From an uncultured Saprospiraceae bacterium (GTDB lineage: Bacteria; Bacteroidota; Bacteroidia; Chitinophagales; Saprospiraceae), in assembly GCA_937928045.1 (NCBI GenBank), contig CALFWO010000070.1:1-64000 (forward strand): a stretch of 64,000 nucleotides of DNA. Direction: 5' to 3'. Positions within the stretch are counted from its first letter, which is position 1; the number at the start of each line of letters is the position of its first letter. A model generated the notes under the pieces. The model was given only the letters and a program-made list of their open reading frames with translations. It was not told where the DNA came from and searched no databases. The translations under genes and the position numbers were made by a program. Shown here piece by piece: positions 1 through 64,000 of the stretch.

Positions 1-924
1 CCCGGATGTACTGAAGAAGAATGCCTTCCCATATTAGAACGACGATCTAATTTGAAGTTGTCTAACGGTGATTTTAAAATTGGTTATAGTCCAGAAAGAA
101 TTGTTCCTGGTTCAAAAACACATACGCTGACAAATATTCTAAAGATAATTTCAGGTTCAGACGATTTTGCAAGAAGTGAGATTGGAAAAGTTTACGGTGA
201 AATATTAACTGGCGGAATACACGAAGCGGCCTCAATAAAAGTTGCCGAGGCGGCCAAAGTAATTGAAAATACACAGAGGGATATTAATATATCCTTAATG
301 AATGAATTGGCAATTATTTTCGACAAAATGGATATTGATACAAATGCGGTAATCGAGGCTGCAGGAACAAAATGGAATTTTCATAAATATCAACCTGGTT
401 TGGTAGGAGGGCATTGCATTTCCGTGGATCCCTTTTATTTGATGCATAAGGCAAAACAGTTGGGACATGACCCTCAAGTTATTGCTGCAGGACGAAGAGT
501 AAATGATTACATTCCTAAGTTCATTTCCAAACGTGTTGTTCAAGCTCTGATAGAACAAGGTAAGAATCCAGGAGAATGTAAAGTTTTGGTAATGGGTATT
601 ACTTTTAAGGAAAATGTGGCAGACATCCGTAATTCCAAAGTAGCCGACTTGATAAAAGAATTAATGGAGTATTCAGTCAATGTACATACGGTTGATCCTT
701 GGGCATCTCCAAACGAAGTGGCTCATGAATATGGTATAGCTATGATTGATGAGCCTCAAGGTAAATATGATGCAGTTGTGGTAGCTGTGCCACATGAAAA
801 GTATAAGGAATACAATGAGGATTATTTTAAATCCATATTGAATGAGTCCTTTTTAATGTTTGATTTAAAAGGAATGTATGACCGAAATTCTTTTGGTGAC
901 TTTTTGACTTATTGGAAATTATAA
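1..924 (+). CDS. Nucleotide-sugar 6-dehydrogenase (UDP-HexNAc dehydrogenase, WbpO/TviB/WecC-like), 5'-truncated by window edge
   Basis: Oxidises C6 of a UDP-N-acetylhexosamine to the uronic acid using NAD. The frame is open from base 1 (it reads PGCTEEECLPILE before the first internal TTG at 52), so the true start lies outside the window and 307 residues are visible. The missing part is the N-terminal NAD-binding Rossmann domain. Visible are the central dimerisation domain, the catalytic-Cys motif GLVGGHCISVDPFYL (Cys codon 415-417), and the C-terminal UDP-binding domain with GITFKENVADIRNSK. The CISVDP form and the HKAKQLG stretch resemble TviB/WbpO more than WbpA, but substrate (GlcNAc, GalNAc or ManNAc) cannot be fixed from sequence. 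It is followed after 23 nt by the WlbA-type dehydrogenase, so the product probably feeds a di-amino uronic acid pathway. Confidence 0.93.
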   Translation, partial: PGCTEEECLPILERRSNLKLSNGDFKIGYSPERIVPGSKTHTLTNILKIISGSDDFARSEIGKVYGEILTGGIHEAASIKVAEAAKVIENTQRDINISLMNELAIIFDKMDIDTNAVIEAAGTKWNFHKYQPGLVGGHCISVDPFYLMHKAKQLGHDPQVIAAGRRVNDYIPKFISKRVVQALIEQGKNPGECKVLVMGITFKENVADIRNSKVADLIKELMEYSVNVHTVDPWASPNEVAHEYGIAMIDEPQGKYDAVVVAVPHEKYKEYNEDYFKSILNESFLMFDLKGMYDRNSFGDFLTYWKL

Positions 925-947
925 ATAGCCAAACTAATATCAGAACA

Positions 948-1847
948 ATGAAAAATTTTGCACTAATTGGGGCTTCTGGATATATTGCTCCTCGACATAT
1001 GAAAGCGATAAAGGATACGGGGAATAGATTAGTTGCTGCTTATGATCCTTTTGATTCTGTAGGAATTATTGATAGCTATTTTCCTGAAGCTGATTTTTTT
1101 ACCGAATTTGAAAGATTTGATCGGCATATAGAGAAAATGAAAAGGAAAGGTACTCCCATTGATTATGTTTGTATTTGTTCTCCAAATTATCTTCATGACG
1201 CTCATATTAGATTTGGATTAAGAATAGGGGCTAATGTGATTTGCGAAAAACCAATTGTTTTGAACCCTTGGAATATTGATGCATTAGAAGAATTGGAATC
1301 AGAATTTTCAGGTAATGTATACAATATTTTACAGCTGCGTTTACATGAATCGGTTATTGATTTGAAAAATAGAATTGATTCTGCTGGATTGGAAAATAAA
1401 TTTGATATTGATCTAAATTATTACACTTCTAGAGGTAAATGGTATCAACATAGTTGGAAAGGTGACATTCAGAAATCCGGAGGTATAGCCACAAACATTG
1501 GTGTTCACTTTTTTGATATGTTATTGTGGATATTTGGAGATTTAAAAAATAACACTGTAATTCAGCACGATAAAACAATTGCTTCGGGTAAATTGGAATT
1601 GGAGCGTGCAAATATTAACTGGACTTTAAGTGTAGATTATGATAGAATTCCTGAACATATTAAAAAGGAAGGATTGAGAACCTACAGATCTATTAAAATT
1701 GAAGACGAGGAATTTGAATTCAGTGGTGGATTTACTGAACTTCACACGAAGAGTTACCAACACATTTTAGATGGGAAAGGATTTAGAATTGGAGAGGCGA
1801 GAAAAGCTATTCAGTTGGTGCATGCAATTAGAAATTATATTAAATAA
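948..1847 (+). CDS. wlbA: UDP-N-acetylglucosaminuronate 3-dehydrogenase (WlbA/WbpB-type Gfo/Idh/MocA oxidoreductase)
   Basis: NAD-dependent oxidation of C3 of UDP-GlcNAcA, a step toward UDP-2,3-diamino-uronic acids. The 299-residue protein begins MKNFALIGASGYIAPRHM, a highly typical WlbA N-terminus with the Rossmann glycine pattern, and has the family motif CEKPIV. I chose ATG 948 over an upstream TTG at 912 because the upstream extension lies inside the preceding gene and is not family-like. The aminotransferase and acetyltransferase that would complete the pathway are not adjacent; they may lie upstream of the window or be served by genes 16794-18601. A relic of a second copy of this gene's C-terminus lies at 23007-23249. 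Confidence 0.9.
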   Translation: MKNFALIGASGYIAPRHMKAIKDTGNRLVAAYDPFDSVGIIDSYFPEADFFTEFERFDRHIEKMKRKGTPIDYVCICSPNYLHDAHIRFGLRIGANVICEKPIVLNPWNIDALEELESEFSGNVYNILQLRLHESVIDLKNRIDSAGLENKFDIDLNYYTSRGKWYQHSWKGDIQKSGGIATNIGVHFFDMLLWIFGDLKNNTVIQHDKTIASGKLELERANINWTLSVDYDRIPEHIKKEGLRTYRSIKIEDEEFEFSGGFTELHTKSYQHILDGKGFRIGEARKAIQLVHAIRNYIK

Positions 1848-1856
1848 AAATAGCGA

Positions 1857-3122
1857 TTGAGTATTTTTAAGTCGATTTTTCGACGAAATCAGTTTAACAC
1901 AGATGTTGCTATTTTGTCGCTGGGGACCATTCTAGGACAAGGAATCAATCTTGCTGCCAGCCCAATAATTACTAGAATTTATACGCCCGGTGATCTTGGG
2001 TTATTAGCCCTGTTTATGGGTGTTATCAGTGTGGGTGGTGTTATTGCAACAGGTCGATATGAACAAGCAATTTTATTGCCTAAGAAAGAAGAAATAGCAC
2101 ATCTTCTATTGAAAATTGCTTTAATCCTTACGGTAGTTGTTGCGTTTTTCTCTCTACCTATTTTTTTTGGAGTTTCTAAATTCTTTTATGATCTCCCTCC
2201 AAAGGGTATGTTTTATTTGTATTCCATTTCATTGTTGTTTATTGGAATTTATCAATCCTATACACATTGGTTTAACAGAATTAGAAAATATGCCTTGTTG
2301 GCGTTTAATAAGGTACTGCTTGGAATAAGCTCCAATTTAATAATGATAGGCTTAGGAGTTTTAAGTTTTGGCAGTCTAGGTTTGATATTTGGTTTTTTGT
2401 TTGGGCAGTTGATAGCAACCATTCATTTGTTTATACGGAAAAAGAAAAATGAACAGATTCATTTTGGCCAAAAGAGAATGAAAGTGGTTGCAAGGAGATA
2501 TTTAGATTTTCCTAAATTTAAAATCCCTGCTAAATTAATGAATGATATTTCCTTTCAAGCACCAATTTTCTTGTTGACATCTTTCTTCGATCTTTCGGTG
2601 GTGGGATTTTTTGCGTTATCCCATAGGGTCGTTAGATTACCCTTAAGCATAATTGGAGGCTCTATTGGAGCAGTATTTTTTCAAAAGGCTAGTGAAGATT
2701 TTGCTCAATTAGGAAATTGTAAAGAAATATTTGATCAAACCGCAAAGAAGTTGTTGCTCATTGCATTTCCAATTTTTCTTCTGATTATAGTATTGGCACC
2801 AACTATTTTTGCCTTTGTATTTGGAAATGAATGGAGAGAAGCAGGAGTTTATGTGCAATTATTGGCGGCAATGTCATTTTTTCAATTTATTAATGCGCCT
2901 TTGTCCCGATTATTTATAATTGCTGAAAAGCAACGATCAGACTTAATTTGGCAAATGATATTTTTCTCTTCTTCCATTATTAGTCTTAGTGTTGGATATT
3001 TTTTGTTCAATGATGCGCGACTCACATTGTTATTATATTCAGTTTCTCAAGCACTAGTATTTATAGGTAGTTTTTTTGCTACTAGAAAATTTGCTCAAGG
3101 CAATTTAGCTTCTTTGAATTAA
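1857..3122 (+). CDS. wzx: Oligosaccharide flippase, Wzx/polysaccharide-transport family
   Basis: Multi-pass inner-membrane protein of 421 residues expected to flip undecaprenyl-linked repeat units to the periplasm. It shows about 12 hydrophobic segments and the family-typical N-terminus with ASPIITRIYTPGDLGLLAL, where PxDfG is the conserved pattern of polysaccharide_synt flippases. TTG 1857 is taken as the start because the next methionine is well inside the second membrane segment. It starts 9 nt after wlbA and ends 14 nt before a sulfotransferase, so it is part of the same transcription unit. The family assignment is strong; the substrate is unknown. Confidence 0.88.
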   Translation: MSIFKSIFRRNQFNTDVAILSLGTILGQGINLAASPIITRIYTPGDLGLLALFMGVISVGGVIATGRYEQAILLPKKEEIAHLLLKIALILTVVVAFFSLPIFFGVSKFFYDLPPKGMFYLYSISLLFIGIYQSYTHWFNRIRKYALLAFNKVLLGISSNLIMIGLGVLSFGSLGLIFGFLFGQLIATIHLFIRKKKNEQIHFGQKRMKVVARRYLDFPKFKIPAKLMNDISFQAPIFLLTSFFDLSVVGFFALSHRVVRLPLSIIGGSIGAVFFQKASEDFAQLGNCKEIFDQTAKKLLLIAFPIFLLIIVLAPTIFAFVFGNEWREAGVYVQLLAAMSFFQFINAPLSRLFIIAEKQRSDLIWQMIFFSSSIISLSVGYFLFNDARLTLLLYSVSQALVFIGSFFATRKFAQGNLASLN

Positions 3123-3136
3123 ATGGACTTTTAAAC

Positions 3137-4129
3137 ATGAACAAAGTTAATATTTGCTTAATTGGAGGGACAGGAAGATCTGGAACAAGTATACTTAGGA
3201 AAATATTTGCGAACCATCCTAAAGTTGCTAGGGTTCCTGAATGGAGAGGGAATATAGACCCTGATGGCCCCATTGATTTTTATATATCACTTAAAAATGG
3301 ATGGTCTCCTCATTTTTTTGAAGTTAAAGTCAATCGATTAGAACGATATCTGAAAAAGTTAGGAAACTCAAATATAGTAGAAAAGGCAGTTGTCTACCTT
3401 CTACATAAAATTGGATTCAAACCAATACCGGTTTTTCCATATAAGCTTAGTAAAAGCTATGCGCTAAATGAAATTTCTAGATACTCCCCTAATTACACGC
3501 AACATTGTAATAATTTAATTGAAAATTTAGTTGATTTTTCATTTAAAGGACAATGGATTGGAACACGTATGTTTCAGCCTTCTATTCAGAAATATAGCTC
3601 AGAAAAATCTAGTACCGAACTTGCTAATATATTTGGCAAATTTTATAGGGATATAGTCAATGATATATTACAACATTCAGAGGCTGATTACTATGTTGAA
3701 GACAATACATGGAATTTTTTGTGGTTCGATTATATTTTGGAATTACTTCCAGAAGCAAAACTTGTACATATTTATAGAGATCCAAGAGATGTCGTAGCTT
3801 CCTATCGAAAACAAAGGTGGGCTCCATATTCAGTTAGGGAGAGTGCAGTTTTTTATAGAGATCTGACAAATAGATGGTGGAAAATTCGAGAAAAACTACC
3901 GAGCAATTCATTTATTGAACTGTCACTAGAAGAATTGGTTGAGAATTCCGAATCAACAATAAAGAAGATTAGTGATTTTTGGGGAATTCCGTTTGATGAG
4001 AATTTATTGAATATCGACTTGTCCAAGTCAAATAAAGATAGGTGGAAAAGAGATTTCTCAAATGATGAAAAAGAAATTTTGAATGATGTATTGAAGGATG
4101 TAATCCAAAAACTTAATTATGACAAATAG
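3137..4129 (+). CDS. Sulfotransferase family protein
   Basis: A 330-residue PAPS-dependent sulfotransferase candidate. The 5'-phosphosulfate-binding loop is GGTGRSGTS at residues 10-18, and a 3'-phosphate-binding element reads LVHIYRDPRDVVASY in the second half of the protein. There is no signal peptide, so it should act in the cytoplasm on sugar precursors or lipid-linked units. Its last 11 bases overlap the start of the next gene (ATG at 4119 inside AATTATGACAAATAG), a sign of translational coupling with the dimethylformamidase-like protein. In this context the acceptor is probably a glycan, but the position sulfated (O or N) cannot be read from sequence. Confidence 0.85.
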   Translation: MNKVNICLIGGTGRSGTSILRKIFANHPKVARVPEWRGNIDPDGPIDFYISLKNGWSPHFFEVKVNRLERYLKKLGNSNIVEKAVVYLLHKIGFKPIPVFPYKLSKSYALNEISRYSPNYTQHCNNLIENLVDFSFKGQWIGTRMFQPSIQKYSSEKSSTELANIFGKFYRDIVNDILQHSEADYYVEDNTWNFLWFDYILELLPEAKLVHIYRDPRDVVASYRKQRWAPYSVRESAVFYRDLTNRWWKIREKLPSNSFIELSLEELVENSESTIKKISDFWGIPFDENLLNIDLSKSNKDRWKRDFSNDEKEILNDVLKDVIQKLNYDK

Positions 4130-5738
4130 GTTTGAAGGTCATATATTAAGTGCGGAATTATGTAGTCCGATAAAGGATGTGCATATTTCAACTATAGATT
4201 TATATTCTGGAGAGAAAACTATAATTTCTAAATCTGACCTAAATGGTAAGTATGAGTTTTCTTGTTCCAATGATATCACAACTATATGCTTTGAGCATCC
4301 AGATTATATTTCGAAAGAAATAACGGTGGGAAATATTGCTGACATTATTCGATTATTAGAAAGAAAATTAATTGGTTATGTAGATCAGCCTAGTTATTTG
4401 CAAGGAGAAGTGGTAAAGGTTTTTGTCAGTTCTGAATACGATTTTAACTTGTCATTGTTTAGGCATGGATTAGAAAAGAAAATGATTCAGGACTATGGAA
4501 TGTTTAAAAATGGTTTTCAAAAGGTTCCAAACGCTTATTTCTGTGAACATGGTTTAGAATGGAAACAATCAGCAAGTGTTACACTGCCAGATACCTTGGA
4601 AAGTGGTATTTATAGCTTGCGAATTTCAAACGATAAAGATGTATTTGCGATTCCCTTGGTAATTAATGCAAAAAAGAATTCTGGTAAGAAAATATTGGTG
4701 CTTGCAAATATCAATACTTGGATTTCATACAATTTATGGGGAGGAAGAAGTAGATATGTTAATTACGAAAATGTAAGTTCAAGTATTAAACAGCATGGGG
4801 TAGTCAAGTCATTATTATTGAAATTATTGCCAAAATCATTTTTGACTTATATTTCTAGTAGAAATAATGAAAAGGGTAAACACCCCGATTGGATATTTAA
4901 AAAGAATAGTATTTACAAACCAGCAACGCATGCTGGATTGGAGGCTGATGATGTTAGAGAAAAATTTACAAACCATTTAGCAGGAGGAGAGTGGAGATTG
5001 TTGGCTTGGCTTGAGAGAGAGGGGTATGCGTATGATGTAGTCTCGGATTGGTATTTAGAAAATAGTGAGATATCCTTTGAGGATTATGAATGTGTTATAA
5101 CATCTACTCATGCAGAGTATTGGACGAAAAAGTTATTTCATAAGCTTAAGGATGCCCATGAAAACAAGAAGGTGTCAATTCTGAATCTTTCAGGAAATAC
5201 TTGTTATTCCGAAGTAGTCATTGATAAAGATTCATTGCAACTTAAGGGCTTCTTTTTTCATAAATCTTGCTTTGATGAGTCAAAGCTATTTGGAGTGAGG
5301 TGGAATCCATATTCATATGCTACTGCAGCACCTTATAAAAAGAGAATGAAAGAGCATTGGTCTTTAGAAGGAGTAAAAGGTGAATTGATAGGTGAACATT
5401 GTCTAAATGTTGATACTAAAGAAGAATCAAAGTTCTATCATCACGGAAGAATGCAGAATGGCAATAGACTAAAAGGTGTCGGTGCCTCCGGTTGGGAATC
5501 GGACTGTATTACATCTACTGCTGGCGATGAATTTAAAATAATTGCAAAAGGACTAAATAGAGGAGGAGGGAGTGATATGGTTATAAGAGAGTCAAAGAGG
5601 GAAAGAGGCGGTTATTTCTCAGCTTCTTCGATTTTATTTACTGGCTCCTTATTGGTGGATGACAATTGTAATCAAATAGTGAACAATGTGCTAAAGAGGT
5701 TTTTAGGAGTAAGGAACGAAAAGAAAATTTTGGATTAA
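4119..5738 (+). CDS. N,N-dimethylformamidase beta-subunit-like amidohydrolase with N-terminal beta-sandwich domain
   Basis: A 539-residue protein. Residues ~1-75 look like a carboxypeptidase-regulatory-like beta sandwich (GHILSAEL to PDYISKEI). From about residue 190 it matches the DMFase large-subunit C-terminal family, including VLANINTWISYNLWGG. Candidate metal ligands in the DMFase order (Tyr, Tyr, Glu) are Tyr334 in HAEYW, Tyr363 in SGNTCYS and Glu460 in SGWESD. No signal peptide is visible. DMFases hydrolyse a small amide; here, inside a polysaccharide operon and overlapping a sulfotransferase, a plausible role is hydrolysis of an N-acyl group on a sugar. That role is inference; the fold assignment is moderately firm. 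Confidence 0.72.
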   Translation: MTNRFEGHILSAELCSPIKDVHISTIDLYSGEKTIISKSDLNGKYEFSCSNDITTICFEHPDYISKEITVGNIADIIRLLERKLIGYVDQPSYLQGEVVKVFVSSEYDFNLSLFRHGLEKKMIQDYGMFKNGFQKVPNAYFCEHGLEWKQSASVTLPDTLESGIYSLRISNDKDVFAIPLVINAKKNSGKKILVLANINTWISYNLWGGRSRYVNYENVSSSIKQHGVVKSLLLKLLPKSFLTYISSRNNEKGKHPDWIFKKNSIYKPATHAGLEADDVREKFTNHLAGGEWRLLAWLEREGYAYDVVSDWYLENSEISFEDYECVITSTHAEYWTKKLFHKLKDAHENKKVSILNLSGNTCYSEVVIDKDSLQLKGFFFHKSCFDESKLFGVRWNPYSYATAAPYKKRMKEHWSLEGVKGELIGEHCLNVDTKEESKFYHHGRMQNGNRLKGVGASGWESDCITSTAGDEFKIIAKGLNRGGGSDMVIRESKRERGGYFSASSILFTGSLLVDDNCNQIVNNVLKRFLGVRNEKKILD

Positions 5739-5756
5739 GATTAAGACCAATTAGAT

Positions 5757-7070
5757 TTGACTCTTATTATTCTGCTGGTTTCGATTATTTCTTTGTTCTA
5801 TGCAATTATTTGGTGTAGACAAGGCTTTTCTAATCCGTTGTTTCTGTATCTGTTGTTTAATCTGATTAATTTTTATGGAACTTTACCTCTGCTAGATTTA
5901 GGTGAGCCTGCTGATTTAGCACATTTTAGAATTTTATACTTCGGTATTTTTTCCATTATTTTTGGTGGTTTATTAGGGGCATATATATTTAATCTGGATG
6001 ATAAAACAATTTTAAACTGGACAAATAAAAACATAGTTGTGGAGTCTGGGTTTTCCACAGATTTTGTATTGTATTCAATTGTTGCTGTTTCTATTGTAGT
6101 TGGTTCATTATATTATTATTCAGTAGGGTATAATATTATTCTATTAGGGATTATGAATTTAGCAGGTTATGGACCAGATATAGAATCAGTATCTACATTA
6201 AGATTAGCGAGTTATAATCAATTTGTTGGAGGGAAGTATTTTTATCCGGGATATGTGAATCAATTTAAGAATACACTATTTCCTATATGCTTGGGATTTT
6301 TAGTCCTAAGAAGTCATTTTTTGGGGAGGTCTATTCACCCTTTTCATATTGTTCTTTCCATTATTTGTGTAGTTTTTCTTTTAGGAACGGGACAAAGAGG
6401 AGCTTTTGTAATAGCCAGTCTAATGGTTGGACTGTCCTATTTCGTAATAGCAGATAAAAAGGAAAGGAAAAAAATTATGGGATTTGGATCTCTATTTGTA
6501 TTGTTTTTCTTTTTCATTTCATCATTTATTATTGGTAGAAATGAAAGCGATGGAGAAGGAGTTGGAGATAACATCAAAGGTTTAGGGGTCGCAACTGTTG
6601 AAAGAATTACTTCGGCTAATCAAAATGGAGCGGCTGTTGGATTTAGAGAATTAATATATCATCGACCGATTCAATGGGGGAAAGAATGGGGGCAGGATAT
6701 TTTGGGAGTGTTGCCGGGCCACAGCGGTAGTTCTTTATCAGGAGAAGTAGGGAAAATTTTGTGGGGAGGTGATGGGAAAAGAGGAACGGCTCCACCTTCA
6801 AATTGGACATCAATCTATCATAACTTTGGATATCTTGGTGTCATTTCATTACCGATAATTATTTCATTTCTTTTAAGTTTTTTACGGAAGAGGTATTACA
6901 CAGGTGAAAAAGCGTTGTTAAGAACAATTTGTTATTTTTCAAATTTTGTTTTATTGGCGAGTTGGATATCTGGCTCACCTTTGCGACTCTTTAATGTGGG
7001 TATGGTTGCAGTAATTGTGCTGTACTATCTGATAACGGGAATGCGGCAATTTCTAATTAAGTCAAATTAA
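5757..7070 (+). CDS. wzy: Oligosaccharide repeat-unit polymerase (Wzy-like membrane protein)
   Basis: A 437-residue inner-membrane protein with about 10-12 hydrophobic helices and a large polar loop at residues ~265-360 (GRNESDGEG to SNWTSIYHNFGYLGV), the layout of O-antigen/EPS polymerases. The PSNWTSIYHNFG element is like the second periplasmic loop of Wzy-type proteins. TTG 5757 is the start because no ATG or GTG occurs before the first membrane helix. It lies 18 nt after the amidohydrolase. Wzy proteins diverge strongly, so the call rests on topology plus position next to wzx. Confidence 0.72.
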   Translation: MTLIILLVSIISLFYAIIWCRQGFSNPLFLYLLFNLINFYGTLPLLDLGEPADLAHFRILYFGIFSIIFGGLLGAYIFNLDDKTILNWTNKNIVVESGFSTDFVLYSIVAVSIVVGSLYYYSVGYNIILLGIMNLAGYGPDIESVSTLRLASYNQFVGGKYFYPGYVNQFKNTLFPICLGFLVLRSHFLGRSIHPFHIVLSIICVVFLLGTGQRGAFVIASLMVGLSYFVIADKKERKKIMGFGSLFVLFFFFISSFIIGRNESDGEGVGDNIKGLGVATVERITSANQNGAAVGFRELIYHRPIQWGKEWGQDILGVLPGHSGSSLSGEVGKILWGGDGKRGTAPPSNWTSIYHNFGYLGVISLPIIISFLLSFLRKRYYTGEKALLRTICYFSNFVLLASWISGSPLRLFNVGMVAVIVLYYLITGMRQFLIKSN

Positions 7071-7080
7071 TTCTTGTAAT

Positions 7081-8478
7081 TTGGAACAATCTAAAATTCT
7101 ACTCTACAAGACTTTCCAATTTATTGCTGTTATTAGTATTCTATTAATTTGTGCTTGTAATAGAAATTTGAAAATTGACAAAGAGAATATTTCTGTACGG
7201 GATTTCGGGATTAAAATATCCAAAGACATAGATCAAACCAGGCTTATTCAGAAAGCATTGAATGCTACCTCTTCAAAGGGCAAGACGCTTTTCTTTCCTA
7301 AAGGTAATTATTACATAAGTGGTCGAATTCAAATCCCTTCAGGAACTTCAATTAGAGGAGAGGATGGAGAGGCCAGAATTATTCAAAGATCAAAGAATAC
7401 GACAATTTTTTATGCAAATAAAGTTCAAGAAATTGAGATTCTTGGAATGGAATTTATGGGGGAGGGAACTTATTCAACGGAGTGGACAGAAGCAAGTTCT
7501 CATCAAGATAGAGGAGTTAGTTTTTTCTATTCGAGTAAAATAAAAATTGGAAATTGTAAATTCCTAAATCATGGTTTAGCTGGTTTGTTTTTTACCAATT
7601 GTAGTAGTGTTACCATTGAAGATTGCAAAATTGAAGGTACACATAAGTATTCTTCTCCGCTGAAGCATAAAGATAATTTTCAATTTGGAATTTGTTTCGT
7701 TGTCTCTGAACCTTTTAAAGCGGTTGGGAGGAATGAAATTTTGAACAATGAAATCTCATTCGTTAATCAAGGGGTTATTCTTACGCAAGGCAAATCTGTT
7801 GCCCAGGAATTAACTACTGATATAATTGGAAATGATGTTCACGATATAATTGGACAACATGGATTGTATATTTCTATGTCAAATGTGAATATAGATTCAA
7901 ATACAATTTCAAAGGTTGGGCTTGAAGGAATAAAGATACAAGCTAGCAAAACATCCTTAAATGGGTTTAAACTGAAAAATAATAAGGCTAAGGATTGCTT
8001 GAATAGTCAAGCATATAATTTGACTGTAGTAAATAAAAATTTCAAATTATCTAACATTGAAATTTCCAACTGTTCAGCAGTGAATTGTAAACGCGGTTTA
8101 AATATTAGTAACTGGGTGGAAAATCTTTCGGTGAACACTTTTGAGGTAGATAATGCTACCCAATATGGGATATTGCTACAAGGGAGCAAAATGAGGGGGC
8201 TCGATTTTAAAGAGGTTCGAATTAATAACCCTCAAAAACAGGCTATTCTGGTTAATGCTAAAGATTTGACCGATGTGAGATTTTTCAATACAGAAATAGA
8301 AAAAGAAACAATTTCAAGAAAAGGAATGATTCAATTTTCAAGCGATAATGACATTAGATTCAATGGTGTTTATGTTAAATGTAAATCGTGCGCTGAGAAA
8401 GAATTTGTGAAAATTGAAGGAAGAGGGGGAAGTGTAAATGGTATTCAAAATCTGGTATTTAAAAATTCGAAAAACTAG
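7081..8478 (+). CDS. Right-handed beta-helix lipoprotein (pectate-lyase-like fold)
   Basis: A 465-residue predicted lipoprotein. The signal peptide ends in a lipobox-like LICAC with Cys26 as the acylation site. The mature part opens with a pectate_lyase_3-type segment (VRDFGIKISKDIDQTRLIQKAL, then GKTLFFPKGNYYIS) and continues as repeated short beta-strand coils rich in Asn and Ser (NCKFLNHG, NCSSVTIEDCKIEG, NNEISFVNQG). TTG 7081 is the only start that keeps the signal peptide. It is likely periplasmic or outer-membrane-attached and may bind, cleave or epimerise the polymer made by this operon. Catalytic residues are not identifiable. Confidence 0.75.
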   Translation: MEQSKILLYKTFQFIAVISILLICACNRNLKIDKENISVRDFGIKISKDIDQTRLIQKALNATSSKGKTLFFPKGNYYISGRIQIPSGTSIRGEDGEARIIQRSKNTTIFYANKVQEIEILGMEFMGEGTYSTEWTEASSHQDRGVSFFYSSKIKIGNCKFLNHGLAGLFFTNCSSVTIEDCKIEGTHKYSSPLKHKDNFQFGICFVVSEPFKAVGRNEILNNEISFVNQGVILTQGKSVAQELTTDIIGNDVHDIIGQHGLYISMSNVNIDSNTISKVGLEGIKIQASKTSLNGFKLKNNKAKDCLNSQAYNLTVVNKNFKLSNIEISNCSAVNCKRGLNISNWVENLSVNTFEVDNATQYGILLQGSKMRGLDFKEVRINNPQKQAILVNAKDLTDVRFFNTEIEKETISRKGMIQFSSDNDIRFNGVYVKCKSCAEKEFVKIEGRGGSVNGIQNLVFKNSKN

Positions 8479-8526
8479 GGTGTTAATACTACTAGTGAAA
8501 AAAAATGAATTTAAATAGAGCTGTAA

Positions 8527-9852
8527 ATGACAAGAAAGAAAATTCTTTTAGTAACATTCTTGTTTCCACCTTGCGGAGGCCCCGGAGTGCAACGGAATTT
8601 GAAATTCGGCAAGTATTTGCCAAATTATGGAATAGACGTTTTTATTCTTACCGTTAAGAAAGTTTTATTTTATACCTACGATGAAAAATTATTAACGGAA
8701 TTGCCAGCTGAAAATACACAGGTTATAAGAACTAATTCTTTGGATCCGCAAAGAATCAGCTGGCTCCTTAAATCAATATTTAAAAAATCATCTGCACAAA
8801 AAGCAGATAAACCGATTAAATCTACTGCGAAGAAATCAATCGACGATTCGGGATGGTTGGTAAAAGTGTATAGATGGTTGCGTGATAGATTTTTGTTTCC
8901 CGATGGAGCGAATGGCTGGATTCCCTTTGCGTTAATAAAAGGATGGCGAGTTATTAGACAGAAGAAAATAGAGGTCTTGGTTGGAAGTTATCCCGGCCCT
9001 TCTAATGCATTAATTACATATATTTTGTCTAAAGTTACAAGGGTTCCTTATATACTTGATTTTAGAGATGGATATTTAGATTATCCCTATATCACATACC
9101 CAAGCTCATTTCATAAATGGATGCACGCTAGATTGGAGAAATTGGTGGTAACCAACGCATCAAAAATTGTAACTTTCGGACCATTTTTGACAAATAGACT
9201 TAAGGATAGATATGGACTTTTAGATAGCACTTTTTCAGAAATATCTAATGGTTTTGATCCAGATGATTTTAAACATTTAGAAAAGAATACCTCGTTAAAA
9301 AAAGCCGATGAAAAATACAGAGTTGTTCATTTGGGTAATATTTTTCTTTTTAGAAAAGACTGTTTTGAATCTTTGGTTAAAGGGTTTTTGGGGCTAGACG
9401 CGGAAGTCAAAAAAAATATCGTATTCGACCTAATCGGAAATTTTTATCAAGGAGCAAAGGATATAGTAGCAAATTTGGGTTTGGAAGAACATTTTATTTT
9501 TCATGGATATATGGATCACAAGAAATCATTAGCTTATTTAGTTAATTCAGATGCTTGTTTGATATTGCTTCCAGAAAATGATTTTGCTGCAGTTACAGGT
9601 AAGATATTCGAATATTTAGCTGTTGAAAAACCTATATTACTAGTAGGAGAGCCCGAAGGAGGCTGTGGGCAATTAATAAGCAAAGTGATGGATTATCAAA
9701 CTATTGCTCATCCATCAGACACTAATGCCATACAGCAACTATTTATTAATTTGAATTTAAATAATTGGAAAGGACCTAGTACCGTGGAAAAAAACTCCTA
9801 TAGCAGGGTTAGTCAATCTGGGCATTTAGCTGAAATTTTAAAAAGTATATAA
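8527..9852 (+). CDS. Glycosyltransferase, GT4-like
   Basis: A 441-residue GT-B-fold protein. The N-terminus VTFLFPPCGGPGVQRNLKFG is the usual opening of group-1 glycosyltransferases with a glycine-rich donor-side loop. The C-terminal half has YRVVHLGNIFLFRKD and the acidic segment PENDFAAVTGKIFEYLAVEKPIL, corresponding to the E-x7-E type region of GT4 enzymes. There is no signal peptide, so it is a cytoplasmic or membrane-associated transferase. It is 48 nt downstream of the beta-helix gene. Sugar specificity is unknown. Confidence 0.85.
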   Translation: MTRKKILLVTFLFPPCGGPGVQRNLKFGKYLPNYGIDVFILTVKKVLFYTYDEKLLTELPAENTQVIRTNSLDPQRISWLLKSIFKKSSAQKADKPIKSTAKKSIDDSGWLVKVYRWLRDRFLFPDGANGWIPFALIKGWRVIRQKKIEVLVGSYPGPSNALITYILSKVTRVPYILDFRDGYLDYPYITYPSSFHKWMHARLEKLVVTNASKIVTFGPFLTNRLKDRYGLLDSTFSEISNGFDPDDFKHLEKNTSLKKADEKYRVVHLGNIFLFRKDCFESLVKGFLGLDAEVKKNIVFDLIGNFYQGAKDIVANLGLEEHFIFHGYMDHKKSLAYLVNSDACLILLPENDFAAVTGKIFEYLAVEKPILLVGEPEGGCGQLISKVMDYQTIAHPSDTNAIQQLFINLNLNNWKGPSTVEKNSYSRVSQSGHLAEILKSI

Positions 9853-9891
9853 AACAAATGTTGTCAGGGCATTGGTTCTAATTTATTATAT

Positions 9892-11460
9892 ATGATAGTA
9901 TTTGAAGAAGATGGAAAGAAAAATTATTTGGATTACTATATGTCCAATAATCAAGTGGAGGTAAAAATTTTTAAATGGGTTAATATATCTAAATCTGCAT
10001 CTCAATATATAATACCTTCAAGATCCTTTAAGCTACTATTCAATTATGTTAGAAAAATCGGAGTAGTAGAGGTGGTTAGAAAGGTAAGATCTAGAATGTC
10101 TGAGTCTGGGAGAAATAGTAAATTTTTATCTTTTGGAATTGGAACAGTGGTAGCCTCAAAAAGTGAAAACTTCAAGGAAGATGATTTAGTTGTATTTGTT
10201 GCCAATAATCATCCTAGGTGTGTTGATGTGTTAAGCCTACCAGAATCATTACTGGATCACATTTCGCAAATTGATATAAATGATACCGAACTTCATTATT
10301 ATGAGGTTGATGAATTGGATGAAATTAAAGAAGATGTGATGTCATTGAGTGGTTGGTCCAGTTTTTCGGGGACTGATTTGGATATAGAAGCGGTTAAAAG
10401 AGTAATAAATTGGAATAAGGAAAAAATTAAAAACTTAGCAGCTAAAGAAGTTTATAAGGTCAATTCATTGGCATCTTATAAAAAACAGGAAAAAATAGAT
10501 GCGCATATTGATTCTGGAGAAAGTAGGTGTAAGGGGGTATTGTATGGCTATGGCCAATACGCTAAAACAATGATCATCCCGAATTTTGTAAAAGGAATTG
10601 ATATCGTGAAAATTCATGAGGTGGACCCATTGCAAATTGGTGTAGTGGACGCTGATGAAAATAAATTTACGACTAATCCGTATTCCGGGTCTTACGATAA
10701 TATTGATTTCTATATAGCTGCCGGATTTCATCATACGCATGCCGCACATGCAATAAACGCATTGGAAAAAGGGGCTTATGTTATTATAGAAAAGCCAATA
10801 GTTACTACTGAAACTCAATATGAAAATTTGAAGAAATTTTTTAATAGTGGAAAAATATTTTCTGGTTTTCATAAAAGATATATGAAATACAATAAGTTCA
10901 TTCGCAAGGATTTGCGAATGAACTCTAAAGAGCCAATTTCATATTTTTGTGTAGTTTTTGAGATCCCTTTGCCAGCAAACCATTGGTATAATTGGCCTAA
11001 TTCAGGAAGTAGAATTGTATCGAATGGATGTCATTGGGTTGACCATTTTATGTTTTTAAATGATTATTCAGCAGTAGAAACTTATGATCTAATACTTTCG
11101 AAAACGGGTGATTATTTAGTCTACTTGGAACTTGAGAATGGAGCTGTTGCTCATATCACATTGACGGATAAAGGGAGTTCAAGAATTGGTGTTCGAGAAC
11201 ATATTGAAATTAGATCTAATAATGGCCATGTGCGAATTACTGATTCAAAATTTGTCTCTGAATATGACCATTCAGTTGTAAGAAATTACAATTTCCATCC
11301 TTATCATGCGCATCGAATTATGTATAATGAGATGTCCAAGAAAATTATAAATAAGGAAAAAGGAGATGCTGTGAATTCATTTAGATCTTCCGAAGTGATG
11401 TTGAAAATTGAAAAATTGTACCAGCAGAGAAATTTTAAAAAAGACCCTGTTGTCCATTAA
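9892..11460 (+). CDS. Gfo/Idh/MocA oxidoreductase with degenerate ADH-like N-terminal region
   Basis: A 522-residue protein. From about residue 215 it is a complete Gfo/Idh/MocA enzyme (GVLYGYGQYAKTMIIPNF, then the EKPIV motif and GCHWVDHF). The first ~200 residues retain only a GroES-like vestige of a zinc alcohol dehydrogenase: FGIGTVVASKSENFKEDDLVVF parallels CNVGKVIGVGKGVADFKVGD in the next protein. The zinc ligands and first Rossmann domain are missing. It is therefore a shortened paralogue of the downstream bi-domain enzyme, probably from an old tandem duplication. The second domain looks intact and may be active on a sugar nucleotide. Confidence 0.8.
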   Translation: MIVFEEDGKKNYLDYYMSNNQVEVKIFKWVNISKSASQYIIPSRSFKLLFNYVRKIGVVEVVRKVRSRMSESGRNSKFLSFGIGTVVASKSENFKEDDLVVFVANNHPRCVDVLSLPESLLDHISQIDINDTELHYYEVDELDEIKEDVMSLSGWSSFSGTDLDIEAVKRVINWNKEKIKNLAAKEVYKVNSLASYKKQEKIDAHIDSGESRCKGVLYGYGQYAKTMIIPNFVKGIDIVKIHEVDPLQIGVVDADENKFTTNPYSGSYDNIDFYIAAGFHHTHAAHAINALEKGAYVIIEKPIVTTETQYENLKKFFNSGKIFSGFHKRYMKYNKFIRKDLRMNSKEPISYFCVVFEIPLPANHWYNWPNSGSRIVSNGCHWVDHFMFLNDYSAVETYDLILSKTGDYLVYLELENGAVAHITLTDKGSSRIGVREHIEIRSNNGHVRITDSKFVSEYDHSVVRNYNFHPYHAHRIMYNEMSKKIINKEKGDAVNSFRSSEVMLKIEKLYQQRNFKKDPVVH

Positions 11461-11482
11461 AATAATTATCAGTTAATATTCA

Positions 11483-13606
11483 ATGAAACAAATCATCCAA
11501 AATCTAAAATCCGGAGCTACCATTCTTGAAGAGGTGCCAGCACCACAGGTACGCCCCGGACAAGTACTGATCAAAACAACCAAATCATTGGTGTCCTTAG
11601 GTACCGAGCGAATGCTCGTAGAATTCGGGAAAGCCAGTTTGGTTCAAAAAGCGCGTCAGCAGCCAGATAAAGTCAAAATGGTTTTGGATAAAATCAAATC
11701 CGATGGTTTGATGCCCACCATAGAAACGGTTTTTAATAAACTGGAGCAGCCACTGCCATTGGGCTATTGTAATGTGGGAAAGGTAATCGGTGTAGGAAAA
11801 GGAGTGGCTGACTTTAAGGTCGGAGATCGAGTGGCTTCAAATGGTCAACACGCAGAATTTGTATGTATCCCGCAAAACTTAGTGGCTCATGTTCCAGATA
11901 ATATTTCCGATGAGCAAGCGGCCTTTACTGTTATCGGTTCCATTGGGTTGCAAGGGATTCGTTTATTGAATCCAACTTTGGGCGAAACCGTTGTGGTAAT
12001 TGGACTTGGATTGATTGGATTGATCACTGCAGAACTGCTAAAGGCAAATGGCTGTCAGGTAATCGGCGTAGATTTGGATGATTCAAAATTAGAAATTGCC
12101 GCAGCCAAAGGGATCACCACTGTAAATCCAAGAAATGGCATCGATCCTGTAAAATTTGTGAACTCCATAACCAATGGAGTAGGGGCTGATGGCGTGATCA
12201 TTACAGCCTCAGCAAAGACGGACGATATTATTTCCCAAGCGGCTCGCATGAGTCGGAAGAGAGGTAAGATTATATTGGTCGGAGTTATCGGATTGAATCT
12301 TTCCCGGGCAGAATTTTACCAAAAAGAATTGACCTTTCAGGTATCCTGTTCCTATGGTCCAGGACGCTATGATGACAATTATGAACAAAAAGGTCAGGAC
12401 TATCCATTGCCATTTGTACGTTGGACGGAGAAACGAAATTTCGAAACAATCCTTCAGGCGTTGTCCACCGGTTCACTCAATGTGGACCCTTTAATTTCTG
12501 AAATCATTCCCATTGAAGAATATGACAAGGTATACGGGGAAATCGGTAATTCTAAATCTATTGCCTCTATATTGACTTATTCGGATGCTGTGAAGCATTC
12601 CACCACAGTCAATTTGCAAACCAATAATTTTGGTCAAGCCAAAGGAGTTCTTGGAATTATTGGTGCTGGAAATTTCACAAAAATGACCATGCTGCCCGTG
12701 TTGAAAGGAGCGAATATTAAGTATATCGCAGGTGCAGGAGGAGTGAATAGTACTGCTTTGGCCAAAAAACATGGAATAGCGAATAGTACTTCTGACTATA
12801 AGGAATTGGTCAATGATAGCGATGTTGATACGATATTGATCACCACGAGACATAACCTACATGCTGAGATGGTACTGGCAGGATTGCAAGCGGGTAAAAA
12901 TGTGTTTGTAGAAAAACCATTATGTCTTTATCCACAGGAATTAGATCAAATTGTCGAGGCTTATATGGCGCCTAGAACAGATGGACGTCAGGCTACTATA
13001 ACCATCGGATTCAACCGTCGTTTTTCTCCGCATATTCAAAAAATAAAATCGCTGGTAGATCCCAGTGCACCGAAGAATATGATTGCCACGATGAACGCAG
13101 GATTTATTCCTCCCGAAGTTTGGGTACATGATCTAGCCGTTGGTGGTGGACGTATCGTTGGAGAGGCTTGCCACTTTATTGATTTATTGACTTATCTATC
13201 TGGAAGTTTAGTCAAATCAATTTGTATGTCAGGTTTAGGGCAACATCCGGAAGAGAATACCGACAATGCCGCTATCTTGCTCAAATTCGAAAATGGTGAT
13301 CAAGGAGTCGTTAATTATTTCGCAAATGGGAATAAAGCCTATTCTAAGGAACGATTGGAAGTGTACAGCCAAGAGAAAACCATTATCATGGATAACTTCC
13401 GAGAAACCAAAGGTTATGGCACACCCGGATTTTCAAAATTGAAAACGAAGTTGGATAAAGGGCATAAAAGACAATTTGAATTATTGGTGGAAAAAGCAAA
13501 ATCTGGCGGTGGTGCGCTAATCCCTTTTGAAGAAGTTATCAATACAACCAAGGCTAGCTTTGCAGCTATCGAAAGTTTGAAGACTGGCGCATGGGTTAAT
13601 ATTTAA
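11483..13606 (+). CDS. Bi-domain oxidoreductase: zinc-type alcohol dehydrogenase fused to Gfo/Idh/MocA dehydrogenase
   Basis: A 707-residue protein with two dehydrogenase modules. Residues ~1-370 are a medium-chain ADH: a GroES-like part with LGYCNVGKVIGVGKG and VGDRVASNGQHAEFV, then the NAD-binding VVVIGLGLIGLITAELL. Residues ~385-707 are a Gfo/Idh/MocA domain with LGIIGAGNFTKMTMLPVL, VEKPLC and GEACHFIDLL. This architecture is known in bacterial polysaccharide loci, usually beside a heparinase II/III-like gene, as here 23 nt downstream. Its reaction is not established; a two-step sugar oxidation/reduction is likely. Codon use is more GC-rich than in the flanking genes. Confidence 0.88.
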   Translation: MKQIIQNLKSGATILEEVPAPQVRPGQVLIKTTKSLVSLGTERMLVEFGKASLVQKARQQPDKVKMVLDKIKSDGLMPTIETVFNKLEQPLPLGYCNVGKVIGVGKGVADFKVGDRVASNGQHAEFVCIPQNLVAHVPDNISDEQAAFTVIGSIGLQGIRLLNPTLGETVVVIGLGLIGLITAELLKANGCQVIGVDLDDSKLEIAAAKGITTVNPRNGIDPVKFVNSITNGVGADGVIITASAKTDDIISQAARMSRKRGKIILVGVIGLNLSRAEFYQKELTFQVSCSYGPGRYDDNYEQKGQDYPLPFVRWTEKRNFETILQALSTGSLNVDPLISEIIPIEEYDKVYGEIGNSKSIASILTYSDAVKHSTTVNLQTNNFGQAKGVLGIIGAGNFTKMTMLPVLKGANIKYIAGAGGVNSTALAKKHGIANSTSDYKELVNDSDVDTILITTRHNLHAEMVLAGLQAGKNVFVEKPLCLYPQELDQIVEAYMAPRTDGRQATITIGFNRRFSPHIQKIKSLVDPSAPKNMIATMNAGFIPPEVWVHDLAVGGGRIVGEACHFIDLLTYLSGSLVKSICMSGLGQHPEENTDNAAILLKFENGDQGVVNYFANGNKAYSKERLEVYSQEKTIIMDNFRETKGYGTPGFSKLKTKLDKGHKRQFELLVEKAKSGGGALIPFEEVINTTKASFAAIESLKTGAWVNI

Positions 13607-13629
13607 TAAATAGCAATGCTTAGATAATT

Positions 13630-15540
13630 TTGGTTGGAAAAATAAAAATGCTTACTCAGGTTTTGAAAAATCAAGGCCCAAGGTATGTGGCATTCAGAGC
13701 TTGGTATGAGTTGCGCCGAAAGCGAGGTTGGTTGAAAAATGATTTTCCGACAGCACCGGAGCAACATCAATTTATTAGCTTGGAAGCATGGAAACAAAAG
13801 AATATTCCTTTCTTCTTTCAATCAAAATTGGCATTAACTTTTCAGAAGACAAAGCATGCTGATCTTCAAGAACGATTTGATAAAATTGCCCAAGGAGAGG
13901 TATTGCTTTTTAATGCAAGTTGGAAAAAACTAGGAAAACAGTACGATTGGATTACCAACCCAGATTCTGGTTTTCGATACGACATTAGTCAACATTGGTC
14001 GCTGGTTGAAGATATTTCCAAAGAAGCAGGAGACATTAAATTCGTCTGGGAGAAATCCCGATTCTCTTATTTATACGATATCATTCGCCACGATTATCAT
14101 TATGAACAGGACCATGCGGAACTAGTTTTTTCGGAGATTGAAAATTGGATAGCGGCCAATCCCATTAATCTTGGTCCTAATTATAAATGTTCTCAGGAAA
14201 TTTCATTGCGCTGTCTAAATTGGACCTTTGCACTTTATTATTATCGAGATTCAGTTGGTTTGACTGAAGCACGTTTCCAGCGTATAATGCATGCGCTATA
14301 TTGGCAAATTCGTCATGTCTATAGTAATATTAATTTCTCCAGAATATGTGTTCGGAATAACCATGCGATTACCGAAACGATGATGCTTTATCTGGGAGGA
14401 ATGCTCTTTCCTTTTTTCCCAGAAGCAGCTCAATGGAAAAAGGACGGTAAAAAATGGTGGGAGGAAGAGATCGCTTACCAAGTTTATGAGGATGGTACCT
14501 TTTTACAATTTTCTCACAATTACCAAAGGGTGCTGGTACAATTATTAACTTGGGGAATCACTTTAAGTGAATTGCATCAGGAAACACTTACTTCAACGAC
14601 CATTTCCAGAGCGAGCAGTGTAGTGAGCTATTTGTATAATTGTTGTGTGGGGAAAAATGGAGAATTGCCGAACTATGGGAATAATGATGGTGCCTTGTTT
14701 TTTAAACTGAACAGTCAGTTGTATCCAGATTTTCGACCTCAATTGAATGCATTGGCCTTCAGTATTAATAAAGAATATTTATTCTCAGACAATTGGTTGA
14801 CTGAGGATATACATTGGATGCAAAGCAAGGTCACAGATAAAAAAAACGGTTCAATAGATAAAACTGTAACAATTGCAAAAAAGTATGACCAAGGTGGAAT
14901 ATTGACTTTATCTACAAGTGATAACAGCTTTACCTTTTTTAAATGTACAGCGTACAAAGATCGCCCTTCGCAAGCAGATAATCTTCATGTAGATATTTGG
15001 TGGAGGGGAAAAAATTATTTTCGCGACGCTGGGATATATAAATATAATACTACGGAACAAGACATAAATTTTTTTGCTGGAACATTGGGGCATAATACCT
15101 TAATATTAAGTAATAAAAATCAAATGAAAAAAGGTCCTCGATTCATTTGGTACAACTGGACAAAAAATACAGCGTCTTCAATAGAAGAAAACGCCGAAGA
15201 ATATATCCTGACAGCTTGGGCAGAAATGTTCCCAGAATTAGGTGCCAATGTGAAGCATACACGGACCATTAGGAAAAATAAATTGAAGCCAATCTGGACC
15301 ATAGTTGATCGCATTGAAAATTTACCGACCAATGTTCAAGTCCACCAACTGTGGCACCCCAATCCTAATTTAATTCCACAAGTGAAAATTACAGCTACAG
15401 ACAACAACGGTCAGCAACTGCAATTAGAAACTAAAGGAGGATATTTTTCAGATCATTACGGTGAAAAAGAAGCGGCTCCAACTTGGTCCTTTACGACAGT
15501 TAATCCTACTATACAAACAGAAATTCAACTACTACCTTGA
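13630..15540 (+). CDS. Heparinase II/III-family protein (alginate-lyase-like)
   Basis: A 636-residue protein with an N-terminal alpha/alpha-toroid-like half (WTFALYYYRDS, CVRNNHAITETMMLYLGGM, ISLRCLNW) and a C-terminal beta-sandwich Heparinase_II_III half (DNLHVDIWWRGKNYFRDAG, GTLGHNTLILSNKNQ). The NNHAITE motif carries the Asn/His residues typical of the family's active site. No clear signal peptide is present, so cytoplasmic action or non-classical export must be allowed. TTG 13630 is given; ATG 13648 is an equally good start. It overlaps the next gene by 4 nt. In EPS loci such proteins are often thought to trim or modify the polymer. Confidence 0.87.
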   Translation: MVGKIKMLTQVLKNQGPRYVAFRAWYELRRKRGWLKNDFPTAPEQHQFISLEAWKQKNIPFFFQSKLALTFQKTKHADLQERFDKIAQGEVLLFNASWKKLGKQYDWITNPDSGFRYDISQHWSLVEDISKEAGDIKFVWEKSRFSYLYDIIRHDYHYEQDHAELVFSEIENWIAANPINLGPNYKCSQEISLRCLNWTFALYYYRDSVGLTEARFQRIMHALYWQIRHVYSNINFSRICVRNNHAITETMMLYLGGMLFPFFPEAAQWKKDGKKWWEEEIAYQVYEDGTFLQFSHNYQRVLVQLLTWGITLSELHQETLTSTTISRASSVVSYLYNCCVGKNGELPNYGNNDGALFFKLNSQLYPDFRPQLNALAFSINKEYLFSDNWLTEDIHWMQSKVTDKKNGSIDKTVTIAKKYDQGGILTLSTSDNSFTFFKCTAYKDRPSQADNLHVDIWWRGKNYFRDAGIYKYNTTEQDINFFAGTLGHNTLILSNKNQMKKGPRFIWYNWTKNTASSIEENAEEYILTAWAEMFPELGANVKHTRTIRKNKLKPIWTIVDRIENLPTNVQVHQLWHPNPNLIPQVKITATDNNGQQLQLETKGGYFSDHYGEKEAAPTWSFTTVNPTIQTEIQLLP

Positions 15541-16784
15541 GAATACTCCTAATTCATCAATACTTCCTTGAGCCCGACGACGGCGGTGGATCAAGGTTTA
15601 ATGAGATGACCAATCGATGGACCAAAAATGGTCATGAAGTAACCGTATTGGCGGGTATGATGCACGCCCACGGAAAAACTAAACGTCCGGAATACAAAGG
15701 AAAATATTTTGTAACCAAACACCACGATAAGGTTAAAGTATTGCGTTGCCATGTGTCCGAAGCCTATAACCGAGGATTCTTGGGAAGACTTTGGGGATAT
15801 TTCTCTTTTGTATTTTCTAGTATTTGGGCAGGTATGTTCAAAACTAAAGATAAATACGACGTTATACTGGTCACTTCGCCACCATTGTTTGTGGGGATAA
15901 CTGCTTATGTAATTTCTAAAATAAAACGGACTCCCTTCGTATTTGAAGTGCGGGACCTCTGGCCAGAATCAGCTATTGATACGGGAGTAGTTACGAATAA
16001 ATGGATCATCAAATTCGCCTATAAGTTTGAGACCTTTATTTATAAAAGAGCGAAATTAATTAATGTATTGACGCCAGCCTTTAGAGATAAATTAATTGAG
16101 CATAAAGGAATAGAGAAGGATAAAATAATTTTTATTCCCAACGCAGCAGATTTCACCTTGGCTGAGGCGATATATGAAAGTGATTTCGATGCGAAAGCAT
16201 TTAGAAAGGAATTGAATTGGCAAGGTAAGCTGGTTATTACTTATGTTGGGGCGCATGGAGTTGCTAACCATTTGATTCAGGTAATTGAGACCGCAGAGAT
16301 TATAAAGGAAAAACATCCTGAAGTGTTATTTGTATTGATTGGAGGAGGAATGCAAAAAGAGATGTTAAAGGAAGAAGCTGCCAAACGTGGATGCGACAAT
16401 GTGCAATTTATTGATCCGGTACCAAAGCAGGAAGTCTTCAAGTATATTATGGCTTCAGATTTCGGTTCATCGGTCTTGAAAAAAGTTGATACCTTCAAAA
16501 CGATCTACAGTAATAAGACCTTTGACTACATGTCTTGTAAGAAGCCTATTATGCTCGTAATAGATGGTGTGTCTCGAGAACTAGTTGAAACAGCAAATTG
16601 TGGAATATATATAGAACCAGAGAATCCAGAGGATTGGAAAAATAAAATTGAGAAAATTAGTAAATATTCAGAAGCTGATTTGAATGAACTTGGTGAGAAT
16701 GGTTATAATTTTGCTAAAGAACATTTTGATCGACTAAAGTTGGCTGATAAATATTTGGAATATATTAAAAATGCATTGTTATAA
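15537..16784 (+). CDS. Glycosyltransferase, WbuB-like GT4
   Basis: A 415-residue GT4 enzyme. The N-terminus MRILLIHQYFLEPDDGGGSR and the segment FEVRDLWPESAIDTG are characteristic of the WbuB/fucosamine-transferase subgroup, which extends lipid-linked oligosaccharides. The C-terminal half has VITYVGAHGVANHL and KTFDYMSCKKPIML. TTG 15537 overlaps the TGA stop of the heparinase-like gene (cttga), and the protein aligns with the family from that residue. It precedes the acetyltransferase by 9 nt. It probably adds the second sugar to the initiating amino-sugar; that is inference from context. Confidence 0.88.
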   Translation: MRILLIHQYFLEPDDGGGSRFNEMTNRWTKNGHEVTVLAGMMHAHGKTKRPEYKGKYFVTKHHDKVKVLRCHVSEAYNRGFLGRLWGYFSFVFSSIWAGMFKTKDKYDVILVTSPPLFVGITAYVISKIKRTPFVFEVRDLWPESAIDTGVVTNKWIIKFAYKFETFIYKRAKLINVLTPAFRDKLIEHKGIEKDKIIFIPNAADFTLAEAIYESDFDAKAFRKELNWQGKLVITYVGAHGVANHLIQVIETAEIIKEKHPEVLFVLIGGGMQKEMLKEEAAKRGCDNVQFIDPVPKQEVFKYIMASDFGSSVLKKVDTFKTIYSNKTFDYMSCKKPIMLVIDGVSRELVETANCGIYIEPENPEDWKNKIEKISKYSEADLNELGENGYNFAKEHFDRLKLADKYLEYIKNALL

Positions 16785-16793
16785 ATTTGCAGC

Positions 16794-17420
16794 ATGAAGG
16801 ACAAAATATATATTGTAGGTACTGGAGGATTTGCTTGTGAAGTCCTATGTCTTATTGATGATTTAGGAGATTATGAAAGAGTCGCTGGCTTTTTAGAACT
16901 AGATGATATTTGGAAAGATAAATGGCAAGGGAAAAATTTGATGGGAAAAGAAATAGTTCCTTTTTCTTCTTTTCAACCTGATTTGGGATTAGTTTCTATT
17001 GGAATTGGTGATCCGAAAATTAGAGAGAAAACAGTAGGGCAACTTCCTGAGAATACTAAATTTATCTCACTTATTCATCCTAGGGCCTTAGTTTCAAGAT
17101 GGGTAAAGTTGGGAGTTGGAGCTGTAGTTACCGCAGGTTGCGTATTAACCTCTAATATAGAAATAGGCGATCATGTGCATTTAAATTTGGATACCACTAT
17201 AGGTCATGATTGTAAAATTGGAAATTTTTTTACAACCGCTCCTTCTGTTAATGTTAGTGGAAATTGTACTATTTCAAATCGAGTTTATTTAGGAACTGGT
17301 TCTGCAACACGTCAAGGATTAACCATTACAAATGATGTAGTGCTTGGAATGGGTGCAATGGCTGTAAAAGACATGAAGGAGCCCGGTATATATGTGGGCA
17401 TCCCCGCAAAAAAAAGATAG
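16794..17420 (+). CDS. Sugar O/N-acetyltransferase, NeuD/PglD family (left-handed beta-helix)
   Basis: A 208-residue protein with a short N-terminal PglD-type substrate-binding domain (IYIVGTGGFACEVLCLI) followed by hexapeptide repeats (VKLGVGAVVTAGCVLTSN, IEIGDHVHLNLDTTIGHD, CTISNRVYLGTGS). The catalytic His is likely the one in IGHDCKIG. It sits immediately before an aminotransferase and a 4,6-dehydratase, the gene set that makes UDP-di-N-acetylbacillosamine or related 2,4-diamino sugars. N-acetylation of a UDP-4-amino sugar is the most likely reaction; O-acetylation is the alternative. Confidence 0.87.
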   Translation: MKDKIYIVGTGGFACEVLCLIDDLGDYERVAGFLELDDIWKDKWQGKNLMGKEIVPFSSFQPDLGLVSIGIGDPKIREKTVGQLPENTKFISLIHPRALVSRWVKLGVGAVVTAGCVLTSNIEIGDHVHLNLDTTIGHDCKIGNFFTTAPSVNVSGNCTISNRVYLGTGSATRQGLTITNDVVLGMGAMAVKDMKEPGIYVGIPAKKR

Positions 17421-17443
17421 TAAATCAAGCAAAATAATCTATA

Positions 17444-18601
17444 ATGATCCCTCTTTCTATCCCACACCTAGCAGGCAACGAATGGAAATACGTAAAAGAC
17501 TGCCTAGACACCGGTTGGGTATCCTCAGTTGGTGCATACGTTACCCAATTTGAAAAAATGGTAGCCAAATTTGCCGGTGCTAACTACGGCATCGCCTGCA
17601 TGAACGGAACTGCCGCCTTACACATCGGACAAATACTTTTAGGAGTAGAAAAAGATGATCATGTCATCACCCCAAATATAACATTCGTCGCCACCCTGAA
17701 TGCTATTAAGTATACTGGAGCAAAACCAATTTTAATTGATGTGAATCCAACCAATTGGCAAATGGATTTGGAGGTATTTGAACAATTCCTTGAGCAGGAA
17801 ACCTACCTAGAAAAAATAAATATAGACGGTGACTCGCAATTTTTTTCCCATTATAAAAAAACAAAAAAACCGATCAAGGCCATCATGCCAGTGCATGTCC
17901 TTGGAAATATTGGCGACATGGATCGGTTGGTGAGTATTTGTAAAAAATACCACATTGGAATTATCGAAGATAGCACAGAGGCTTTAGGTTCATATTACAA
18001 AGGGAGGCATGCCGGGACTTTTGGAAAGATTGGGACCTTTAGTTTCAATGGAAATAAAATTATTTCTACTGGCGGTGGTGGAGTGATTGTAACCGACGAT
18101 GAAGCATTGGCCAAAAGAGCAAAACATATAACCACTACGGCTAAGGCTAGTCCGATGGAATATTTCCACGATGAAACGGGATACAACTACAGATTAGTAA
18201 ATATCTTAGCAGCGGTGGGTGTTGCACAGATGGAACAGTTGCCAGACTTTATATTGAATAAAAAAGCGATGGATGCTTTTTACCGAAAAGAATTGGATGG
18301 AGTAGGGGATATTCAATTTCAAGAAGTGAGCAAGAATGTTGATCCGAATTGTTGGTTATTCACTTTTCGCACAAAAAGGATGAGAGAACTGTTGACTTTT
18401 CTAAATGAAAATGGTGTTCAATCTCGACCATTTTGGGTACCAATGAATCGCTTGCCGATGCATGGTGGATATGATTTTATCTCTAATAATGATCAATCCA
18501 ATGAAGTGTATGAATCGGCTTTGAGTATTCCTAGTTCTTCTGGTCTTACACAAGAACAATTGCAAACTGTGGTAGATACGATCAAGTCATTTTATAATTA
18601 A
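17444..18601 (+). CDS. PLP-dependent sugar aminotransferase, DegT/LegC/PglE family
   Basis: A 385-residue DegT/DnrJ/EryC1/StrS-fold enzyme that transfers an amino group to a keto-sugar nucleotide. The start IPLSIPHLAGNEWKYVKDCL is characteristic of the LegC subfamily; GTAALHIGQ, EDSTEALGSYYKG and the PLP-lysine motif SFNGNKIISTGGGG are present. Partner of the downstream 4,6-dehydratase, whose 4-keto product it would aminate. No legionaminate synthase (NeuB/LegI) is in the window, so a bacillosamine-type product is favoured. The first ~270 bp use C-ending codons much more than the rest of the gene, a mosaic pattern. Confidence 0.9.
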   Translation: MIPLSIPHLAGNEWKYVKDCLDTGWVSSVGAYVTQFEKMVAKFAGANYGIACMNGTAALHIGQILLGVEKDDHVITPNITFVATLNAIKYTGAKPILIDVNPTNWQMDLEVFEQFLEQETYLEKINIDGDSQFFSHYKKTKKPIKAIMPVHVLGNIGDMDRLVSICKKYHIGIIEDSTEALGSYYKGRHAGTFGKIGTFSFNGNKIISTGGGGVIVTDDEALAKRAKHITTTAKASPMEYFHDETGYNYRLVNILAAVGVAQMEQLPDFILNKKAMDAFYRKELDGVGDIQFQEVSKNVDPNCWLFTFRTKRMRELLTFLNENGVQSRPFWVPMNRLPMHGGYDFISNNDQSNEVYESALSIPSSSGLTQEQLQTVVDTIKSFYN

Positions 18602-18621
18602 TATAACTTCAAAAAAAATAG

Positions 18622-19833
18622 ATGTTATTCGATTTAGAAAAATTTATAGCTGACAAAGTTACCAAACGCTCTAGTTCTTTCTTTCAAAAAGATATCGAAG
18701 CGAATTCACAAACTCTTCGAGAAAGAATTGCGGGAAAGTCTGTTCTTGTGATAGGCGGAGCTGGTACAATTGGTTCAAGTTATATTAAAGCGGTTTTAAA
18801 ATTTAATCCTGGAAGATTGTTTGTAGTTGATACCAATGAGAATGGATTGACAGAATTGACCAGAGATTTGAGGTCGAATGAAGATCTGCAAGTTCCTGAG
18901 GATTACAAAACTTATCCGTTAGATTTTGCACATCCTGTTTTTGAAAAAATACTAAAGAAGGAAGGACCTTTTCATATCGTCGCTAACTTTGCCGCCCATA
19001 AGCATGTGCGATCGGAAAAAGATCAGTACTCTGTAGAGGCAATGATTGACAATAATGTTTTTAAAGCAAAGACACTTTTAGATCAGTTATCCATTCATAA
19101 GCCAGAGCGCTTTTTCTGTGTTTCGACAGATAAAGCTGCCAACCCAGTGAATGTGATGGGGGCAAGTAAAAAACTTATGGAGGAAGTGATCATGAGTTAT
19201 GCGAATGACATTCCGATTACAACTGCTAGATTTGCGAATGTGGCTTTTTCAAATGGCTCTCTTTTATTTGGCTATATGGAAAGATTGCTGAAAAAGCAAC
19301 CACTTTCTTGTCCATCAGATGTGAAGCGGTATTTTGTTTCTCCTGAGGAATCTGGCCAGATTTGTATGTTGGCTTGTATGCTTGGAAGTCCTGGGGAGAT
19401 ATTTTTCCCGAAATTTGAAGAAGAGAAATTGACTTTGTTCAAGGATATTACTGACGATTTTATTCCTGCTCAAGGATTTATAGTAGATCTTTGTACTAGC
19501 GAAGCAGAAGCAAAGACAAAGGCAAAAAACTTAAGATCAGGGAGTACAGCTTATCCAGTATATTACTTTCCTACAGATACTTCAGGGGAAAAGCTTTTCG
19601 AAGAGTTTTATACAAATGACGATATTGTTGATAGAGATAGTTTCCAAGGTTTAGGAGTAATAAAAAACGCTCCCATTAACCGAAAAGAAGAAGTAGGGCG
19701 AATGATTCAGGATTTGAAGGCTGTAGTTGGACGAGAGTCTTATAATAAATCCGATATAGTTGCAGCGATGAAAGCTTTTCTTCCTAATTTTGCGCACATC
19801 GAAACAGGAAAAAGCCTGGATCAGAAAATGTAA
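18622..19833 (+). CDS. UDP-N-acetylglucosamine 4,6-dehydratase, soluble extended-SDR type (PglF/LegB-like)
   Basis: A 403-residue NAD-dependent short-chain dehydrogenase/reductase. The NAD loop is VIGGAGTIGSSYI, and the active-site stretch is VSTDKAANPVNVMGASKK, where Met replaces the usual Tyr of YxxxK, as in PglF/FlaA1 dehydratases. The protein has a longer C-terminal part than FlaA1 and no membrane helices. It supplies UDP-4-keto-6-deoxy-GlcNAc to the aminotransferase 20 nt upstream. It precedes the phosphoglycosyl transferase gene by 2 nt. Confidence 0.9.
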   Translation: MLFDLEKFIADKVTKRSSSFFQKDIEANSQTLRERIAGKSVLVIGGAGTIGSSYIKAVLKFNPGRLFVVDTNENGLTELTRDLRSNEDLQVPEDYKTYPLDFAHPVFEKILKKEGPFHIVANFAAHKHVRSEKDQYSVEAMIDNNVFKAKTLLDQLSIHKPERFFCVSTDKAANPVNVMGASKKLMEEVIMSYANDIPITTARFANVAFSNGSLLFGYMERLLKKQPLSCPSDVKRYFVSPEESGQICMLACMLGSPGEIFFPKFEEEKLTLFKDITDDFIPAQGFIVDLCTSEAEAKTKAKNLRSGSTAYPVYYFPTDTSGEKLFEEFYTNDDIVDRDSFQGLGVIKNAPINRKEEVGRMIQDLKAVVGRESYNKSDIVAAMKAFLPNFAHIETGKSLDQKM

Positions 19834-19835
19834 AT

Positions 19836-20507
19836 ATGTATCAAGTCGTAAAGCGATTTTTTGATTTTATATCATCTCTAATAGCCTTAGTTATCTTGTC
19901 TCCTTTGATTATTCCTATTGTGATTGGTTTAAAGCTCACAGGAGAGGGGTATATCTGGTATTTTCAGGAACGTGTCGGTAAAAACAATAAACTATTCAAC
20001 ATTTGGAAATTTGCCACCATGTTGAAAGACTCAGTCAATATGAAGGGCGGGCTGATAACAACAAAAAAAGATCCGCGCATCACGCCGATGGGAGGTTTTT
20101 TAAGAACTTCAAAAATCAATGAATTGCCGCAATTGATAAATATCTTAAAGGGTGATATGTCAGTTGTTGGACCTCGTCCAGTGATGCAAAAGAGTTTTGA
20201 TGCCTATCCTGAGGATGTCCAAAAAGTGATTTTCAATGTTAGACCAGGGTTGACTGGGATCGGATCAATAATATTTAGAGACGAAGAAACTTTGATTACT
20301 GAAGTAAGAGATGCTGGTGGAGATACTTGGGACTTTTATAAGAACAAAATTTATCCTTTTAAGGGAAAGACAGAACAATGGTACCAGAAAAACCAATCGT
20401 TTTTGACTGATTTTAAAATTATCATCATTACAGCTTGGGTAGTATTCTTTCCTGATAGTAATATCGTTTACTCATGGTTTCCAACACTTCCAAAGCGACC
20501 TTTTTAA
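19836..20507 (+). CDS. Initiating phosphoglycosyl transferase (bacterial sugar transferase, PglC/WcaJ-type)
   Basis: A 223-residue monotopic membrane enzyme that transfers a sugar-1-phosphate to undecaprenyl phosphate. It has one N-terminal re-entrant hydrophobic segment, the pattern LKGDMSVVGPRPV, and an Arg-Pro-Gly-Leu-Thr-Gly element (VRPGLTGIGS). The expected catalytic Asp-Glu pair appears altered: the family DE in a KxDELPQ-type motif reads SKINELPQLINIL here, keeping Glu but with Asn in place of Asp. Position after the 4,6-dehydratase/aminotransferase/acetyltransferase genes suggests a diacetamido-trideoxyhexose-1-phosphate donor. Confidence 0.88.
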   Translation: MYQVVKRFFDFISSLIALVILSPLIIPIVIGLKLTGEGYIWYFQERVGKNNKLFNIWKFATMLKDSVNMKGGLITTKKDPRITPMGGFLRTSKINELPQLINILKGDMSVVGPRPVMQKSFDAYPEDVQKVIFNVRPGLTGIGSIIFRDEETLITEVRDAGGDTWDFYKNKIYPFKGKTEQWYQKNQSFLTDFKIIIITAWVVFFPDSNIVYSWFPTLPKRPF

Positions 20508-20508
20508 T

Positions 20509-21600
20509 ATGACAAAAATAGACATCATAGCCGGCGCCCGTCCGAACTTCATGAAAATCGGACCGATCATTCATGCCATTCTTAAATATAACGAGACGGC
20601 AGCTGAAAAAATTGACTACCGTTTGATTCATACCGGACAACACTACGACAAAAAAATGTCCGAAGATTTCTTTGAGCAATTAAATATTCCTAAACCACAT
20701 TTAAACCTCGGAGTGGGATCTGGAACTCAGGCTACCCAAACGGCTAACATAATGATGCGCTACGAGGAGGCAGTGAAGGAAAGTAAACCGGAGCTGTGTA
20801 TCGTAGTTGGGGATGTTACTTCTACAATGGCATGCTCGATTGTTGCTAAAAAGGAAGGCGTGAAGGTGGCTCATGTCGAGGGTGGAATTCGTTCTGGAGA
20901 TGAAGGAATGCCAGAAGAAATTAATCGAATGGTTACAGACAGTATTACAGATTATTTCTTCACCACTTCCGCAGTAGCAAACAAGAATCTAGAATTTCTT
21001 GGACACAAACCAGAAAAGGTTTTCTTCGTTGGTAATACAATGATTGATTCTTTACTTGGCAACCTTGAGCGTCTTCAACAACCAGCGATTTGGAGAGAAA
21101 ATAATCTTAAAGAAAAGGAATATTTAGTAATGACCTTGCATCGCCCTTCAAATGTTGATGCTATGGAAGATTTGCGGAAACTGTTAGAGATTATTAATAC
21201 CAATGTTGATAATAAAAAGGTTGTTTTCCCTATGCATCCTCGGACAAAAAAGATGTATGATCAACTAGGTATGAATTTCGAAAATTTATTAATCACTGGT
21301 CCGATGTCTTATTTGGAGTTCATTTATTTGGTGAAGAATGCTTTGGGTATGATTACCGATTCTGGTGGAATTACAGAAGAGACTACAGTCCTAGGAGTAC
21401 CATGTATGACTTTGAGAAACTCGACTGAGCGTCCAGAAACTGTAACCATTGGAACCAATGAAATTGTTGGAACAAATCCAGTAAACATTATGCCCTATTT
21501 AAATATGCTTATTTCTGGGAAATGGAAGCAAGGCGGAATTCCAGAACTCTGGGATGGTAAAACTGCCGATCGAATTGTGAAAATTGTAGCAGGCTTATAA
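20509..21600 (+). CDS. wecB: UDP-N-acetylglucosamine 2-epimerase, non-hydrolysing type (WecB/WbpI family)
   Basis: A 363-residue GT-B-fold epimerase. It opens with IIAGARPNFMKIGPII and has HTGQHYDKKMSEDFF, HVEGGIRSGDEGMPEE and SGGITEETTVLGVPC, the family's conserved substrate-binding and catalytic stretches. It converts UDP-GlcNAc to UDP-ManNAc, or a 2,3-diacetamido uronic acid to its epimer if it is WbpI-like; sequence alone does not settle which. It begins one nucleotide after the phosphoglycosyl transferase stop codon. Together with gene 1 it could supply a ManNAc-uronic acid. Confidence 0.92.
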   Translation: MTKIDIIAGARPNFMKIGPIIHAILKYNETAAEKIDYRLIHTGQHYDKKMSEDFFEQLNIPKPHLNLGVGSGTQATQTANIMMRYEEAVKESKPELCIVVGDVTSTMACSIVAKKEGVKVAHVEGGIRSGDEGMPEEINRMVTDSITDYFFTTSAVANKNLEFLGHKPEKVFFVGNTMIDSLLGNLERLQQPAIWRENNLKEKEYLVMTLHRPSNVDAMEDLRKLLEIINTNVDNKKVVFPMHPRTKKMYDQLGMNFENLLITGPMSYLEFIYLVKNALGMITDSGGITEETTVLGVPCMTLRNSTERPETVTIGTNEIVGTNPVNIMPYLNMLISGKWKQGGIPELWDGKTADRIVKIVAGL

Positions 21601-21618
21601 ATTACAGAATAACTCTTA

Positions 21619-22863
21619 TTGATAGATCGACTATTTAATAATCTAGCATCAAAACAAAGCAAGGTCTTTATGATCTTGCTTTGTTTGTTTTGTATAGTAT
21701 ATCCATTTTATTCCTGGGCTGGTACTTGGTGTTTAATTGCTTTTTCAATTTTTTGGCTAATTAATAAAGTTAATTATCCGACTGAAAACTATCTTCAAAA
21801 ATTGCACTGGCCTTTTCTATTGTACTTTGCTTGGCACGTATTCGGCATGCTGTGGAGTTCTGACTTTCAAGAAGGAATAAATGATCTACAGTCGAAATCG
21901 GCTTTTTTATTGTTACCATTAATGATAGCTTCTTTAGATTGGAAGAAAGAGGAGCTACTTTTAGTCCTCAGGTTTTTTCTTTTTGGAATTATTTTAACAG
22001 ATATCATTTATTTAGGCTTTGGTGGGTACCGCTTTTTGTTTCTGGAAGAACCGTCAACTGTCCTTTTTTATTCTGAATTAACTTCCCCATTTAAAAACCA
22101 TCCGGCTTTCACTTCTAGCTATAGCATTTTTGGCATAGTCTATCTGTTATATTTATTTTTTGAAAAGAGAGAAAGATTTGAAAAAAGTAAAAATTGGAAT
22201 ATCATAGTTATTTTGTTTTTGTGGTTAATGGTGGTTCTTTATGCCAGCCGAATGCAGATTCTTGTTATTCTATTTATAATTTCTTTAATGCTTTGTTGGT
22301 ATCTAATTCCAAAGAAAAAGTTTTTTAAATTATTATTTACAGTTGCTCTATTTTATGGAATTACATTTTTAGTGACTAGTTCATTGTCGGTGACGGCAAG
22401 TAGACTTGAAAATGCTACCTCGAATATAGCGGGACTTCAAAATAAAAAAGAAGAACTTCAAAATATTAGATTTCAACTTTGGGAGTCCGCATTGGAAATT
22501 GGTAGCAAAAATATGTTGCTTGGAGTTGGTACGGGTGATATTAATTCTTCGTTGATGGAGAATTATGTACTAAAAGGATTTGAAAAAGCCAAAGAAAAAC
22601 AACTTAACGCCCACAATCAATACCTACAATCCTTCGCAACCCTCGGTATCGTCGGCCTCATTTCATATCTCTTACTCCTAATCATTCCCAGCCTCAGAGC
22701 CATCAAAACAAAGAATTTTATAATCCTGGCTTTTTACCTCATCTTCGCACTCGGCACCCTCACCGAGTGCATGCTAGAAACCCAACGCGGTTCCGTTTGG
22801 CTTGCTGTTTTTGGATCCTTATTCTGGGGACGAGAAAATTTTCTGTCAGATAAAAATATTTGA
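21619..22863 (+). CDS. O-antigen ligase / polymerase family membrane protein (Wzy_C)
   Basis: A 414-residue protein with about 10-11 membrane segments and the O-antigen ligase signature region near residues 285-350: RFQLWESALEIGSKNMLLGVGTGD, split here by hydrophobic context, then NAHNQYLQSFATLGIVGL with the conserved His. TTG 21619 is used as start. This is a second polymerase/ligase candidate besides 5757-7070, so one may polymerise and the other transfer or ligate. Bases ~22600-22800 switch abruptly to C-ending codons (many CTC, ATC, ACC) unlike the AT-rich first part, suggesting a recombined 3' segment. It is the last gene of the operon. Confidence 0.82.
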   Translation: MIDRLFNNLASKQSKVFMILLCLFCIVYPFYSWAGTWCLIAFSIFWLINKVNYPTENYLQKLHWPFLLYFAWHVFGMLWSSDFQEGINDLQSKSAFLLLPLMIASLDWKKEELLLVLRFFLFGIILTDIIYLGFGGYRFLFLEEPSTVLFYSELTSPFKNHPAFTSSYSIFGIVYLLYLFFEKRERFEKSKNWNIIVILFLWLMVVLYASRMQILVILFIISLMLCWYLIPKKKFFKLLFTVALFYGITFLVTSSLSVTASRLENATSNIAGLQNKKEELQNIRFQLWESALEIGSKNMLLGVGTGDINSSLMENYVLKGFEKAKEKQLNAHNQYLQSFATLGIVGLISYLLLLIIPSLRAIKTKNFIILAFYLIFALGTLTECMLETQRGSVWLAVFGSLFWGRENFLSDKNI

Positions 22864-22878
22864 CCTTTTAAAGTTCAA

Positions 22879-22982
22879 GGGCGTGCCTCATTCGGGGCGT
22901 TCCTTACATACTCGCCATTCGGCTCGGTGCCGCACACCAGTGATTGTTATCACTACATTACAGACAACTCACGCGTTCCACA
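22879..22982. repeat. GC-rich intergenic repeat-like element
   Basis: About 100 bases, clearly richer in G+C than the surroundings, with GGGCGTGCC at one end and ACTCACGCG near the other. Inside is a perfect inverted repeat AGTGAT-TGTT-ATCACT (22939-22954) and a TCGGCTCGGTGCCG segment. From memory, elements with this beginning and end are scattered between genes in many Bacteroidota genomes; I see only one copy here. It holds no convincing gene. It lies right at the end of the polysaccharide operon and before a gene relic. Confidence 0.5.
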
Positions 22983-23006
22983 TTTCTTTTTTTTGATGTG
23001 CCATAG

Positions 23007-23249
23007 AATCTTAGAATTTATCACTCAATAAAATTAAACGGAGAAGAATTCGAATTCTCCGGAGGATTCACCGACCTCCACATCGAGAGTTATCGCCAGA
23101 TTTTAGCAGGTAATGGATTTGGTATTGATGTGGTGCGGCCGTCAATAAGTCTTGTAGAGAAAATAAGGTCTGAACCCCTTACCATTAAAGATACCAATAC
23201 CCATCCATCGGTAGATCTACCGCTTTCAAAACATCCCTTCAGTAATTAA
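23007..23249 (+). pseudogene. Relic of the C-terminal end of a second wlbA-type dehydrogenase
   Basis: Reading from 23010 in frame to TAA 23247-23249 gives LRIYHSIKLNGEEFEFSGGF and onward to a tail ending SKHPFSN. By hand alignment 32 of the first 54 residues are identical to the end of the intact protein at 948-1847 (LRTYRSIKIEDEEFEFSGGF and onward). A TAG stop precedes it at 23004-23006 and no start or N-terminal 220 residues remain. The tail continues past the end of the intact copy, so it comes from a different, longer homologue rather than a simple recent duplication. Confidence 0.82.
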
Positions 23250-23267
23250 AAAGTAAATGATCGCGAA

Positions 23268-23765
23268 TTATCTTCCGAAGTCATCTTGTAATCGAATGAT
23301 GTCTTCTTCGTCGCTGGGTTGATCTTTATCAGTATGTTGCCAAATCTCGGCTACAACTCCAATCTCTTTCAATCCAATCAATCGATGCCGCTCACCTTGA
23401 GCTAAAATGATTTTTTCTCCGACTTGATGTGTATCAACTTCCCCTTGTTCATCCGATGCTGACCGCGATACACCGATAGGTCCTTCCACGACCTTCCATA
23501 CTTCGGATCTTCGGTGATGATATTGCCATGACAATCGTTTTTCTGGTGCGACTACTAAGATCTTTGGACTTACTTTTCCTCCCTTTGTTAAAGATTCGTA
23601 ATCTTCACCAGGGTAATAGGCATCAAGAAATTTCTCTGATTGCGGTTCTGAAATAACGAAAAAACCACCCCAAGGACGGTTGAAATCTGTTCGTTCAAAT
23701 TCGAATCCTTGCTCCGCTAATTGTCTCTCTATGCGTTTAAATGTATCAGTAATCGAGCTCATCAA
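23268..23765 (-). CDS. Cupin-domain protein, resembling the mannose-6-phosphate isomerase type II C-terminal domain
   Basis: A 165-residue single-domain cupin. RPWGGFFVI near residue 30 and KRLSWQYHHRRSEVWKVVEG contain the cupin motif-1 His/Glu pattern (HHRRSEVW), with GEKIILAQGERHRL as motif 2. The layout is like the small PMI domain of bifunctional mannose-phosphate enzymes, although no guanylyltransferase domain is attached; a separate one is at 52328. It may isomerise a sugar phosphate, but could also be a binding or regulatory cupin. Two start ATGs are adjacent (23765 and 23762). It is flanked by gene relics on both sides. Confidence 0.75.
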   Translation of the reverse strand: MMSSITDTFKRIERQLAEQGFEFERTDFNRPWGGFFVISEPQSEKFLDAYYPGEDYESLTKGGKVSPKILVVAPEKRLSWQYHHRRSEVWKVVEGPIGVSRSASDEQGEVDTHQVGEKIILAQGERHRLIGLKEIGVVAEIWQHTDKDQPSDEEDIIRLQDDFGR

Positions 23766-23886
23766 TGCCTTGTAATTATGTGTTTAGCCTAGCAATTTAT
23801 GGAAAATTGAAATCAGATGCTTGATTATCGAAGAATTATTGATGCTCAAATCAATGTATACAAGACCGAACAATTCTCCAATTAGT

Positions 23887-24002
23887 CTAACTTTTCTTCA
23901 CATACTTCGTCAAAATCGCGATCAGCTATCCATCCCCTTTCCTATTATACCCAGGATTATCCTGCACCACGAGAATAAATTCCCCAACGGTTTTACTTTT
24001 TT
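23887..24002 (-). pseudogene. Relic of the 3' end of a phnA gene
   Basis: Read on the minus strand this encodes ...KTVGEFILVVQDNPGYN...LIAILTKYVKKS followed by TAG (23887-23889), with one in-frame stop and one 3-nt deletion relative to the intact protein end (RRIRLVQDN...QQIVILTKYVKKS) at 26128-26243. The DNA match is obvious by eye, for example CTTCACATACTTCGTCAAAA occurs in both. It has the same orientation as the intact gene, so the two copies are direct repeats enclosing the T9SS gene 24410-25993. Confidence 0.85.
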
Positions 24003-24409
24003 GATGAAATCTTATAATGTAAGATTCTGGATGAATCTTTATTATTGTTCATAGTTGTCTTGACAGCATTCCCAATATGAAATATCATAAAAGGTCGCAA
24101 TAATTATTAAACTTTAATCATAGAACTCCAGAAAAGCATTGCGTTTCATTAAATAAAGGATGTCTATCATTACAAATCAAATTTAATTGAATTAATTCCT
24201 AATGCTCTTATTAAGAAGTGATTAGGTCAAATGGATTAATCAGTAAATCACTTTTCTAATCTTTGGTTTAATATGTATTTAATATATATTCAACTTCTTA
24301 TACTTTAAGAATTTTGGCAATGGAATATTTCTAAACGGTTTGGCATTGGTTTTGAACTTTGTGACATAGTTAGATGAATTTCTGACTATTGACAACAAAC
24401 TTAGTAACC
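24003..24409. other. Intergenic region upstream of the T9SS protein gene
   Basis: About 400 AT-rich bases with no credible coding sequence. It contains an 8-bp inverted repeat AAGTGATT...AATCACTT (24216-24253) enclosing ATGGATTAATCA. A promoter for 24410 should lie here, but I found no exact TAnnTTTG element. Confidence 0.5.
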
Positions 24410-25993
24410 ATGAAAAAATTATTTCCGAACGGGGATTACTCCCCTTGGTTAACCAATCTTAAGTTCGCAATGGTTTGCTGCTTGGCAATTTTTGCTTGCA
24501 ATGTTAGCAGCCAAACTCCTTCTTCTTGCTGTACCAATATCGCAGTAAACAATCCGGGCTATGAAAATAGTTTTACTAAAGACATTCGTTTTCCGGATAG
24601 TAATAGTGGTATCAACGCACGTTATGATACGCCAACGAGTTGGCAATATGCCGATGCTACAAATAATTGGGAGGCCTATCATATTGAGGATGCAACGAGA
24701 GCTTCAGAAGGTTCCAATTTTGTATACATACCTTTTGACGAATTTAGTCCACCTGCCGCAAATTATTGTATAGGTAATTATGTATTTGAAGCTTCGGATG
24801 GGAGTTGTTCAGATGATTATTATTATAATGGGTATCGATATGTTTTTGAATATGACTTCGTTGCTTTCAACAGAAATGTACCTACGGGGGGAGTGGGGTC
24901 AACTAGACCGCAGTTGGAACATGATTATCCAGCAATCTTGGATTTATATGAATCTGATGGAACATTGGCTTCCTCGACAGATTATGTCTCAGTCCCATGG
25001 GCGAATATTGGATCCAGTTGGACAACTGTTGCCGGTGTTTCACCTGCGTTAAATATTGGAGCTAATAACTTTTTCTATTTTTCGCATTATCGTTTCGGAT
25101 CAACGGGAATGCTGATTGATAATACGAAGTTTTATATGGCATCTATTGATGATTCAAACGCGGCCAACGAGGCGGTAAATGAGTTGGGAAATCAAATAAC
25201 CTTTGACTTAAACCCAAATTCCAATATCCCGTTGGGAGTGCCTAATATTAATTATACAGTTGCTGCTCCTAGTGGTTATTCTGTTTCTCCAACCATCGGA
25301 GAGTATAACACTAACACAAGTTTCACACTTACAAAAAATACAGGAACATTTTCTCCCGGACAAATTGTTTTGCTTGATTTAGAAGATGAAGTGAATGATG
25401 TTTGTACTTCAATATTGACGGTAGAACATCCAGTTGCATTACCAATTACATTGACAAGTTTTGAATCATCTTCAAAAGATTGTATTACAAATATTCATTG
25501 GACAGCAGAGGATGCATCTGACTTCGGTTATTATTTACTAGAGTATTCAATTGACGGAATCAACTTTGACGCGATTAAAATAATTGAACACGATGAGCAG
25601 AAATTATCCACCGGATATACGGAAAAATTTGAAAGTGAATTTAATCATAAATATTATCGGCTGAAAATGGTAGATTTGAATGGCTCATATACGTATTCAA
25701 AAATCATCAAGGGCAATCATAGTAGTTGTAAAAAAGAACAGCTAATTTCCGCGTTTCCAAATCCAATCCGACCTGGTTCGAAAACAACTATTCAATTTGA
25801 ATCAAACCGTGGTGCAGCTAATGTAATGATCACCGATATTTCCGGAAGAACAATTTTAACTGATGAAATAGTAACCGAAGATGGTGTAAATGAATATGTA
25901 CCAAATTTGGAAGATTTACCGGCAGGAAGCTATAACGTATCCATCCTGTCCTACAATAATTTAAGAACGACCAAGATATTTTTGATAGAGTAG
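24410..25993 (+). CDS. T9SS type A sorting-domain secreted protein
   Basis: A 527-residue secreted protein. ATG 24410 is preferred to the upstream TTG at 24389. The long N-region is followed by a hydrophobic stretch (FAMVCCLAIFACNVSS) as signal peptide. The first half, beginning with a Cys pair (SSCCTNIAVNNPGYENSF), looks like a carbohydrate-binding-like beta domain. Then come LPITLTSFESSSKDC...IHWTAEDASDFGYYLLEYS, the fibronectin-like region usual before T9SS tails, and a type A C-terminal domain (AFPNPIRPGSKTTI to TTKIFLIE). It should be exported and anchored on the cell surface. It lies between two copies of the phnA 3' end. Confidence 0.85.
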   Translation: MKKLFPNGDYSPWLTNLKFAMVCCLAIFACNVSSQTPSSCCTNIAVNNPGYENSFTKDIRFPDSNSGINARYDTPTSWQYADATNNWEAYHIEDATRASEGSNFVYIPFDEFSPPAANYCIGNYVFEASDGSCSDDYYYNGYRYVFEYDFVAFNRNVPTGGVGSTRPQLEHDYPAILDLYESDGTLASSTDYVSVPWANIGSSWTTVAGVSPALNIGANNFFYFSHYRFGSTGMLIDNTKFYMASIDDSNAANEAVNELGNQITFDLNPNSNIPLGVPNINYTVAAPSGYSVSPTIGEYNTNTSFTLTKNTGTFSPGQIVLLDLEDEVNDVCTSILTVEHPVALPITLTSFESSSKDCITNIHWTAEDASDFGYYLLEYSIDGINFDAIKIIEHDEQKLSTGYTEKFESEFNHKYYRLKMVDLNGSYTYSKIIKGNHSSCKKEQLISAFPNPIRPGSKTTIQFESNRGAANVMITDISGRTILTDEIVTEDGVNEYVPNLEDLPAGSYNVSILSYNNLRTTKIFLIE

Positions 25994-26127
25994 AATAGTC
26001 TTCCAGTTTCAGATTACCATTTGTTCAAACTTTCAACTTATGAAAATTTAATTCAGATGGTTGGTCGATGAAGAAAAGTTGGTTTTTAAAGCACGGTATC
26101 CAAGTAGAGGTAAATCAGCTAATAAAT

Positions 26128-26691
26128 TTAGCTCTTCTTCACATACTTCGTCAAAATCACAATCTGTTGTCCATCCACTTTCCCCTCGATATGCTCGGCA
26201 TTATCCTGGACCAAACGAATTCTCCTGACCGCAGTCCCTCTCTTCGCAGTAAATCCTCCTCCCTTTACGTTTAAATCCTGAATTAAAGTAACTGTATCTC
26301 CATTTTGTAGTACATGACCATTACTATCTTTATGGACAATCATGGCCGCACCTTCATCTTCAGCCCACTCGCGGGTTTTGTCCTCCATATAAATCATGCC
26401 CAGGAGATCTTGCGCCCAATCCTGGCCTTCAAGTCGATTCAATAATCTGAAAACCATCACCTGTACTGCTGGTTCAGTATTCCACATGCTGTCATTCAGA
26501 CATCTCCAATGGTTGATGTTCATCTTTCTGGGCTCATTAATTTGTCCTAGGCAATTGGCACAAACGACAATCTGGTTTTCAGGAACATCCGCGGAAGTAG
26601 GAGGAACCTGATACCCACTTAAGTTTTCTGCTGTGCTGCATAGTTCACATTTATGCGCTGATCGCTGTGTCAGTTCTGTGGATAAAATCAT
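26128..26691 (-). CDS. phnA: PhnA-domain protein (zinc-ribbon plus PhnA domain)
   Basis: A 187-residue protein. ATG 26691 is chosen over 26736 because family members begin close to the zinc ribbon (here LTQRSAHKCELC). It has two Cys pairs (CELC, CANC), NHWRCLNDSMWNTEPAVQVM as the central conserved region, and the C-terminal PhnA domain (SNGHVLQNGDTVTLIQDLNVKG). Despite the name, PhnA homologues are mostly unlinked to phosphonate degradation, and no phn genes are nearby; the biochemical role is unclear. A damaged copy of its 3' end lies at 23887-24002. Confidence 0.87.
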   Translation of the reverse strand: MILSTELTQRSAHKCELCSTAENLSGYQVPPTSADVPENQIVVCANCLGQINEPRKMNINHWRCLNDSMWNTEPAVQVMVFRLLNRLEGQDWAQDLLGMIYMEDKTREWAEDEGAAMIVHKDSNGHVLQNGDTVTLIQDLNVKGGGFTAKRGTAVRRIRLVQDNAEHIEGKVDGQQIVILTKYVKKS

Positions 26692-26763
26692 CTTGCGAAG
26701 GTAGTAAAATTGATGATTTAACTTTTCGTCCCTCAAAAGATTCTAAACCTTAATTAGTTGTTA

Positions 26764-26799
26764 TTTGTTACTTAATTTCGAGCGCAATTTCTAAATTTG
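26764..26799 (+). promoter_or_regulatory. Bacteroidota-type promoter of the desaturase gene
   Basis: A perfect TAnnTTTG -7 element, TAAATTTG at 26792-26799, with TTTG at 26764-26767 as a possible -33 element (24-nt spacing, a little long). The expected start of transcription near 26806 puts the TTG at 26797 inside the promoter, supporting ATG 26833 as the real start. Confidence 0.5.
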
Positions 26800-26832
26800 A
26801 GCATTCTGCCAATTGAGAGCAAAACAATATTT

Positions 26833-27882
26833 ATGCAAAAAGATAACGTTAAAATCAACGAAGAGATTAAAAAATCTTTGAAGAATTGGAGACAGATCGT
26901 TAAGCGTTACCAGAAGCCGAATTGGAAAAAAGCAAGTATCCAGTTAGCGAATTCATTTTTGCCTTATCTGGCGCTTTGGGTTTTGATGTACTTTAGCATG
27001 AGATGGTCGATTTGGATCACGCTGTTACTTGGGATCGTTAATGCATTCTTTTTGGTCAGAATATTTATCATTCAGCATGATTGTGGGCACCAATCATTTT
27101 TCAAATCTAAAAAGCTCAATAATATTGTTGGATTTACTTGTAGCTTCTTTAGTTTTATTCCTTACAAATATTGGGCAAAAATCCACAACTTCCATCATGG
27201 GCATTCTGGCCAAATTGAAACTTGGGATATCGGCGATATTCCCACACTTACGGTTAAGCAATATGAAGAGAAAACCAAATGGGGGAAGTTGGCTTACAGA
27301 ATTTGGAGAAATCCTTTGATTACTTTTGTAGTGGCTCCAATTTATTACATGGTCGTTTCCAATCGCTTTCCAACGATAAAACTGAAAAATTGGAGAAACT
27401 TGATTACGGTTCAGGTAAGAAATAACTTGGCAATAGCCGCAGTATATTTAACATTGGGATATTTCCTAGGCTGGGGTAGATTCCTCTTTATTCAATTTTT
27501 CATCGTCTTTTGTTTTGGTATAATTGCCTTCTGGTTTTTCTATGTTCAACATCAACACGAGCAATCCTACAAACAATGGAAAGACAATTGGGATTATGTT
27601 GTGGCTGCGATCAGAGGGAGTAGTCATTACAAATTGCCTAAAGTTTTTCAATGGCTATCTGGCAATATTGGAATCCATCACATTCATCATTTAAGCAGCC
27701 TAATTCCAAACTACAATTTGGAAAAATGCATGAAGGAAAACCCAATCCTTAACAAACATGTTACCGTTATTACTTTTTGGAAAAGCTTGAAGTTAATGTC
27801 CCACAAACTTTGGGACGAAGAAAGACAAAAGATGATCAGCTTCTCAGAGTACGCGCAGATGAAGATGATGAAAATGGCTTAA
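26833..27882 (+). CDS. Membrane fatty-acid desaturase
   Basis: A 349-residue integral membrane di-iron enzyme that introduces a double bond into an acyl chain. The three histidine boxes are HDCGHQ (from His82), HNFHH (from His118) and HHIHH (from His282), spaced as in delta-9/delta-12 acyl-lipid desaturases. Four hydrophobic helices separate them. ATG 26833 is preferred to the upstream TTG at 26797, which lies in the promoter. It is a stand-alone unit convergent with the glucanotransferase. Likely cold-responsive membrane adjustment, by family knowledge only; regiospecificity is unknown. Confidence 0.9.
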   Translation: MQKDNVKINEEIKKSLKNWRQIVKRYQKPNWKKASIQLANSFLPYLALWVLMYFSMRWSIWITLLLGIVNAFFLVRIFIIQHDCGHQSFFKSKKLNNIVGFTCSFFSFIPYKYWAKIHNFHHGHSGQIETWDIGDIPTLTVKQYEEKTKWGKLAYRIWRNPLITFVVAPIYYMVVSNRFPTIKLKNWRNLITVQVRNNLAIAAVYLTLGYFLGWGRFLFIQFFIVFCFGIIAFWFFYVQHQHEQSYKQWKDNWDYVVAAIRGSSHYKLPKVFQWLSGNIGIHHIHHLSSLIPNYNLEKCMKENPILNKHVTVITFWKSLKLMSHKLWDEERQKMISFSEYAQMKMMKMA

Positions 27883-27949
27883 AGAGTTGAACTTACTAAC
27901 TAGATAAAGTATTTCAGTTTAATAATTCTGGCGGAGCCAACGTTCAACA

Positions 27950-27972
27950 TTTTAAAAGCTTGACTTTTAAAA
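27950..27972. terminator. Inverted repeat between convergent genes
   Basis: TTTTAAAAG-CTTGA-CTTTTAAAA is a perfect 9-bp stem with a 5-nt loop in the 210-bp gap between the desaturase and the glucanotransferase. It is AT-rich with no strong T-run, so terminator function is only likely by position. Confidence 0.35.
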
Positions 27973-28092
27973 AGCAAATTTCAACAAATTTCAAAGGCCA
28001 ATCCGCCCAGAGAATCGCCTTTCAACCAATTTCAACAAAAATATATCCATCATTCTTTGCTTACTTCCGGATGCTAATTTCAATATTAAAAA

Positions 28093-30753
28093 TCACCTCC
28101 CGCTTCCCAATACCATTTCTTTAATTTTCCGATTCAATACTGATGCTTTCATTAATTCCTCAACTGAAAGATGAAATCTAAATCGCCAATAATGTTTTGG
28201 ATTGCTTGGTTCGTTGATTTGCTCTTCAGCGGCTTTTTGTCTTCTCAAATGTTCACTCATACCTACCAAATCTTGGATCGGGAAAATGGCCAACATCGAA
28301 GGAGCGTCAAAATGCTCCTGATTGATTTGTTGTACCATTTGACCAGAACATATCGCTGGAGCAGAACCATATCTTTTTAAATGTTCGTTGAAAAATTGCT
28401 GCGTCGTTTGTGAATCGGATTGCCACCATCCTCTAATCGTAGACATGTCATGACATGATGGTGAGCAAACAGAGAAATAGTCATAATTCCAAGGTTCACC
28501 AAAAGCCGTTTGAGATTTTGACATGCGCTGAATTTCCAAAGGAATAATATTCAATTCATCCATTACACCAGGAACAGAAGCTGGAATCATTCCTAAATCT
28601 TCCCCACAGATCAACATATCGGTAGCTCCTAGTAAGGCTGGTAGTTTTTCTTCCGCTTGATTTTTCCAAAATTCATCATGACGCCGGAAATAATAATCAG
28701 CATAAATTCGATCGAATATATTTTGATGATGATTACCTAATGATTTATAAAAATGAGTTGTATTTAAAGTAATTCGTGGATTGTAGTAACCAGGTTTATT
28801 CGGCTCTTCAATTAGTAATACTTCACTGGCCAAATAAGTAATTGATTTTAATAAATGGATTTGTTCCGGAAATTCCGTTTGAAGTTTTTCTCTAATTGAA
28901 ACTTGTGTTGCGCATTCTTTTTTCAATAAATACATGCCGTTTCCTGAATGGTCCAAAAAGTTAGTCACAACGAATTCACAATCTTTACCGAACAACTGCT
29001 TCATATATTCTTGATGAATATATGGTTTACACCATTGTTCAATATCGCTAGTTAACCCCATTTGTTGGAGTTCAGCTTTACTGTATGGCATCCTTGGATT
29101 AAACAACCCTAAAGTACCTTCGATCTGTTCCAAAGGTACTTGCCAAATTCGAAAAAATCCTAGAATGTGATCGATTCGCAAAGCATCAAAATACTCCGCT
29201 AGTTTTTGCATTCTTTTTTGCCACCACAGATAATTGTCCTTCGCCATTTCCTCCCAATTATATGTCGGAAATCCCCAGTTTTGACCTAAGATTGCATAAT
29301 CGTCAGGCGGCGCTCCGGCTTGCTCATTCATATTATACAAATGTGGAGCAACCCAAGCATCTGCACTATACCGATATATTCCTATTGGTAAATCACCTTT
29401 CAATACGACTTTTTTATTTCTTGCGTAAGCTTTCGCCTCTTTAAGTTGTTTGTCAGCAATATATTGAAGAAAAAAATAGAAGGTGATCGATCTATAAGAT
29501 TTACTTTTGGAATTACACAGTTTTAAAATTTCCTTTGGGTCGTAGTTTGAATATTTTGGCCAAACATTAAAATTCGGCGTTTGGTATTCATCTCTTAAAT
29601 GTGAAAATGCAGCATAAGGAACCAGCCATACTTTGTTTGCTTTGAAAAATTCTTTGTAAGCTTTTGATGCAAAAATGGTTGTAGATTCTTGCTCAAAAAG
29701 TATTTGTAAAAAATGGAATTTACCATTTAAGACTTGCTCAAAATCAACTTGGGATAATTTATTCAATGCTTTCCTTTCCTTGTTGTACTGATCTTGGTCT
29801 TTTTTCCTTTTAAACTTTGCAATGGCATCTATATTTATATAAATAGGATGCAATGCATAAACAGATATTGCAGCATAGGGATAACTATCAGTCCAAGTTT
29901 TAGTCGCTATGGTATCATTGACAGGAAGTACCTGAATAATTTTCATTTCAGTTTCAGAGGCCCAATCTGAAAGGGATTTTATATCTAAAAATTCTCCTAT
30001 ACCATATCCTTGTTCACTACGCTGGGAGAATACTGGAATAGCGATTCCAGCCGCCCTCCACCAATTGCTATCATATCGGAAACCGTCATCATTCAATAGT
30101 AGTAAATTTCCTTTTGTTGTTGAGAAACTGACCAACTTCCGTCTATTATCTCCAGACTCCCATTGAATGATCTTATTAGATTTTCGATCACAAAGGACAT
30201 ATTTATATTCTATATTAATCAAATTAGAATCTGCCGAAATTTCTTTATTGTAAACTGGAAATTCCAAAGCGTCTAATGCAACAGGTTTTTCCCAACTCCC
30301 TAAAAACGAAGTGTTTCCTACCACTGCTGGATACAACTCCGAAGCCAAATTCGGAATGGTCAGTTGAAATTTAATTTGATTTTGTGACTTGAGCTTAGTT
30401 TTGGAGGCTTTTCTTTTTTCCGATTTTAAAAATACTTCTGTGAAAGCTGCAGCCCTAAAAATATTGGACTTGTCTCCTTTGGCTTTCCATTGATCATGAA
30501 TAATAACTTGCTTATGAGACTTGGCTATTTTTAATTTTCGATGCTTACCTGATTCGAATTGATGAATTCCTTTTTCTTGAATGGCATAGCGATAATGCAA
30601 CTCGTTTGATTTAATTTCAATATTAGCCATCCAATTGACTCCATCAAATGTGTGCAAATCTATTCGATGTTCTTTCTTTTTGTCGTCAATTAAATCGATA
30701 ATTAAACCTTGTCCGTAAGACGTTCTATAATGGATATGAAATTGAATGGTCAT
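28093..30753 (-). CDS. malQ: 4-alpha-glucanotransferase (GH77, DPE2-like) with starch-binding CBM20 domains
   Basis: An 886-residue cytoplasmic amylomaltase that disproportionates maltodextrins or glycogen-derived glucans. Residues ~1-100 and ~125-225 look like two CBM20 modules (the second with VVGNTSFLGSWEKPVALDAL). The GH77 domain begins around residue 240 (RAAGIAIPVFSQRSEQGYGI). Catalytic regions are ALRIDHILGFFRIW (nucleophile Asp), LICGEDLGMIPASV (acid/base Glu) and SPSCHDMSTIRGWW. This two-CBM20 plus GH77 arrangement is that of plant DPE2 and Bacteroidota MalQ enzymes. It is monocistronic, with its own promoter and an operator-like palindrome upstream. Confidence 0.93.
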   Translation of the reverse strand: MTIQFHIHYRTSYGQGLIIDLIDDKKKEHRIDLHTFDGVNWMANIEIKSNELHYRYAIQEKGIHQFESGKHRKLKIAKSHKQVIIHDQWKAKGDKSNIFRAAAFTEVFLKSEKRKASKTKLKSQNQIKFQLTIPNLASELYPAVVGNTSFLGSWEKPVALDALEFPVYNKEISADSNLINIEYKYVLCDRKSNKIIQWESGDNRRKLVSFSTTKGNLLLLNDDGFRYDSNWWRAAGIAIPVFSQRSEQGYGIGEFLDIKSLSDWASETEMKIIQVLPVNDTIATKTWTDSYPYAAISVYALHPIYINIDAIAKFKRKKDQDQYNKERKALNKLSQVDFEQVLNGKFHFLQILFEQESTTIFASKAYKEFFKANKVWLVPYAAFSHLRDEYQTPNFNVWPKYSNYDPKEILKLCNSKSKSYRSITFYFFLQYIADKQLKEAKAYARNKKVVLKGDLPIGIYRYSADAWVAPHLYNMNEQAGAPPDDYAILGQNWGFPTYNWEEMAKDNYLWWQKRMQKLAEYFDALRIDHILGFFRIWQVPLEQIEGTLGLFNPRMPYSKAELQQMGLTSDIEQWCKPYIHQEYMKQLFGKDCEFVVTNFLDHSGNGMYLLKKECATQVSIREKLQTEFPEQIHLLKSITYLASEVLLIEEPNKPGYYNPRITLNTTHFYKSLGNHHQNIFDRIYADYYFRRHDEFWKNQAEEKLPALLGATDMLICGEDLGMIPASVPGVMDELNIIPLEIQRMSKSQTAFGEPWNYDYFSVCSPSCHDMSTIRGWWQSDSQTTQQFFNEHLKRYGSAPAICSGQMVQQINQEHFDAPSMLAIFPIQDLVGMSEHLRRQKAAEEQINEPSNPKHYWRFRFHLSVEELMKASVLNRKIKEMVLGSGR

Positions 30754-30771
30754 CTATGCTTGTTTGAACAC

Positions 30772-30804
30772 GAAATGTAAGGGCAATCTTTTATAATTGC
30801 CAAA
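30772..30804 (-). promoter_or_regulatory. Promoter of malQ with an operator-like palindrome
   Basis: On the minus strand TTTG (30804-30801) and TACATTTC (30779-30772, one mismatch to TAnnTTTG) are 21 nt apart, 19 nt upstream of the ATG. Between them lies a perfect inverted repeat GGCAAT-N8-ATTGCC (30782-30801), well placed for a repressor site. Confidence 0.45.
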
Positions 30805-30857
30805 TGGAAGTGAATATTTCAAAAGAAATTTGCTTCAAAGACATTCAGTGTGCTTAC

Positions 30858-30900
30858 AAAAAAACCTGAATCACTGGCATAAGGAATCCAGTAATTCAGG
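30858..30900 (-). terminator. Rho-independent terminator after the CBS gene
   Basis: On the minus strand a 13-bp stem with one mismatch (CCTGAATTACTGG ... CCAGTGATTCAGG, 30900-30865) is followed at once by seven T (30864-30858). It lies about 43 nt beyond the stop of the CBS-domain gene. Confidence 0.85.
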
Positions 30901-30942
30901 CAATTGTAGCTTCAACGGTGTCTCGTTGATAATGGGTGTGGG

Positions 30943-31377
30943 TCACCCTACGTGCTCTTCGAAAATCTCAGGTCTGACCACTGAGTCCGTATACTCTTTT
31001 TTGTAGGAGTATCGCAAGATATCATACGATGTAACTACTCCTTTGAGTTCTCCCCTCAGATTTACAACTGGTAGGGCATGAAATCTGTTGTCTAGGAAAA
31101 GTTCGGCAGCAGTACCGACTTTATCCTTGGGTGTGATTTTTATATAATTTGGATTCATGACATCTCTTACGGAGAGATGTTCATTCTTGCTGTTTTGTTC
31201 CTTTTGCTTCCATAGGTCATAGGTGGTAATTAAACCAACTAATTTTCCTTTGTCAACTACAGGAACATGGTGAGTTCTATTTCCAGCGAGGATTCTGGAA
31301 ACCTCATTTAGACTTTGTTGAGGAGTTACAGTGACCACGTTTTTGGTCATGATTCTACGGACTTCTTCATTCATCAT
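30943..31377 (-). CDS. CBS-pair domain protein
   Basis: A 144-residue protein made of two CBS motifs (MTKNVVTVTPQQSLNEVSRI with HHVPVVDKGKLVGLITTYDL, and VMNPNYIKITPKDKVGTAAE with FHALPVVNLRGELKGVVTSY). Such stand-alone pairs bind adenine nucleotides and act as energy or ligand sensors. No effector domain is fused. It is divergent from the binding-protein gene at 31632 and ends with a strong terminator. Partner unknown. Confidence 0.9.
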   Translation of the reverse strand: MMNEEVRRIMTKNVVTVTPQQSLNEVSRILAGNRTHHVPVVDKGKLVGLITTYDLWKQKEQNSKNEHLSVRDVMNPNYIKITPKDKVGTAAELFLDNRFHALPVVNLRGELKGVVTSYDILRYSYKKEYTDSVVRPEIFEEHVG

Positions 31378-31631
31378 TGGCTAGACGATTTTAGTGATTT
31401 GCGATTATATGTCTAATTTATATTAAAATCTTTAAAATATCAATTATTCGGTATAAAATATGGTAAAAATGTAAAAATGCATTTTAAAAGAAGGTTTATT
31501 TAAATTCATTCGAAATGAATGATTTTGGAGCACTGTATCCGAATTGAAAGTGTTCAACCAAGGTCAAGCTGGCTAAAAGACCTTTAAAGTATCATAGGCC
31601 TATCCAGCCCAACTTTTTCTATATTAGCTTT

Positions 31632-32492
31632 ATGAAAATGACCAGCATTCGGCTCGGTGGGGTTCCCGAACATTTTAATCTTCCAATCCATTTAGCTAAA
31701 GACAATAATGAATTTGCGAATCGTGGAGTTGATCTTCATTGGACGACTTTTAAAGGTGGAACTGGTCAAATGACCAAGGCCCTGAGAGATGGCGAAGTTG
31801 ATGCTTGCGTTTTGCTTACTGAGGGGATTATCAAAGACATTATCGCTGGGAATGAAGCCAAGATAATTTCTGTTTATGTCAATACTCCATTGATCTGGGG
31901 GATTCATACCGGAGCGAGAAACGAGTTAAGACATCATGCTGAGGTATACGATAAGAGAATAGGGATTAGTCGTTTTGGATCCGGATCTCACCTGATGCCT
32001 ATTGTTGATGCTACTACTCAAGAACGCGTAATTGACAACAGCCAATTTCAGATTATTAAAAACTTGGAAGGAGCTTTGACTTCTCTGGAGAATCTAGAAA
32101 CGGATGTTTTCTATTGGGAAAAATATACCACCAAGCCATTTGTAGACGCTGGACAATTGAGAAGAGTAGGACAATTCCTTTCGCCTTGGCCTTGCTTCGT
32201 AATTGCGGCTAGGAATGAAATATTGGAAAAATCACCAGAGGCAATCATTCGAATGTTGCGGACTATTCATGATGCTACCGACCAGTTCATGCAGTTGCCA
32301 AATGCGATCGATTTGGTGAGTAAGCAATTTGGACAGAAGCCTAAGGATGTCGAGCGTTGGTACCACGCTACGGAGTGGGCGATCCATGGCTGGGTTTCTG
32401 AGAAAATGATTCAGTCGGTATTATTCAATTTAAGAACTGCAAATATTATTGCTGAGGATGCTGATATTCCGGAGTTGATTTGGCGGAGGTAA
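31632..32492 (+). CDS. Cytoplasmic periplasmic-binding-protein-like protein (NMT1/Ca3427 type)
   Basis: A 286-residue two-lobe binding-protein fold: GVPEHFNLPIHLAKDNNEF, then FKGGTGQMTKALRDGEVDAC and LLTEGIIKDIIAGNEAK, matching the NMT1/ThiY/SsuA-like family. Unlike transport components it has no signal peptide or lipobox, and no ABC transporter genes adjoin it. It resembles the soluble fungal Ca3427 group. It may bind a pyrimidine-like or other small metabolite in the cytoplasm, or be an enzyme like Thi5/NMT1; neither can be shown here. It is convergent with the radical SAM gene, 2 nt apart. Confidence 0.75.
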   Translation: MKMTSIRLGGVPEHFNLPIHLAKDNNEFANRGVDLHWTTFKGGTGQMTKALRDGEVDACVLLTEGIIKDIIAGNEAKIISVYVNTPLIWGIHTGARNELRHHAEVYDKRIGISRFGSGSHLMPIVDATTQERVIDNSQFQIIKNLEGALTSLENLETDVFYWEKYTTKPFVDAGQLRRVGQFLSPWPCFVIAARNEILEKSPEAIIRMLRTIHDATDQFMQLPNAIDLVSKQFGQKPKDVERWYHATEWAIHGWVSEKMIQSVLFNLRTANIIAEDADIPELIWRR

Positions 32493-32494
32493 TT

Positions 32495-33655
32495 TTATAA
32501 CACAATCCCAATTACTTTGCAATTTTCATTTCTTAGTTGATCTAACTTGGCGAGTTCTCCTAGGTACTTCCCCCAAAGATGAGACCAATCTTCCCGATTC
32601 ATATAATCAATGCAAACCTGGAATTTTGCTATAACCCTTTCAGAAATATTTTCCTTTCTCATCCAAATAAATAGAGACTCGAATGCTTTTGCAATCGCTA
32701 ACTTCTGTTCCTTCGGAAATATTTGAATATTATAAAAATTCGGCCGTTCCAAAATATTTAAATAAATTTCTTCAGGTTGGATGAATTTGTTCTGGACTAA
32801 TTCCATATACATTTTGGGAAGATGTTTCATGTTTAGAACAGATACTGTAGGAGATATTTTAAAGTCGATATGGGAAAGCGTTTTTATTTTTGCTCGGTTT
32901 TCAATGACAACATTCCAATCCATTTCTTTGCGCACGTATTCTCCTAATGGACCAGTGCCATCTATGCTGGCCATTAATTCAATATTGGAAAATTGAGTCC
33001 ACAATTTTAAAACATCCCATTGCTTAAAACTCAGTTTTGAAAAGTTAGTATTGTACCTTAAAAGCAATTCAGTATTCCCATTAGCAATCAACCATTCCAA
33101 AAGCAAATAATGTTCTTCCGTGACCAATGGTTCACCTCCAGCAATATAAATTTCTTTAGCGTTTTTTAATCCTGATCCGCATTTTTTTATGAATAAATCA
33201 AAATCTTTAATGTTCTTTATGATGGCCTTTTCTCCAATATTTCTTCCCAATATTTTAGCATCCTGAAACCACTTGGAACTGGCGCCATGCCAACAAGTTC
33301 GACATCTAAAGTTGCAAACGTTAGAAAATCTTATATCGAAATAAAATGGTTGTTGCTGTTTTTTCCAATCTGAGTGTTGATACTTCTCATGAGTTTCCAA
33401 TCGCATACTTTTTCCCCCAGCAGCCTCAACATGTATACATTGAGCACAACGTTTATCAGGAATTCCCGCAGTGAATTTTTCTCGGAGCTTGTTAATAGAT
33501 TCCCCATTCCAAATATCGTCCAAGCTATCTTCATTAATATCACCAAAAGGAATATTTGCAACACAACATGCTTTGGCCTTACCATGATCACCAATGTGTA
33601 GGTGAATCCAGGGCATGAGGCAGTAGGGGAGGTCATTGGAAGTGTTGTCAAACAT
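32495..33655 (-). CDS. Radical SAM protein with N-terminal twitch/SPASM-like domain
   Basis: A 386-residue protein. The radical SAM cluster motif is Cys114-x3-Cys118-x2-Cys121 (VCNFRCRTCWHG). Ahead of it is a cysteine-bearing domain (Cys12, 35, 36, 70, 73; YCLMPWIHLHIGDHGKAKAC) like a SPASM/twitch auxiliary-cluster domain placed at the N-terminus. The IAGGEPLV stretch is the typical GGEP motif. No precursor-peptide gene is obvious beside it, so it may act on a protein, peptide or sugar elsewhere. Related twitch enzymes occur in surface-glycan and RiPP contexts. Confidence 0.85.
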   Translation of the reverse strand: MFDNTSNDLPYCLMPWIHLHIGDHGKAKACCVANIPFGDINEDSLDDIWNGESINKLREKFTAGIPDKRCAQCIHVEAAGGKSMRLETHEKYQHSDWKKQQQPFYFDIRFSNVCNFRCRTCWHGASSKWFQDAKILGRNIGEKAIIKNIKDFDLFIKKCGSGLKNAKEIYIAGGEPLVTEEHYLLLEWLIANGNTELLLRYNTNFSKLSFKQWDVLKLWTQFSNIELMASIDGTGPLGEYVRKEMDWNVVIENRAKIKTLSHIDFKISPTVSVLNMKHLPKMYMELVQNKFIQPEEIYLNILERPNFYNIQIFPKEQKLAIAKAFESLFIWMRKENISERVIAKFQVCIDYMNREDWSHLWGKYLGELAKLDQLRNENCKVIGIVL

Positions 33656-33785
33656 ATATTACTGAATATATTCAGAAACAAATGTAGTGAATAACTAAGT
33701 AGCCAAGGCCATTTAAATTATTAGCGAAAAGATTGTAACAAATGAAAAATATGAAACAATTGTGATAATCGGTAAGAAGATAAAT

Positions 33786-33818
33786 CTTCGCGTCGGGTTT
33801 TAACAACCCCACGCGAAG
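33786..33818 (-). terminator. Hairpin terminator after the VIT-domain gene
   Basis: CTTCGCGTCGGGTT-TTAAC-AACCCCACGCGAAG forms a 14-bp stem with one mismatch, 18 nt past the stop codon of the minus-strand gene. The T-run after it is weak, so it may be rho-independent or an mRNA-stabilising hairpin. Confidence 0.65.
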
Positions 33819-33835
33819 AAATTATTTTGATAGCT

Positions 33836-35980
33836 TTATTTTCCTAACAGTGATAGTTTGTGAATGTAGTTTCTTTTCCCATTGTTAATCGAGAAAAGAT
33901 AAATTCCAGAGGTTAATTTTGCGCCGTTTTCATCTTGGCCATTCCAAGTGAAAATATATTTATTGTCTTCCGAAGCTACAACCTCGGAGAAGAGCTTGAT
34001 GCGTTTTCCAAGCAAGTCGTAGATGGCAACTTCGCTCAGGTCACCTTCAATGTTTTCTTCAAATGAAACTTCAATTTTTACAAAGTCAATAAAAGGATTT
34101 GGATAAGCTTCTACCGAAATGTCATATTCATTTTTATTTGTGGTGCTGATAAATATATCTGATCCAACTTCCCAGCAATTCGCGCAGAATTCACCACCAT
34201 TTTCTAAATCTAAAGCGAGGAATGCTGTGTGCTCTGATAAGACACGTTCTTCGATACTCATGTTTACGATTTCCTGAATATCAGATCCAGAATTCACCTG
34301 GCCTTCCAAAAATGAAATTTCATTACCAACCCACATCTCGCGCAGTAGGGTATCGGATGTTGATACTGTACTCTCTGAGATCCAATCTTCTTCGTAAACA
34401 AAACCATTGATGTCTTGTCCGGAAAATTCTATTTCCATTGGAAATTCGCCCAAATATTTTCCAACTTGAACGATGGGCTTATTTGGGTTTACCAGCTTAT
34501 CGGTTACTTGGTGTCTTGAATAACTAAAGCCTTGATCCATTTTGACATGCAAATCATATTGTTGAGGTTTGTAAAATTGGCTTTCAAAAATGTTTTCACA
34601 AATGCTCCAAACATTGAGACCTCCCTCAAACATACTCTCATAACTTCCATGGGTGTAGTTGGCCAATTTTTGATAAAATGCGCTGTGGTTTGTTGTTAAA
34701 AATTGTGCCTCTCCCCAATTGTCATATACAATGAAATTTTCAGTCTGAACATCGATTACATGGATGCTTAAAGGCGCAGTTCCAATTTCTTCTAAAAGTT
34801 CCTCCGCTTTACTTTCAGAAGACCAATAAGCTATTTGATCGCTGGAAGAAAGTAAAACAATATCAATCGGAACATCTTCTAATTTAGCTTCGGATATCGC
34901 TGCTTTGAGAATTTCGTATGTGTTTTCACCACCGGATTCATAACCTACAAAATTTTCAACATTTAATGGAGAAATAGAAGACCATTGATCATTTAGAAAA
35001 TTTAATTGACCATTAAAATAGCCGCACTTAAACTCATTTCCAGCCAAGTCCAATTTGGTCATTGCCTTTTTTACAGCACTTAATATAGTCTCTTGATCGT
35101 GGTTCGTGTTTTGATTGTGTATGTCCAAAAGTAGCATCGCTTTTTTCCCTGTTTGAACTTCTGCTGTCATTGGAGGAAGATAGGCCAGCTGGTAAAAATT
35201 ATCGTTGACATCATTTAATTTTCCTACATAATGATTTCCATTTGCAAAAGGTGCATCTACTTCGTAAGTGATCGGTAACGCCAGATCTGAACCTGCCAAT
35301 TCAGCAATTTCAATTTCACCAAAAACAGGATCTATGGCACTAATAAACTCTTTGTCTGAAATTCCTTCTAGTCTTGGATTACTCCATTCGCTATTTGGAA
35401 TATGAATGATTTTAACTTTATCGATCTGATTTACAGATGTTCTAATAATTTCGAGGGGAAGCCAAGTAGCTATTTTTTCAGCATCCCAATCGTTGGGACT
35501 CAAGTAAGCAATTTTAATTTTTCTTTCTTCTCCAGGAACCAAAGGGAAAATTCTAATTTGATAATTGGATGCTCCTTTGCGATATAGAATAGATGGATCT
35601 CGGTTTCGATCCACAATATCCTCATAGGTTTGCCATGCCTTGGAAATATCATAAACATCCGCTTGTACAATTATTTGCCCATCCGGCATCCAAAGCCATG
35701 AATCATGAATAATGGATCCTTTTGGCAAATTGAAATCAAGAATTATTTCGGCATTATCTACTCCTGCTAATACGCCTTCATCTGAAATGGTTAAGTATAG
35801 TCCAACCTCAGTGTACGCTCCTTTGGGTTCCAGGCTAATAGTAGCCTCTCTGATATTTCCGGTTTCATTGTAGAAACTCCACCATTGGTCAGGGTCCTGA
35901 ACTTTTAATAAATTTTGAGAACATAAATTGCTGCTAACGAAGAGTATCAATAATGCGAAGGTTTGGGTAAGGCTTTTCAT
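33836..35980 (-). CDS. VIT-domain protein with T9SS type A sorting domain
   Basis: A 714-residue secreted protein. The signal peptide is MKSLTQTFALLILFVSS. Residues ~25-165 form a VIT (inter-alpha-trypsin-inhibitor) domain (AKAWQTYEDIV-like KAWQTYEDIVDRNRDPSIL and FPLVPGEERKIKIAYLSP). A von Willebrand A-like domain follows (KKAMLLLDIHNQNTNHDQE), but its metal-site motif reads DIHNQN rather than DxSxS, so metal binding is doubtful. The C-terminus is a T9SS type A domain (AYPNPFIDFVKIEV to NYIHKLSLL). It should be cell-surface exposed, possibly adhesive. It is monocistronic with a hairpin after it. Confidence 0.87.
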   Translation of the reverse strand: MKSLTQTFALLILFVSSNLCSQNLLKVQDPDQWWSFYNETGNIREATISLEPKGAYTEVGLYLTISDEGVLAGVDNAEIILDFNLPKGSIIHDSWLWMPDGQIIVQADVYDISKAWQTYEDIVDRNRDPSILYRKGASNYQIRIFPLVPGEERKIKIAYLSPNDWDAEKIATWLPLEIIRTSVNQIDKVKIIHIPNSEWSNPRLEGISDKEFISAIDPVFGEIEIAELAGSDLALPITYEVDAPFANGNHYVGKLNDVNDNFYQLAYLPPMTAEVQTGKKAMLLLDIHNQNTNHDQETILSAVKKAMTKLDLAGNEFKCGYFNGQLNFLNDQWSSISPLNVENFVGYESGGENTYEILKAAISEAKLEDVPIDIVLLSSSDQIAYWSSESKAEELLEEIGTAPLSIHVIDVQTENFIVYDNWGEAQFLTTNHSAFYQKLANYTHGSYESMFEGGLNVWSICENIFESQFYKPQQYDLHVKMDQGFSYSRHQVTDKLVNPNKPIVQVGKYLGEFPMEIEFSGQDINGFVYEEDWISESTVSTSDTLLREMWVGNEISFLEGQVNSGSDIQEIVNMSIEERVLSEHTAFLALDLENGGEFCANCWEVGSDIFISTTNKNEYDISVEAYPNPFIDFVKIEVSFEENIEGDLSEVAIYDLLGKRIKLFSEVVASEDNKYIFTWNGQDENGAKLTSGIYLFSINNGKRNYIHKLSLLGK

Positions 35981-36160
35981 TTTTTAAAAGTTGGTTATTC
36001 ATAATATAACACGACAATTGTATAATCCCATTTTTTTCCCAATACTTTGCAAGCTACTTTGCAGTACATATGCCATCTAATTGTCATTTGAGCCAAAATC
36101 ATGAACGAAATTATTCTGATTTTATCCACCTAAAAAGACGAACTATTCAGCACTTCAACG

Positions 36161-36168
36161 TAATTTTG
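36161..36168 (+). promoter_or_regulatory. -7 element of the purL promoter
   Basis: TAATTTTG fits TAnnTTTG exactly, 29 nt before the purL ATG. No clear -33 TTG is present. Upstream at 36043-36051 and 36055-36063 the 9-mer TACTTTGCA occurs twice, 12 nt apart, a candidate regulatory direct repeat. Confidence 0.45.
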
Positions 36169-36197
36169 CGCCTTTCTTACCCTCTCATTATATAGGT

Positions 36198-39100
36198 ATG
36201 ATTCAATTCTTTAAGACTTCCTCTAGCAAAATTTATGCAATAGAGGCCAGCGGGCCTATGTCTCCAGAAAATACCCAGAAATTGATCTGGCTTTTCGGAG
36301 AAGCAACACCGCTAGAGGCGCATCAATTAGAAGGAAATTTCATTGGACCTCGAGCAACGATGATTACTCCTTGGTCGACCAACGCGGTTGAGATCACTCA
36401 GAATATGGGCATTGAAGGAATTAGCAGAATGGAAGAATTCAGTCCTTCCGCTGAAGGTGCTTCTTTTGATCCTATGATCAGCCAGCAATTTGTTGGATTG
36501 AATCAGGAAATTTTCAATGTTGAAGTAGCTCCACAACCAATTCTCGAGATTGATGACATCTCTGCCTATAACCAACAAGAAGGATTGTCCCTGAGCAATG
36601 ATGAGGTGCAATATTTGCAACAGCTTTCGGAACGAATTGGTAGAAAATTGACAGATTCTGAAGTATTCGGATTCTCCCAAGTGAATTCTGAGCACTGTCG
36701 TCACAAAATCTTTAATGGAACTTTTGTAATTGATGGGGAAGAAAAACCGGTTTCACTATTTAAGCTGATAAAAAAAACTTCTGCTACGCACCCCAATACT
36801 ATTGTATCTGCTTATAGTGATAACGTGGCGTTTATTGAAGGACCAGAAGTGGAACAATTCGCGCCAGAAAAACCGGATGAACCTTCAACTTATAAAGTCG
36901 AAAAATTCAAATCAGTTATTTCGCTAAAAGCGGAAACCCATAATTTTCCGACGACGGTAGAACCATTTAATGGAGCTGCGACCGGATCGGGTGGGGAGAT
37001 CCGAGATAGAATGGCTGGAGGGCAAGGTTCTATTCCTTTAGCAGGTACGGCAGTTTACATGACTTCTTATTCTAGGTTGAATAATGAACGACCATGGGAA
37101 AATCAATTTCCTACTAGAGATTGGTTGTATCAAACGCCAATAGATATCTTGATCAAAGCTTCTAATGGAGCTTCAGACTTTGGAAATAAATTTGGACAAC
37201 CATTGATCAATGGTTCACTTTTGACTTTCGAACATCAAGAAGGAATGGACTTGCTTGGCTTTGACAAAGTTATCATGCAAGCTGGAGGTATTGGTTATGC
37301 TAAGCATGAACAAGCTCAAAAAGCAACTCCTCAAAAAGGAGATCAAATCGTTATCCTCGGCGGAGACAATTATCGAATTGGAATGGGAGGTGCGGCTGTA
37401 TCCTCAGCTGATACCGGAGCGTTGGCATCTGGCTTGGAGTTAAATGCAGTGCAACGTTCTAATCCCGAAATGCAAAAACGCGCCTCGAACACTGTTCGTG
37501 CTATGGTTGAGAATGACATCAATCCAATCGTTTCTATTCATGATCATGGAGCTGGAGGACATTTGAATTGTCTATCGGAATTAGTGGAAGAGACTGGAGG
37601 AAAAATAGGTTTGGACAAATTGCCAATTGGTGATCCAACATTATCTGCCAAAGAAATTATTGGTAATGAATCTCAAGAAAGAATGGGATTGGTGATTGGT
37701 GAAAAAGACTTGGACTTATTAAAACGTGCAGCTGATCGAGAACGATCCCCTATGTATAAGGTTGGTGAGGTAACTGGAGATCATCGCTTCGTTTTCGATG
37801 CACCTAAGGGAGCAGGGAATCCGATTGATCTTGATCTTTCTGATTTTTTTGGCAGTTCTCCTAAAACGGTAATGACCGATGAACACATCAAAAGAGAATT
37901 TTCAGAGGTTCAGTACCAAGAAAATGAAATCCAAGATTACATTCAGCAAGTTTTAAAATTAGAGGCTGTTGCTTGTAAAGATTGGTTGACAAATAAAGTA
38001 GATCGTTGTGTCGGAGGAAAAGTAGCGATCCAGCAATGTGTTGGACCATTGCAATTGCCATTGAATAATTGTGGAGTAATGGCTTTAGATTACAATGCGC
38101 ATGATGGAATCGCAACTTCTCTTGGACATGCACCAGTGGCTGGATTGATTGACGCGGCATCTGGTGCTAAAAATGCAATTGCTGAATCATTGACAAATTT
38201 AGTTTGGGCACCACTTCAAGACAACCTAAAGTCAGTGTCCCTTTCTGCAAATTGGATGTGGCCTTGTAAAAATAAGGGGGAAGATGCAAGATTGTATGAC
38301 GCAGTGGAAGCGGTTTCAAAGTTTGCAATCAACTTGGGAATCAATGTTCCAACTGGAAAAGATTCCCTTTCCATGGCGCAGAAATATCCAGACAAAACAG
38401 TACTCGCTCCAGGGACGGTAATTATTACCGCAGTCGGACATTGTAGTGATTTTACCAAAGTGGTTTCGCCGGTTTTCAAAAAGAACAAGGGAGCGATCTA
38501 TTACATCAATATGTCTCAGGACAAACATCAGCTAGGCGGTTCTTCTTTCGCACAAACAAGAAATGCGATTGGTACGATTGCGCCTACCATTAAAGATGAT
38601 GTATTTTTTGCGAAGGCTTTTGATGTACTTCAAATGGCTATTAGAAAAGATATGATAGCTGCTGGACATGATATTTCAGCAGGAGGAATGCTGACTACAT
38701 TACTCGAATTGTGTTTTTCCGATAATAACCTATCGGCTACTATTGATCTTTCTTCCATTGAATCGGAATTGATTCCATTGTTGTTTGCAGAAAATGCTGG
38801 CTTGATTATTCAGGCCGAAGATGATCGTTTAGAGGCTCATTTAAAAAGTAGTGACATTGAGTTTTACAAACTTGGGACTGTAACGAAAGGAGATTATTTG
38901 ACTATTGTTAAAAATGGTGCAACGCATAGTTTTAATGTGGTTGAACTGAGAGATACTTGGTTTGAAACATCGTATCTATTGGATAAAAAACAAACTGCGA
39001 ATAATTTAGCTGCTGATCGATTTAAAAATTATAAGAATCAACCGCTTACCTATAAATTTCCTTCACAGTTTGAAGGCACTATACCAACAGTAAATGTTAA

Positions 39101-39845
39101 TACAGCAAAACCAATTGCCGCAATTTTAAGGGAGAAAGGTTCTAACTCGGAAAGAGAAATGGCCAACTCATTGTATCGTGCCGGATTTGAAGTTCGTGAT
39201 GTTCATATGACTGATCTTATAAATGGTCGAGAAGATTTAAGTCAAGTAAAATTCTTAGGAGCCGTCGGAGGTTTTTCCAATTCGGATGTTTTAGGATCTG
39301 CAAAAGGTTGGGCTGGAGCAATTAAATACAACGCTAAAGCAAAGGCAGCGATTGATAATTTCTTTAAAAGAGATGATACCTTATCTATTGGCATTTGTAA
39401 CGGTTGTCAATTGTTCTTGGAACTAGATTTGATAAATCCTGATCATGCAAAATTGGCCAAGATGACTCACAATAATTCTCAAAAGCATGAGAGTGCATTT
39501 ACATCTGTAGATGTTCATGCTAATAAGTCTGTCATGTTATCTGGATTAGCAGGAACAAGATTGGGCGTTTGGATATCACACGGGGAAGGCAAATTCTCGA
39601 TGCCGATGAGTCGCGAAAATTATAATTTGGTTGCAACTTATGGCTACGAAGGATATCCAGCCAATCCAAATGGTTCTGATTTTAATGCGGCAATGATTTG
39701 TAGTAATGATGGAAGACATTTGGCAACCATGCCTCATATAGAGCGAAGCTTTTTTGCTTGGAATTGGCCGCATTATATGGTAGGCAGAAAGGATAAAGTA
39801 AGTCCTTGGGCAGCGGCCTTTATTGCTGCGAAAAATTGGTTTTAA
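36198..39845 (+). CDS. purL: Phosphoribosylformylglycinamidine synthase (single-chain FGAM synthase)
   Basis: A 1215-residue enzyme of purine synthesis that converts FGAR and glutamine to FGAM with ATP. It is the large single-chain form. Visible are the synthase halves (FSQVNSEHCRHKIFNG; TEPFNGAATGSGGEIRDRM-like VEPFNGAATGSGGEIRD) and the C-terminal glutaminase domain with nucleophile Cys1070 in GICNGCQ and the later His/Glu in MPHIERSFFAW. Its 3' end overlaps the convergent reductase gene by 4 nt. It stands alone with its own promoter; no other pur genes are in the window. Confidence 0.97.
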   Translation: MIQFFKTSSSKIYAIEASGPMSPENTQKLIWLFGEATPLEAHQLEGNFIGPRATMITPWSTNAVEITQNMGIEGISRMEEFSPSAEGASFDPMISQQFVGLNQEIFNVEVAPQPILEIDDISAYNQQEGLSLSNDEVQYLQQLSERIGRKLTDSEVFGFSQVNSEHCRHKIFNGTFVIDGEEKPVSLFKLIKKTSATHPNTIVSAYSDNVAFIEGPEVEQFAPEKPDEPSTYKVEKFKSVISLKAETHNFPTTVEPFNGAATGSGGEIRDRMAGGQGSIPLAGTAVYMTSYSRLNNERPWENQFPTRDWLYQTPIDILIKASNGASDFGNKFGQPLINGSLLTFEHQEGMDLLGFDKVIMQAGGIGYAKHEQAQKATPQKGDQIVILGGDNYRIGMGGAAVSSADTGALASGLELNAVQRSNPEMQKRASNTVRAMVENDINPIVSIHDHGAGGHLNCLSELVEETGGKIGLDKLPIGDPTLSAKEIIGNESQERMGLVIGEKDLDLLKRAADRERSPMYKVGEVTGDHRFVFDAPKGAGNPIDLDLSDFFGSSPKTVMTDEHIKREFSEVQYQENEIQDYIQQVLKLEAVACKDWLTNKVDRCVGGKVAIQQCVGPLQLPLNNCGVMALDYNAHDGIATSLGHAPVAGLIDAASGAKNAIAESLTNLVWAPLQDNLKSVSLSANWMWPCKNKGEDARLYDAVEAVSKFAINLGINVPTGKDSLSMAQKYPDKTVLAPGTVIITAVGHCSDFTKVVSPVFKKNKGAIYYINMSQDKHQLGGSSFAQTRNAIGTIAPTIKDDVFFAKAFDVLQMAIRKDMIAAGHDISAGGMLTTLLELCFSDNNLSATIDLSSIESELIPLLFAENAGLIIQAEDDRLEAHLKSSDIEFYKLGTVTKGDYLTIVKNGATHSFNVVELRDTWFETSYLLDKKQTANNLAADRFKNYKNQPLTYKFPSQFEGTIPTVNVNTAKPIAAILREKGSNSEREMANSLYRAGFEVRDVHMTDLINGREDLSQVKFLGAVGGFSNSDVLGSAKGWAGAIKYNAKAKAAIDNFFKRDDTLSIGICNGCQLFLELDLINPDHAKLAKMTHNNSQKHESAFTSVDVHANKSVMLSGLAGTRLGVWISHGEGKFSMPMSRENYNLVATYGYEGYPANPNGSDFNAAMICSNDGRHLATMPHIERSFFAWNWPHYMVGRKDKVSPWAAAFIAAKNWF

Positions 39846-40360
39846 GGCAATAAATCGAGCGCCGAAGATAATAATATAGCTTCAGGTTCTTCCACTTGAA
39901 CTGTCTGGTTTTCGATTGGAATCTCTGTTTTATATAGATCTAACTGTGTCACAATCTGAGCATTCAAAGCTTGTAGTGACCACAATAAGCTTTTCATAGC
40001 TTTTTTTCCTCTTGGAATAGAAGGCGTATAAGTTATTGGTAAAACTGGTTTACCATCTAACTCGCCAGAGGAAGCAAGCCATTCCAAAGCACTTTTTATA
40101 CTTGCTGGTAAATTGTGCAAATACTCAGGGGTACATATAATCAATGCTTTGGTTTCCGCAATTTTTTTTCTCCATATCAATACTTCTTGTGGCCAAGGGT
40201 GATGATCTAAAGCAGCGCTAAATAATGGCATGTCATGAATCCCTCCGTATATTTCAATTTGCGACTTACTGTTTTCTTGTAAATATTTTAGCAAAAGTAC
40301 ATTGCTAGAGGGTTGTCTGGAGGAACCAGAAATAGCAATGATTGTATCAGTATCTTTCAT
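39842..40360 (-). CDS. NADPH-dependent FMN reductase family protein
   Basis: A 172-residue flavodoxin-fold protein. The FMN phosphate loop is ISGSSRQPSSNVLLLKYL near the N-terminus, and IICTPEYLHNLPASIKSALEW is the family's second flavin-binding stretch. It resembles chromate/azo/quinone reductases of the same fold and acts in the cytoplasm. It is the only gene on the minus strand here and overlaps the purL stop convergently. Confidence 0.9.
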   Translation of the reverse strand: MKDTDTIIAISGSSRQPSSNVLLLKYLQENSKSQIEIYGGIHDMPLFSAALDHHPWPQEVLIWRKKIAETKALIICTPEYLHNLPASIKSALEWLASSGELDGKPVLPITYTPSIPRGKKAMKSLLWSLQALNAQIVTQLDLYKTEIPIENQTVQVEEPEAILLSSALDLLP

Positions 40361-40757
40361 TATATATGGATATTAATTCAAGTGTTTTTGATAATATTTT
40401 GAATACTAATTGGATAAATTATAGCTATTGCTAGTGGTAAGAGTTAAAGAAAATACTAAAAACTAAAATTTCTAGATAAATTTTCTGTCACACAAAAAAT
40501 TACCATAAATCAGGTATTTTTAAAACATTAATATTAATATTAACTTATAGTCTGTTGGTTATCTGAGTATTCCTCTATTGAACAAATTAGCTATTTAATT
40601 AATATTAACATTGTTCCAGTTACAAATTATTTTGAAATAATTTGCTAAGTGTTTTTGGTCTAATTCTTGACTTTCCTATTGTATCCCCCCTGATTGGTCA
40701 TTCTCGATTTTCCCCACCTCGGAAAGTAACCAGTATTTTTACAAATAATCCAATACA
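40361..40757. other. Long AT-rich leader region of the giant T9SS gene
   Basis: About 400 bases with no credible coding sequence, between the divergent reductase and the giant repeat-protein gene. It carries several near-matches to TAnnTTTG (for example ATTATTTTGAAATAATTTG around 40627) but no exact one. I see no hairpin terminator or RNA gene in it. Confidence 0.5.
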
Positions 40758-43700
40758 ATGAATAACTTAAAAAAACTAGGCACGTTACTAGTATTTTCTT
40801 TTCTGACTTTCTTTTCAGGGAATAGTCAATCACTTCTAGAAATCGAACTAGGAGTCAACAATGTACCAATTACTGAAGTTCAATTTGAGTATAACGGTGG
40901 TACTGTAACTCAAACATCAGGTGTCTTTACGAATACAGTGGCAGTTGATCGGGCTAATGTGAATTACATGAAAATTTTTGATGGGGTAACTCAAACCATT
41001 TTATATCCAAATAACTATGGTTCTATAGTTGTCAATAATAATTTTTCATCTAATGTTTCAGGAGTTGGAGTTCATTCGGACAACGTTTTTATTCCTGCTA
41101 ATAATCCTATAACATGGGAACCTGCAATGGAGCAAGTTGTCAATAGTACTGACTTGATGGAGTTCTTGTATTATGATGGAACTTCTAACTTGCCAGGTGG
41201 GGATGATTTCGATATACTATTTGCGAAAGGACTGCAATCGGATGATTATGTCGTTGTCGGAGAAAGAAATGGAAACACTTACTTCACGGTAACACCTCTA
41301 GGGGCAGATGGTAATCCTATAACTTCTGCAAGAAAATTGAGATATGGATTTGTCAATGGAACAAATTCAGGAAATGGAACAAATAAGTACGACTGGGACA
41401 TTGGGCTTGCCCCTTCAAATCAAGCAGCTCAAACTATGGTGTACACTGTAGTTGATGCAGCTCTATTTGATACAGGTGGCTTACCAGTTTACGGTTTTAG
41501 AATAGATAACAATGGTGAGGCCGATGTAAAGTTTTTTGGACTATCTGAAAATTCTTTTGAAAACAATCCTAACAACCCTTTAGTAGGAGGTCTAGAAGGA
41601 AATGTTTTTGATGATGGAAATGGATTAGTAAATAATACGGTTGATGGAACCGGCATCTCGACGCCTAGTTCAGCACAACTGCATGCGACTTTATATGCTG
41701 ATGGCACTAATACTGTACTGGCAACTATGCCAATTAATACAGACGGATCCTATGAGTTTCTAAATTTAGATAATGATGATTACTCAGTGCTCATTTCAAC
41801 AACTGCAGGAGTAGTTGGAAATTCAATTCCATCAGTCTCCTTACCAGCAGGTTGGGAGAATACAGGAGAGAACACAGGTGCAGGCGCTGGAAATGATGGA
41901 ACAATAAATGGAATTATTTCTGGAATAACTGTAGCCAACGCTCTAGTCACAGAAAATAACTTTGGAATTAATGATACACCCGATGCTTCTGGACATCAAT
42001 CAGTGATTTCAGATCCAACTATAGGTTCTTATTTGACTGTTGGAGCTGGAGCTGCTCCAGATTTAACGGGTTCTGATACAGAAGATGGTGTATATGGTAC
42101 TGGAGATGATTTTCAAATAACTGCACTACCAGTTAATGGCAGTCAGCTATATTACAATGGTACTGCGATTACTTTGGGAGATGATGGATTAACAGCACCA
42201 AGTGCATCAAATCCTTTTACAATTAACAATTACAATCCAAGTCTATTACAATTTAGATTTGGTGATCCAAATGCAACAGATATTGAGTTTAGTTATCGAA
42301 CAATTGATGCAGGAAATTTAACTTCACCTGTGGTAGATTATACACATACATTTAGTCAAGTTCTTTCCGGAAGTATTGCAGGAAATGTTTTTAATGATGC
42401 AGATGGATTAACAGATAATACTGTAGACGGTGCTACAATCAATACACCCGATGCTACTCAACTTTATGCAACGTTATATGATTCTGGAACAAATACCACG
42501 ATTGCTTCCATACCAGTCGCGGCTGACGGAAGTTTTGAGTTTTTGAATCTTGAGCCTAACGCTAATTATTCAATAGTTATTTCTACGAATCAAGGAACCG
42601 CAGGAAACAATCCGCCAGGAACAAGTTTACCAACTGATTGGATTTACACTGGTGATAATGTTGGCACAACTGCAGGAAATGATGGAAATGCTAATGGAAT
42701 TCAAACTGGTTTAGCAGTAAATAACGATGACATTGTTGAGGTTAACTTTGGAATAGAGAAACAACCAGACGCAGATGATCATACGCATACAATAGCAGCA
42801 CCAGAGTTGAACTCAACTGCTGTAATTGGAGCTGGTGCGACCAATGATCTTTCAGGTTCAGATGATGAAGATGGCGTACTTGGTACTGGAGAGACTTTTG
42901 GAATTACTAGCTTGCCAACAAATGGCAATGAACTATATTATGATGGAACTCAAATTACTTTAGGAGATGATGGAATTAATCCGCCTAGTGCAGCGAATCC
43001 GTTTACAATAGCTACATATGATCCTGCGCTTTTAGAAATTGGTTTTACTGGAACTGGTACAACTACATCATTTGATTATATCACTATAGATGCAGCAAAT
43101 GAAGAGAGTCCAGAAAGTACATATACATTAAATTATCCTTCAATTCTTACTGCTGAAATTTCAGGAAATGTTTTCAACGATGCAGATGGATTGGTTGACA
43201 ACACGGTTGATGGAACAGCAATCAATACACCAGATGCTTCTCAACTTTATGCGAGTTTAATTGATTCCGCTACGGATGAAGTATTGGCATCAATGGCGGT
43301 TGCTGGTGATGGTTCATTTGGTTTTACAAATCTGACACCTAATAGTGACTATGATGTGATAATTTCTACAAATCAAGGTGTAGTTGGAAATGCGGCACCT
43401 TCGACAAGTTTACCTACAGATTGGGTTTATACTGGTGACAATGTTGGAACTGGAGCGGGTAATGACGGTACAGTTGATGGAATACAAAGTGATATCTCAG
43501 TTACCACCGGACTAACGCCTAATGTAAACTTTGGAATTGAAAAATTACCTACAGCAGATGATTATACGTATACAATTCCGAATCCGATATTGAATTCTTT
43601 CATGACTATTGGTATTGGAGCAAAGTCTAGTTTAACAGGAAATGATGATGAAGATGGAGTATTTGATGATGGGGAAAAGTTTGGAATTACCTCATTACCT

Positions 43701-46049
43701 ACTAATGGAAATGAATTGTACTACGATGGTGCATTGATAGAGTTTGGAGCGGATGGAATCAATCCGCCTTCGCCATCTAATCCTTTTGAAATCGCTGTTT
43801 ACGATCCAGCATTGTTAAGAATAAGATTTACAGGAAATGGATCAACTACAACATCTTTTGATTATGTTACTATTGACGCAGCTGGAAATATTCCATCATC
43901 TCCTGCCACTTATACAATGAATTATTCTGAAGTTGTATCTGGTAGTTTGTCAGGGACTGTATTTAATGATGCAGATGGCTTGACGGATAACACAGTAGAT
44001 GGAACTGGGATTGATGATCCAGAGACAACACAATTGTATGCAACTTTATACAACGCAACTTCAGACGAAGTGGTTGCTTCAATTCCTGTTGATACAGATG
44101 GAACTTTCCTTTTTGAAAATTTAACTCCAAATCCTAACTATGGAGTAGTAATCAGTACAACTCAAGGAGTAGTTGGAAATGCCCAGCCTGCTGCAGCGTT
44201 GCCAGCTGATTGGATTAATACTGGAGAATTCCTTGGGACAGGAGTTGGAAATGATGGAACTACAAATGGAATTCAAACTGGTTTAACTGTTGGTACAACT
44301 CTTTTACCAAATGTTAATTTTGGAATTGAAAAAACACCTGAAGCAGATTCACATACACATGCATTAGGTTCAGTTGCTTTAGATTCTGTTTGGAATGTCG
44401 GTACTGCAACAACAAATACCTTATCTGCGACGGATGAAGAAGACGGAGCTCTAAATGCTAATGAAAAGTTCGGGATTACTTCTTTGCCAACAAATGGCAA
44501 TGAGTTATACTATAACGATGTATTAATTGAATTTGGAGCAGATGGAATAAATCCTCCTTCGGTTTCTAATCCGTTTATCATTGCTAGTTACGATCCTGCA
44601 CTTTTAGATATTAAGTTTACTGGAGTAAATTCTACAACTTCTAGTTTTGATTATATCGCTTTTGATGCAGCAGATGAGGAAAGCCCAGAAGCAACTTATA
44701 CTGTAACATACGATGAAATCTTAGTTTTCAATTTATCTGGAAATGTCTTTAACGATGCAGATGGATTAGTGAACAACACTGTGGATGGTTCAGGAATTGC
44801 CGATCCTGAGACAACTCAACTTTACGCAATATTGTATGACAATAATATTTCTACTGTATTGGATACGTTTCCGATCGCAAATGATGGTTCTTTTGAATTC
44901 AATAGCTTGCCAGCTTATTCAGATTACGGAGTTTTGATCAGTACAACAAACGGAGTGATTGGAAATGTAATTCCTCAAATTACACTTCCAGCGGATTGGA
45001 TGTTTACTGGAGATAATTTAGGAACTGGAAATGGAAGTGATGGAACACCTGATGGAGATCAATTTGGATTAATTATCAATAACGCATCTGTTACTAATGT
45101 GAACTTTGGGGTTCAAAAAATGCCAGAAGCAGATGATTACTCATTTGGAATAGCAAACCCGACGCCTGATTCTTATTTCACTATTGGTTCTGCAGGAACG
45201 GATGACTTAAGCGGGAATGATAATGAAGATGGCGTTTTAGGAGCAGCTGATGGATTTGGAATTACAAGTTTACCAACTAGTGGAAATGAAATCTATTATA
45301 ACGGATCTCAAATTACTGTTGGAGAAGATGGAATAAATCCTCCAAGTTCTTCAAACCCATTTGTTATTTCTAATTATGATCCAAGTCTGTTGGAAATTAG
45401 ATTTACAGGAGGACCGCAAAGTTCAACGCAATTCAACTATGTGACAATCGATGCGGCTAATGCGCGAAGTAGCGAAGCAACTTATGAGTTAACCTACAAT
45501 GCATTGCCGGTAGAGTGGGCGGCATTCGAAGTTGAGAAAATAGAAACTTCAGGCAAAATTTACTTTGCAACGGCAAGTGAAAGTAATTCTAGTCACTTCT
45601 TTGTTCAAAAATCTTTGGATGGGGAAAACTTTAGAACGATTCACACCATCCAAGCTCAAGGAACAACAACGGCCTATACTGAATATGGATTTATTGATAA
45701 AGTATTGAACTTAGGAATTAATTACTACCGAATAGCACAAGTTGATTTTGATGGTACAACTGATTATACTGAAGTAAAATCAATCACATTCAGTGCGGAT
45801 CATACAACATTGGTATATCCTAATCCAGTACAAGTGGGAAGCTCAGTAAATGTTAAATATTATTCAGGGGATGAAGATGTTCAAGTCGTAGTAAGTGATA
45901 TGCTAGGACATGAAGTTATCAAAAGAGTAATCTCGAATCAGGCAGGTTGGAGTGAATCAAATTTTGATGTTTCAGATCTTCCTGCTGGAATATATGCGTT
46001 AAGAGTTGGAAACAGACAGCAAGCTGTAATATTTACAATTGCAGAATAA
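40758..46049 (+). CDS. Giant T9SS type A surface protein with five long SdrD_B-like repeats
   Basis: A 1763-residue secreted protein. The signal peptide is MNNLKKLGTLLVFSFLTFFS. A unique ~260-residue head follows, then five repeats of 261-263 residues, then a linker (ALPVEWAAFEVEK) and a type A T9SS sorting domain (VYPNPVQVGSSVNVKYY to QQAVIFTIAE). Each repeat has an SdrD_B/CnaB-like half (GNVFNDADGL...NTVDG; QLYATLYD; F-NL-PN-Y-V-IST) and a second half of unrecognised type (SLPTNGNELYY...GINPPS...NPF-I-YDPALL-I-FTG). Asp/Asn-rich loops such as DADGLTDNTVDG suggest Ca2+ binding. Probably a surface adhesin or stalk. It ends with a strong terminator. Confidence 0.9.
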   Translation: MNNLKKLGTLLVFSFLTFFSGNSQSLLEIELGVNNVPITEVQFEYNGGTVTQTSGVFTNTVAVDRANVNYMKIFDGVTQTILYPNNYGSIVVNNNFSSNVSGVGVHSDNVFIPANNPITWEPAMEQVVNSTDLMEFLYYDGTSNLPGGDDFDILFAKGLQSDDYVVVGERNGNTYFTVTPLGADGNPITSARKLRYGFVNGTNSGNGTNKYDWDIGLAPSNQAAQTMVYTVVDAALFDTGGLPVYGFRIDNNGEADVKFFGLSENSFENNPNNPLVGGLEGNVFDDGNGLVNNTVDGTGISTPSSAQLHATLYADGTNTVLATMPINTDGSYEFLNLDNDDYSVLISTTAGVVGNSIPSVSLPAGWENTGENTGAGAGNDGTINGIISGITVANALVTENNFGINDTPDASGHQSVISDPTIGSYLTVGAGAAPDLTGSDTEDGVYGTGDDFQITALPVNGSQLYYNGTAITLGDDGLTAPSASNPFTINNYNPSLLQFRFGDPNATDIEFSYRTIDAGNLTSPVVDYTHTFSQVLSGSIAGNVFNDADGLTDNTVDGATINTPDATQLYATLYDSGTNTTIASIPVAADGSFEFLNLEPNANYSIVISTNQGTAGNNPPGTSLPTDWIYTGDNVGTTAGNDGNANGIQTGLAVNNDDIVEVNFGIEKQPDADDHTHTIAAPELNSTAVIGAGATNDLSGSDDEDGVLGTGETFGITSLPTNGNELYYDGTQITLGDDGINPPSAANPFTIATYDPALLEIGFTGTGTTTSFDYITIDAANEESPESTYTLNYPSILTAEISGNVFNDADGLVDNTVDGTAINTPDASQLYASLIDSATDEVLASMAVAGDGSFGFTNLTPNSDYDVIISTNQGVVGNAAPSTSLPTDWVYTGDNVGTGAGNDGTVDGIQSDISVTTGLTPNVNFGIEKLPTADDYTYTIPNPILNSFMTIGIGAKSSLTGNDDEDGVFDDGEKFGITSLPTNGNELYYDGALIEFGADGINPPSPSNPFEIAVYDPALLRIRFTGNGSTTTSFDYVTIDAAGNIPSSPATYTMNYSEVVSGSLSGTVFNDADGLTDNTVDGTGIDDPETTQLYATLYNATSDEVVASIPVDTDGTFLFENLTPNPNYGVVISTTQGVVGNAQPAAALPADWINTGEFLGTGVGNDGTTNGIQTGLTVGTTLLPNVNFGIEKTPEADSHTHALGSVALDSVWNVGTATTNTLSATDEEDGALNANEKFGITSLPTNGNELYYNDVLIEFGADGINPPSVSNPFIIASYDPALLDIKFTGVNSTTSSFDYIAFDAADEESPEATYTVTYDEILVFNLSGNVFNDADGLVNNTVDGSGIADPETTQLYAILYDNNISTVLDTFPIANDGSFEFNSLPAYSDYGVLISTTNGVIGNVIPQITLPADWMFTGDNLGTGNGSDGTPDGDQFGLIINNASVTNVNFGVQKMPEADDYSFGIANPTPDSYFTIGSAGTDDLSGNDNEDGVLGAADGFGITSLPTSGNEIYYNGSQITVGEDGINPPSSSNPFVISNYDPSLLEIRFTGGPQSSTQFNYVTIDAANARSSEATYELTYNALPVEWAAFEVEKIETSGKIYFATASESNSSHFFVQKSLDGENFRTIHTIQAQGTTTAYTEYGFIDKVLNLGINYYRIAQVDFDGTTDYTEVKSITFSADHTTLVYPNPVQVGSSVNVKYYSGDEDVQVVVSDMLGHEVIKRVISNQAGWSESNFDVSDLPAGIYALRVGNRQQAVIFTIAE
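41598..45521 (+). repeat. Five tandem coding repeats of about 785 bp
   Basis: Units start at 41598, 42381, 43164, 43953 and 44739, each at a GGA/GGG codon before AATGTTTTT-like sequence, giving periods of 783, 783, 789 and 786 bp. Unit 1 is the most divergent (DDGNGLVNN instead of NDADGL; LPVNGSQLYY instead of LPTNGNELYY). Units 2-5 are closer to each other. Confidence 0.9.
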
Positions 46050-46070
46050 AAGATAATTGGACTTATTTGA

Positions 46071-46104
46071 AAAAGGGTCTTGCTATTCTTAGCAAGACCC
46101 TTTT
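46071..46104. terminator. Bidirectional rho-independent terminator
   Basis: AAAAGGGTCTTGCTA-TTCT-TAGCAAGACCCTTTT is a perfect 15-bp stem with a 4-nt loop. A/T runs on both sides let it serve the giant T9SS gene (+) and the convergent sugar dehydrogenase gene (-). Confidence 0.92.
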
Positions 46105-46113
46105 CAATTTTAA

Positions 46114-47232
46114 TTACTTTACAATTTTAAATATGCCTTCATACTCAATGGAAATATAAATAAATCCATCGGGAGCTTGGAATACATCTCGGACCCTTCC
46201 TTTTTTATCAAAAAGTCGTTCTTGAGTCACTACCTTTGCTCCATCCATATCACAACGGTTTAAATACATAAATTTTAAAGATCCTATCAAAATATCTCCC
46301 TTCCAATCAGGATAATAATCTGAGGTCACGTAGTCCATACCGCAAGGTGCAATACTAGGGACCCAGTATAAAAGCGGATCTTGCATCCCTTCTTTTTTAG
46401 TAATGTCAGTGAACTTTGTGCCATTGTAATTGATTCCATAGCTAATGACTGGCCAGCCATTATTTTCTCCAGCTCTGATTATGTTCATTTCATCGCCTCC
46501 TCTTGGTCCGTGTTCAGAATCCCAAATTTGATCAACAGCTGGATTGTAAATTAAACCTTGGGGGTTTCTATGGCCATAGGAATAAATCGCTTTCTTCGCA
46601 TTTGGGGTATTGTAAAATGGATTGTCTTTCGGTATGCTTCCATCTTTGTTGATTCGGTAAATTTTTCCACCGTCGCGGGTAATGTCTTGAGGATTTTCAT
46701 CTCTATTTCCGCGATCACCTATTGAGAAATATAAGTAGTCAGATTTGTCAAATGCGATTCTTCCTCCAAAGTGATAGGGCTTATCTGTTTCCGGATACCC
46801 TTTGTATAGTGATTCTAAATCAATCAATTTATTATCAACTAGTTTGGTCCTGAAGATTTCAGTGTTCCCTGTTTTACCTTCATCACTTGAAGTGGCTATT
46901 GCTATATATAACCAGCCATTATTTTTATAATCAGGATCTAAAACAACATCAAAAAGCCCACCTTGACCATTAGTAAATACATTCTTAAAGTTATGAACAG
47001 TTGTTTTTACGCCAGATTGAAAGCGAATTAGCTGGCCTCCTTTTTCGGAGTAAAGTAAGGAACCATCAGGAAGTTGCGAAATACTCCAAGGAATATCCAC
47101 TTCGTCAACAACTAATTCTAGCTTGTATGTACTTTTTTCACTGACCGCTACCGGATTATCGGGCTGCGCCTTTGAGCAATTTTGCAAAGCTAAAGCGAAT
47201 AATAGGAATATTGGCCAAATGGAACTGTACAT
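46114..47232 (-). CDS. PQQ-dependent sugar dehydrogenase family lipoprotein (glucose/sorbosone dehydrogenase fold)
   Basis: A 372-residue six-bladed beta-propeller. ATG 47232 is preferred to 47271 because it gives a lipoprotein signal (MYSSIWPIFLLFALALQNC). Family motifs include SIGDRGNRDENPQD, SYGHRNPQGL and DSEHGPRGGDEMNII, close to Asd/YliI. It should oxidise an aldose at the periplasmic face using PQQ. PQQ synthesis genes are not in the window, so the cofactor may be scavenged. It is the downstream partner, 61 nt after the SPOR-like gene, and may be co-transcribed with it. Confidence 0.9.
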   Translation of the reverse strand: MYSSIWPIFLLFALALQNCSKAQPDNPVAVSEKSTYKLELVVDEVDIPWSISQLPDGSLLYSEKGGQLIRFQSGVKTTVHNFKNVFTNGQGGLFDVVLDPDYKNNGWLYIAIATSSDEGKTGNTEIFRTKLVDNKLIDLESLYKGYPETDKPYHFGGRIAFDKSDYLYFSIGDRGNRDENPQDITRDGGKIYRINKDGSIPKDNPFYNTPNAKKAIYSYGHRNPQGLIYNPAVDQIWDSEHGPRGGDEMNIIRAGENNGWPVISYGINYNGTKFTDITKKEGMQDPLLYWVPSIAPCGMDYVTSDYYPDWKGDILIGSLKFMYLNRCDMDGAKVVTQERLFDKKGRVRDVFQAPDGFIYISIEYEGIFKIVK

Positions 47233-47293
47233 CTTTTTTTCGTAAAGATAAAAAAGAGTAGGTAAGATCAATTACAATAAGGTCGATACGGAA

Positions 47294-48031
47294 TTACTGT
47301 TTTTTCAGAATTATTGCATCAGCAGCATATCGTTCTCTAATGTCCAATAACGTATTGGTTAATTTGTCTAAGTCACAAACTTCATAAATTCCAATTCGCT
47401 CTAAGTCCTTGAAAGGCGTTTGAAAGGTTTTGAAACCGTCAGATTCTAATTGCTTTAATAGTTTTTTCTTATTGCTATTATTTCGAAAAGCTCCTATCAG
47501 AATAATGCATTTCTTTTGAGAATTTTCAGATTTAATAGTTGACGCGATAGGTGGAGCTTCTTTTGTTTTCGGAGCTTTTTTGATAGTCTCTTTTGGAGTA
47601 GAACCAAAAGCATTTTTTTCCAAAAGTGCATTACTTTTTTCAGCTTCAATAATTTTTGTTTCTGTCCTAGGAGCTATTTCAGGCTCGGGTTTTTCTATAA
47701 CGATTTCATTAACCGCACCATATGAAATGTTCTTTTCAACTTCTGAAACCTCAACAGTCGTATCAATCGGTGTGTAAATTTCTTCGGTTGGTCTATCTAT
47801 ATTTCTTTTGCGACTATAAGTTTCTGTTGTTTCATTGATTGATTTGTCAATGACATATTTTTCTTCTTCAATAATCAAGTGATCGACTTCACTGTTATCA
47901 ACAGCTATTTCAAATTGATTTCGTTCTGATTGAAAAGCATAAAAACAAATGAAAACACCTGCAATGAGAATTGTTGCGATGGCAATAGAGAAGTCTATTT
48001 TTTCTTTAGGAGAGTTTAAGTCGTTCAACAT
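47294..48031 (-). CDS. Single-pass membrane protein with SPOR-like C-terminal domain
   Basis: A 245-residue protein. Residues ~15-33 form one transmembrane helix (IAIATILIAGVFICFYAF). A long charged, Glu/Lys/Pro-rich linker follows, then residues ~170-245 (KKCIILIGAFRNNSNKKKLLKQL...GIYEVCDL) resemble a SPOR fold with the GAFRN pattern. Such proteins bind denuded peptidoglycan at the septum. The similarity is modest, so the domain call is tentative. It lies between a strong terminator and the sugar dehydrogenase gene. Confidence 0.6.
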   Translation of the reverse strand: MLNDLNSPKEKIDFSIAIATILIAGVFICFYAFQSERNQFEIAVDNSEVDHLIIEEEKYVIDKSINETTETYSRKRNIDRPTEEIYTPIDTTVEVSEVEKNISYGAVNEIVIEKPEPEIAPRTETKIIEAEKSNALLEKNAFGSTPKETIKKAPKTKEAPPIASTIKSENSQKKCIILIGAFRNNSNKKKLLKQLESDGFKTFQTPFKDLERIGIYEVCDLDKLTNTLLDIRERYAADAIILKKQ

Positions 48032-48053
48032 AATGAACTGTGAAGTTTAGGGT

Positions 48054-48091
48054 AAAAAATGGAAGACTTCTTAAGGAGTAAGAAGCCTTCC
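48054..48091 (-). terminator. Rho-independent terminator after the mechanosensitive channel gene
   Basis: On the minus strand GGAAGGCTTCTTA-CTCCT-TAAGAAGTCTTCC (13-bp stem with one G-T wobble) is followed by ATTTTTTA. It lies 15 nt past the stop of 48106-49281 and before the SPOR-like gene, so the two genes are separate units. Confidence 0.9.
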
Positions 48092-48105
48092 CAAATTTAT
48101 TGTGT

Positions 48106-49281
48106 TTATTTTCTTAGATTATCAAAGAATCTTTGCATTTCTTTTCCTGCTGCTTCTCTTCCTCCTAAGCCAAAGGATAATGCGAACGCGACTGCAACTG
48201 CGCCAAGTGTCAAACCGAAAGCAAGGTTTACAATACTTGCTGCGATTCCCATTGTGTGCAATGCAAAGGATAAGAAAATTCCAAGTACAGCAAATCTCAC
48301 TACAGGCGTTAAGTTTTTGTTCGATCCGTTACTCATGGCTTTGACAGCAAGGTTAGAAATGAATACACCAGCCATTAAAATGATAAGGCCAAAGAATACT
48401 TTTCCAGCGATTGCCATTACACTAGTCATGATTACTTCTACTTGACCCAAGTTTAGTTTTTCTGCTGCTGCAATAATTCCGGTGAACATGATGAAGAACA
48501 TGATCACATTTCCAATTAAGGTTGATAATTTGGTATTTCCTAAAATTGATCCTAGTCCTAAGTTCTGAGCCATTTCATTTACACCAAGATTGCTTAGCAA
48601 TTCAGTTACAAAGTTGACAATAAATTTTCCAACGATGTAGAAAACAGCGAGTAGGATACATGCCGCAATAATCATTGGAACCGCGTCCAGTAAAGATGCA
48701 AGCATTTCAGAGGCTGGCCCAGAAATAGCTTCCATTTTCAAAGTATCCAAAGCAACTATTAAAATAGGAATGAATATGATGATGAATACGACTTGCTTTA
48801 ATATTTTTGAAAGACTTAATGAGCCAGAATTAAAACCAATTTTTTCTCCATAACCTTCCAAAGTCTCTGAAAGAAATCCAGTAGCTTCTGAAACGATAGA
48901 AGCGATCATATAACCGACGAATCCAATGACTCCAGCGCCAATTACATTAGGTAGATAACCCATAAATTTTGCCAACATGGCTTCTAATGGCGCTGTGACA
49001 CCATCGACTCCAAGAAGATTTAATGCAATAATTAAAGCATAAATTACTATTAGGTAATAAGCCAGTTTAGCTACGAAAGCGTCTATGCGGACTGGGGAGT
49101 GAATTTTTTGTGCGATTTTTTCATCGATTGAAGTTTTCCCTAATAGTTTTCTTACCAACTTCTTAACCATGTTTGCAATAAAAAAGCCAATGAAGATGAC
49201 TAAGACTGCTCCTAAAATAGCAGGCAGTACGTTTCCAAATCGTGTACTTAAAGCGGACATTAAATTTTCTAAGATTTCCAT
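48106..49281 (-). CDS. Mechanosensitive ion channel, CmpX/conserved-TM-helix type
   Basis: A 391-residue inner-membrane protein with about 8-9 hydrophobic helices. Repeated conserved-TM-helix segments (LPAILGAVLVIFIGFFIANMV, LPNVIGAGVIGFVGYMIASIV, FFGLIILMAGVFISNLAVKAM as separate stretches) match the PF05552-type, CmpX-like relatives of MscS. The C-terminus has a Gly/Ala pore-like helix (TLGAVAVAFALSFGLGG) but no large MscS beta domain. It likely releases solutes under osmotic stress. The 5' leader carries a perfect hairpin at 49310-49331. Confidence 0.85.
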   Translation of the reverse strand: MEILENLMSALSTRFGNVLPAILGAVLVIFIGFFIANMVKKLVRKLLGKTSIDEKIAQKIHSPVRIDAFVAKLAYYLIVIYALIIALNLLGVDGVTAPLEAMLAKFMGYLPNVIGAGVIGFVGYMIASIVSEATGFLSETLEGYGEKIGFNSGSLSLSKILKQVVFIIIFIPILIVALDTLKMEAISGPASEMLASLLDAVPMIIAACILLAVFYIVGKFIVNFVTELLSNLGVNEMAQNLGLGSILGNTKLSTLIGNVIMFFIMFTGIIAAAEKLNLGQVEVIMTSVMAIAGKVFFGLIILMAGVFISNLAVKAMSNGSNKNLTPVVRFAVLGIFLSFALHTMGIAASIVNLAFGLTLGAVAVAFALSFGLGGREAAGKEMQRFFDNLRK

Positions 49282-49309
49282 GTTTGTTTTTGTTTTTGTA
49301 TTTAATTTA

Positions 49310-49331
49310 GCCTTAAGATGGGTCTTAAGGC
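49310..49331 (-). other. Perfect hairpin in the leader of the channel gene
   Basis: GCCTTAAGA-TGGG-TCTTAAGGC is a perfect 9-bp stem with a 4-nt loop, 28 nt before the ATG of the mechanosensitive channel. There is no T-run after it in the direction of the gene, so it is unlikely to terminate; an operator or an mRNA-leader structure is more likely. Confidence 0.5.
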
Positions 49332-49483
49332 AAAGGGGTAAAATATGTATAAAGAAATTTGTTCGTGGTATCCTTTGGACTGCCTTCTTTGGTATAAGTC
49401 ACACTTTTTTTAACAAAAATTTAAGAAAGTTCTGTGTTTAATGAATTAGTTGGTTCGCCAATTTTCAAGGTTCATTTTAAATC

Positions 49484-49518
49484 AAAAAAGGAGTGGTAAT
49501 AACTTACCACTCCTTTTT
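49484..49518. terminator. Rho-independent terminator after the SulP gene
   Basis: AAAAAGGAGTGGTAA-TAAC-TTACCACTCCTTTTT is a perfect 15-bp stem with 4-nt loop and T-run in both directions, 27 nt past the SulP stop codon (minus strand). Confidence 0.92.
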
Positions 49519-49544
49519 AAGGTCCACCATTCAAAATCTATTGA

Positions 49545-51407
49545 TTAAAACTTGTCTTCGACATTTTCCTTTATCCAAGCAATAGCCTCGGGGTAACCTT
49601 CGAAAATCAAATTGTTTGGTATTTGATTTGGAATAACTTCAAAGCTTTCCATTAAATACTTAGGTTGTGGTTTTAATCCAACCGTAATCGTCCTGATGTT
49701 ATTCAATGCCAGATTTCTAAGTACTTCTTCTAAGGCAAGCAATCCTGATTTGTCCATATATGGTACCTTGTCCATCTTCAACATAATAATCGAGGCTCTA
49801 TTTGGTATCTGCAATGCCAGTTTCTGGAATTCTGAGGTAGCTCCAAAAAAGAGTGGACCAGTAATTTCTTTGATAAAAACTTCCTCTTTGAATTCGCTTG
49901 GTAGCACCTCACTGCTATTCTCTTCAAGATCTAAGATTAACGGCACTAGCGTAGATTCTTCGCCTGTGATATCAGCCATTTTTTTCATAAACATTAAACT
50001 TGAAATCACCAATCCAATGGCAACTGCAAAAATCAAATCCCAAAAGACGGTCAGTATCAATACCAATATCAAAACAACGGCATCAGTTCGAGGCATAGTT
50101 CTTAGCGCACGTAAACCTTTGTAGTCCATTACTCCAATTCCGACAGTTATTAAAATACCAGCAAGTACAGCTTTTGGAATTTGCTCTGCAAAAGGCCCTA
50201 GAACTAAAAGAATGACCAAAAGCAAACTGGCCGCGATCATTCCTGAAAGCTTTGTTTTACCTCCAGAGTCAATGTTAACTACCGTACGAATTGTGGCTCC
50301 AGCTCCAGGAATACCTCCAAAAACTGACGCGATACTGTTCCCAATTCCTTGACCAATTAATTCTCGATCTGAATTATGCTTGGTCTTAGCCTTTGTCATG
50401 TTGTCCGCGACCACTGATGTCAAGAGTGAATCAATAGCCCCAAGTAGCGCCAATGATATAGCAGTAAAGATGTAAGGTTGAATTGCTGAGAATGAAAATC
50501 CAGTGAACATACTGAGGTACATTTTTGGAAACCCTGATGGAATGGTTCCAATTTGTTTGACTTCCAAGCCTAATGCAATTGCACCTATGCTTACCACTAA
50601 CAGTGCAACCAATGTACTCGGTATTGCCTTGGTAATTCGCTTAAATCCAAAAATGATGAAAATGGTAATCAAGGCTAAAATGAATTCCATCCATTTAATA
50701 TTCTTAAAGGCCTCTGGTGTATACCTTAAGGCACCAATAACTCCCGATGCATCATTTTTTACCAAAGTTTTAGCTTCTAGCATTATATCAGCCTCAGTAA
50801 TGTTACCCGCTCTTTTCACCGTCTCTTTAAAATCTTCGAGGACCAGAAGCCCTTCATTAGCCTCATCCTTTAATATGTTTTCCAGTAATACTTCTTCTGC
50901 CTGCGGCCTAAACTTTTTAAGATTGGCATCATCCTCCGCAGGGACATAGCCAAAAAGAGGCAATAATTGAGTGATTAGAATAATCACCCCAATACCCGTC
51001 ATGAAACCAGAAATTACAGGATAGGGAATGTATTTTATCAGGCTTCCAAGTTTGACAAATCCGAAAATAATTTGGAAAATACCGGCTAGAAAAAAGACCA
51101 TCAAAATGCTCGGCAAGGCGTTTTCTAAGTTGCCTTCATTGGTTTGTAGAATGCCAGCGATTATGAGCATTGATACTGCAGTCATTGGAGCAGTAGGTCC
51201 GGATATTTGAGATGGAGTACCTCCAAAAAGAGAGGCAAAGAAACCAATGAATATGGCACCAAAAAGTCCAGCAGCGGCTCCTAATCCTGACTGTTCCCCA
51301 AAGGCAAGTGCAAGGGGTAGCGCCACAATACCGGCTGTCAAACCTCCAAACAAGTCCCCTTTTATATTTGATAAGAAACCTGAGTTTTCTTCTATTCGAT
51401 TATTCAT
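49545..51407 (-). CDS. SulP-family anion transporter with STAS domain
   Basis: A 620-residue inner-membrane transporter. The N-terminal ~500 residues hold 12 or so helices with family motifs (GGLTAGIVALPLALAFGEQSG, GIGNSIASVFGGIPGAGATIR as two short stretches) and residues ~515-620 a cytoplasmic STAS domain (PLFFGATSEFQ; MLKMDKVPYMDKSGLLAL). Substrate may be sulfate or bicarbonate. Sulfate uptake would suit a genome with several sulfotransferases, but the gene is not linked to assimilation genes. An insert of ~95 residues (FRPQAEEVLL to YTPEAFKN) occupies a loop near residues 160-240. Confidence 0.93.
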   Translation of the reverse strand: MNNRIEENSGFLSNIKGDLFGGLTAGIVALPLALAFGEQSGLGAAAGLFGAIFIGFFASLFGGTPSQISGPTAPMTAVSMLIIAGILQTNEGNLENALPSILMVFFLAGIFQIIFGFVKLGSLIKYIPYPVISGFMTGIGVIILITQLLPLFGYVPAEDDANLKKFRPQAEEVLLENILKDEANEGLLVLEDFKETVKRAGNITEADIMLEAKTLVKNDASGVIGALRYTPEAFKNIKWMEFILALITIFIIFGFKRITKAIPSTLVALLVVSIGAIALGLEVKQIGTIPSGFPKMYLSMFTGFSFSAIQPYIFTAISLALLGAIDSLLTSVVADNMTKAKTKHNSDRELIGQGIGNSIASVFGGIPGAGATIRTVVNIDSGGKTKLSGMIAASLLLVILLVLGPFAEQIPKAVLAGILITVGIGVMDYKGLRALRTMPRTDAVVLILVLILTVFWDLIFAVAIGLVISSLMFMKKMADITGEESTLVPLILDLEENSSEVLPSEFKEEVFIKEITGPLFFGATSEFQKLALQIPNRASIIMLKMDKVPYMDKSGLLALEEVLRNLALNNIRTITVGLKPQPKYLMESFEVIPNQIPNNLIFEGYPEAIAWIKENVEDKF

Positions 51408-51452
51408 CGTTCAACCTTTTCGTTATCCAAATTTTATTTAAAGAAAATATAA

Positions 51453-51471
51453 ATCTTTGGTAGCAAAGATA
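51453..51471 (-). promoter_or_regulatory. -7 element overlapping an inverted repeat upstream of sulP
   Basis: TATCTTTG on the minus strand (51471-51464) fits TAnnTTTG exactly, about 57 nt before the SulP ATG. It overlaps the perfect inverted repeat ATCTTTG-GTAG-CAAAGAT (51453-51470). No good -33 element is seen. Confidence 0.4.
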
Positions 51472-51624
51472 TCTTATCATTCCAAAGTAAGGTTAATTGT
51501 TCGGAACGCTAAAACATTTTGGTCATGATTTATTCTTGTGCAGCAAACCGAGAAGGATTTTTAGTGCCTAGTCTTTTTCAATATGATTTGCTGTATTTTT
51601 TGGAGTCTTAAATATACAGACCAG

Positions 51625-52161
51625 CTATCTTTTAGAGGAAGGCTTAGAATTCTTCCCTGGTTTTCCTCTCCCGCGTTGAGGCTTCAGGATATAACAGTCC
51701 TCCTCAGTGATGGCCGTGAAATGATCTGCCTCTTCGATTAAAATTTTGGCTGTATTTTGAGCTACTGCTGCAATTTCGACCCGAACACCTTCTCCTCTCA
51801 AGTGTCGGACCAATTCAACATAGTCCGAATCTCCGGAAAGGATGATAATGGTATCTACCTTTTGAGCAATTTGAGTAGCTTTTATCGTCAAAGGAATATC
51901 TGCAGACTTATGGCAAGGAACTACAGATCCATGATATTTTGTTAGGAGTCGATCGGCTAGTTTATCAGAAATGCTTTTTCCTTCTCGGAAATATATCAAT
52001 CGATTCAATCCACGTTCATCTAATAATTTGGGAATCAAAAGATCGAAATCTGCCAAAGCATTTTTCTTTCCAACAAGATTTTGAAGACTTAATTCTATGT
52101 TGTTTCCATCAATTAGAACTGCAACGGATTGATTAATATAATATGGTTTTTCTGTAGACAT
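51625..52161 (-). CDS. NYN-domain protein (LabA/PIN-like)
   Basis: A 178-residue protein. ATG 52161 is preferred to 52218 because the NYN fold begins there (SVAVLIDGNNIELSLQN with Asp18). Further acidic sites are in IILSGDSDYVELVRHLRG. NYN domains are PIN-like ribonucleases, so it may process RNA. The C-terminal tail is strongly basic (QRGRGKPGKNSKPSSKR), fitting nucleic-acid binding. A weak stem (51591-51619) follows its stop. No operon partner. Confidence 0.85.
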   Translation of the reverse strand: MSTEKPYYINQSVAVLIDGNNIELSLQNLVGKKNALADFDLLIPKLLDERGLNRLIYFREGKSISDKLADRLLTKYHGSVVPCHKSADIPLTIKATQIAQKVDTIIILSGDSDYVELVRHLRGEGVRVEIAAVAQNTAKILIEEADHFTAITEEDCYILKPQRGRGKPGKNSKPSSKR

Positions 52162-52327
52162 ACAGGTGTTTATTTTTAGGGAAAACATTGATTGTGACCA
52201 ATGCAAGGTGTAAATCACCTCATTCCAAATGATTGTACGTTCGCGTTGTCAATTAGTTTGATCAAATACCTAGACCAACTAACATTGCTATAATAGAGAA
52301 GACTTAAGGAGCACTTGCTAATAATCT

Positions 52328-53431
52328 TTATAGATATTGCCCGCTACCACGCTCGCTCAATTGCTTGGTCAAGGTTTTAATCTCTTGCTCTTTAGATTTT
52401 GGATAAATCATCAGTACATCTTTTTCATCCACAACGATATAGTTGTCAAGATCTCTAATGACGACCAACTTGTCTTTAGGAACTACTACCAAAGAGTTGG
52501 ATACATCTTCAAGGATGACTTGCTCTCCTTGAACAACATTCAAAGCTTCATCTTTTGTGCTTTCTACGTGTAAAGATCCCCAAGTTCCTAAATCACTCCA
52601 GCCAAAGTCTACTGGAATCGTAAATATATTTTCTGCTTTTTCCATTATGGCATAATCCACAGAAATACTTGGAGTAGTTGGATAGAATTCGTCAATGAAT
52701 TCCTGTTCATCGGGAGTATTGTATTTGTTCATTCCCTTGGCTAGAATCTCATGAATAATTGGAGCATTCCGCTCAAAAGCCTTCAATACAGACTTGGCAG
52801 ACCAAACAAATATTCCAGCATTCCAAAGGTATCTTCCGCTTTGCAGAAATTCATTGGCTTTTTCCAACGAAGGTTTTTCAGTGAATTTGATCACTTGGTG
52901 TACACCACCAATATTGTCATTGTCTGGATCTTGAACCTGTTTTTTCTCCTCATACTTAATGTAACCATATCCAGTATCCGGTCTAGAAGGACGAATACCC
53001 AAAGTGCATAATGCATCATTTTGGGCTGTGAAATTCAGTGCAAATTTCATGGCTTCGGTGAAAACATCCGTTCTTAGGATAACCGCATCAGATGGTGCGA
53101 TGATAAAGTTAGCCTTTGGATTTAAAGCTTGTAGTTTGAAGGCTGTGTACGCTACACATGGGCCGGTATTGTTACGAGAGGGCTCACATAAGACTTGATT
53201 GTCGCTCAACTCTGGTAAATGTTCTAAAACTTGAGCTTTGTAAGCCTTGTTGGTGACAATGAAAATATTTTCGGCAGGACATATGTTCAGAAATCGCTCA
53301 AAAGTCAATCTTATCAATGACTTTCCAACTCCCATAATGTCTAAAAACTGTTTTGGTCTGTTTTCTCTTGAAGCTGGCCAGAATCTTGAGCCAATGCCTC
53401 CGGCCATTATTGCGACGTAAGTATTTTTCAT
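52328..53431 (-). CDS. manC: Mannose-1-phosphate guanylyltransferase
   Basis: A 367-residue nucleotidyltransferase that makes GDP-mannose from mannose-1-phosphate and GTP. The N-terminal signature is IMAGGIGSRFWPASRENRPK, and downstream FTEKPSLEKANEFLQ, WNAGIFVWSAKS and DFGWSDLGTWGSL are typical. It has only the pyrophosphorylase domain, no isomerase domain; the separate cupin at 23268 could supply that. It borders the second glycan cluster and probably supplies GDP-mannose or GDP-fucose for it. Confidence 0.94.
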   Translation of the reverse strand: MKNTYVAIMAGGIGSRFWPASRENRPKQFLDIMGVGKSLIRLTFERFLNICPAENIFIVTNKAYKAQVLEHLPELSDNQVLCEPSRNNTGPCVAYTAFKLQALNPKANFIIAPSDAVILRTDVFTEAMKFALNFTAQNDALCTLGIRPSRPDTGYGYIKYEEKKQVQDPDNDNIGGVHQVIKFTEKPSLEKANEFLQSGRYLWNAGIFVWSAKSVLKAFERNAPIIHEILAKGMNKYNTPDEQEFIDEFYPTTPSISVDYAIMEKAENIFTIPVDFGWSDLGTWGSLHVESTKDEALNVVQGEQVILEDVSNSLVVVPKDKLVVIRDLDNYIVVDEKDVLMIYPKSKEQEIKTLTKQLSERGSGQYL

Positions 53432-53563
53432 TAATCAGAACTTTAAATTCCAAATACAACTGGTATTTGTAACCTTGAAAATAGATTTTACAAAGGTGCA
53501 AAAAATTGTTAAAAATGCTGATTGTGTAATTTTATTGCTATTCAAATAAACTAACTTGGATTT

Positions 53564-53737
53564 ATGATTCCTCGATTCCTGCTCTTCGTAGTACTGCCAT
53601 TATCTCTGGTTTATTTGATTTACCATTCATTTAGTAAAGCTGTTCTGAAATGTAGGCGATGCGAAGGTCAGGGCTATTGGAAAGGAGCTAGAGGGGAATC
53701 GAATAGATGCGACGCTTGTGGCGGCAAAGGTTATTGA
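53564..53737 (+). CDS. Small membrane-anchored zinc-finger protein (DnaJ-type CxxCxGxG)
   Basis: A 57-residue ORF. It has an N-terminal hydrophobic helix (FLLFVVLPLSLVYLIY) followed by two DnaJ zinc-finger-like motifs, CRRCEGQGYW and CDACGGKGY, ending in a stop right after the second. Four cysteines in two CxxC pairs could bind one zinc ion. No start-proximal overlap with a neighbour exists, and the 126-nt region before it is otherwise empty. It lies 53 nt upstream of the GT4 gene. Function unknown; the motif content makes it unlikely to be random. Confidence 0.7.
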   Translation: MIPRFLLFVVLPLSLVYLIYHSFSKAVLKCRRCEGQGYWKGARGESNRCDACGGKGY

Positions 53738-53790
53738 TTAGGTGATTGAGAGACGGTTTTTTTACTATAAAAATTGTAATTTGCGGCTCG

Positions 53791-54978
53791 ATGAACACGC
53801 AAGACCGATTGTCAAAAGGTAGGAAAATTGCACTGGTAGCTAATTCCACTTGGAATATCTACAATTTCCGATTAAATCTGATTCAATATCTAGAGGATCA
53901 CAATTGTGAAGTAGTGGTAATCGCGCCGGTGGATGAGTATATTCGATACCTGAATAAAGCTCATAAAATCAAGCATATTCCCTTAAAAGGTCTTAAGAGA
54001 AAAGGGAAGAATCCATTTCACGATATTCGACTTACTCTAAATCTGGCTAGGATCTACCACAAAGAAAAGCCTGATGCTATAATCCATTATACTATTAAGC
54101 CCAATATTTATGGGAATCTGGCTGCCAAATGGTGTAACATTCCAAGTATTTGTGTGGTGACAGGTTTAGGCTATACCTTTTTGCACCAAGGAATTTCGAA
54201 CAAGATTTCTAATTGGTTGTACAAATTATCCTTCAGGTATAGTCAGAAGGTTGCTTTTGAAAATAGCGATGACAAAGATCTTTTCATTGAAATGGACTTA
54301 GCAAGCGCTGAAAAGTGCGCAGTAATAAATGGTTGTGGAATCGATACCAATTTTTTTAAACCCGAAAAGAAGAAGTCTGTCTTTGCAAGAAAGTTCTTAT
54401 TTATTGGAAGGTTGCTTTATGATAAGGGAATTGTCGAATTTGTTCAAGCGGCAAAGGAAGTTAGAGCCATTTATCCAGAGGTCGAATTTCAAGTTTTGGG
54501 AGAGCTAGATGCTGGAAATCCTAGTGCTTTGGACAAAGATCGATTGTTGAAATGGGTGGATAATAAAGTTATCAACTATTTGGGAACCACTCCAGATGTA
54601 CGAACTTATATTCAAAAGGCTGATGTCATTGTGTTGACTTCTTATCGGGAAGGATTGTCCAAGGTTTTAATGGAGGGATTGGCTATGGGCAAGCCTATTA
54701 TTACGACAGATACTCCGGGCTGTAGGCAAACTGTAGATCATGGTAGAAATGGATATTTGGTGCCAGTGAAATCTGTGGACGCTGTTGTTAAAGCTTGTAA
54801 GGATTTGATAAATATGACAGCGATCGATCTAGAGATCATGGGTCAACTTAGCAGAAAGAAAGCAATAGAGGTTTATGACGATTCTTTAGTGGTAAAGAAA
54901 TATGGTGAGATATTGGAGGAAATTGGAATAGGACTAAGCCCATTGCTTAACGAAGTTCCAAAGGTCATTTCGAAGTAG
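53791..54978 (+). CDS. Glycosyltransferase, GT4 (PglA-like)
   Basis: A 395-residue GT-B enzyme. ATG 53791 is chosen over 53746 because the Rossmann start (KIALVANSTWNIYNFRLNLI) follows at a normal distance. Segments VVTGLGYTFLH, FIGRLLYDKGIVEFVQA and SYREGLSKVLMEGLAMGKPI, the last with the E-x7-E motif, are like PglA-type enzymes that act on lipid-linked diNAcBac. It could therefore follow the initiation module of the first cluster; that link is inference. It is 19 nt before the sulfotransferase. Confidence 0.88.
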   Translation: MNTQDRLSKGRKIALVANSTWNIYNFRLNLIQYLEDHNCEVVVIAPVDEYIRYLNKAHKIKHIPLKGLKRKGKNPFHDIRLTLNLARIYHKEKPDAIIHYTIKPNIYGNLAAKWCNIPSICVVTGLGYTFLHQGISNKISNWLYKLSFRYSQKVAFENSDDKDLFIEMDLASAEKCAVINGCGIDTNFFKPEKKKSVFARKFLFIGRLLYDKGIVEFVQAAKEVRAIYPEVEFQVLGELDAGNPSALDKDRLLKWVDNKVINYLGTTPDVRTYIQKADVIVLTSYREGLSKVLMEGLAMGKPIITTDTPGCRQTVDHGRNGYLVPVKSVDAVVKACKDLINMTAIDLEIMGQLSRKKAIEVYDDSLVVKKYGEILEEIGIGLSPLLNEVPKVISK

Positions 54979-54997
54979 AAAAGTTTAATTCGTTTTT

Positions 54998-55771
54998 TTG
55001 AACAAAAAAATCATTTACATCGGTGGCTATGGATGGAGTGGGTCGACATTGCTGTCCAGACTTTTGATGCTACTTCCAAAGGTGATCAGCCTAGGTGAAT
55101 TTCATAATATCAAAGAGGATTTTAAAAACAACGATAAATGTTCCTGTGGTGAACACGTTAGTAGTTGTTTCTTTTGGAAGGCTCCATTTCAAAAATTTCA
55201 ACAAGGTGTAGTAGAAGAAAAAGATTTATTTGATCAATTGCATTTCGATCAGCCCAATACCATTTTTATAGACGCTTCTAAAACCACCTTTTCAAATTTT
55301 CAAAGACCATTTAAATTGGCGGAAGCGTATGACGTTTTATTTATCCATTTAGTAAGAGATGGATTTTCAGTGCTAGGTTCTAATTTGAAACGAAAGCCTA
55401 GAAATTTATTTTGGAATTCTATGGTAACTGCTATTCATTGGAAATTGGCGAATTATTTTTCCGAAAGATTTAAATTGAAATATAGAGACAGGTATTTATT
55501 AGTTAAATATGAAGAACTGATTCATGATCCAACTACACTGTTGAAGAAAGTTGCCAAAGCATTGGATTTGAAAATTTCAGATGAATTAAATGGTTTCTGT
55601 ATGCTGCCATTAGGGCATCAGATTTCTGGAAATAATATTCGATTCGAAAAGGAATTAAAAGTTGAAAAAAGAATCTCAAATACGGATGAACTTCCGAGGG
55701 TAGGAAAATGGGTCTTTAGTTTTTTTAGCGGATCGATGGTCAAACGTTATTATCCTTCTGGAAATAGTTAA
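54998..55771 (+). CDS. Sulfotransferase family protein
   Basis: A 257-residue PAPS-dependent sulfotransferase candidate. The 5'-phosphosulfate loop is GGYGWSGSTLL (residues 9-19) and a 3'-phosphate-binding element reads IHLVRDGFSVLGSNLKR. TTG 54998 is the start: no other start gives the loop at its normal distance from the N-terminus. A Cys-rich patch (CSCGEHVSSCFFW) is typical of some bacterial members. Its 3' end overlaps the convergent GT-like gene by 32 nt. Confidence 0.83.
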   Translation: MNKKIIYIGGYGWSGSTLLSRLLMLLPKVISLGEFHNIKEDFKNNDKCSCGEHVSSCFFWKAPFQKFQQGVVEEKDLFDQLHFDQPNTIFIDASKTTFSNFQRPFKLAEAYDVLFIHLVRDGFSVLGSNLKRKPRNLFWNSMVTAIHWKLANYFSERFKLKYRDRYLLVKYEELIHDPTTLLKKVAKALDLKISDELNGFCMLPLGHQISGNNIRFEKELKVEKRISNTDELPRVGKWVFSFFSGSMVKRYYPSGNS

Positions 55772-56855
55772 TAACAGGAAGCATTGTTTTTTCCCAGCTT
55801 AAATTTTTCTTGGCGTAGCTTTTAATGAGACTTGTGTTGTTTTTAAAATTCTTAGAAAGTAGCAAGTTAATATCAATTGGGTTTTCAGATTCTTCGAGAT
55901 TAATGATGCCTTCGCATCCAGGAATAAACCCGGGATCGACTCCTGCGTAAAAGAAATTCAATCCTCGTGCCGCATACTCTCGATGCTTTAATGATTGATT
56001 GATGATAACTCCTTTGCGATGAATTCCTAGCGTTCCAACTCCACAATTTGCCCAGTCGTAATGTTGATCAAGTTCCAACTTAGAAAGTGGTGGGTAAAAG
56101 GAAAACATTGAATCAATGTTTAATTCTTTGCACAATTTTTTAGATTCTTCCCAGCCATTTCCAATTATTCTAACTTCGATTTTTGTGTCGCCTTTATAAT
56201 TTTGAATGCCATAAATCAATCGATCTATTCCGTGCCAGTAATTAAAATTACCTACTGCAATAAGCTGAAGCTTTTTCCAGTCTGTGTTGTTGGAAGAAGC
56301 AGGGAACAATTCTTCGTTAATCCCATTGCCTATTTGTAAAACTGCTGTATCGTATATTTCTTTTGCTGTTCCCAAGTGCGCAATTCTATCAATAAGGTTA
56401 AATATTTTTTTACGATAGTAAATGTCAAATTTCAATTCTATTTTTTGAGGAATACTTTTGTATTCCTGTTCATATGGGTAGGTAGGGAAATCCGCAACAA
56501 TTTTAGTATTTGGGTTCTTTATTTTGAAGGCTTGTAGAAATTGCAAAAGTGCTTTGGAACTCAAACAGTATCTGAAATATAAAAAGTCATAATTACTGAG
56601 GTCGCAAGTTTCGGAAATAATCTTCCCCAAGTCAAACATGTACAACTTGGCCAGATAGGAACGTTGTTCTATTTTTGCGGGATCAATAGTGTATATTCTT
56701 TTTTGGTTAAGATATAATCCATCCTCTAAAAAATATAAGAAATCAAAGTCATTGCATGCTTCTTTTAATACGAGAAGTTGTCCTTGACATTTCAAAAAAA
56801 TTCCGCCGTTCGCTGGCTTAGAAAAATTCACACGTGCAAATAGTAAACCTCTCAT
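55740..56855 (-). CDS. Glycosyltransferase-like protein (GT-B, GT4-type C-terminal half)
   Basis: A 371-residue protein. ATG 56855 (MRGLLFARVNFSKPANGGIF) is preferred; the upstream extension to 56960 lies inside the neighbouring gene. The opening with PANGGI and the later IAVGNFNYWHGIDRLIYGI and GNGWEESKKLCKEL resemble GT4 enzymes, though the terminal acidic motif is less clear (KHREYAARGLNFFY). It lies 4 nt after the FemAB-like gene and is probably co-transcribed with it. Sugar unknown. Confidence 0.7.
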   Translation of the reverse strand: MRGLLFARVNFSKPANGGIFLKCQGQLLVLKEACNDFDFLYFLEDGLYLNQKRIYTIDPAKIEQRSYLAKLYMFDLGKIISETCDLSNYDFLYFRYCLSSKALLQFLQAFKIKNPNTKIVADFPTYPYEQEYKSIPQKIELKFDIYYRKKIFNLIDRIAHLGTAKEIYDTAVLQIGNGINEELFPASSNNTDWKKLQLIAVGNFNYWHGIDRLIYGIQNYKGDTKIEVRIIGNGWEESKKLCKELNIDSMFSFYPPLSKLELDQHYDWANCGVGTLGIHRKGVIINQSLKHREYAARGLNFFYAGVDPGFIPGCEGIINLEESENPIDINLLLSKNFKNNTSLIKSYAKKNLSWEKTMLPVINYFQKDNNV

Positions 56856-56859
56856 ATTA

Positions 56860-57795
56860 TTAGCGCAACGACCAAAGTGCTTTGATCCATTTGTTTTTAA
56901 ATTTTCGGGCTGTAAGTACTGGGACTTCTTTAACGGGAAAGGATTTGAACATTGCACCAATTCCGGGAATTACTCCTCCTTCAAAGTCAAATATTTTATT
57001 TTTACTTTGTGCAGATCTTAGACCTTCAAACAATAATAATTGCACAGCGCCACGACTAACTTCCGATTTAGTATATCCTGATAGCCAGTTATATTTCATG
57101 TGTTTGTCCCATAGGAAATAATTAGCTGCGACTACATTGCCGGATTTATCTTTTGCAACTAAAATTTCTCCCCATTTTTTTTCCTGAATCAGGGAATGAA
57201 ATTTTTGAAGTTTTTCCAAAGAGAATGGTAATTTTTGTTGGTTGCGTTTAAAACTTTGTTCGACTACTTGAAATAATTCATCAATACTTGAGCTTGTGGA
57301 CACTGTTAAATTGCTCTGAGCCTTTTTAACGTCATTCCTCAGTTTTCCATCAAGACTTTCCATTGAAACAAAATCGTTGGGATAAATAAGGTAGGTGAAT
57401 CTGGTATCCAATTCCCAGTTTTTCCAAATCCAGGAAAGGTTTCCAGCAAAGGCAGGTATATTTCTGAAAGAAGTTAATTCGTTATCAGATAGCTTATCTA
57501 ATATCTGTTCAATTTTGCCATTGATTTTGCTTTGTTTTATTTGCTGCGAGAATTTAGGGTTTATCCAAAGTCCAAGATATGGAGTGAGCGGAGGCATAAG
57601 TGAAATGTTCCAAACAAATTTTTTCCCAGTCCTATAAGGCAATGCGCCGACTATTTGATTGTCTAGATGCCAAGTAATGACCTCCCAGTTTTCATGCTCA
57701 CAAGCGATATCTAACCATTCCGGCTGATGAAATATTGGTATTCCAACCTCATCTTTGCTAGAATTGCAATAAACCTCTTTACTTTGCTGAATCAT
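56860..57795 (-). CDS. FemAB/GNAT-fold acyltransferase-like protein
   Basis: A 311-residue protein. ATG 57795 (MIQQSKEVYCNS) is preferred to 57915, which would run into the divergent asparagine synthase gene. IPIFHQPEWLDIACEHENWEV at the start and AANYFLWDKHMKYNWLSGY and DFEGGVIPGIGAMFKSF at the end are like CelD/FemAB proteins found in polysaccharide loci, which attach aminoacyl or acyl groups. It is 33 nt from the divergent asnB start. Confidence 0.72.
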   Translation of the reverse strand: MIQQSKEVYCNSSKDEVGIPIFHQPEWLDIACEHENWEVITWHLDNQIVGALPYRTGKKFVWNISLMPPLTPYLGLWINPKFSQQIKQSKINGKIEQILDKLSDNELTSFRNIPAFAGNLSWIWKNWELDTRFTYLIYPNDFVSMESLDGKLRNDVKKAQSNLTVSTSSSIDELFQVVEQSFKRNQQKLPFSLEKLQKFHSLIQEKKWGEILVAKDKSGNVVAANYFLWDKHMKYNWLSGYTKSEVSRGAVQLLLFEGLRSAQSKNKIFDFEGGVIPGIGAMFKSFPVKEVPVLTARKFKNKWIKALWSLR

Positions 57796-57828
57796 AATTA
57801 CATTTTGCCGAGGAACTAAGATATATAT

Positions 57829-59622
57829 ATGTGTGGGATTTTTGGGATAGTTGTACCAGAAGGTGAAAAACCTGCTGCTCCGATCGTTGAGAAGGCTACT
57901 GATTCCTTGTATCACAGAGGTCCAGATGGTGGAGGTTATTTTTATGATAAGAATGTAGCGCTAGGGAATCGCCGCTTGGCTATTTTAGATTTGTCGGATG
58001 ATGGCCACATGCCTATGGTGTATGGGTCGCTGAGGATTACCTACAACGGAGAACTATACAATTACCTCGAACTAAGGTCGGAACTAATTACACGGGGTCA
58101 CGAATTTAGAACTAAGACAGATACAGAAGTTGTACTAGCTGCTTATAAAGAGTGGGGAAAAGCATGCGAGCAACATTTCAACGGAATGTGGGCTTTCGCA
58201 ATTTATGACATTGAAAAGGCAGAATTATTTTGTTCAAGAGACCGATTTGGCATCAAACCATTTTTCTACTCCTTTCGAGAAAATGTTTTTGCTTTTGCAT
58301 CTGAAATAAAGGCGTTGAGATTTTTGCCAAATTGGAGGCCTAAGTTAAATCATGAAATGGCTGGAGATTTTTTAATTCATGGACTTCAACATCATACCAG
58401 TCAAACACTTTATGATGGTGTTAATCAATTGCCGGCAGGTCACCAAATGCTTTTTGATTGTAACGAAAGTAAAATGATAATTAATCAATATTACCATCTT
58501 GATTCAATTACAAAAGCTAAAAATTTATCATTTGAATCGGCCACCAATAAGTTTAAGGATTTGTTAGAAGATGCCATTCATCTGCATCGGAGATCTGATG
58601 TAAAAGTTGGTATTGCACTTTCAGGTGGTTTGGACAGTTCTACAATCGTTGCATTGAATTCAAAATTATATCCAGAGGAAATTGATCAATTGGAGACTAT
58701 TAGCTATGCTTCTACGATAAAGGTCTATGATGAGTCTAATTATGTTGATGATTTGTTGAAAAAATATCCAGTTACCTCGCATAAGATTTCAGCTGGTTTT
58801 GGAGAAACCATGGGGTTGATGGATGAAGTGATTAAGGCGCATGATGAACCACTTTTATCTGCGAGTCTTATAGCTCAATATTTAGTATTTAGAATGGCGA
58901 AAGAAAATAACTTAAAAGTCATGCTAGATGGCCAAGGAGCCGATGAAATATTGGCTGGTTACGGAACATACTATAAACCCTTTTGGAAAGAAATTTTGAA
59001 GTCAAAGCCTTGGTTGATCTTAGGAGAACTTATTGGAGTTTTAGGTAAACATGAAATAAATTTAAAATCTAAGATGTCCGTGGATAAGACATTGGAAGTT
59101 CAAACTTATTTGAATTTTTCAACATCTAATCACAAAGTGAACAATGATAACTTTAGTGCTTATGAGCAATATATGCTATTGCAAGGGATATTACCTTACC
59201 TCTTACATTTTGATGATCGAAATAGTATGGCTCATAGTGTTGAGTCTAGAGTTCCGTTTTTGGATTATCGCTTAGTAGAATTCTGTCTTTCTTTACCTCC
59301 GTTTTTTAAAATAAAGCATGGTGTTAGAAAGCGAATATTGAGAGCTTCGATGCGCGAAGAGTTGCCCAAAAGTATTTTAAACCGATATGATAAAATGGGT
59401 TTTCCGACTCCACAACAGCATTGGATGTCTGAGCAATCTGAATATTTTGTGAATAAAATTTCTGAAATTGTAAATGATTTCCCTAAACTTATTACTCAAG
59501 ATTATTTGGAATATACTAAGGATGTTTTGACCAATAATAAAGTGGAGCATTATGCTGGAATCTGGAGAGTAATCAGCTTTTTTAGATGGATGGAATTAGA
59601 AGGAATGACTGTTCATGATTAA
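57829..59622 (+). CDS. asnB: Asparagine synthase, glutamine-hydrolysing
   Basis: A 597-residue enzyme. The protein begins MCGIFGIV, so Cys2 is the glutaminase nucleophile after Met removal, and RGPDGGGYF with the rest of the class II amidotransferase domain follows. The ATP-binding SGGLDSS starts at residue 265. Such proteins in glycan clusters often amidate a uronic acid or add an amino group rather than supply asparagine. It is divergent from the FemAB-like gene and convergent with the GT-like gene, 17 nt away. Confidence 0.93.
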   Translation: MCGIFGIVVPEGEKPAAPIVEKATDSLYHRGPDGGGYFYDKNVALGNRRLAILDLSDDGHMPMVYGSLRITYNGELYNYLELRSELITRGHEFRTKTDTEVVLAAYKEWGKACEQHFNGMWAFAIYDIEKAELFCSRDRFGIKPFFYSFRENVFAFASEIKALRFLPNWRPKLNHEMAGDFLIHGLQHHTSQTLYDGVNQLPAGHQMLFDCNESKMIINQYYHLDSITKAKNLSFESATNKFKDLLEDAIHLHRRSDVKVGIALSGGLDSSTIVALNSKLYPEEIDQLETISYASTIKVYDESNYVDDLLKKYPVTSHKISAGFGETMGLMDEVIKAHDEPLLSASLIAQYLVFRMAKENNLKVMLDGQGADEILAGYGTYYKPFWKEILKSKPWLILGELIGVLGKHEINLKSKMSVDKTLEVQTYLNFSTSNHKVNNDNFSAYEQYMLLQGILPYLLHFDDRNSMAHSVESRVPFLDYRLVEFCLSLPPFFKIKHGVRKRILRASMREELPKSILNRYDKMGFPTPQQHWMSEQSEYFVNKISEIVNDFPKLITQDYLEYTKDVLTNNKVEHYAGIWRVISFFRWMELEGMTVHD

Positions 59623-59639
59623 TTAAATGCTTTCTGGTA

Positions 59640-60812
59640 CTAAGGTATTATTTGTTTCAAGTATGCAAGTAAATTGGATCGTTGAAATTTAATTTGAGCA
59701 TCCTCGGGGATATTGTCCCATATTCTATTGTTGTCATTCAGTATTTCTATTATTTTTTTCTTCAAATTGTTTTCCTTATACGTAACGAACAATTCACTCC
59801 AGCCAAATGGAATTGGATAGGATTCTGGGATTAAAGTTGGAATTCCAGCTCTTACAGCGTCATTAGCTGTACCTGATATCTTGGAGTATCCCATTTTTTC
59901 TAAATAGATGTGATTTTTCCCTATCTTTTTAATCGGAAGTAAAAGGAGATCAGATGCTCCTAAATATTGATCATATGCTTGAGCTGAAAGATGTTCCTTG
60001 AAATAGGTGACTTGAATAGTTTTAATACTTTCGAATTTATCAATAATACTTAGATGATTTACTTTTCCAAGTAAAACCAGATTGATTTTCTTGTTTAACG
60101 AATTGGATAGATTTTCCAATGTTGAATAAATGGATTTGTAATCCCTAACATCATCGCTAACGGTTCCGGGAATAGTAATGGTTATCTTAAGGCTATTGGT
60201 AGGGTCAATTTTTATTTTGGTATTATAGCTTGCAAACGGCAATACGACTTTTGGTTTTTCTTTAATCTTAGGATTCATATTCGCTGCATAGTCAAGTAAC
60301 TCTTTAGAAGGGAAAATATATGAATTGACTTTTTTGACTATTTCCTTTTTATATTTATGGCTTGCATTTCCTTTTATTTTTCCCCACCTGAAAATGTCTT
60401 TCCAGCTTTCAAGTGTCACATGACTTTGGGGAGCAAACATTGAGTGTACATTGTGAATTACTAGTGCCGAGTTTGAATGCGCCGCGATTCGAGAAAAAGA
60501 TTGAAAATGACTTAGTATTGTAGTAATGATTACTAAATCGTAGTTGCCCAAATCTTGTTGATTAGAGTGAAGAAACGCTTCAATGGATTGATTGTCCGAA
60601 ACAACCTCGGTTTCTATTCCATTCAATAAATCTGATTCTCTTAAAGCTTCAAAGAGATATGAACTACAATAGATTTTAATCTGGTATTCGCTATCTTGCA
60701 ACAGATTGCAATAATGCCTTACAACTTCTTCATGTTGATAAAGTTCAAGTATGGCGATTGATTTTTTCAAGCTATAATTTCTTAGTTTGTTGAGCTTAAA
60801 GATAGAAAGCAT
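59640..60812 (-). CDS. Glycosyltransferase-like protein, GT-B fold
   Basis: A 390-residue protein without confident subfamily. N-terminal KKSIAILELYQHEEVVRHYC and the later ITIPGTVSDDVRDYKSIYS, LVLLGKVNHLS and ASDLLLLPIKK, with AGIPTLIPESY, follow the GT4 layout. ATG 60812 would overlap the start of the divergent GT2 gene by one base; a TTG at 60770 (giving MKKSIAILELY) is a reasonable alternative that frees 41 nt for promoters. Role in the second glycan cluster is inferred from its neighbours. Confidence 0.65.
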   Translation of the reverse strand: MLSIFKLNKLRNYSLKKSIAILELYQHEEVVRHYCNLLQDSEYQIKIYCSSYLFEALRESDLLNGIETEVVSDNQSIEAFLHSNQQDLGNYDLVIITTILSHFQSFSRIAAHSNSALVIHNVHSMFAPQSHVTLESWKDIFRWGKIKGNASHKYKKEIVKKVNSYIFPSKELLDYAANMNPKIKEKPKVVLPFASYNTKIKIDPTNSLKITITIPGTVSDDVRDYKSIYSTLENLSNSLNKKINLVLLGKVNHLSIIDKFESIKTIQVTYFKEHLSAQAYDQYLGASDLLLLPIKKIGKNHIYLEKMGYSKISGTANDAVRAGIPTLIPESYPIPFGWSELFVTYKENNLKKKIIEILNDNNRIWDNIPEDAQIKFQRSNLLAYLKQIIP

Positions 60813-61729
60813 TGGAAGATAAGTCTATTCTATTTTCAGTTATTATTCCAACTTATAATAGAGTGGAACTGTTAATGGAAGCGATCAATTCGGTTTCTAG
60901 TCAGGAAAAAGGCGATGTTGAGCTCATTATAGTTGATGATGGATCTACTGACGAGACTAAAACTGAAATACAGCAGTTAAAGCTAAGCTTTTTGAAATAT
61001 ATTTTCCAAGATAATCAAGGTCAGAGTGCTGCTAGAAACCAAGGAGTCGAAAAGGCGAAAGGGGAGTATGTAATATTCATGGACGATGATGATTATTGGT
61101 TAGAGGGGTTTTTAGATAATTTCCGGAGTGCTATTCAAAACAGTACTAAAGCCCAGAAAATATTTAGAACAGGATTTATCCGTGTTTACAAGGATGGAAA
61201 AGAAAGGAAAGCGCCAAATTATGATGCCAAAATAGATGGACATCCGGTGAAATGGGCAGCTTATAACATGTGTGGTTTGTGGTCTTTGTGTATCCCTCGA
61301 GAATATTTAATGGAACATCAATCACCAGTTGGATTTCCACATTGGCAGGATACCCATTTAATTTTAAGGTTGTTAGCACAGTATCCATTTGAACAATTGG
61401 ATGTATATAATTACGGCTATCGCATACATGAAAGAATGGGCTCGTTGAGATCTGAAAATAAAAAGGACTTGTTGAATCGAGCCAAGATTAATGTAAAAGC
61501 AATGGATCACCTTTTTGAAAACTATGGAAATTTGGTTTCAATATATTTACCATCAGGAACTTCGGCATATTTAAAAGCTGAAAAATATTTGGGATATGCT
61601 AATTTGGAATTAACCAACGGAAGTAGAAGTAATCATTGGGAGTTGCTGAAGTGTTCCTTGAGGACAAGGGTTGATTTTAGATTTTGGAAAGGGTATTTGA
61701 TATTTTTTAGGAATGTTTTGTTTCGTTAA
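60812..61729 (+). CDS. Glycosyltransferase family 2
   Basis: A 305-residue GT-A enzyme. SVIIPTYNRVELLMEAINSV, VDDGSTDETKTEI, the NQGQSAARNQGVEKAKG stretch, and the DxD motif (FMDDDDYW) are all present. TTG 60812 is the start because the beta-strand at SVIIPTYN must be close to the N-terminus. It uses a UDP- or GDP-sugar donor on a cytoplasmic lipid-linked acceptor. The adjacent divergent gene shares its first nucleotide. Confidence 0.92.
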   Translation: MEDKSILFSVIIPTYNRVELLMEAINSVSSQEKGDVELIIVDDGSTDETKTEIQQLKLSFLKYIFQDNQGQSAARNQGVEKAKGEYVIFMDDDDYWLEGFLDNFRSAIQNSTKAQKIFRTGFIRVYKDGKERKAPNYDAKIDGHPVKWAAYNMCGLWSLCIPREYLMEHQSPVGFPHWQDTHLILRLLAQYPFEQLDVYNYGYRIHERMGSLRSENKKDLLNRAKINVKAMDHLFENYGNLVSIYLPSGTSAYLKAEKYLGYANLELTNGSRSNHWELLKCSLRTRVDFRFWKGYLIFFRNVLFR

Positions 61730-61780
61730 ATAATTTGAATCTATATTTTTATTTTCTCTTGTTGCCTAAATTTTTGGTAA

Positions 61781-62779
61781 ATGAATGTATTGCATAATTG
61801 GAAGTCTCCAGATCAAGAATTACTACCGGAATTTATTATCGGCGGTGCAATGAAATCGGGAACTTCAACCTTGCATAGAATTCTTGAAAGGCATCCTAGA
61901 ATTTTTATTCCCAATAATGAGATTCATTTTTTTGATATTGATAATATTTTGGCACATAGTGATTTCAATAGTTTTGATCGAAAGGATTTAACCTGGAAAA
62001 GCCAATCTATGGAAAAGGATGCCAAGAAGATGTGGGATTGGTATTTAAGCAAATTTCAAGGAAAAAAGGATTTTATTAAAGGTGAAGATTCAACTACCTA
62101 TTTGGAGTCTAGTATTGCTGCCAAACGCTTGGCACTTCAGGATAAACAAATTAAATTGATTTTTATACTTAGGCATCCAGTAGATCGCGCTTATTCTAAT
62201 TATTGGCATTTGTTAAGGAGTGGAAGGGCAATGTTTGATTTTGAAGACACACTAAGATATAATCCTTGTTCTGTGTTAAATAGAAGTCTTTACATGGATC
62301 AACTACGAAGTTATTATGACTATTTTCCAAGAGAAAGAATTAAAATAATATTATTCGAAGACCTAAAGCGATTTCCTAAAGAAACGATCAAAGGAGTTAG
62401 TAAATACCTCAATATTGATTTTAATGAATTTCCTGAAAAAGCATTTGGTACTCACTACAATAGAAGTGCTCGGCCGAAGAGTGTGAAATTACAAATCCTA
62501 AAGAATAGATACTTTAGAGCTTGGGGTAACAGTCATTATAAAAATAATTTGCCATACTCATTGATGGGGGATGATAAATCAATTTTCAAGTTTGCTGGAA
62601 ATTTTTTACATAAAGTTTATTCTAGACTTAATTCCTCCAGTGAGTTTGAAATTCCTCAAATTAATAATGATTCAAGACAGTTATTAAATGATTATTTCCA
62701 TAGAGAATTGACAGGTATCGATGATTTGACCGGTGAGGATATTTTTAACAGATGGTTTGATACTAAGGGAATTAGTTAA
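61781..62779 (+). CDS. Sulfotransferase family protein, heparan-sulfotransferase-like
   Basis: A 332-residue sulfotransferase. The 5'-phosphosulfate loop is GGAMKSGTSTL (residues 21-31) and the 3'-phosphate-binding region reads IFILRHPVDRAYSNYWHLL, which is the form seen in heparan sulfate and other carbohydrate sulfotransferases. Later EDLKRFPKETIKGVSKYLNI is also typical. It has no signal peptide. It starts 51 nt after the GT2 gene and overlaps the convergent GT4 gene by 8 nt. A polysaccharide acceptor is likely. Confidence 0.9.
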   Translation: MNVLHNWKSPDQELLPEFIIGGAMKSGTSTLHRILERHPRIFIPNNEIHFFDIDNILAHSDFNSFDRKDLTWKSQSMEKDAKKMWDWYLSKFQGKKDFIKGEDSTTYLESSIAAKRLALQDKQIKLIFILRHPVDRAYSNYWHLLRSGRAMFDFEDTLRYNPCSVLNRSLYMDQLRSYYDYFPRERIKIILFEDLKRFPKETIKGVSKYLNIDFNEFPEKAFGTHYNRSARPKSVKLQILKNRYFRAWGNSHYKNNLPYSLMGDDKSIFKFAGNFLHKVYSRLNSSSEFEIPQINNDSRQLLNDYFHRELTGIDDLTGEDIFNRWFDTKGIS

Positions 62780-63977
62780 GATTATCTTTATGAATGTATT
62801 TGCGATATACTTTTTCTAGAACTGTAGCATTTCTTATAATGTCATATTTATTCTCAATGTGCAATCTAGCTCGCTCACTATAGGCTTTATACTCGTTTTC
62901 TTCCATTTCGTAGAAATATTCTATCGATTCAGATAGCGCCTTAATATCTTTCTCTGTAGATAGTTTTCCAGTTTTATTTTGAATCACTTCATCAGGAATA
63001 TCGCAGTGAGTTGTAGAAATAACCGGCATGCCAGTAGCTTGAGCGTCCAACAAAACAACAGGAGCCCCACCTTCGCAATCTTTATTTGCTGCATAACAAC
63101 TGGGATGGATGAATACATCATATTTCTTTAAGGAATCGTGCAGGTTTTTGTAATCAATTGGAGGTAAGAAAAAGACATTGTTTTGTATTTCATACTCTTT
63201 TACCATTGACTTCAATTTATTTAGTAACCCAGTCGTTCTTTCATTTCCGATAAAAGTTAAGGTCATATTTGGACATCTGTTCAAAGCCTTTTTAAAAGCT
63301 TTGATGGAATATTCATGTCCTTTTTTTTCTGTGTAAGAAGCTAATTGTATAAGCTTCAAAGTGTTGGGTTTTTTAGTTCTAGCGAAATATGTAATTTTAT
63401 TGACATTAACGCCAAGTGGAACAATATGGATTTTTTCTGTCGGACATTCTAGTTTTGATAAGATTTTTGCTCCGTGACTTCCTTCGCAGATAAATCCGTC
63501 TGCTTTTTGGAATAAGATCTTGAATCGTTCTTTGAATTTTGGTTGAACGAATGGTAGTTTTTCGTAATCCCAGCCATAAAATGAAATTAGAAATGGTAGT
63601 TGACTATTTCGCTTTATTTGTAAGGCCTGCCAACCAATGTCAGCGAAATGGGCATGTAGAATATCAATAGAATTGTTTTCTAAATATCTACTAATGTGAT
63701 GCGAGAAATTTCCATTATTGTATTCTAAATATTTGATTTTCAATTTTTCAAAAATGCGAAATAACCCTTTTTTATTTGATGAATATTTCATATCAAACAA
63801 GGGGTCAGATAGTTTTAAGAGTAAAGTAATATTTGGAGATAAAAGAAGATTTGTGGTGAAACGAAAAGCAGCTATCTGATGATTTGTCTCTTTAGAATTC
63901 GATAGTAAACCAAAAAGCCAATTTTCTGTGTTTGGTAGGTATGTATTTACCAGATGAAGGACTTTAAGACTTTTCAT
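62772..63977 (-). CDS. Glycosyltransferase, GT4
   Basis: A 401-residue GT-B enzyme, complete in the window. KVLHLVNTYLPNTENWLFGLL begins the N-terminal domain; LHAHFADIGWQAL, PFLISFYGWDYEKLP, LIQLASYTEKKGHEYSIKAF and EGGAPVVLLDAQATGMPVI follow, the last containing the E-x7-E-like acceptor/donor region of GT4. It resembles colanic-acid/EPS transferases. Its 3' end overlaps the sulfotransferase convergently by 8 nt. Confidence 0.9.
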   Translation of the reverse strand: MKSLKVLHLVNTYLPNTENWLFGLLSNSKETNHQIAAFRFTTNLLLSPNITLLLKLSDPLFDMKYSSNKKGLFRIFEKLKIKYLEYNNGNFSHHISRYLENNSIDILHAHFADIGWQALQIKRNSQLPFLISFYGWDYEKLPFVQPKFKERFKILFQKADGFICEGSHGAKILSKLECPTEKIHIVPLGVNVNKITYFARTKKPNTLKLIQLASYTEKKGHEYSIKAFKKALNRCPNMTLTFIGNERTTGLLNKLKSMVKEYEIQNNVFFLPPIDYKNLHDSLKKYDVFIHPSCYAANKDCEGGAPVVLLDAQATGMPVISTTHCDIPDEVIQNKTGKLSTEKDIKALSESIEYFYEMEENEYKAYSERARLHIENKYDIIRNATVLEKVYRKYIHKDNLN

Positions 63978-64000
63978 TATTTTTGGATTGGAATGAAGAA

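Follow-up and report, generated by a model that had tools for sequence, protein, structure and literature searches.

A recurrent overlapping sulfotransferase and dimethylformamidase-like gene pair in bacterial capsule loci: a possible two-protein N-deacylase/N-sulfotransferase

We asked whether two overlapping genes in the capsule locus of an uncultured Saprospiraceae bacterium might act together on one amino sugar, one product hydrolysing an amide and the other sulfating the amine that is set free. The window, that is the whole stretch of 64,000 nucleotides that was analysed, contains the two genes near its start:

3137..4129, plus strand: gene A, PAPS-dependent sulfotransferase (Sulfotransfer_3), 330 aa, intact ORF
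4119..5738, plus strand: gene B, dimethylformamidase-beta-like amide hydrolase (DMFA2_C), 539 aa, intact ORF
4119..4129, plus strand: 11-bp start/stop overlap of genes A and B, read from the sequence

The 11-bp overlap described in an earlier note on this DNA was confirmed in the sequence at 4119-4129. NCBIfam has no named family for gene A or gene B, and gene B is the only DMFA2_C gene detected in the source genome. Neither product has an apparent signal peptide on reading of the sequence, and that of gene A is probably cytosolic. The pair is flanked by a Wzx flippase upstream and a weakly matching Wzy-like polymerase downstream.

The earlier note had made its proposal of a joint function hinge on the two genes staying together elsewhere, and they did: gene B lies directly downstream in six of the six sampled genomes that hold a close gene-A homologue (39-46% identity), and these genomes span three phyla. 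They comprise the window, L054, L129, G596 (with two copies, L143 and L144), L156 and L157. Profile scanning of genome contigs with gene-B relatives turned up four close relatives of nearly full length (37-42% identity) and one partial one (40%); in L054 (candidate division GN15) and L129 (gammaproteobacterium G399) a gene-A homologue (E about 1e-91) stands directly upstream of gene B. Scans with gene A added G596, from the family of G399, as well as G956 and G1159, the latter two with gene B directly downstream; within the order of G956 this search covered four genomes. The two pair loci of G596 are near-identical, and gene B is broken by insertion sequences in both. The coding overlap between A and B was 11 bp in the window, 8 bp in L054, 8 bp in L129, 4 bp in L144, 11 or 17 bp in L156 and 8 or 23 bp in L157, the alternatives in the last two depending on the start codon chosen. 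No fusion of A and B was found; they are separate genes in all six genomes. The association is asymmetric. Among the sampled genomes every close sulfotransferase had the hydrolase beside it, while the hydrolase sometimes occurred without the sulfotransferase, as in L052, L053 and L055, whose close gene-B relatives fall in the same well-supported clade.

Since DMFA2_C relatives are rare (21 of the 395 genomes of the class), the adjacency expected by chance is low, about 1 in 100,000 per sulfotransferase by our estimate, which assumes about 4,000 genes per genome. The recurrence of the pair exceeds chance. Pairwise identities of A and B across the six genomes gave a correlation of r = 0.19, which is uninformative at n=6. 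No other close gene B was found in 199 genomes of the bacterium's own family, which suggests that the pair probably moves by horizontal transfer. No gene-A homologue was present in viral contigs, phages or plasmids, so that no link to a mobile element was found; viral contigs likewise held no close gene B, and the plasmid matches of gene B were distant.

We then considered what each product is likely to do. Gene B matched PF20254 (DMFA2_C) in Pfam with 131.9 bits (E 5e-38) against a cut-off of 27, which places it in that family. Its domains are an N-terminal beta domain (residues about 1-75), a domain resembling DMFase domain I (85-182) and a catalytic domain (190-530). The AlphaFold model (pLDDT 90.2, pTM 0.90) found strong PDB matches only in dimethylformamidase (DMFase) and N-acetyl-(R)-beta-phenylalanine acylase (E 1e-19 to 1e-23); these two enzymes fill its top nine PDB matches, and their catalytic fold is that of the modelled catalytic domain. 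In DMFase the iron ligands are Y399, Y440 and E521, and H519 is essential (PMC7686228). The register was fixed by the letters of PDB 6lvb at 395, 399, 440, 519, 521 and 547, which agree with the residues given in that paper. Alignment with PDB 6lvb placed DMFase position 395, Y399, Y440, H519, E521 and position 547 at gene B T200, Y204, Y213, H331, E333 and N360, and the corresponding codons are:

4728..4757, plus strand: gene B codons 204-213, with both tyrosine ligands of the iron, Y204 (DMFase Y399) and Y213 (DMFase Y440); motif TWxxYNxWGGRSRY, from the alignment with PDB 6lvb
5109..5120, plus strand: gene B codons 331-334 (HAEY), with H331 (catalytic H519) and E333 (ligand E521), from the alignment

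The two-tyrosine, one-glutamate ligand set of a mononuclear iron and the catalytic histidine that characterize the DMFA2_C family are both found in the gene B sequence, and the predicted dimethylformamidase metal site is fully kept. Y204, Y213, H331 and E333 are invariant in 57 diverse DMFA2_C family sequences, which argues for retained catalysis by gene B. A Tyr/Tyr/Glu site had been claimed before, with Tyr334, Tyr363 and Glu460 as the ligands. An intact site is indeed present, at Y204/Y213/E333 plus H331, but the positions had been wrongly named; the disrupted site that would have spoken against the proposal was not seen, since every DMFase ligand aligns to gene B. The alignment to PDB 6lvb rules out Y334/Y363/E460 as metal ligands: Y334 adjoins E333, several relatives have W or A at the position of Y363, and E460, though conserved, belongs to another motif.

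Gene B is not a dimethylformamidase proper, an enzyme with a small subunit and a three-domain large subunit. The alignment lacks the middle part of the large subunit, and no ORF of at least 80 aa that might encode a DmfA1A2-type small subunit lies beside gene B. The large subunit DmfA2 (PDB 6lvb, 6lvd, 6lve) shares its catalytic fold and all metal-site residues with gene B at about 13% identity in structural alignment; a DMFase middle part of ~200 residues finds no counterpart in the alignment, and gene B differs further in its added N-terminal beta domain, the absence of an adjacent small-subunit gene and its setting in a capsule operon. The best match in both sequence and structure is N-acetyl-(R)-beta-phenylalanine acylase (PDB 8huy, 8i59, 8i5a), which has the conserved tyrosines, His and Glu in common with gene B and which, going by its name, hydrolyses an N-acetyl amide. 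Unlike gene B, the acylase acts on an amino acid, and no association with a sulfotransferase was found for it; identity in structural alignment is 14-16%. Small amides, and not sugars, are the substrates of the DMFA2_C members whose structures have been solved, and we found no literature characterising members of the family from carbohydrate loci.

Gene A has the marks of a PAPS-dependent sulfotransferase, namely a Pfam match to PF13469 (Sulfotransfer_3; 90.8 bits against a cut-off of 27, E 2e-25), a 5'-phosphosulfate loop (GGTGRSGTS, 10-18) and a 3'-phosphate motif (YRDPRD, 213-218). In an alignment of seven homologues, GGxGRSGT, E35/R37 and R214/S222 were invariant. E35 lies 21 residues past the loop arginine, which we take to be the spacing of the catalytic glutamate of tyrosylprotein sulfotransferases. 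The top PDB folds for the AlphaFold model (pLDDT 83.8) are sulfotransferases. The solved enzymes closest to gene A in profile and fold are TPST1/2, CurM-type domains and SULTs, all of them O-sulfating; NDST is missing from the profile matches, and NDST1 first appears at rank 32 by fold, after TPST, CurM-type and SULT structures. Since these enzymes are nearer to gene A than NDST1, its kinship as judged from sequence and model does not favour N-sulfation, and no feature of the sequence discriminates N- from O-sulfation.

The surroundings of the pair bear on what its substrate could be:

1..924, plus strand: nucleotide-sugar (uronic-acid-forming) dehydrogenase, C-terminal part (Pfam); the N-terminal part ends contig C5
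1857..3122, plus strand: Wzx-type flippase directly upstream of the pair (Pfam Polysacc_synt_3)
5757..7070, plus strand: Wzy-like polymerase gene after the pair (weak Pfam Wzy_C match, below cut-off)
13630..15540, plus strand: heparinase II/III-like protein (Pfam)
16794..21600, plus strand: N-acetyl amino-sugar genes, encoding a NeuD/PglB-family acetyltransferase, a LegC-family aminotransferase, a UDP-sugar 4,6-dehydratase-like protein, a priming sugar transferase and a WecB UDP-GlcNAc 2-epimerase (Pfam, NCBIfam)

The pair stands within a long plus-strand run of capsule genes that also includes sugar dehydrogenases and glycosyltransferases, and the uronic-acid and heparinase-like genes previously placed in the operon (1-924 and 13630-15540) do belong to this run. 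The heparinase II/III-like protein scores 44 bits against the 700 cut-off of true heparin-sulfate lyase models (HepC). Homologous flippase genes were found upstream in L054, L156 and L053 too.

At its start the window coincides with the end of contig C70, and it begins within the nucleotide-sugar dehydrogenase, in mid-operon. The ends of contigs C5 and C70 have 17 bases in common, and the protein runs on from one to the other (...YPGCTE / PGCTEEECL..., the C5 end being L162 11755-12152). Because of this 17-bp overlap and continuous reading frame, the two contigs very probably abut. Towards its end C5 has, in order, a NusG-like gene, Wzi, cysC, cysD, cysN, Wzz and the N-terminal half of the nucleotide-sugar dehydrogenase. 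Through this join PAPS synthesis belongs to the same capsule locus, with cysC-cysD-cysN about 5 kb upstream of the pair, and the only APS kinase detected in the genome is the one in the joined locus. The source genome has four further Sulfotransfer_3 genes, so PAPS need not serve gene A alone. An APS kinase also lies about 3 kb upstream of the pair in L156, where an APS kinase, a CitMHS/sulfate-symporter-type permease and a DHHA1-domain protein (4573-8049), just upstream of the pair, are possibly a set for PAPS supply and recycling.

We propose, with a confidence that stops a little short of an even chance, that A and B form a two-enzyme module that removes the N-acyl group from a capsule amino sugar and sulfates the freed amine. 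The module would be dedicated to a single amino-sugar residue in a capsule of Wzx/Wzy type. As a cytosolic iron-type amide hydrolase, gene B would take the N-acyl group, most probably N-acetyl, off an amino sugar linked to a nucleotide or lipid, and gene A would next move sulfate from PAPS, supplied by the cysD-cysN-cysC genes of the locus, onto the freed amine before Wzx flips the repeat unit. In this sequence of events we infer the N-acyl sugar substrate, the placement of sulfate on nitrogen and the order of the steps. If gene A needs the product of gene B, then the sulfotransferase should never occur without the hydrolase, as was observed. Taken together with the intact amidase site, the relative acting on an N-acetyl amide, the PAPS genes and the locus's own pathway genes for N-acetylated amino sugars, this asymmetry fits the release of an amine by the hydrolase and its sulfation by the sulfotransferase. 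Counting against the proposal are the O-sulfating activity of the nearest solved sulfotransferases, the O-sulfated capsule of Cobetia marina with the same layout of PAPS genes and sulfotransferase (PMC11766843), the small amides on which solved family members act, the poor correlation of A and B identities, and the four other Sulfotransfer_3 genes that could use PAPS. The interpretation of joint function in the earlier note is in this sense partly supported.

A related arrangement in G399 bears on the same question. This genome also has a sulfotransferase paralogue (35% identical; L145 8933-9916) that starts 1 bp after a PIG-L de-N-acetylase gene, so that here too a sulfotransferase from the wider clade of gene A has an amide hydrolase as its immediate neighbour. 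The hydrolase is of an unrelated family and comes first, and the example is a single one. A PIG-L enzyme beside the paralogous sulfotransferase is as predicted if an amine is unmasked for sulfation, at this one locus. The two genes (G399:C123, L145 8299-9916) may represent a second type of hydrolase-sulfotransferase pair.

The main rival, which we consider unlikely but of real weight, is that gene B N-deacylates one sugar, giving a free amine and a zwitterionic repeat unit, while gene A puts O-sulfate on a hydroxyl, either of that residue or of one next to it. The two would then be co-inherited since both modify the same unit, and sulfate would never be placed on nitrogen. The O-sulfating relatives of gene A, the known case of a bacterial capsule locus that combines PAPS genes with O-sulfate (PMC11766843) and the loci L052, L053 and L055, with gene B and no gene A, all agree with such a division of labour; taken alone, however, it leaves unexplained why the close sulfotransferase is never without the hydrolase and why its paralogue is paired with PIG-L. 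Cleavage of another amide by gene B (a uronamide, an aminoacyl substituent or an N-formyl group), followed by sulfation of the product or of another part of the unit, seems improbable to us. DMFase itself acts on a formamide (PMC7686228), Asn_synthase-type amidotransferases are close to the pair in L144 and L054 and to gene B in L053, and FemAB-type acyltransferases occur near gene-B relatives in L053, L055, L066 and L115, but the operon in the window has neither type near the pair, both being ~50 kb off in a separate cluster.

That gene B has lost amide hydrolysis and serves gene A as a scaffold or glycan-binding partner would agree with its extra N-terminal beta domain and with the lack of characterised family members from carbohydrate loci in the literature we found; the invariance of every ligand and of the catalytic histidine over the 57 sequences makes it quite improbable. 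Since capsule operons are in general compact and readily exchange genes, the overlap could be an ordinary operon join devoid of functional link. This explanation is already disfavoured, as the genes keep the same order, strand and overlap across six genomes from three phyla whose loci otherwise differ, and we consider it very improbable.

Returning to N-deacylation followed by N-sulfation, one of the closest known parallels is animal NDST1 (PDB 8chs, 1nst), in which N-deacetylating and N-sulfating activities are tied together in the way proposed here and whose general PAPS fold is shared by gene A. A and B differ from it as two separate proteins, with a hydrolase of unrelated family and a sulfotransferase closer to TPST/CurM/SULT; neither the bifunctional fusion nor the sequence kinship of the NDST sulfotransferase is seen. 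Because they are separate, have an unrelated hydrolase and lack close sequence kinship, the pair is best read as a split functional analogue of animal NDST and not as a member of that family. The capsule locus of Cobetia marina KMM 1449 resembles the window in having its own cysC/cysD and sulfotransferase, and differs in that its product is O-sulfated rhamnose (PMC11766843).

Our broader reading, which we advance tentatively as possible rather than probable, is that a two-protein N-deacylase/N-sulfotransferase arose in bacteria without any tie to the animal one, with an iron-tyrosinate amidase as its basis. It would make N-sulfated amino sugars on cytosolic capsule precursors, and the wider sulfotransferase clade would also have recruited PIG-L de-N-acetylases. 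Heparan sulfate and heparin have N-sulfated amino sugars as their starting mark, and NDST that is active in bacteria has been described as a bottleneck for microbial heparin production (PMC13353177). If the reading is correct, a natural bacterial pair of soluble, separate enzymes would offer a new route to N-sulfated glycans, would represent convergence with glycosaminoglycan synthesis in animals and would give the dimethylformamidase family its first glycan role, as far as could be found. We found no literature linking a DMFase-like hydrolase with a sulfotransferase, and nothing on dimethylformamidase and polysaccharide beyond an unrelated review. Even if the sulfate is on oxygen, a hydrolase-sulfotransferase module conserved in three phyla gives context to an uncharacterised branch of PF20254.

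Several other glycan neighbourhoods came to light in the survey. A second glycan cluster occupies 53746-63977 of the window, about 50 kb from the pair, and contains:

54998-55771 and 61781-62779: two further Sulfotransfer_3 genes
56860-57915: FemAB-like acyltransferase
57829-59622: Asn_synthase-type amidotransferase

A FemAB-like acyltransferase coupled to a DUF7033/polysaccharide-deacetylase-like protein recurs in L053 (7428-9770), L055 (4630-7190) and L160 (5304-7696), directly before the close gene-B relative in the first two and beside two sulfotransferase-like genes in the third. DMFA2_C proteins with an N-terminal membrane helix occur in exopolysaccharide loci of Nitrospirota and Scalindua (L066, L115 and L058), where their genes lie beside glycosyltransferases and, in two of the three loci, FemAB-like genes.
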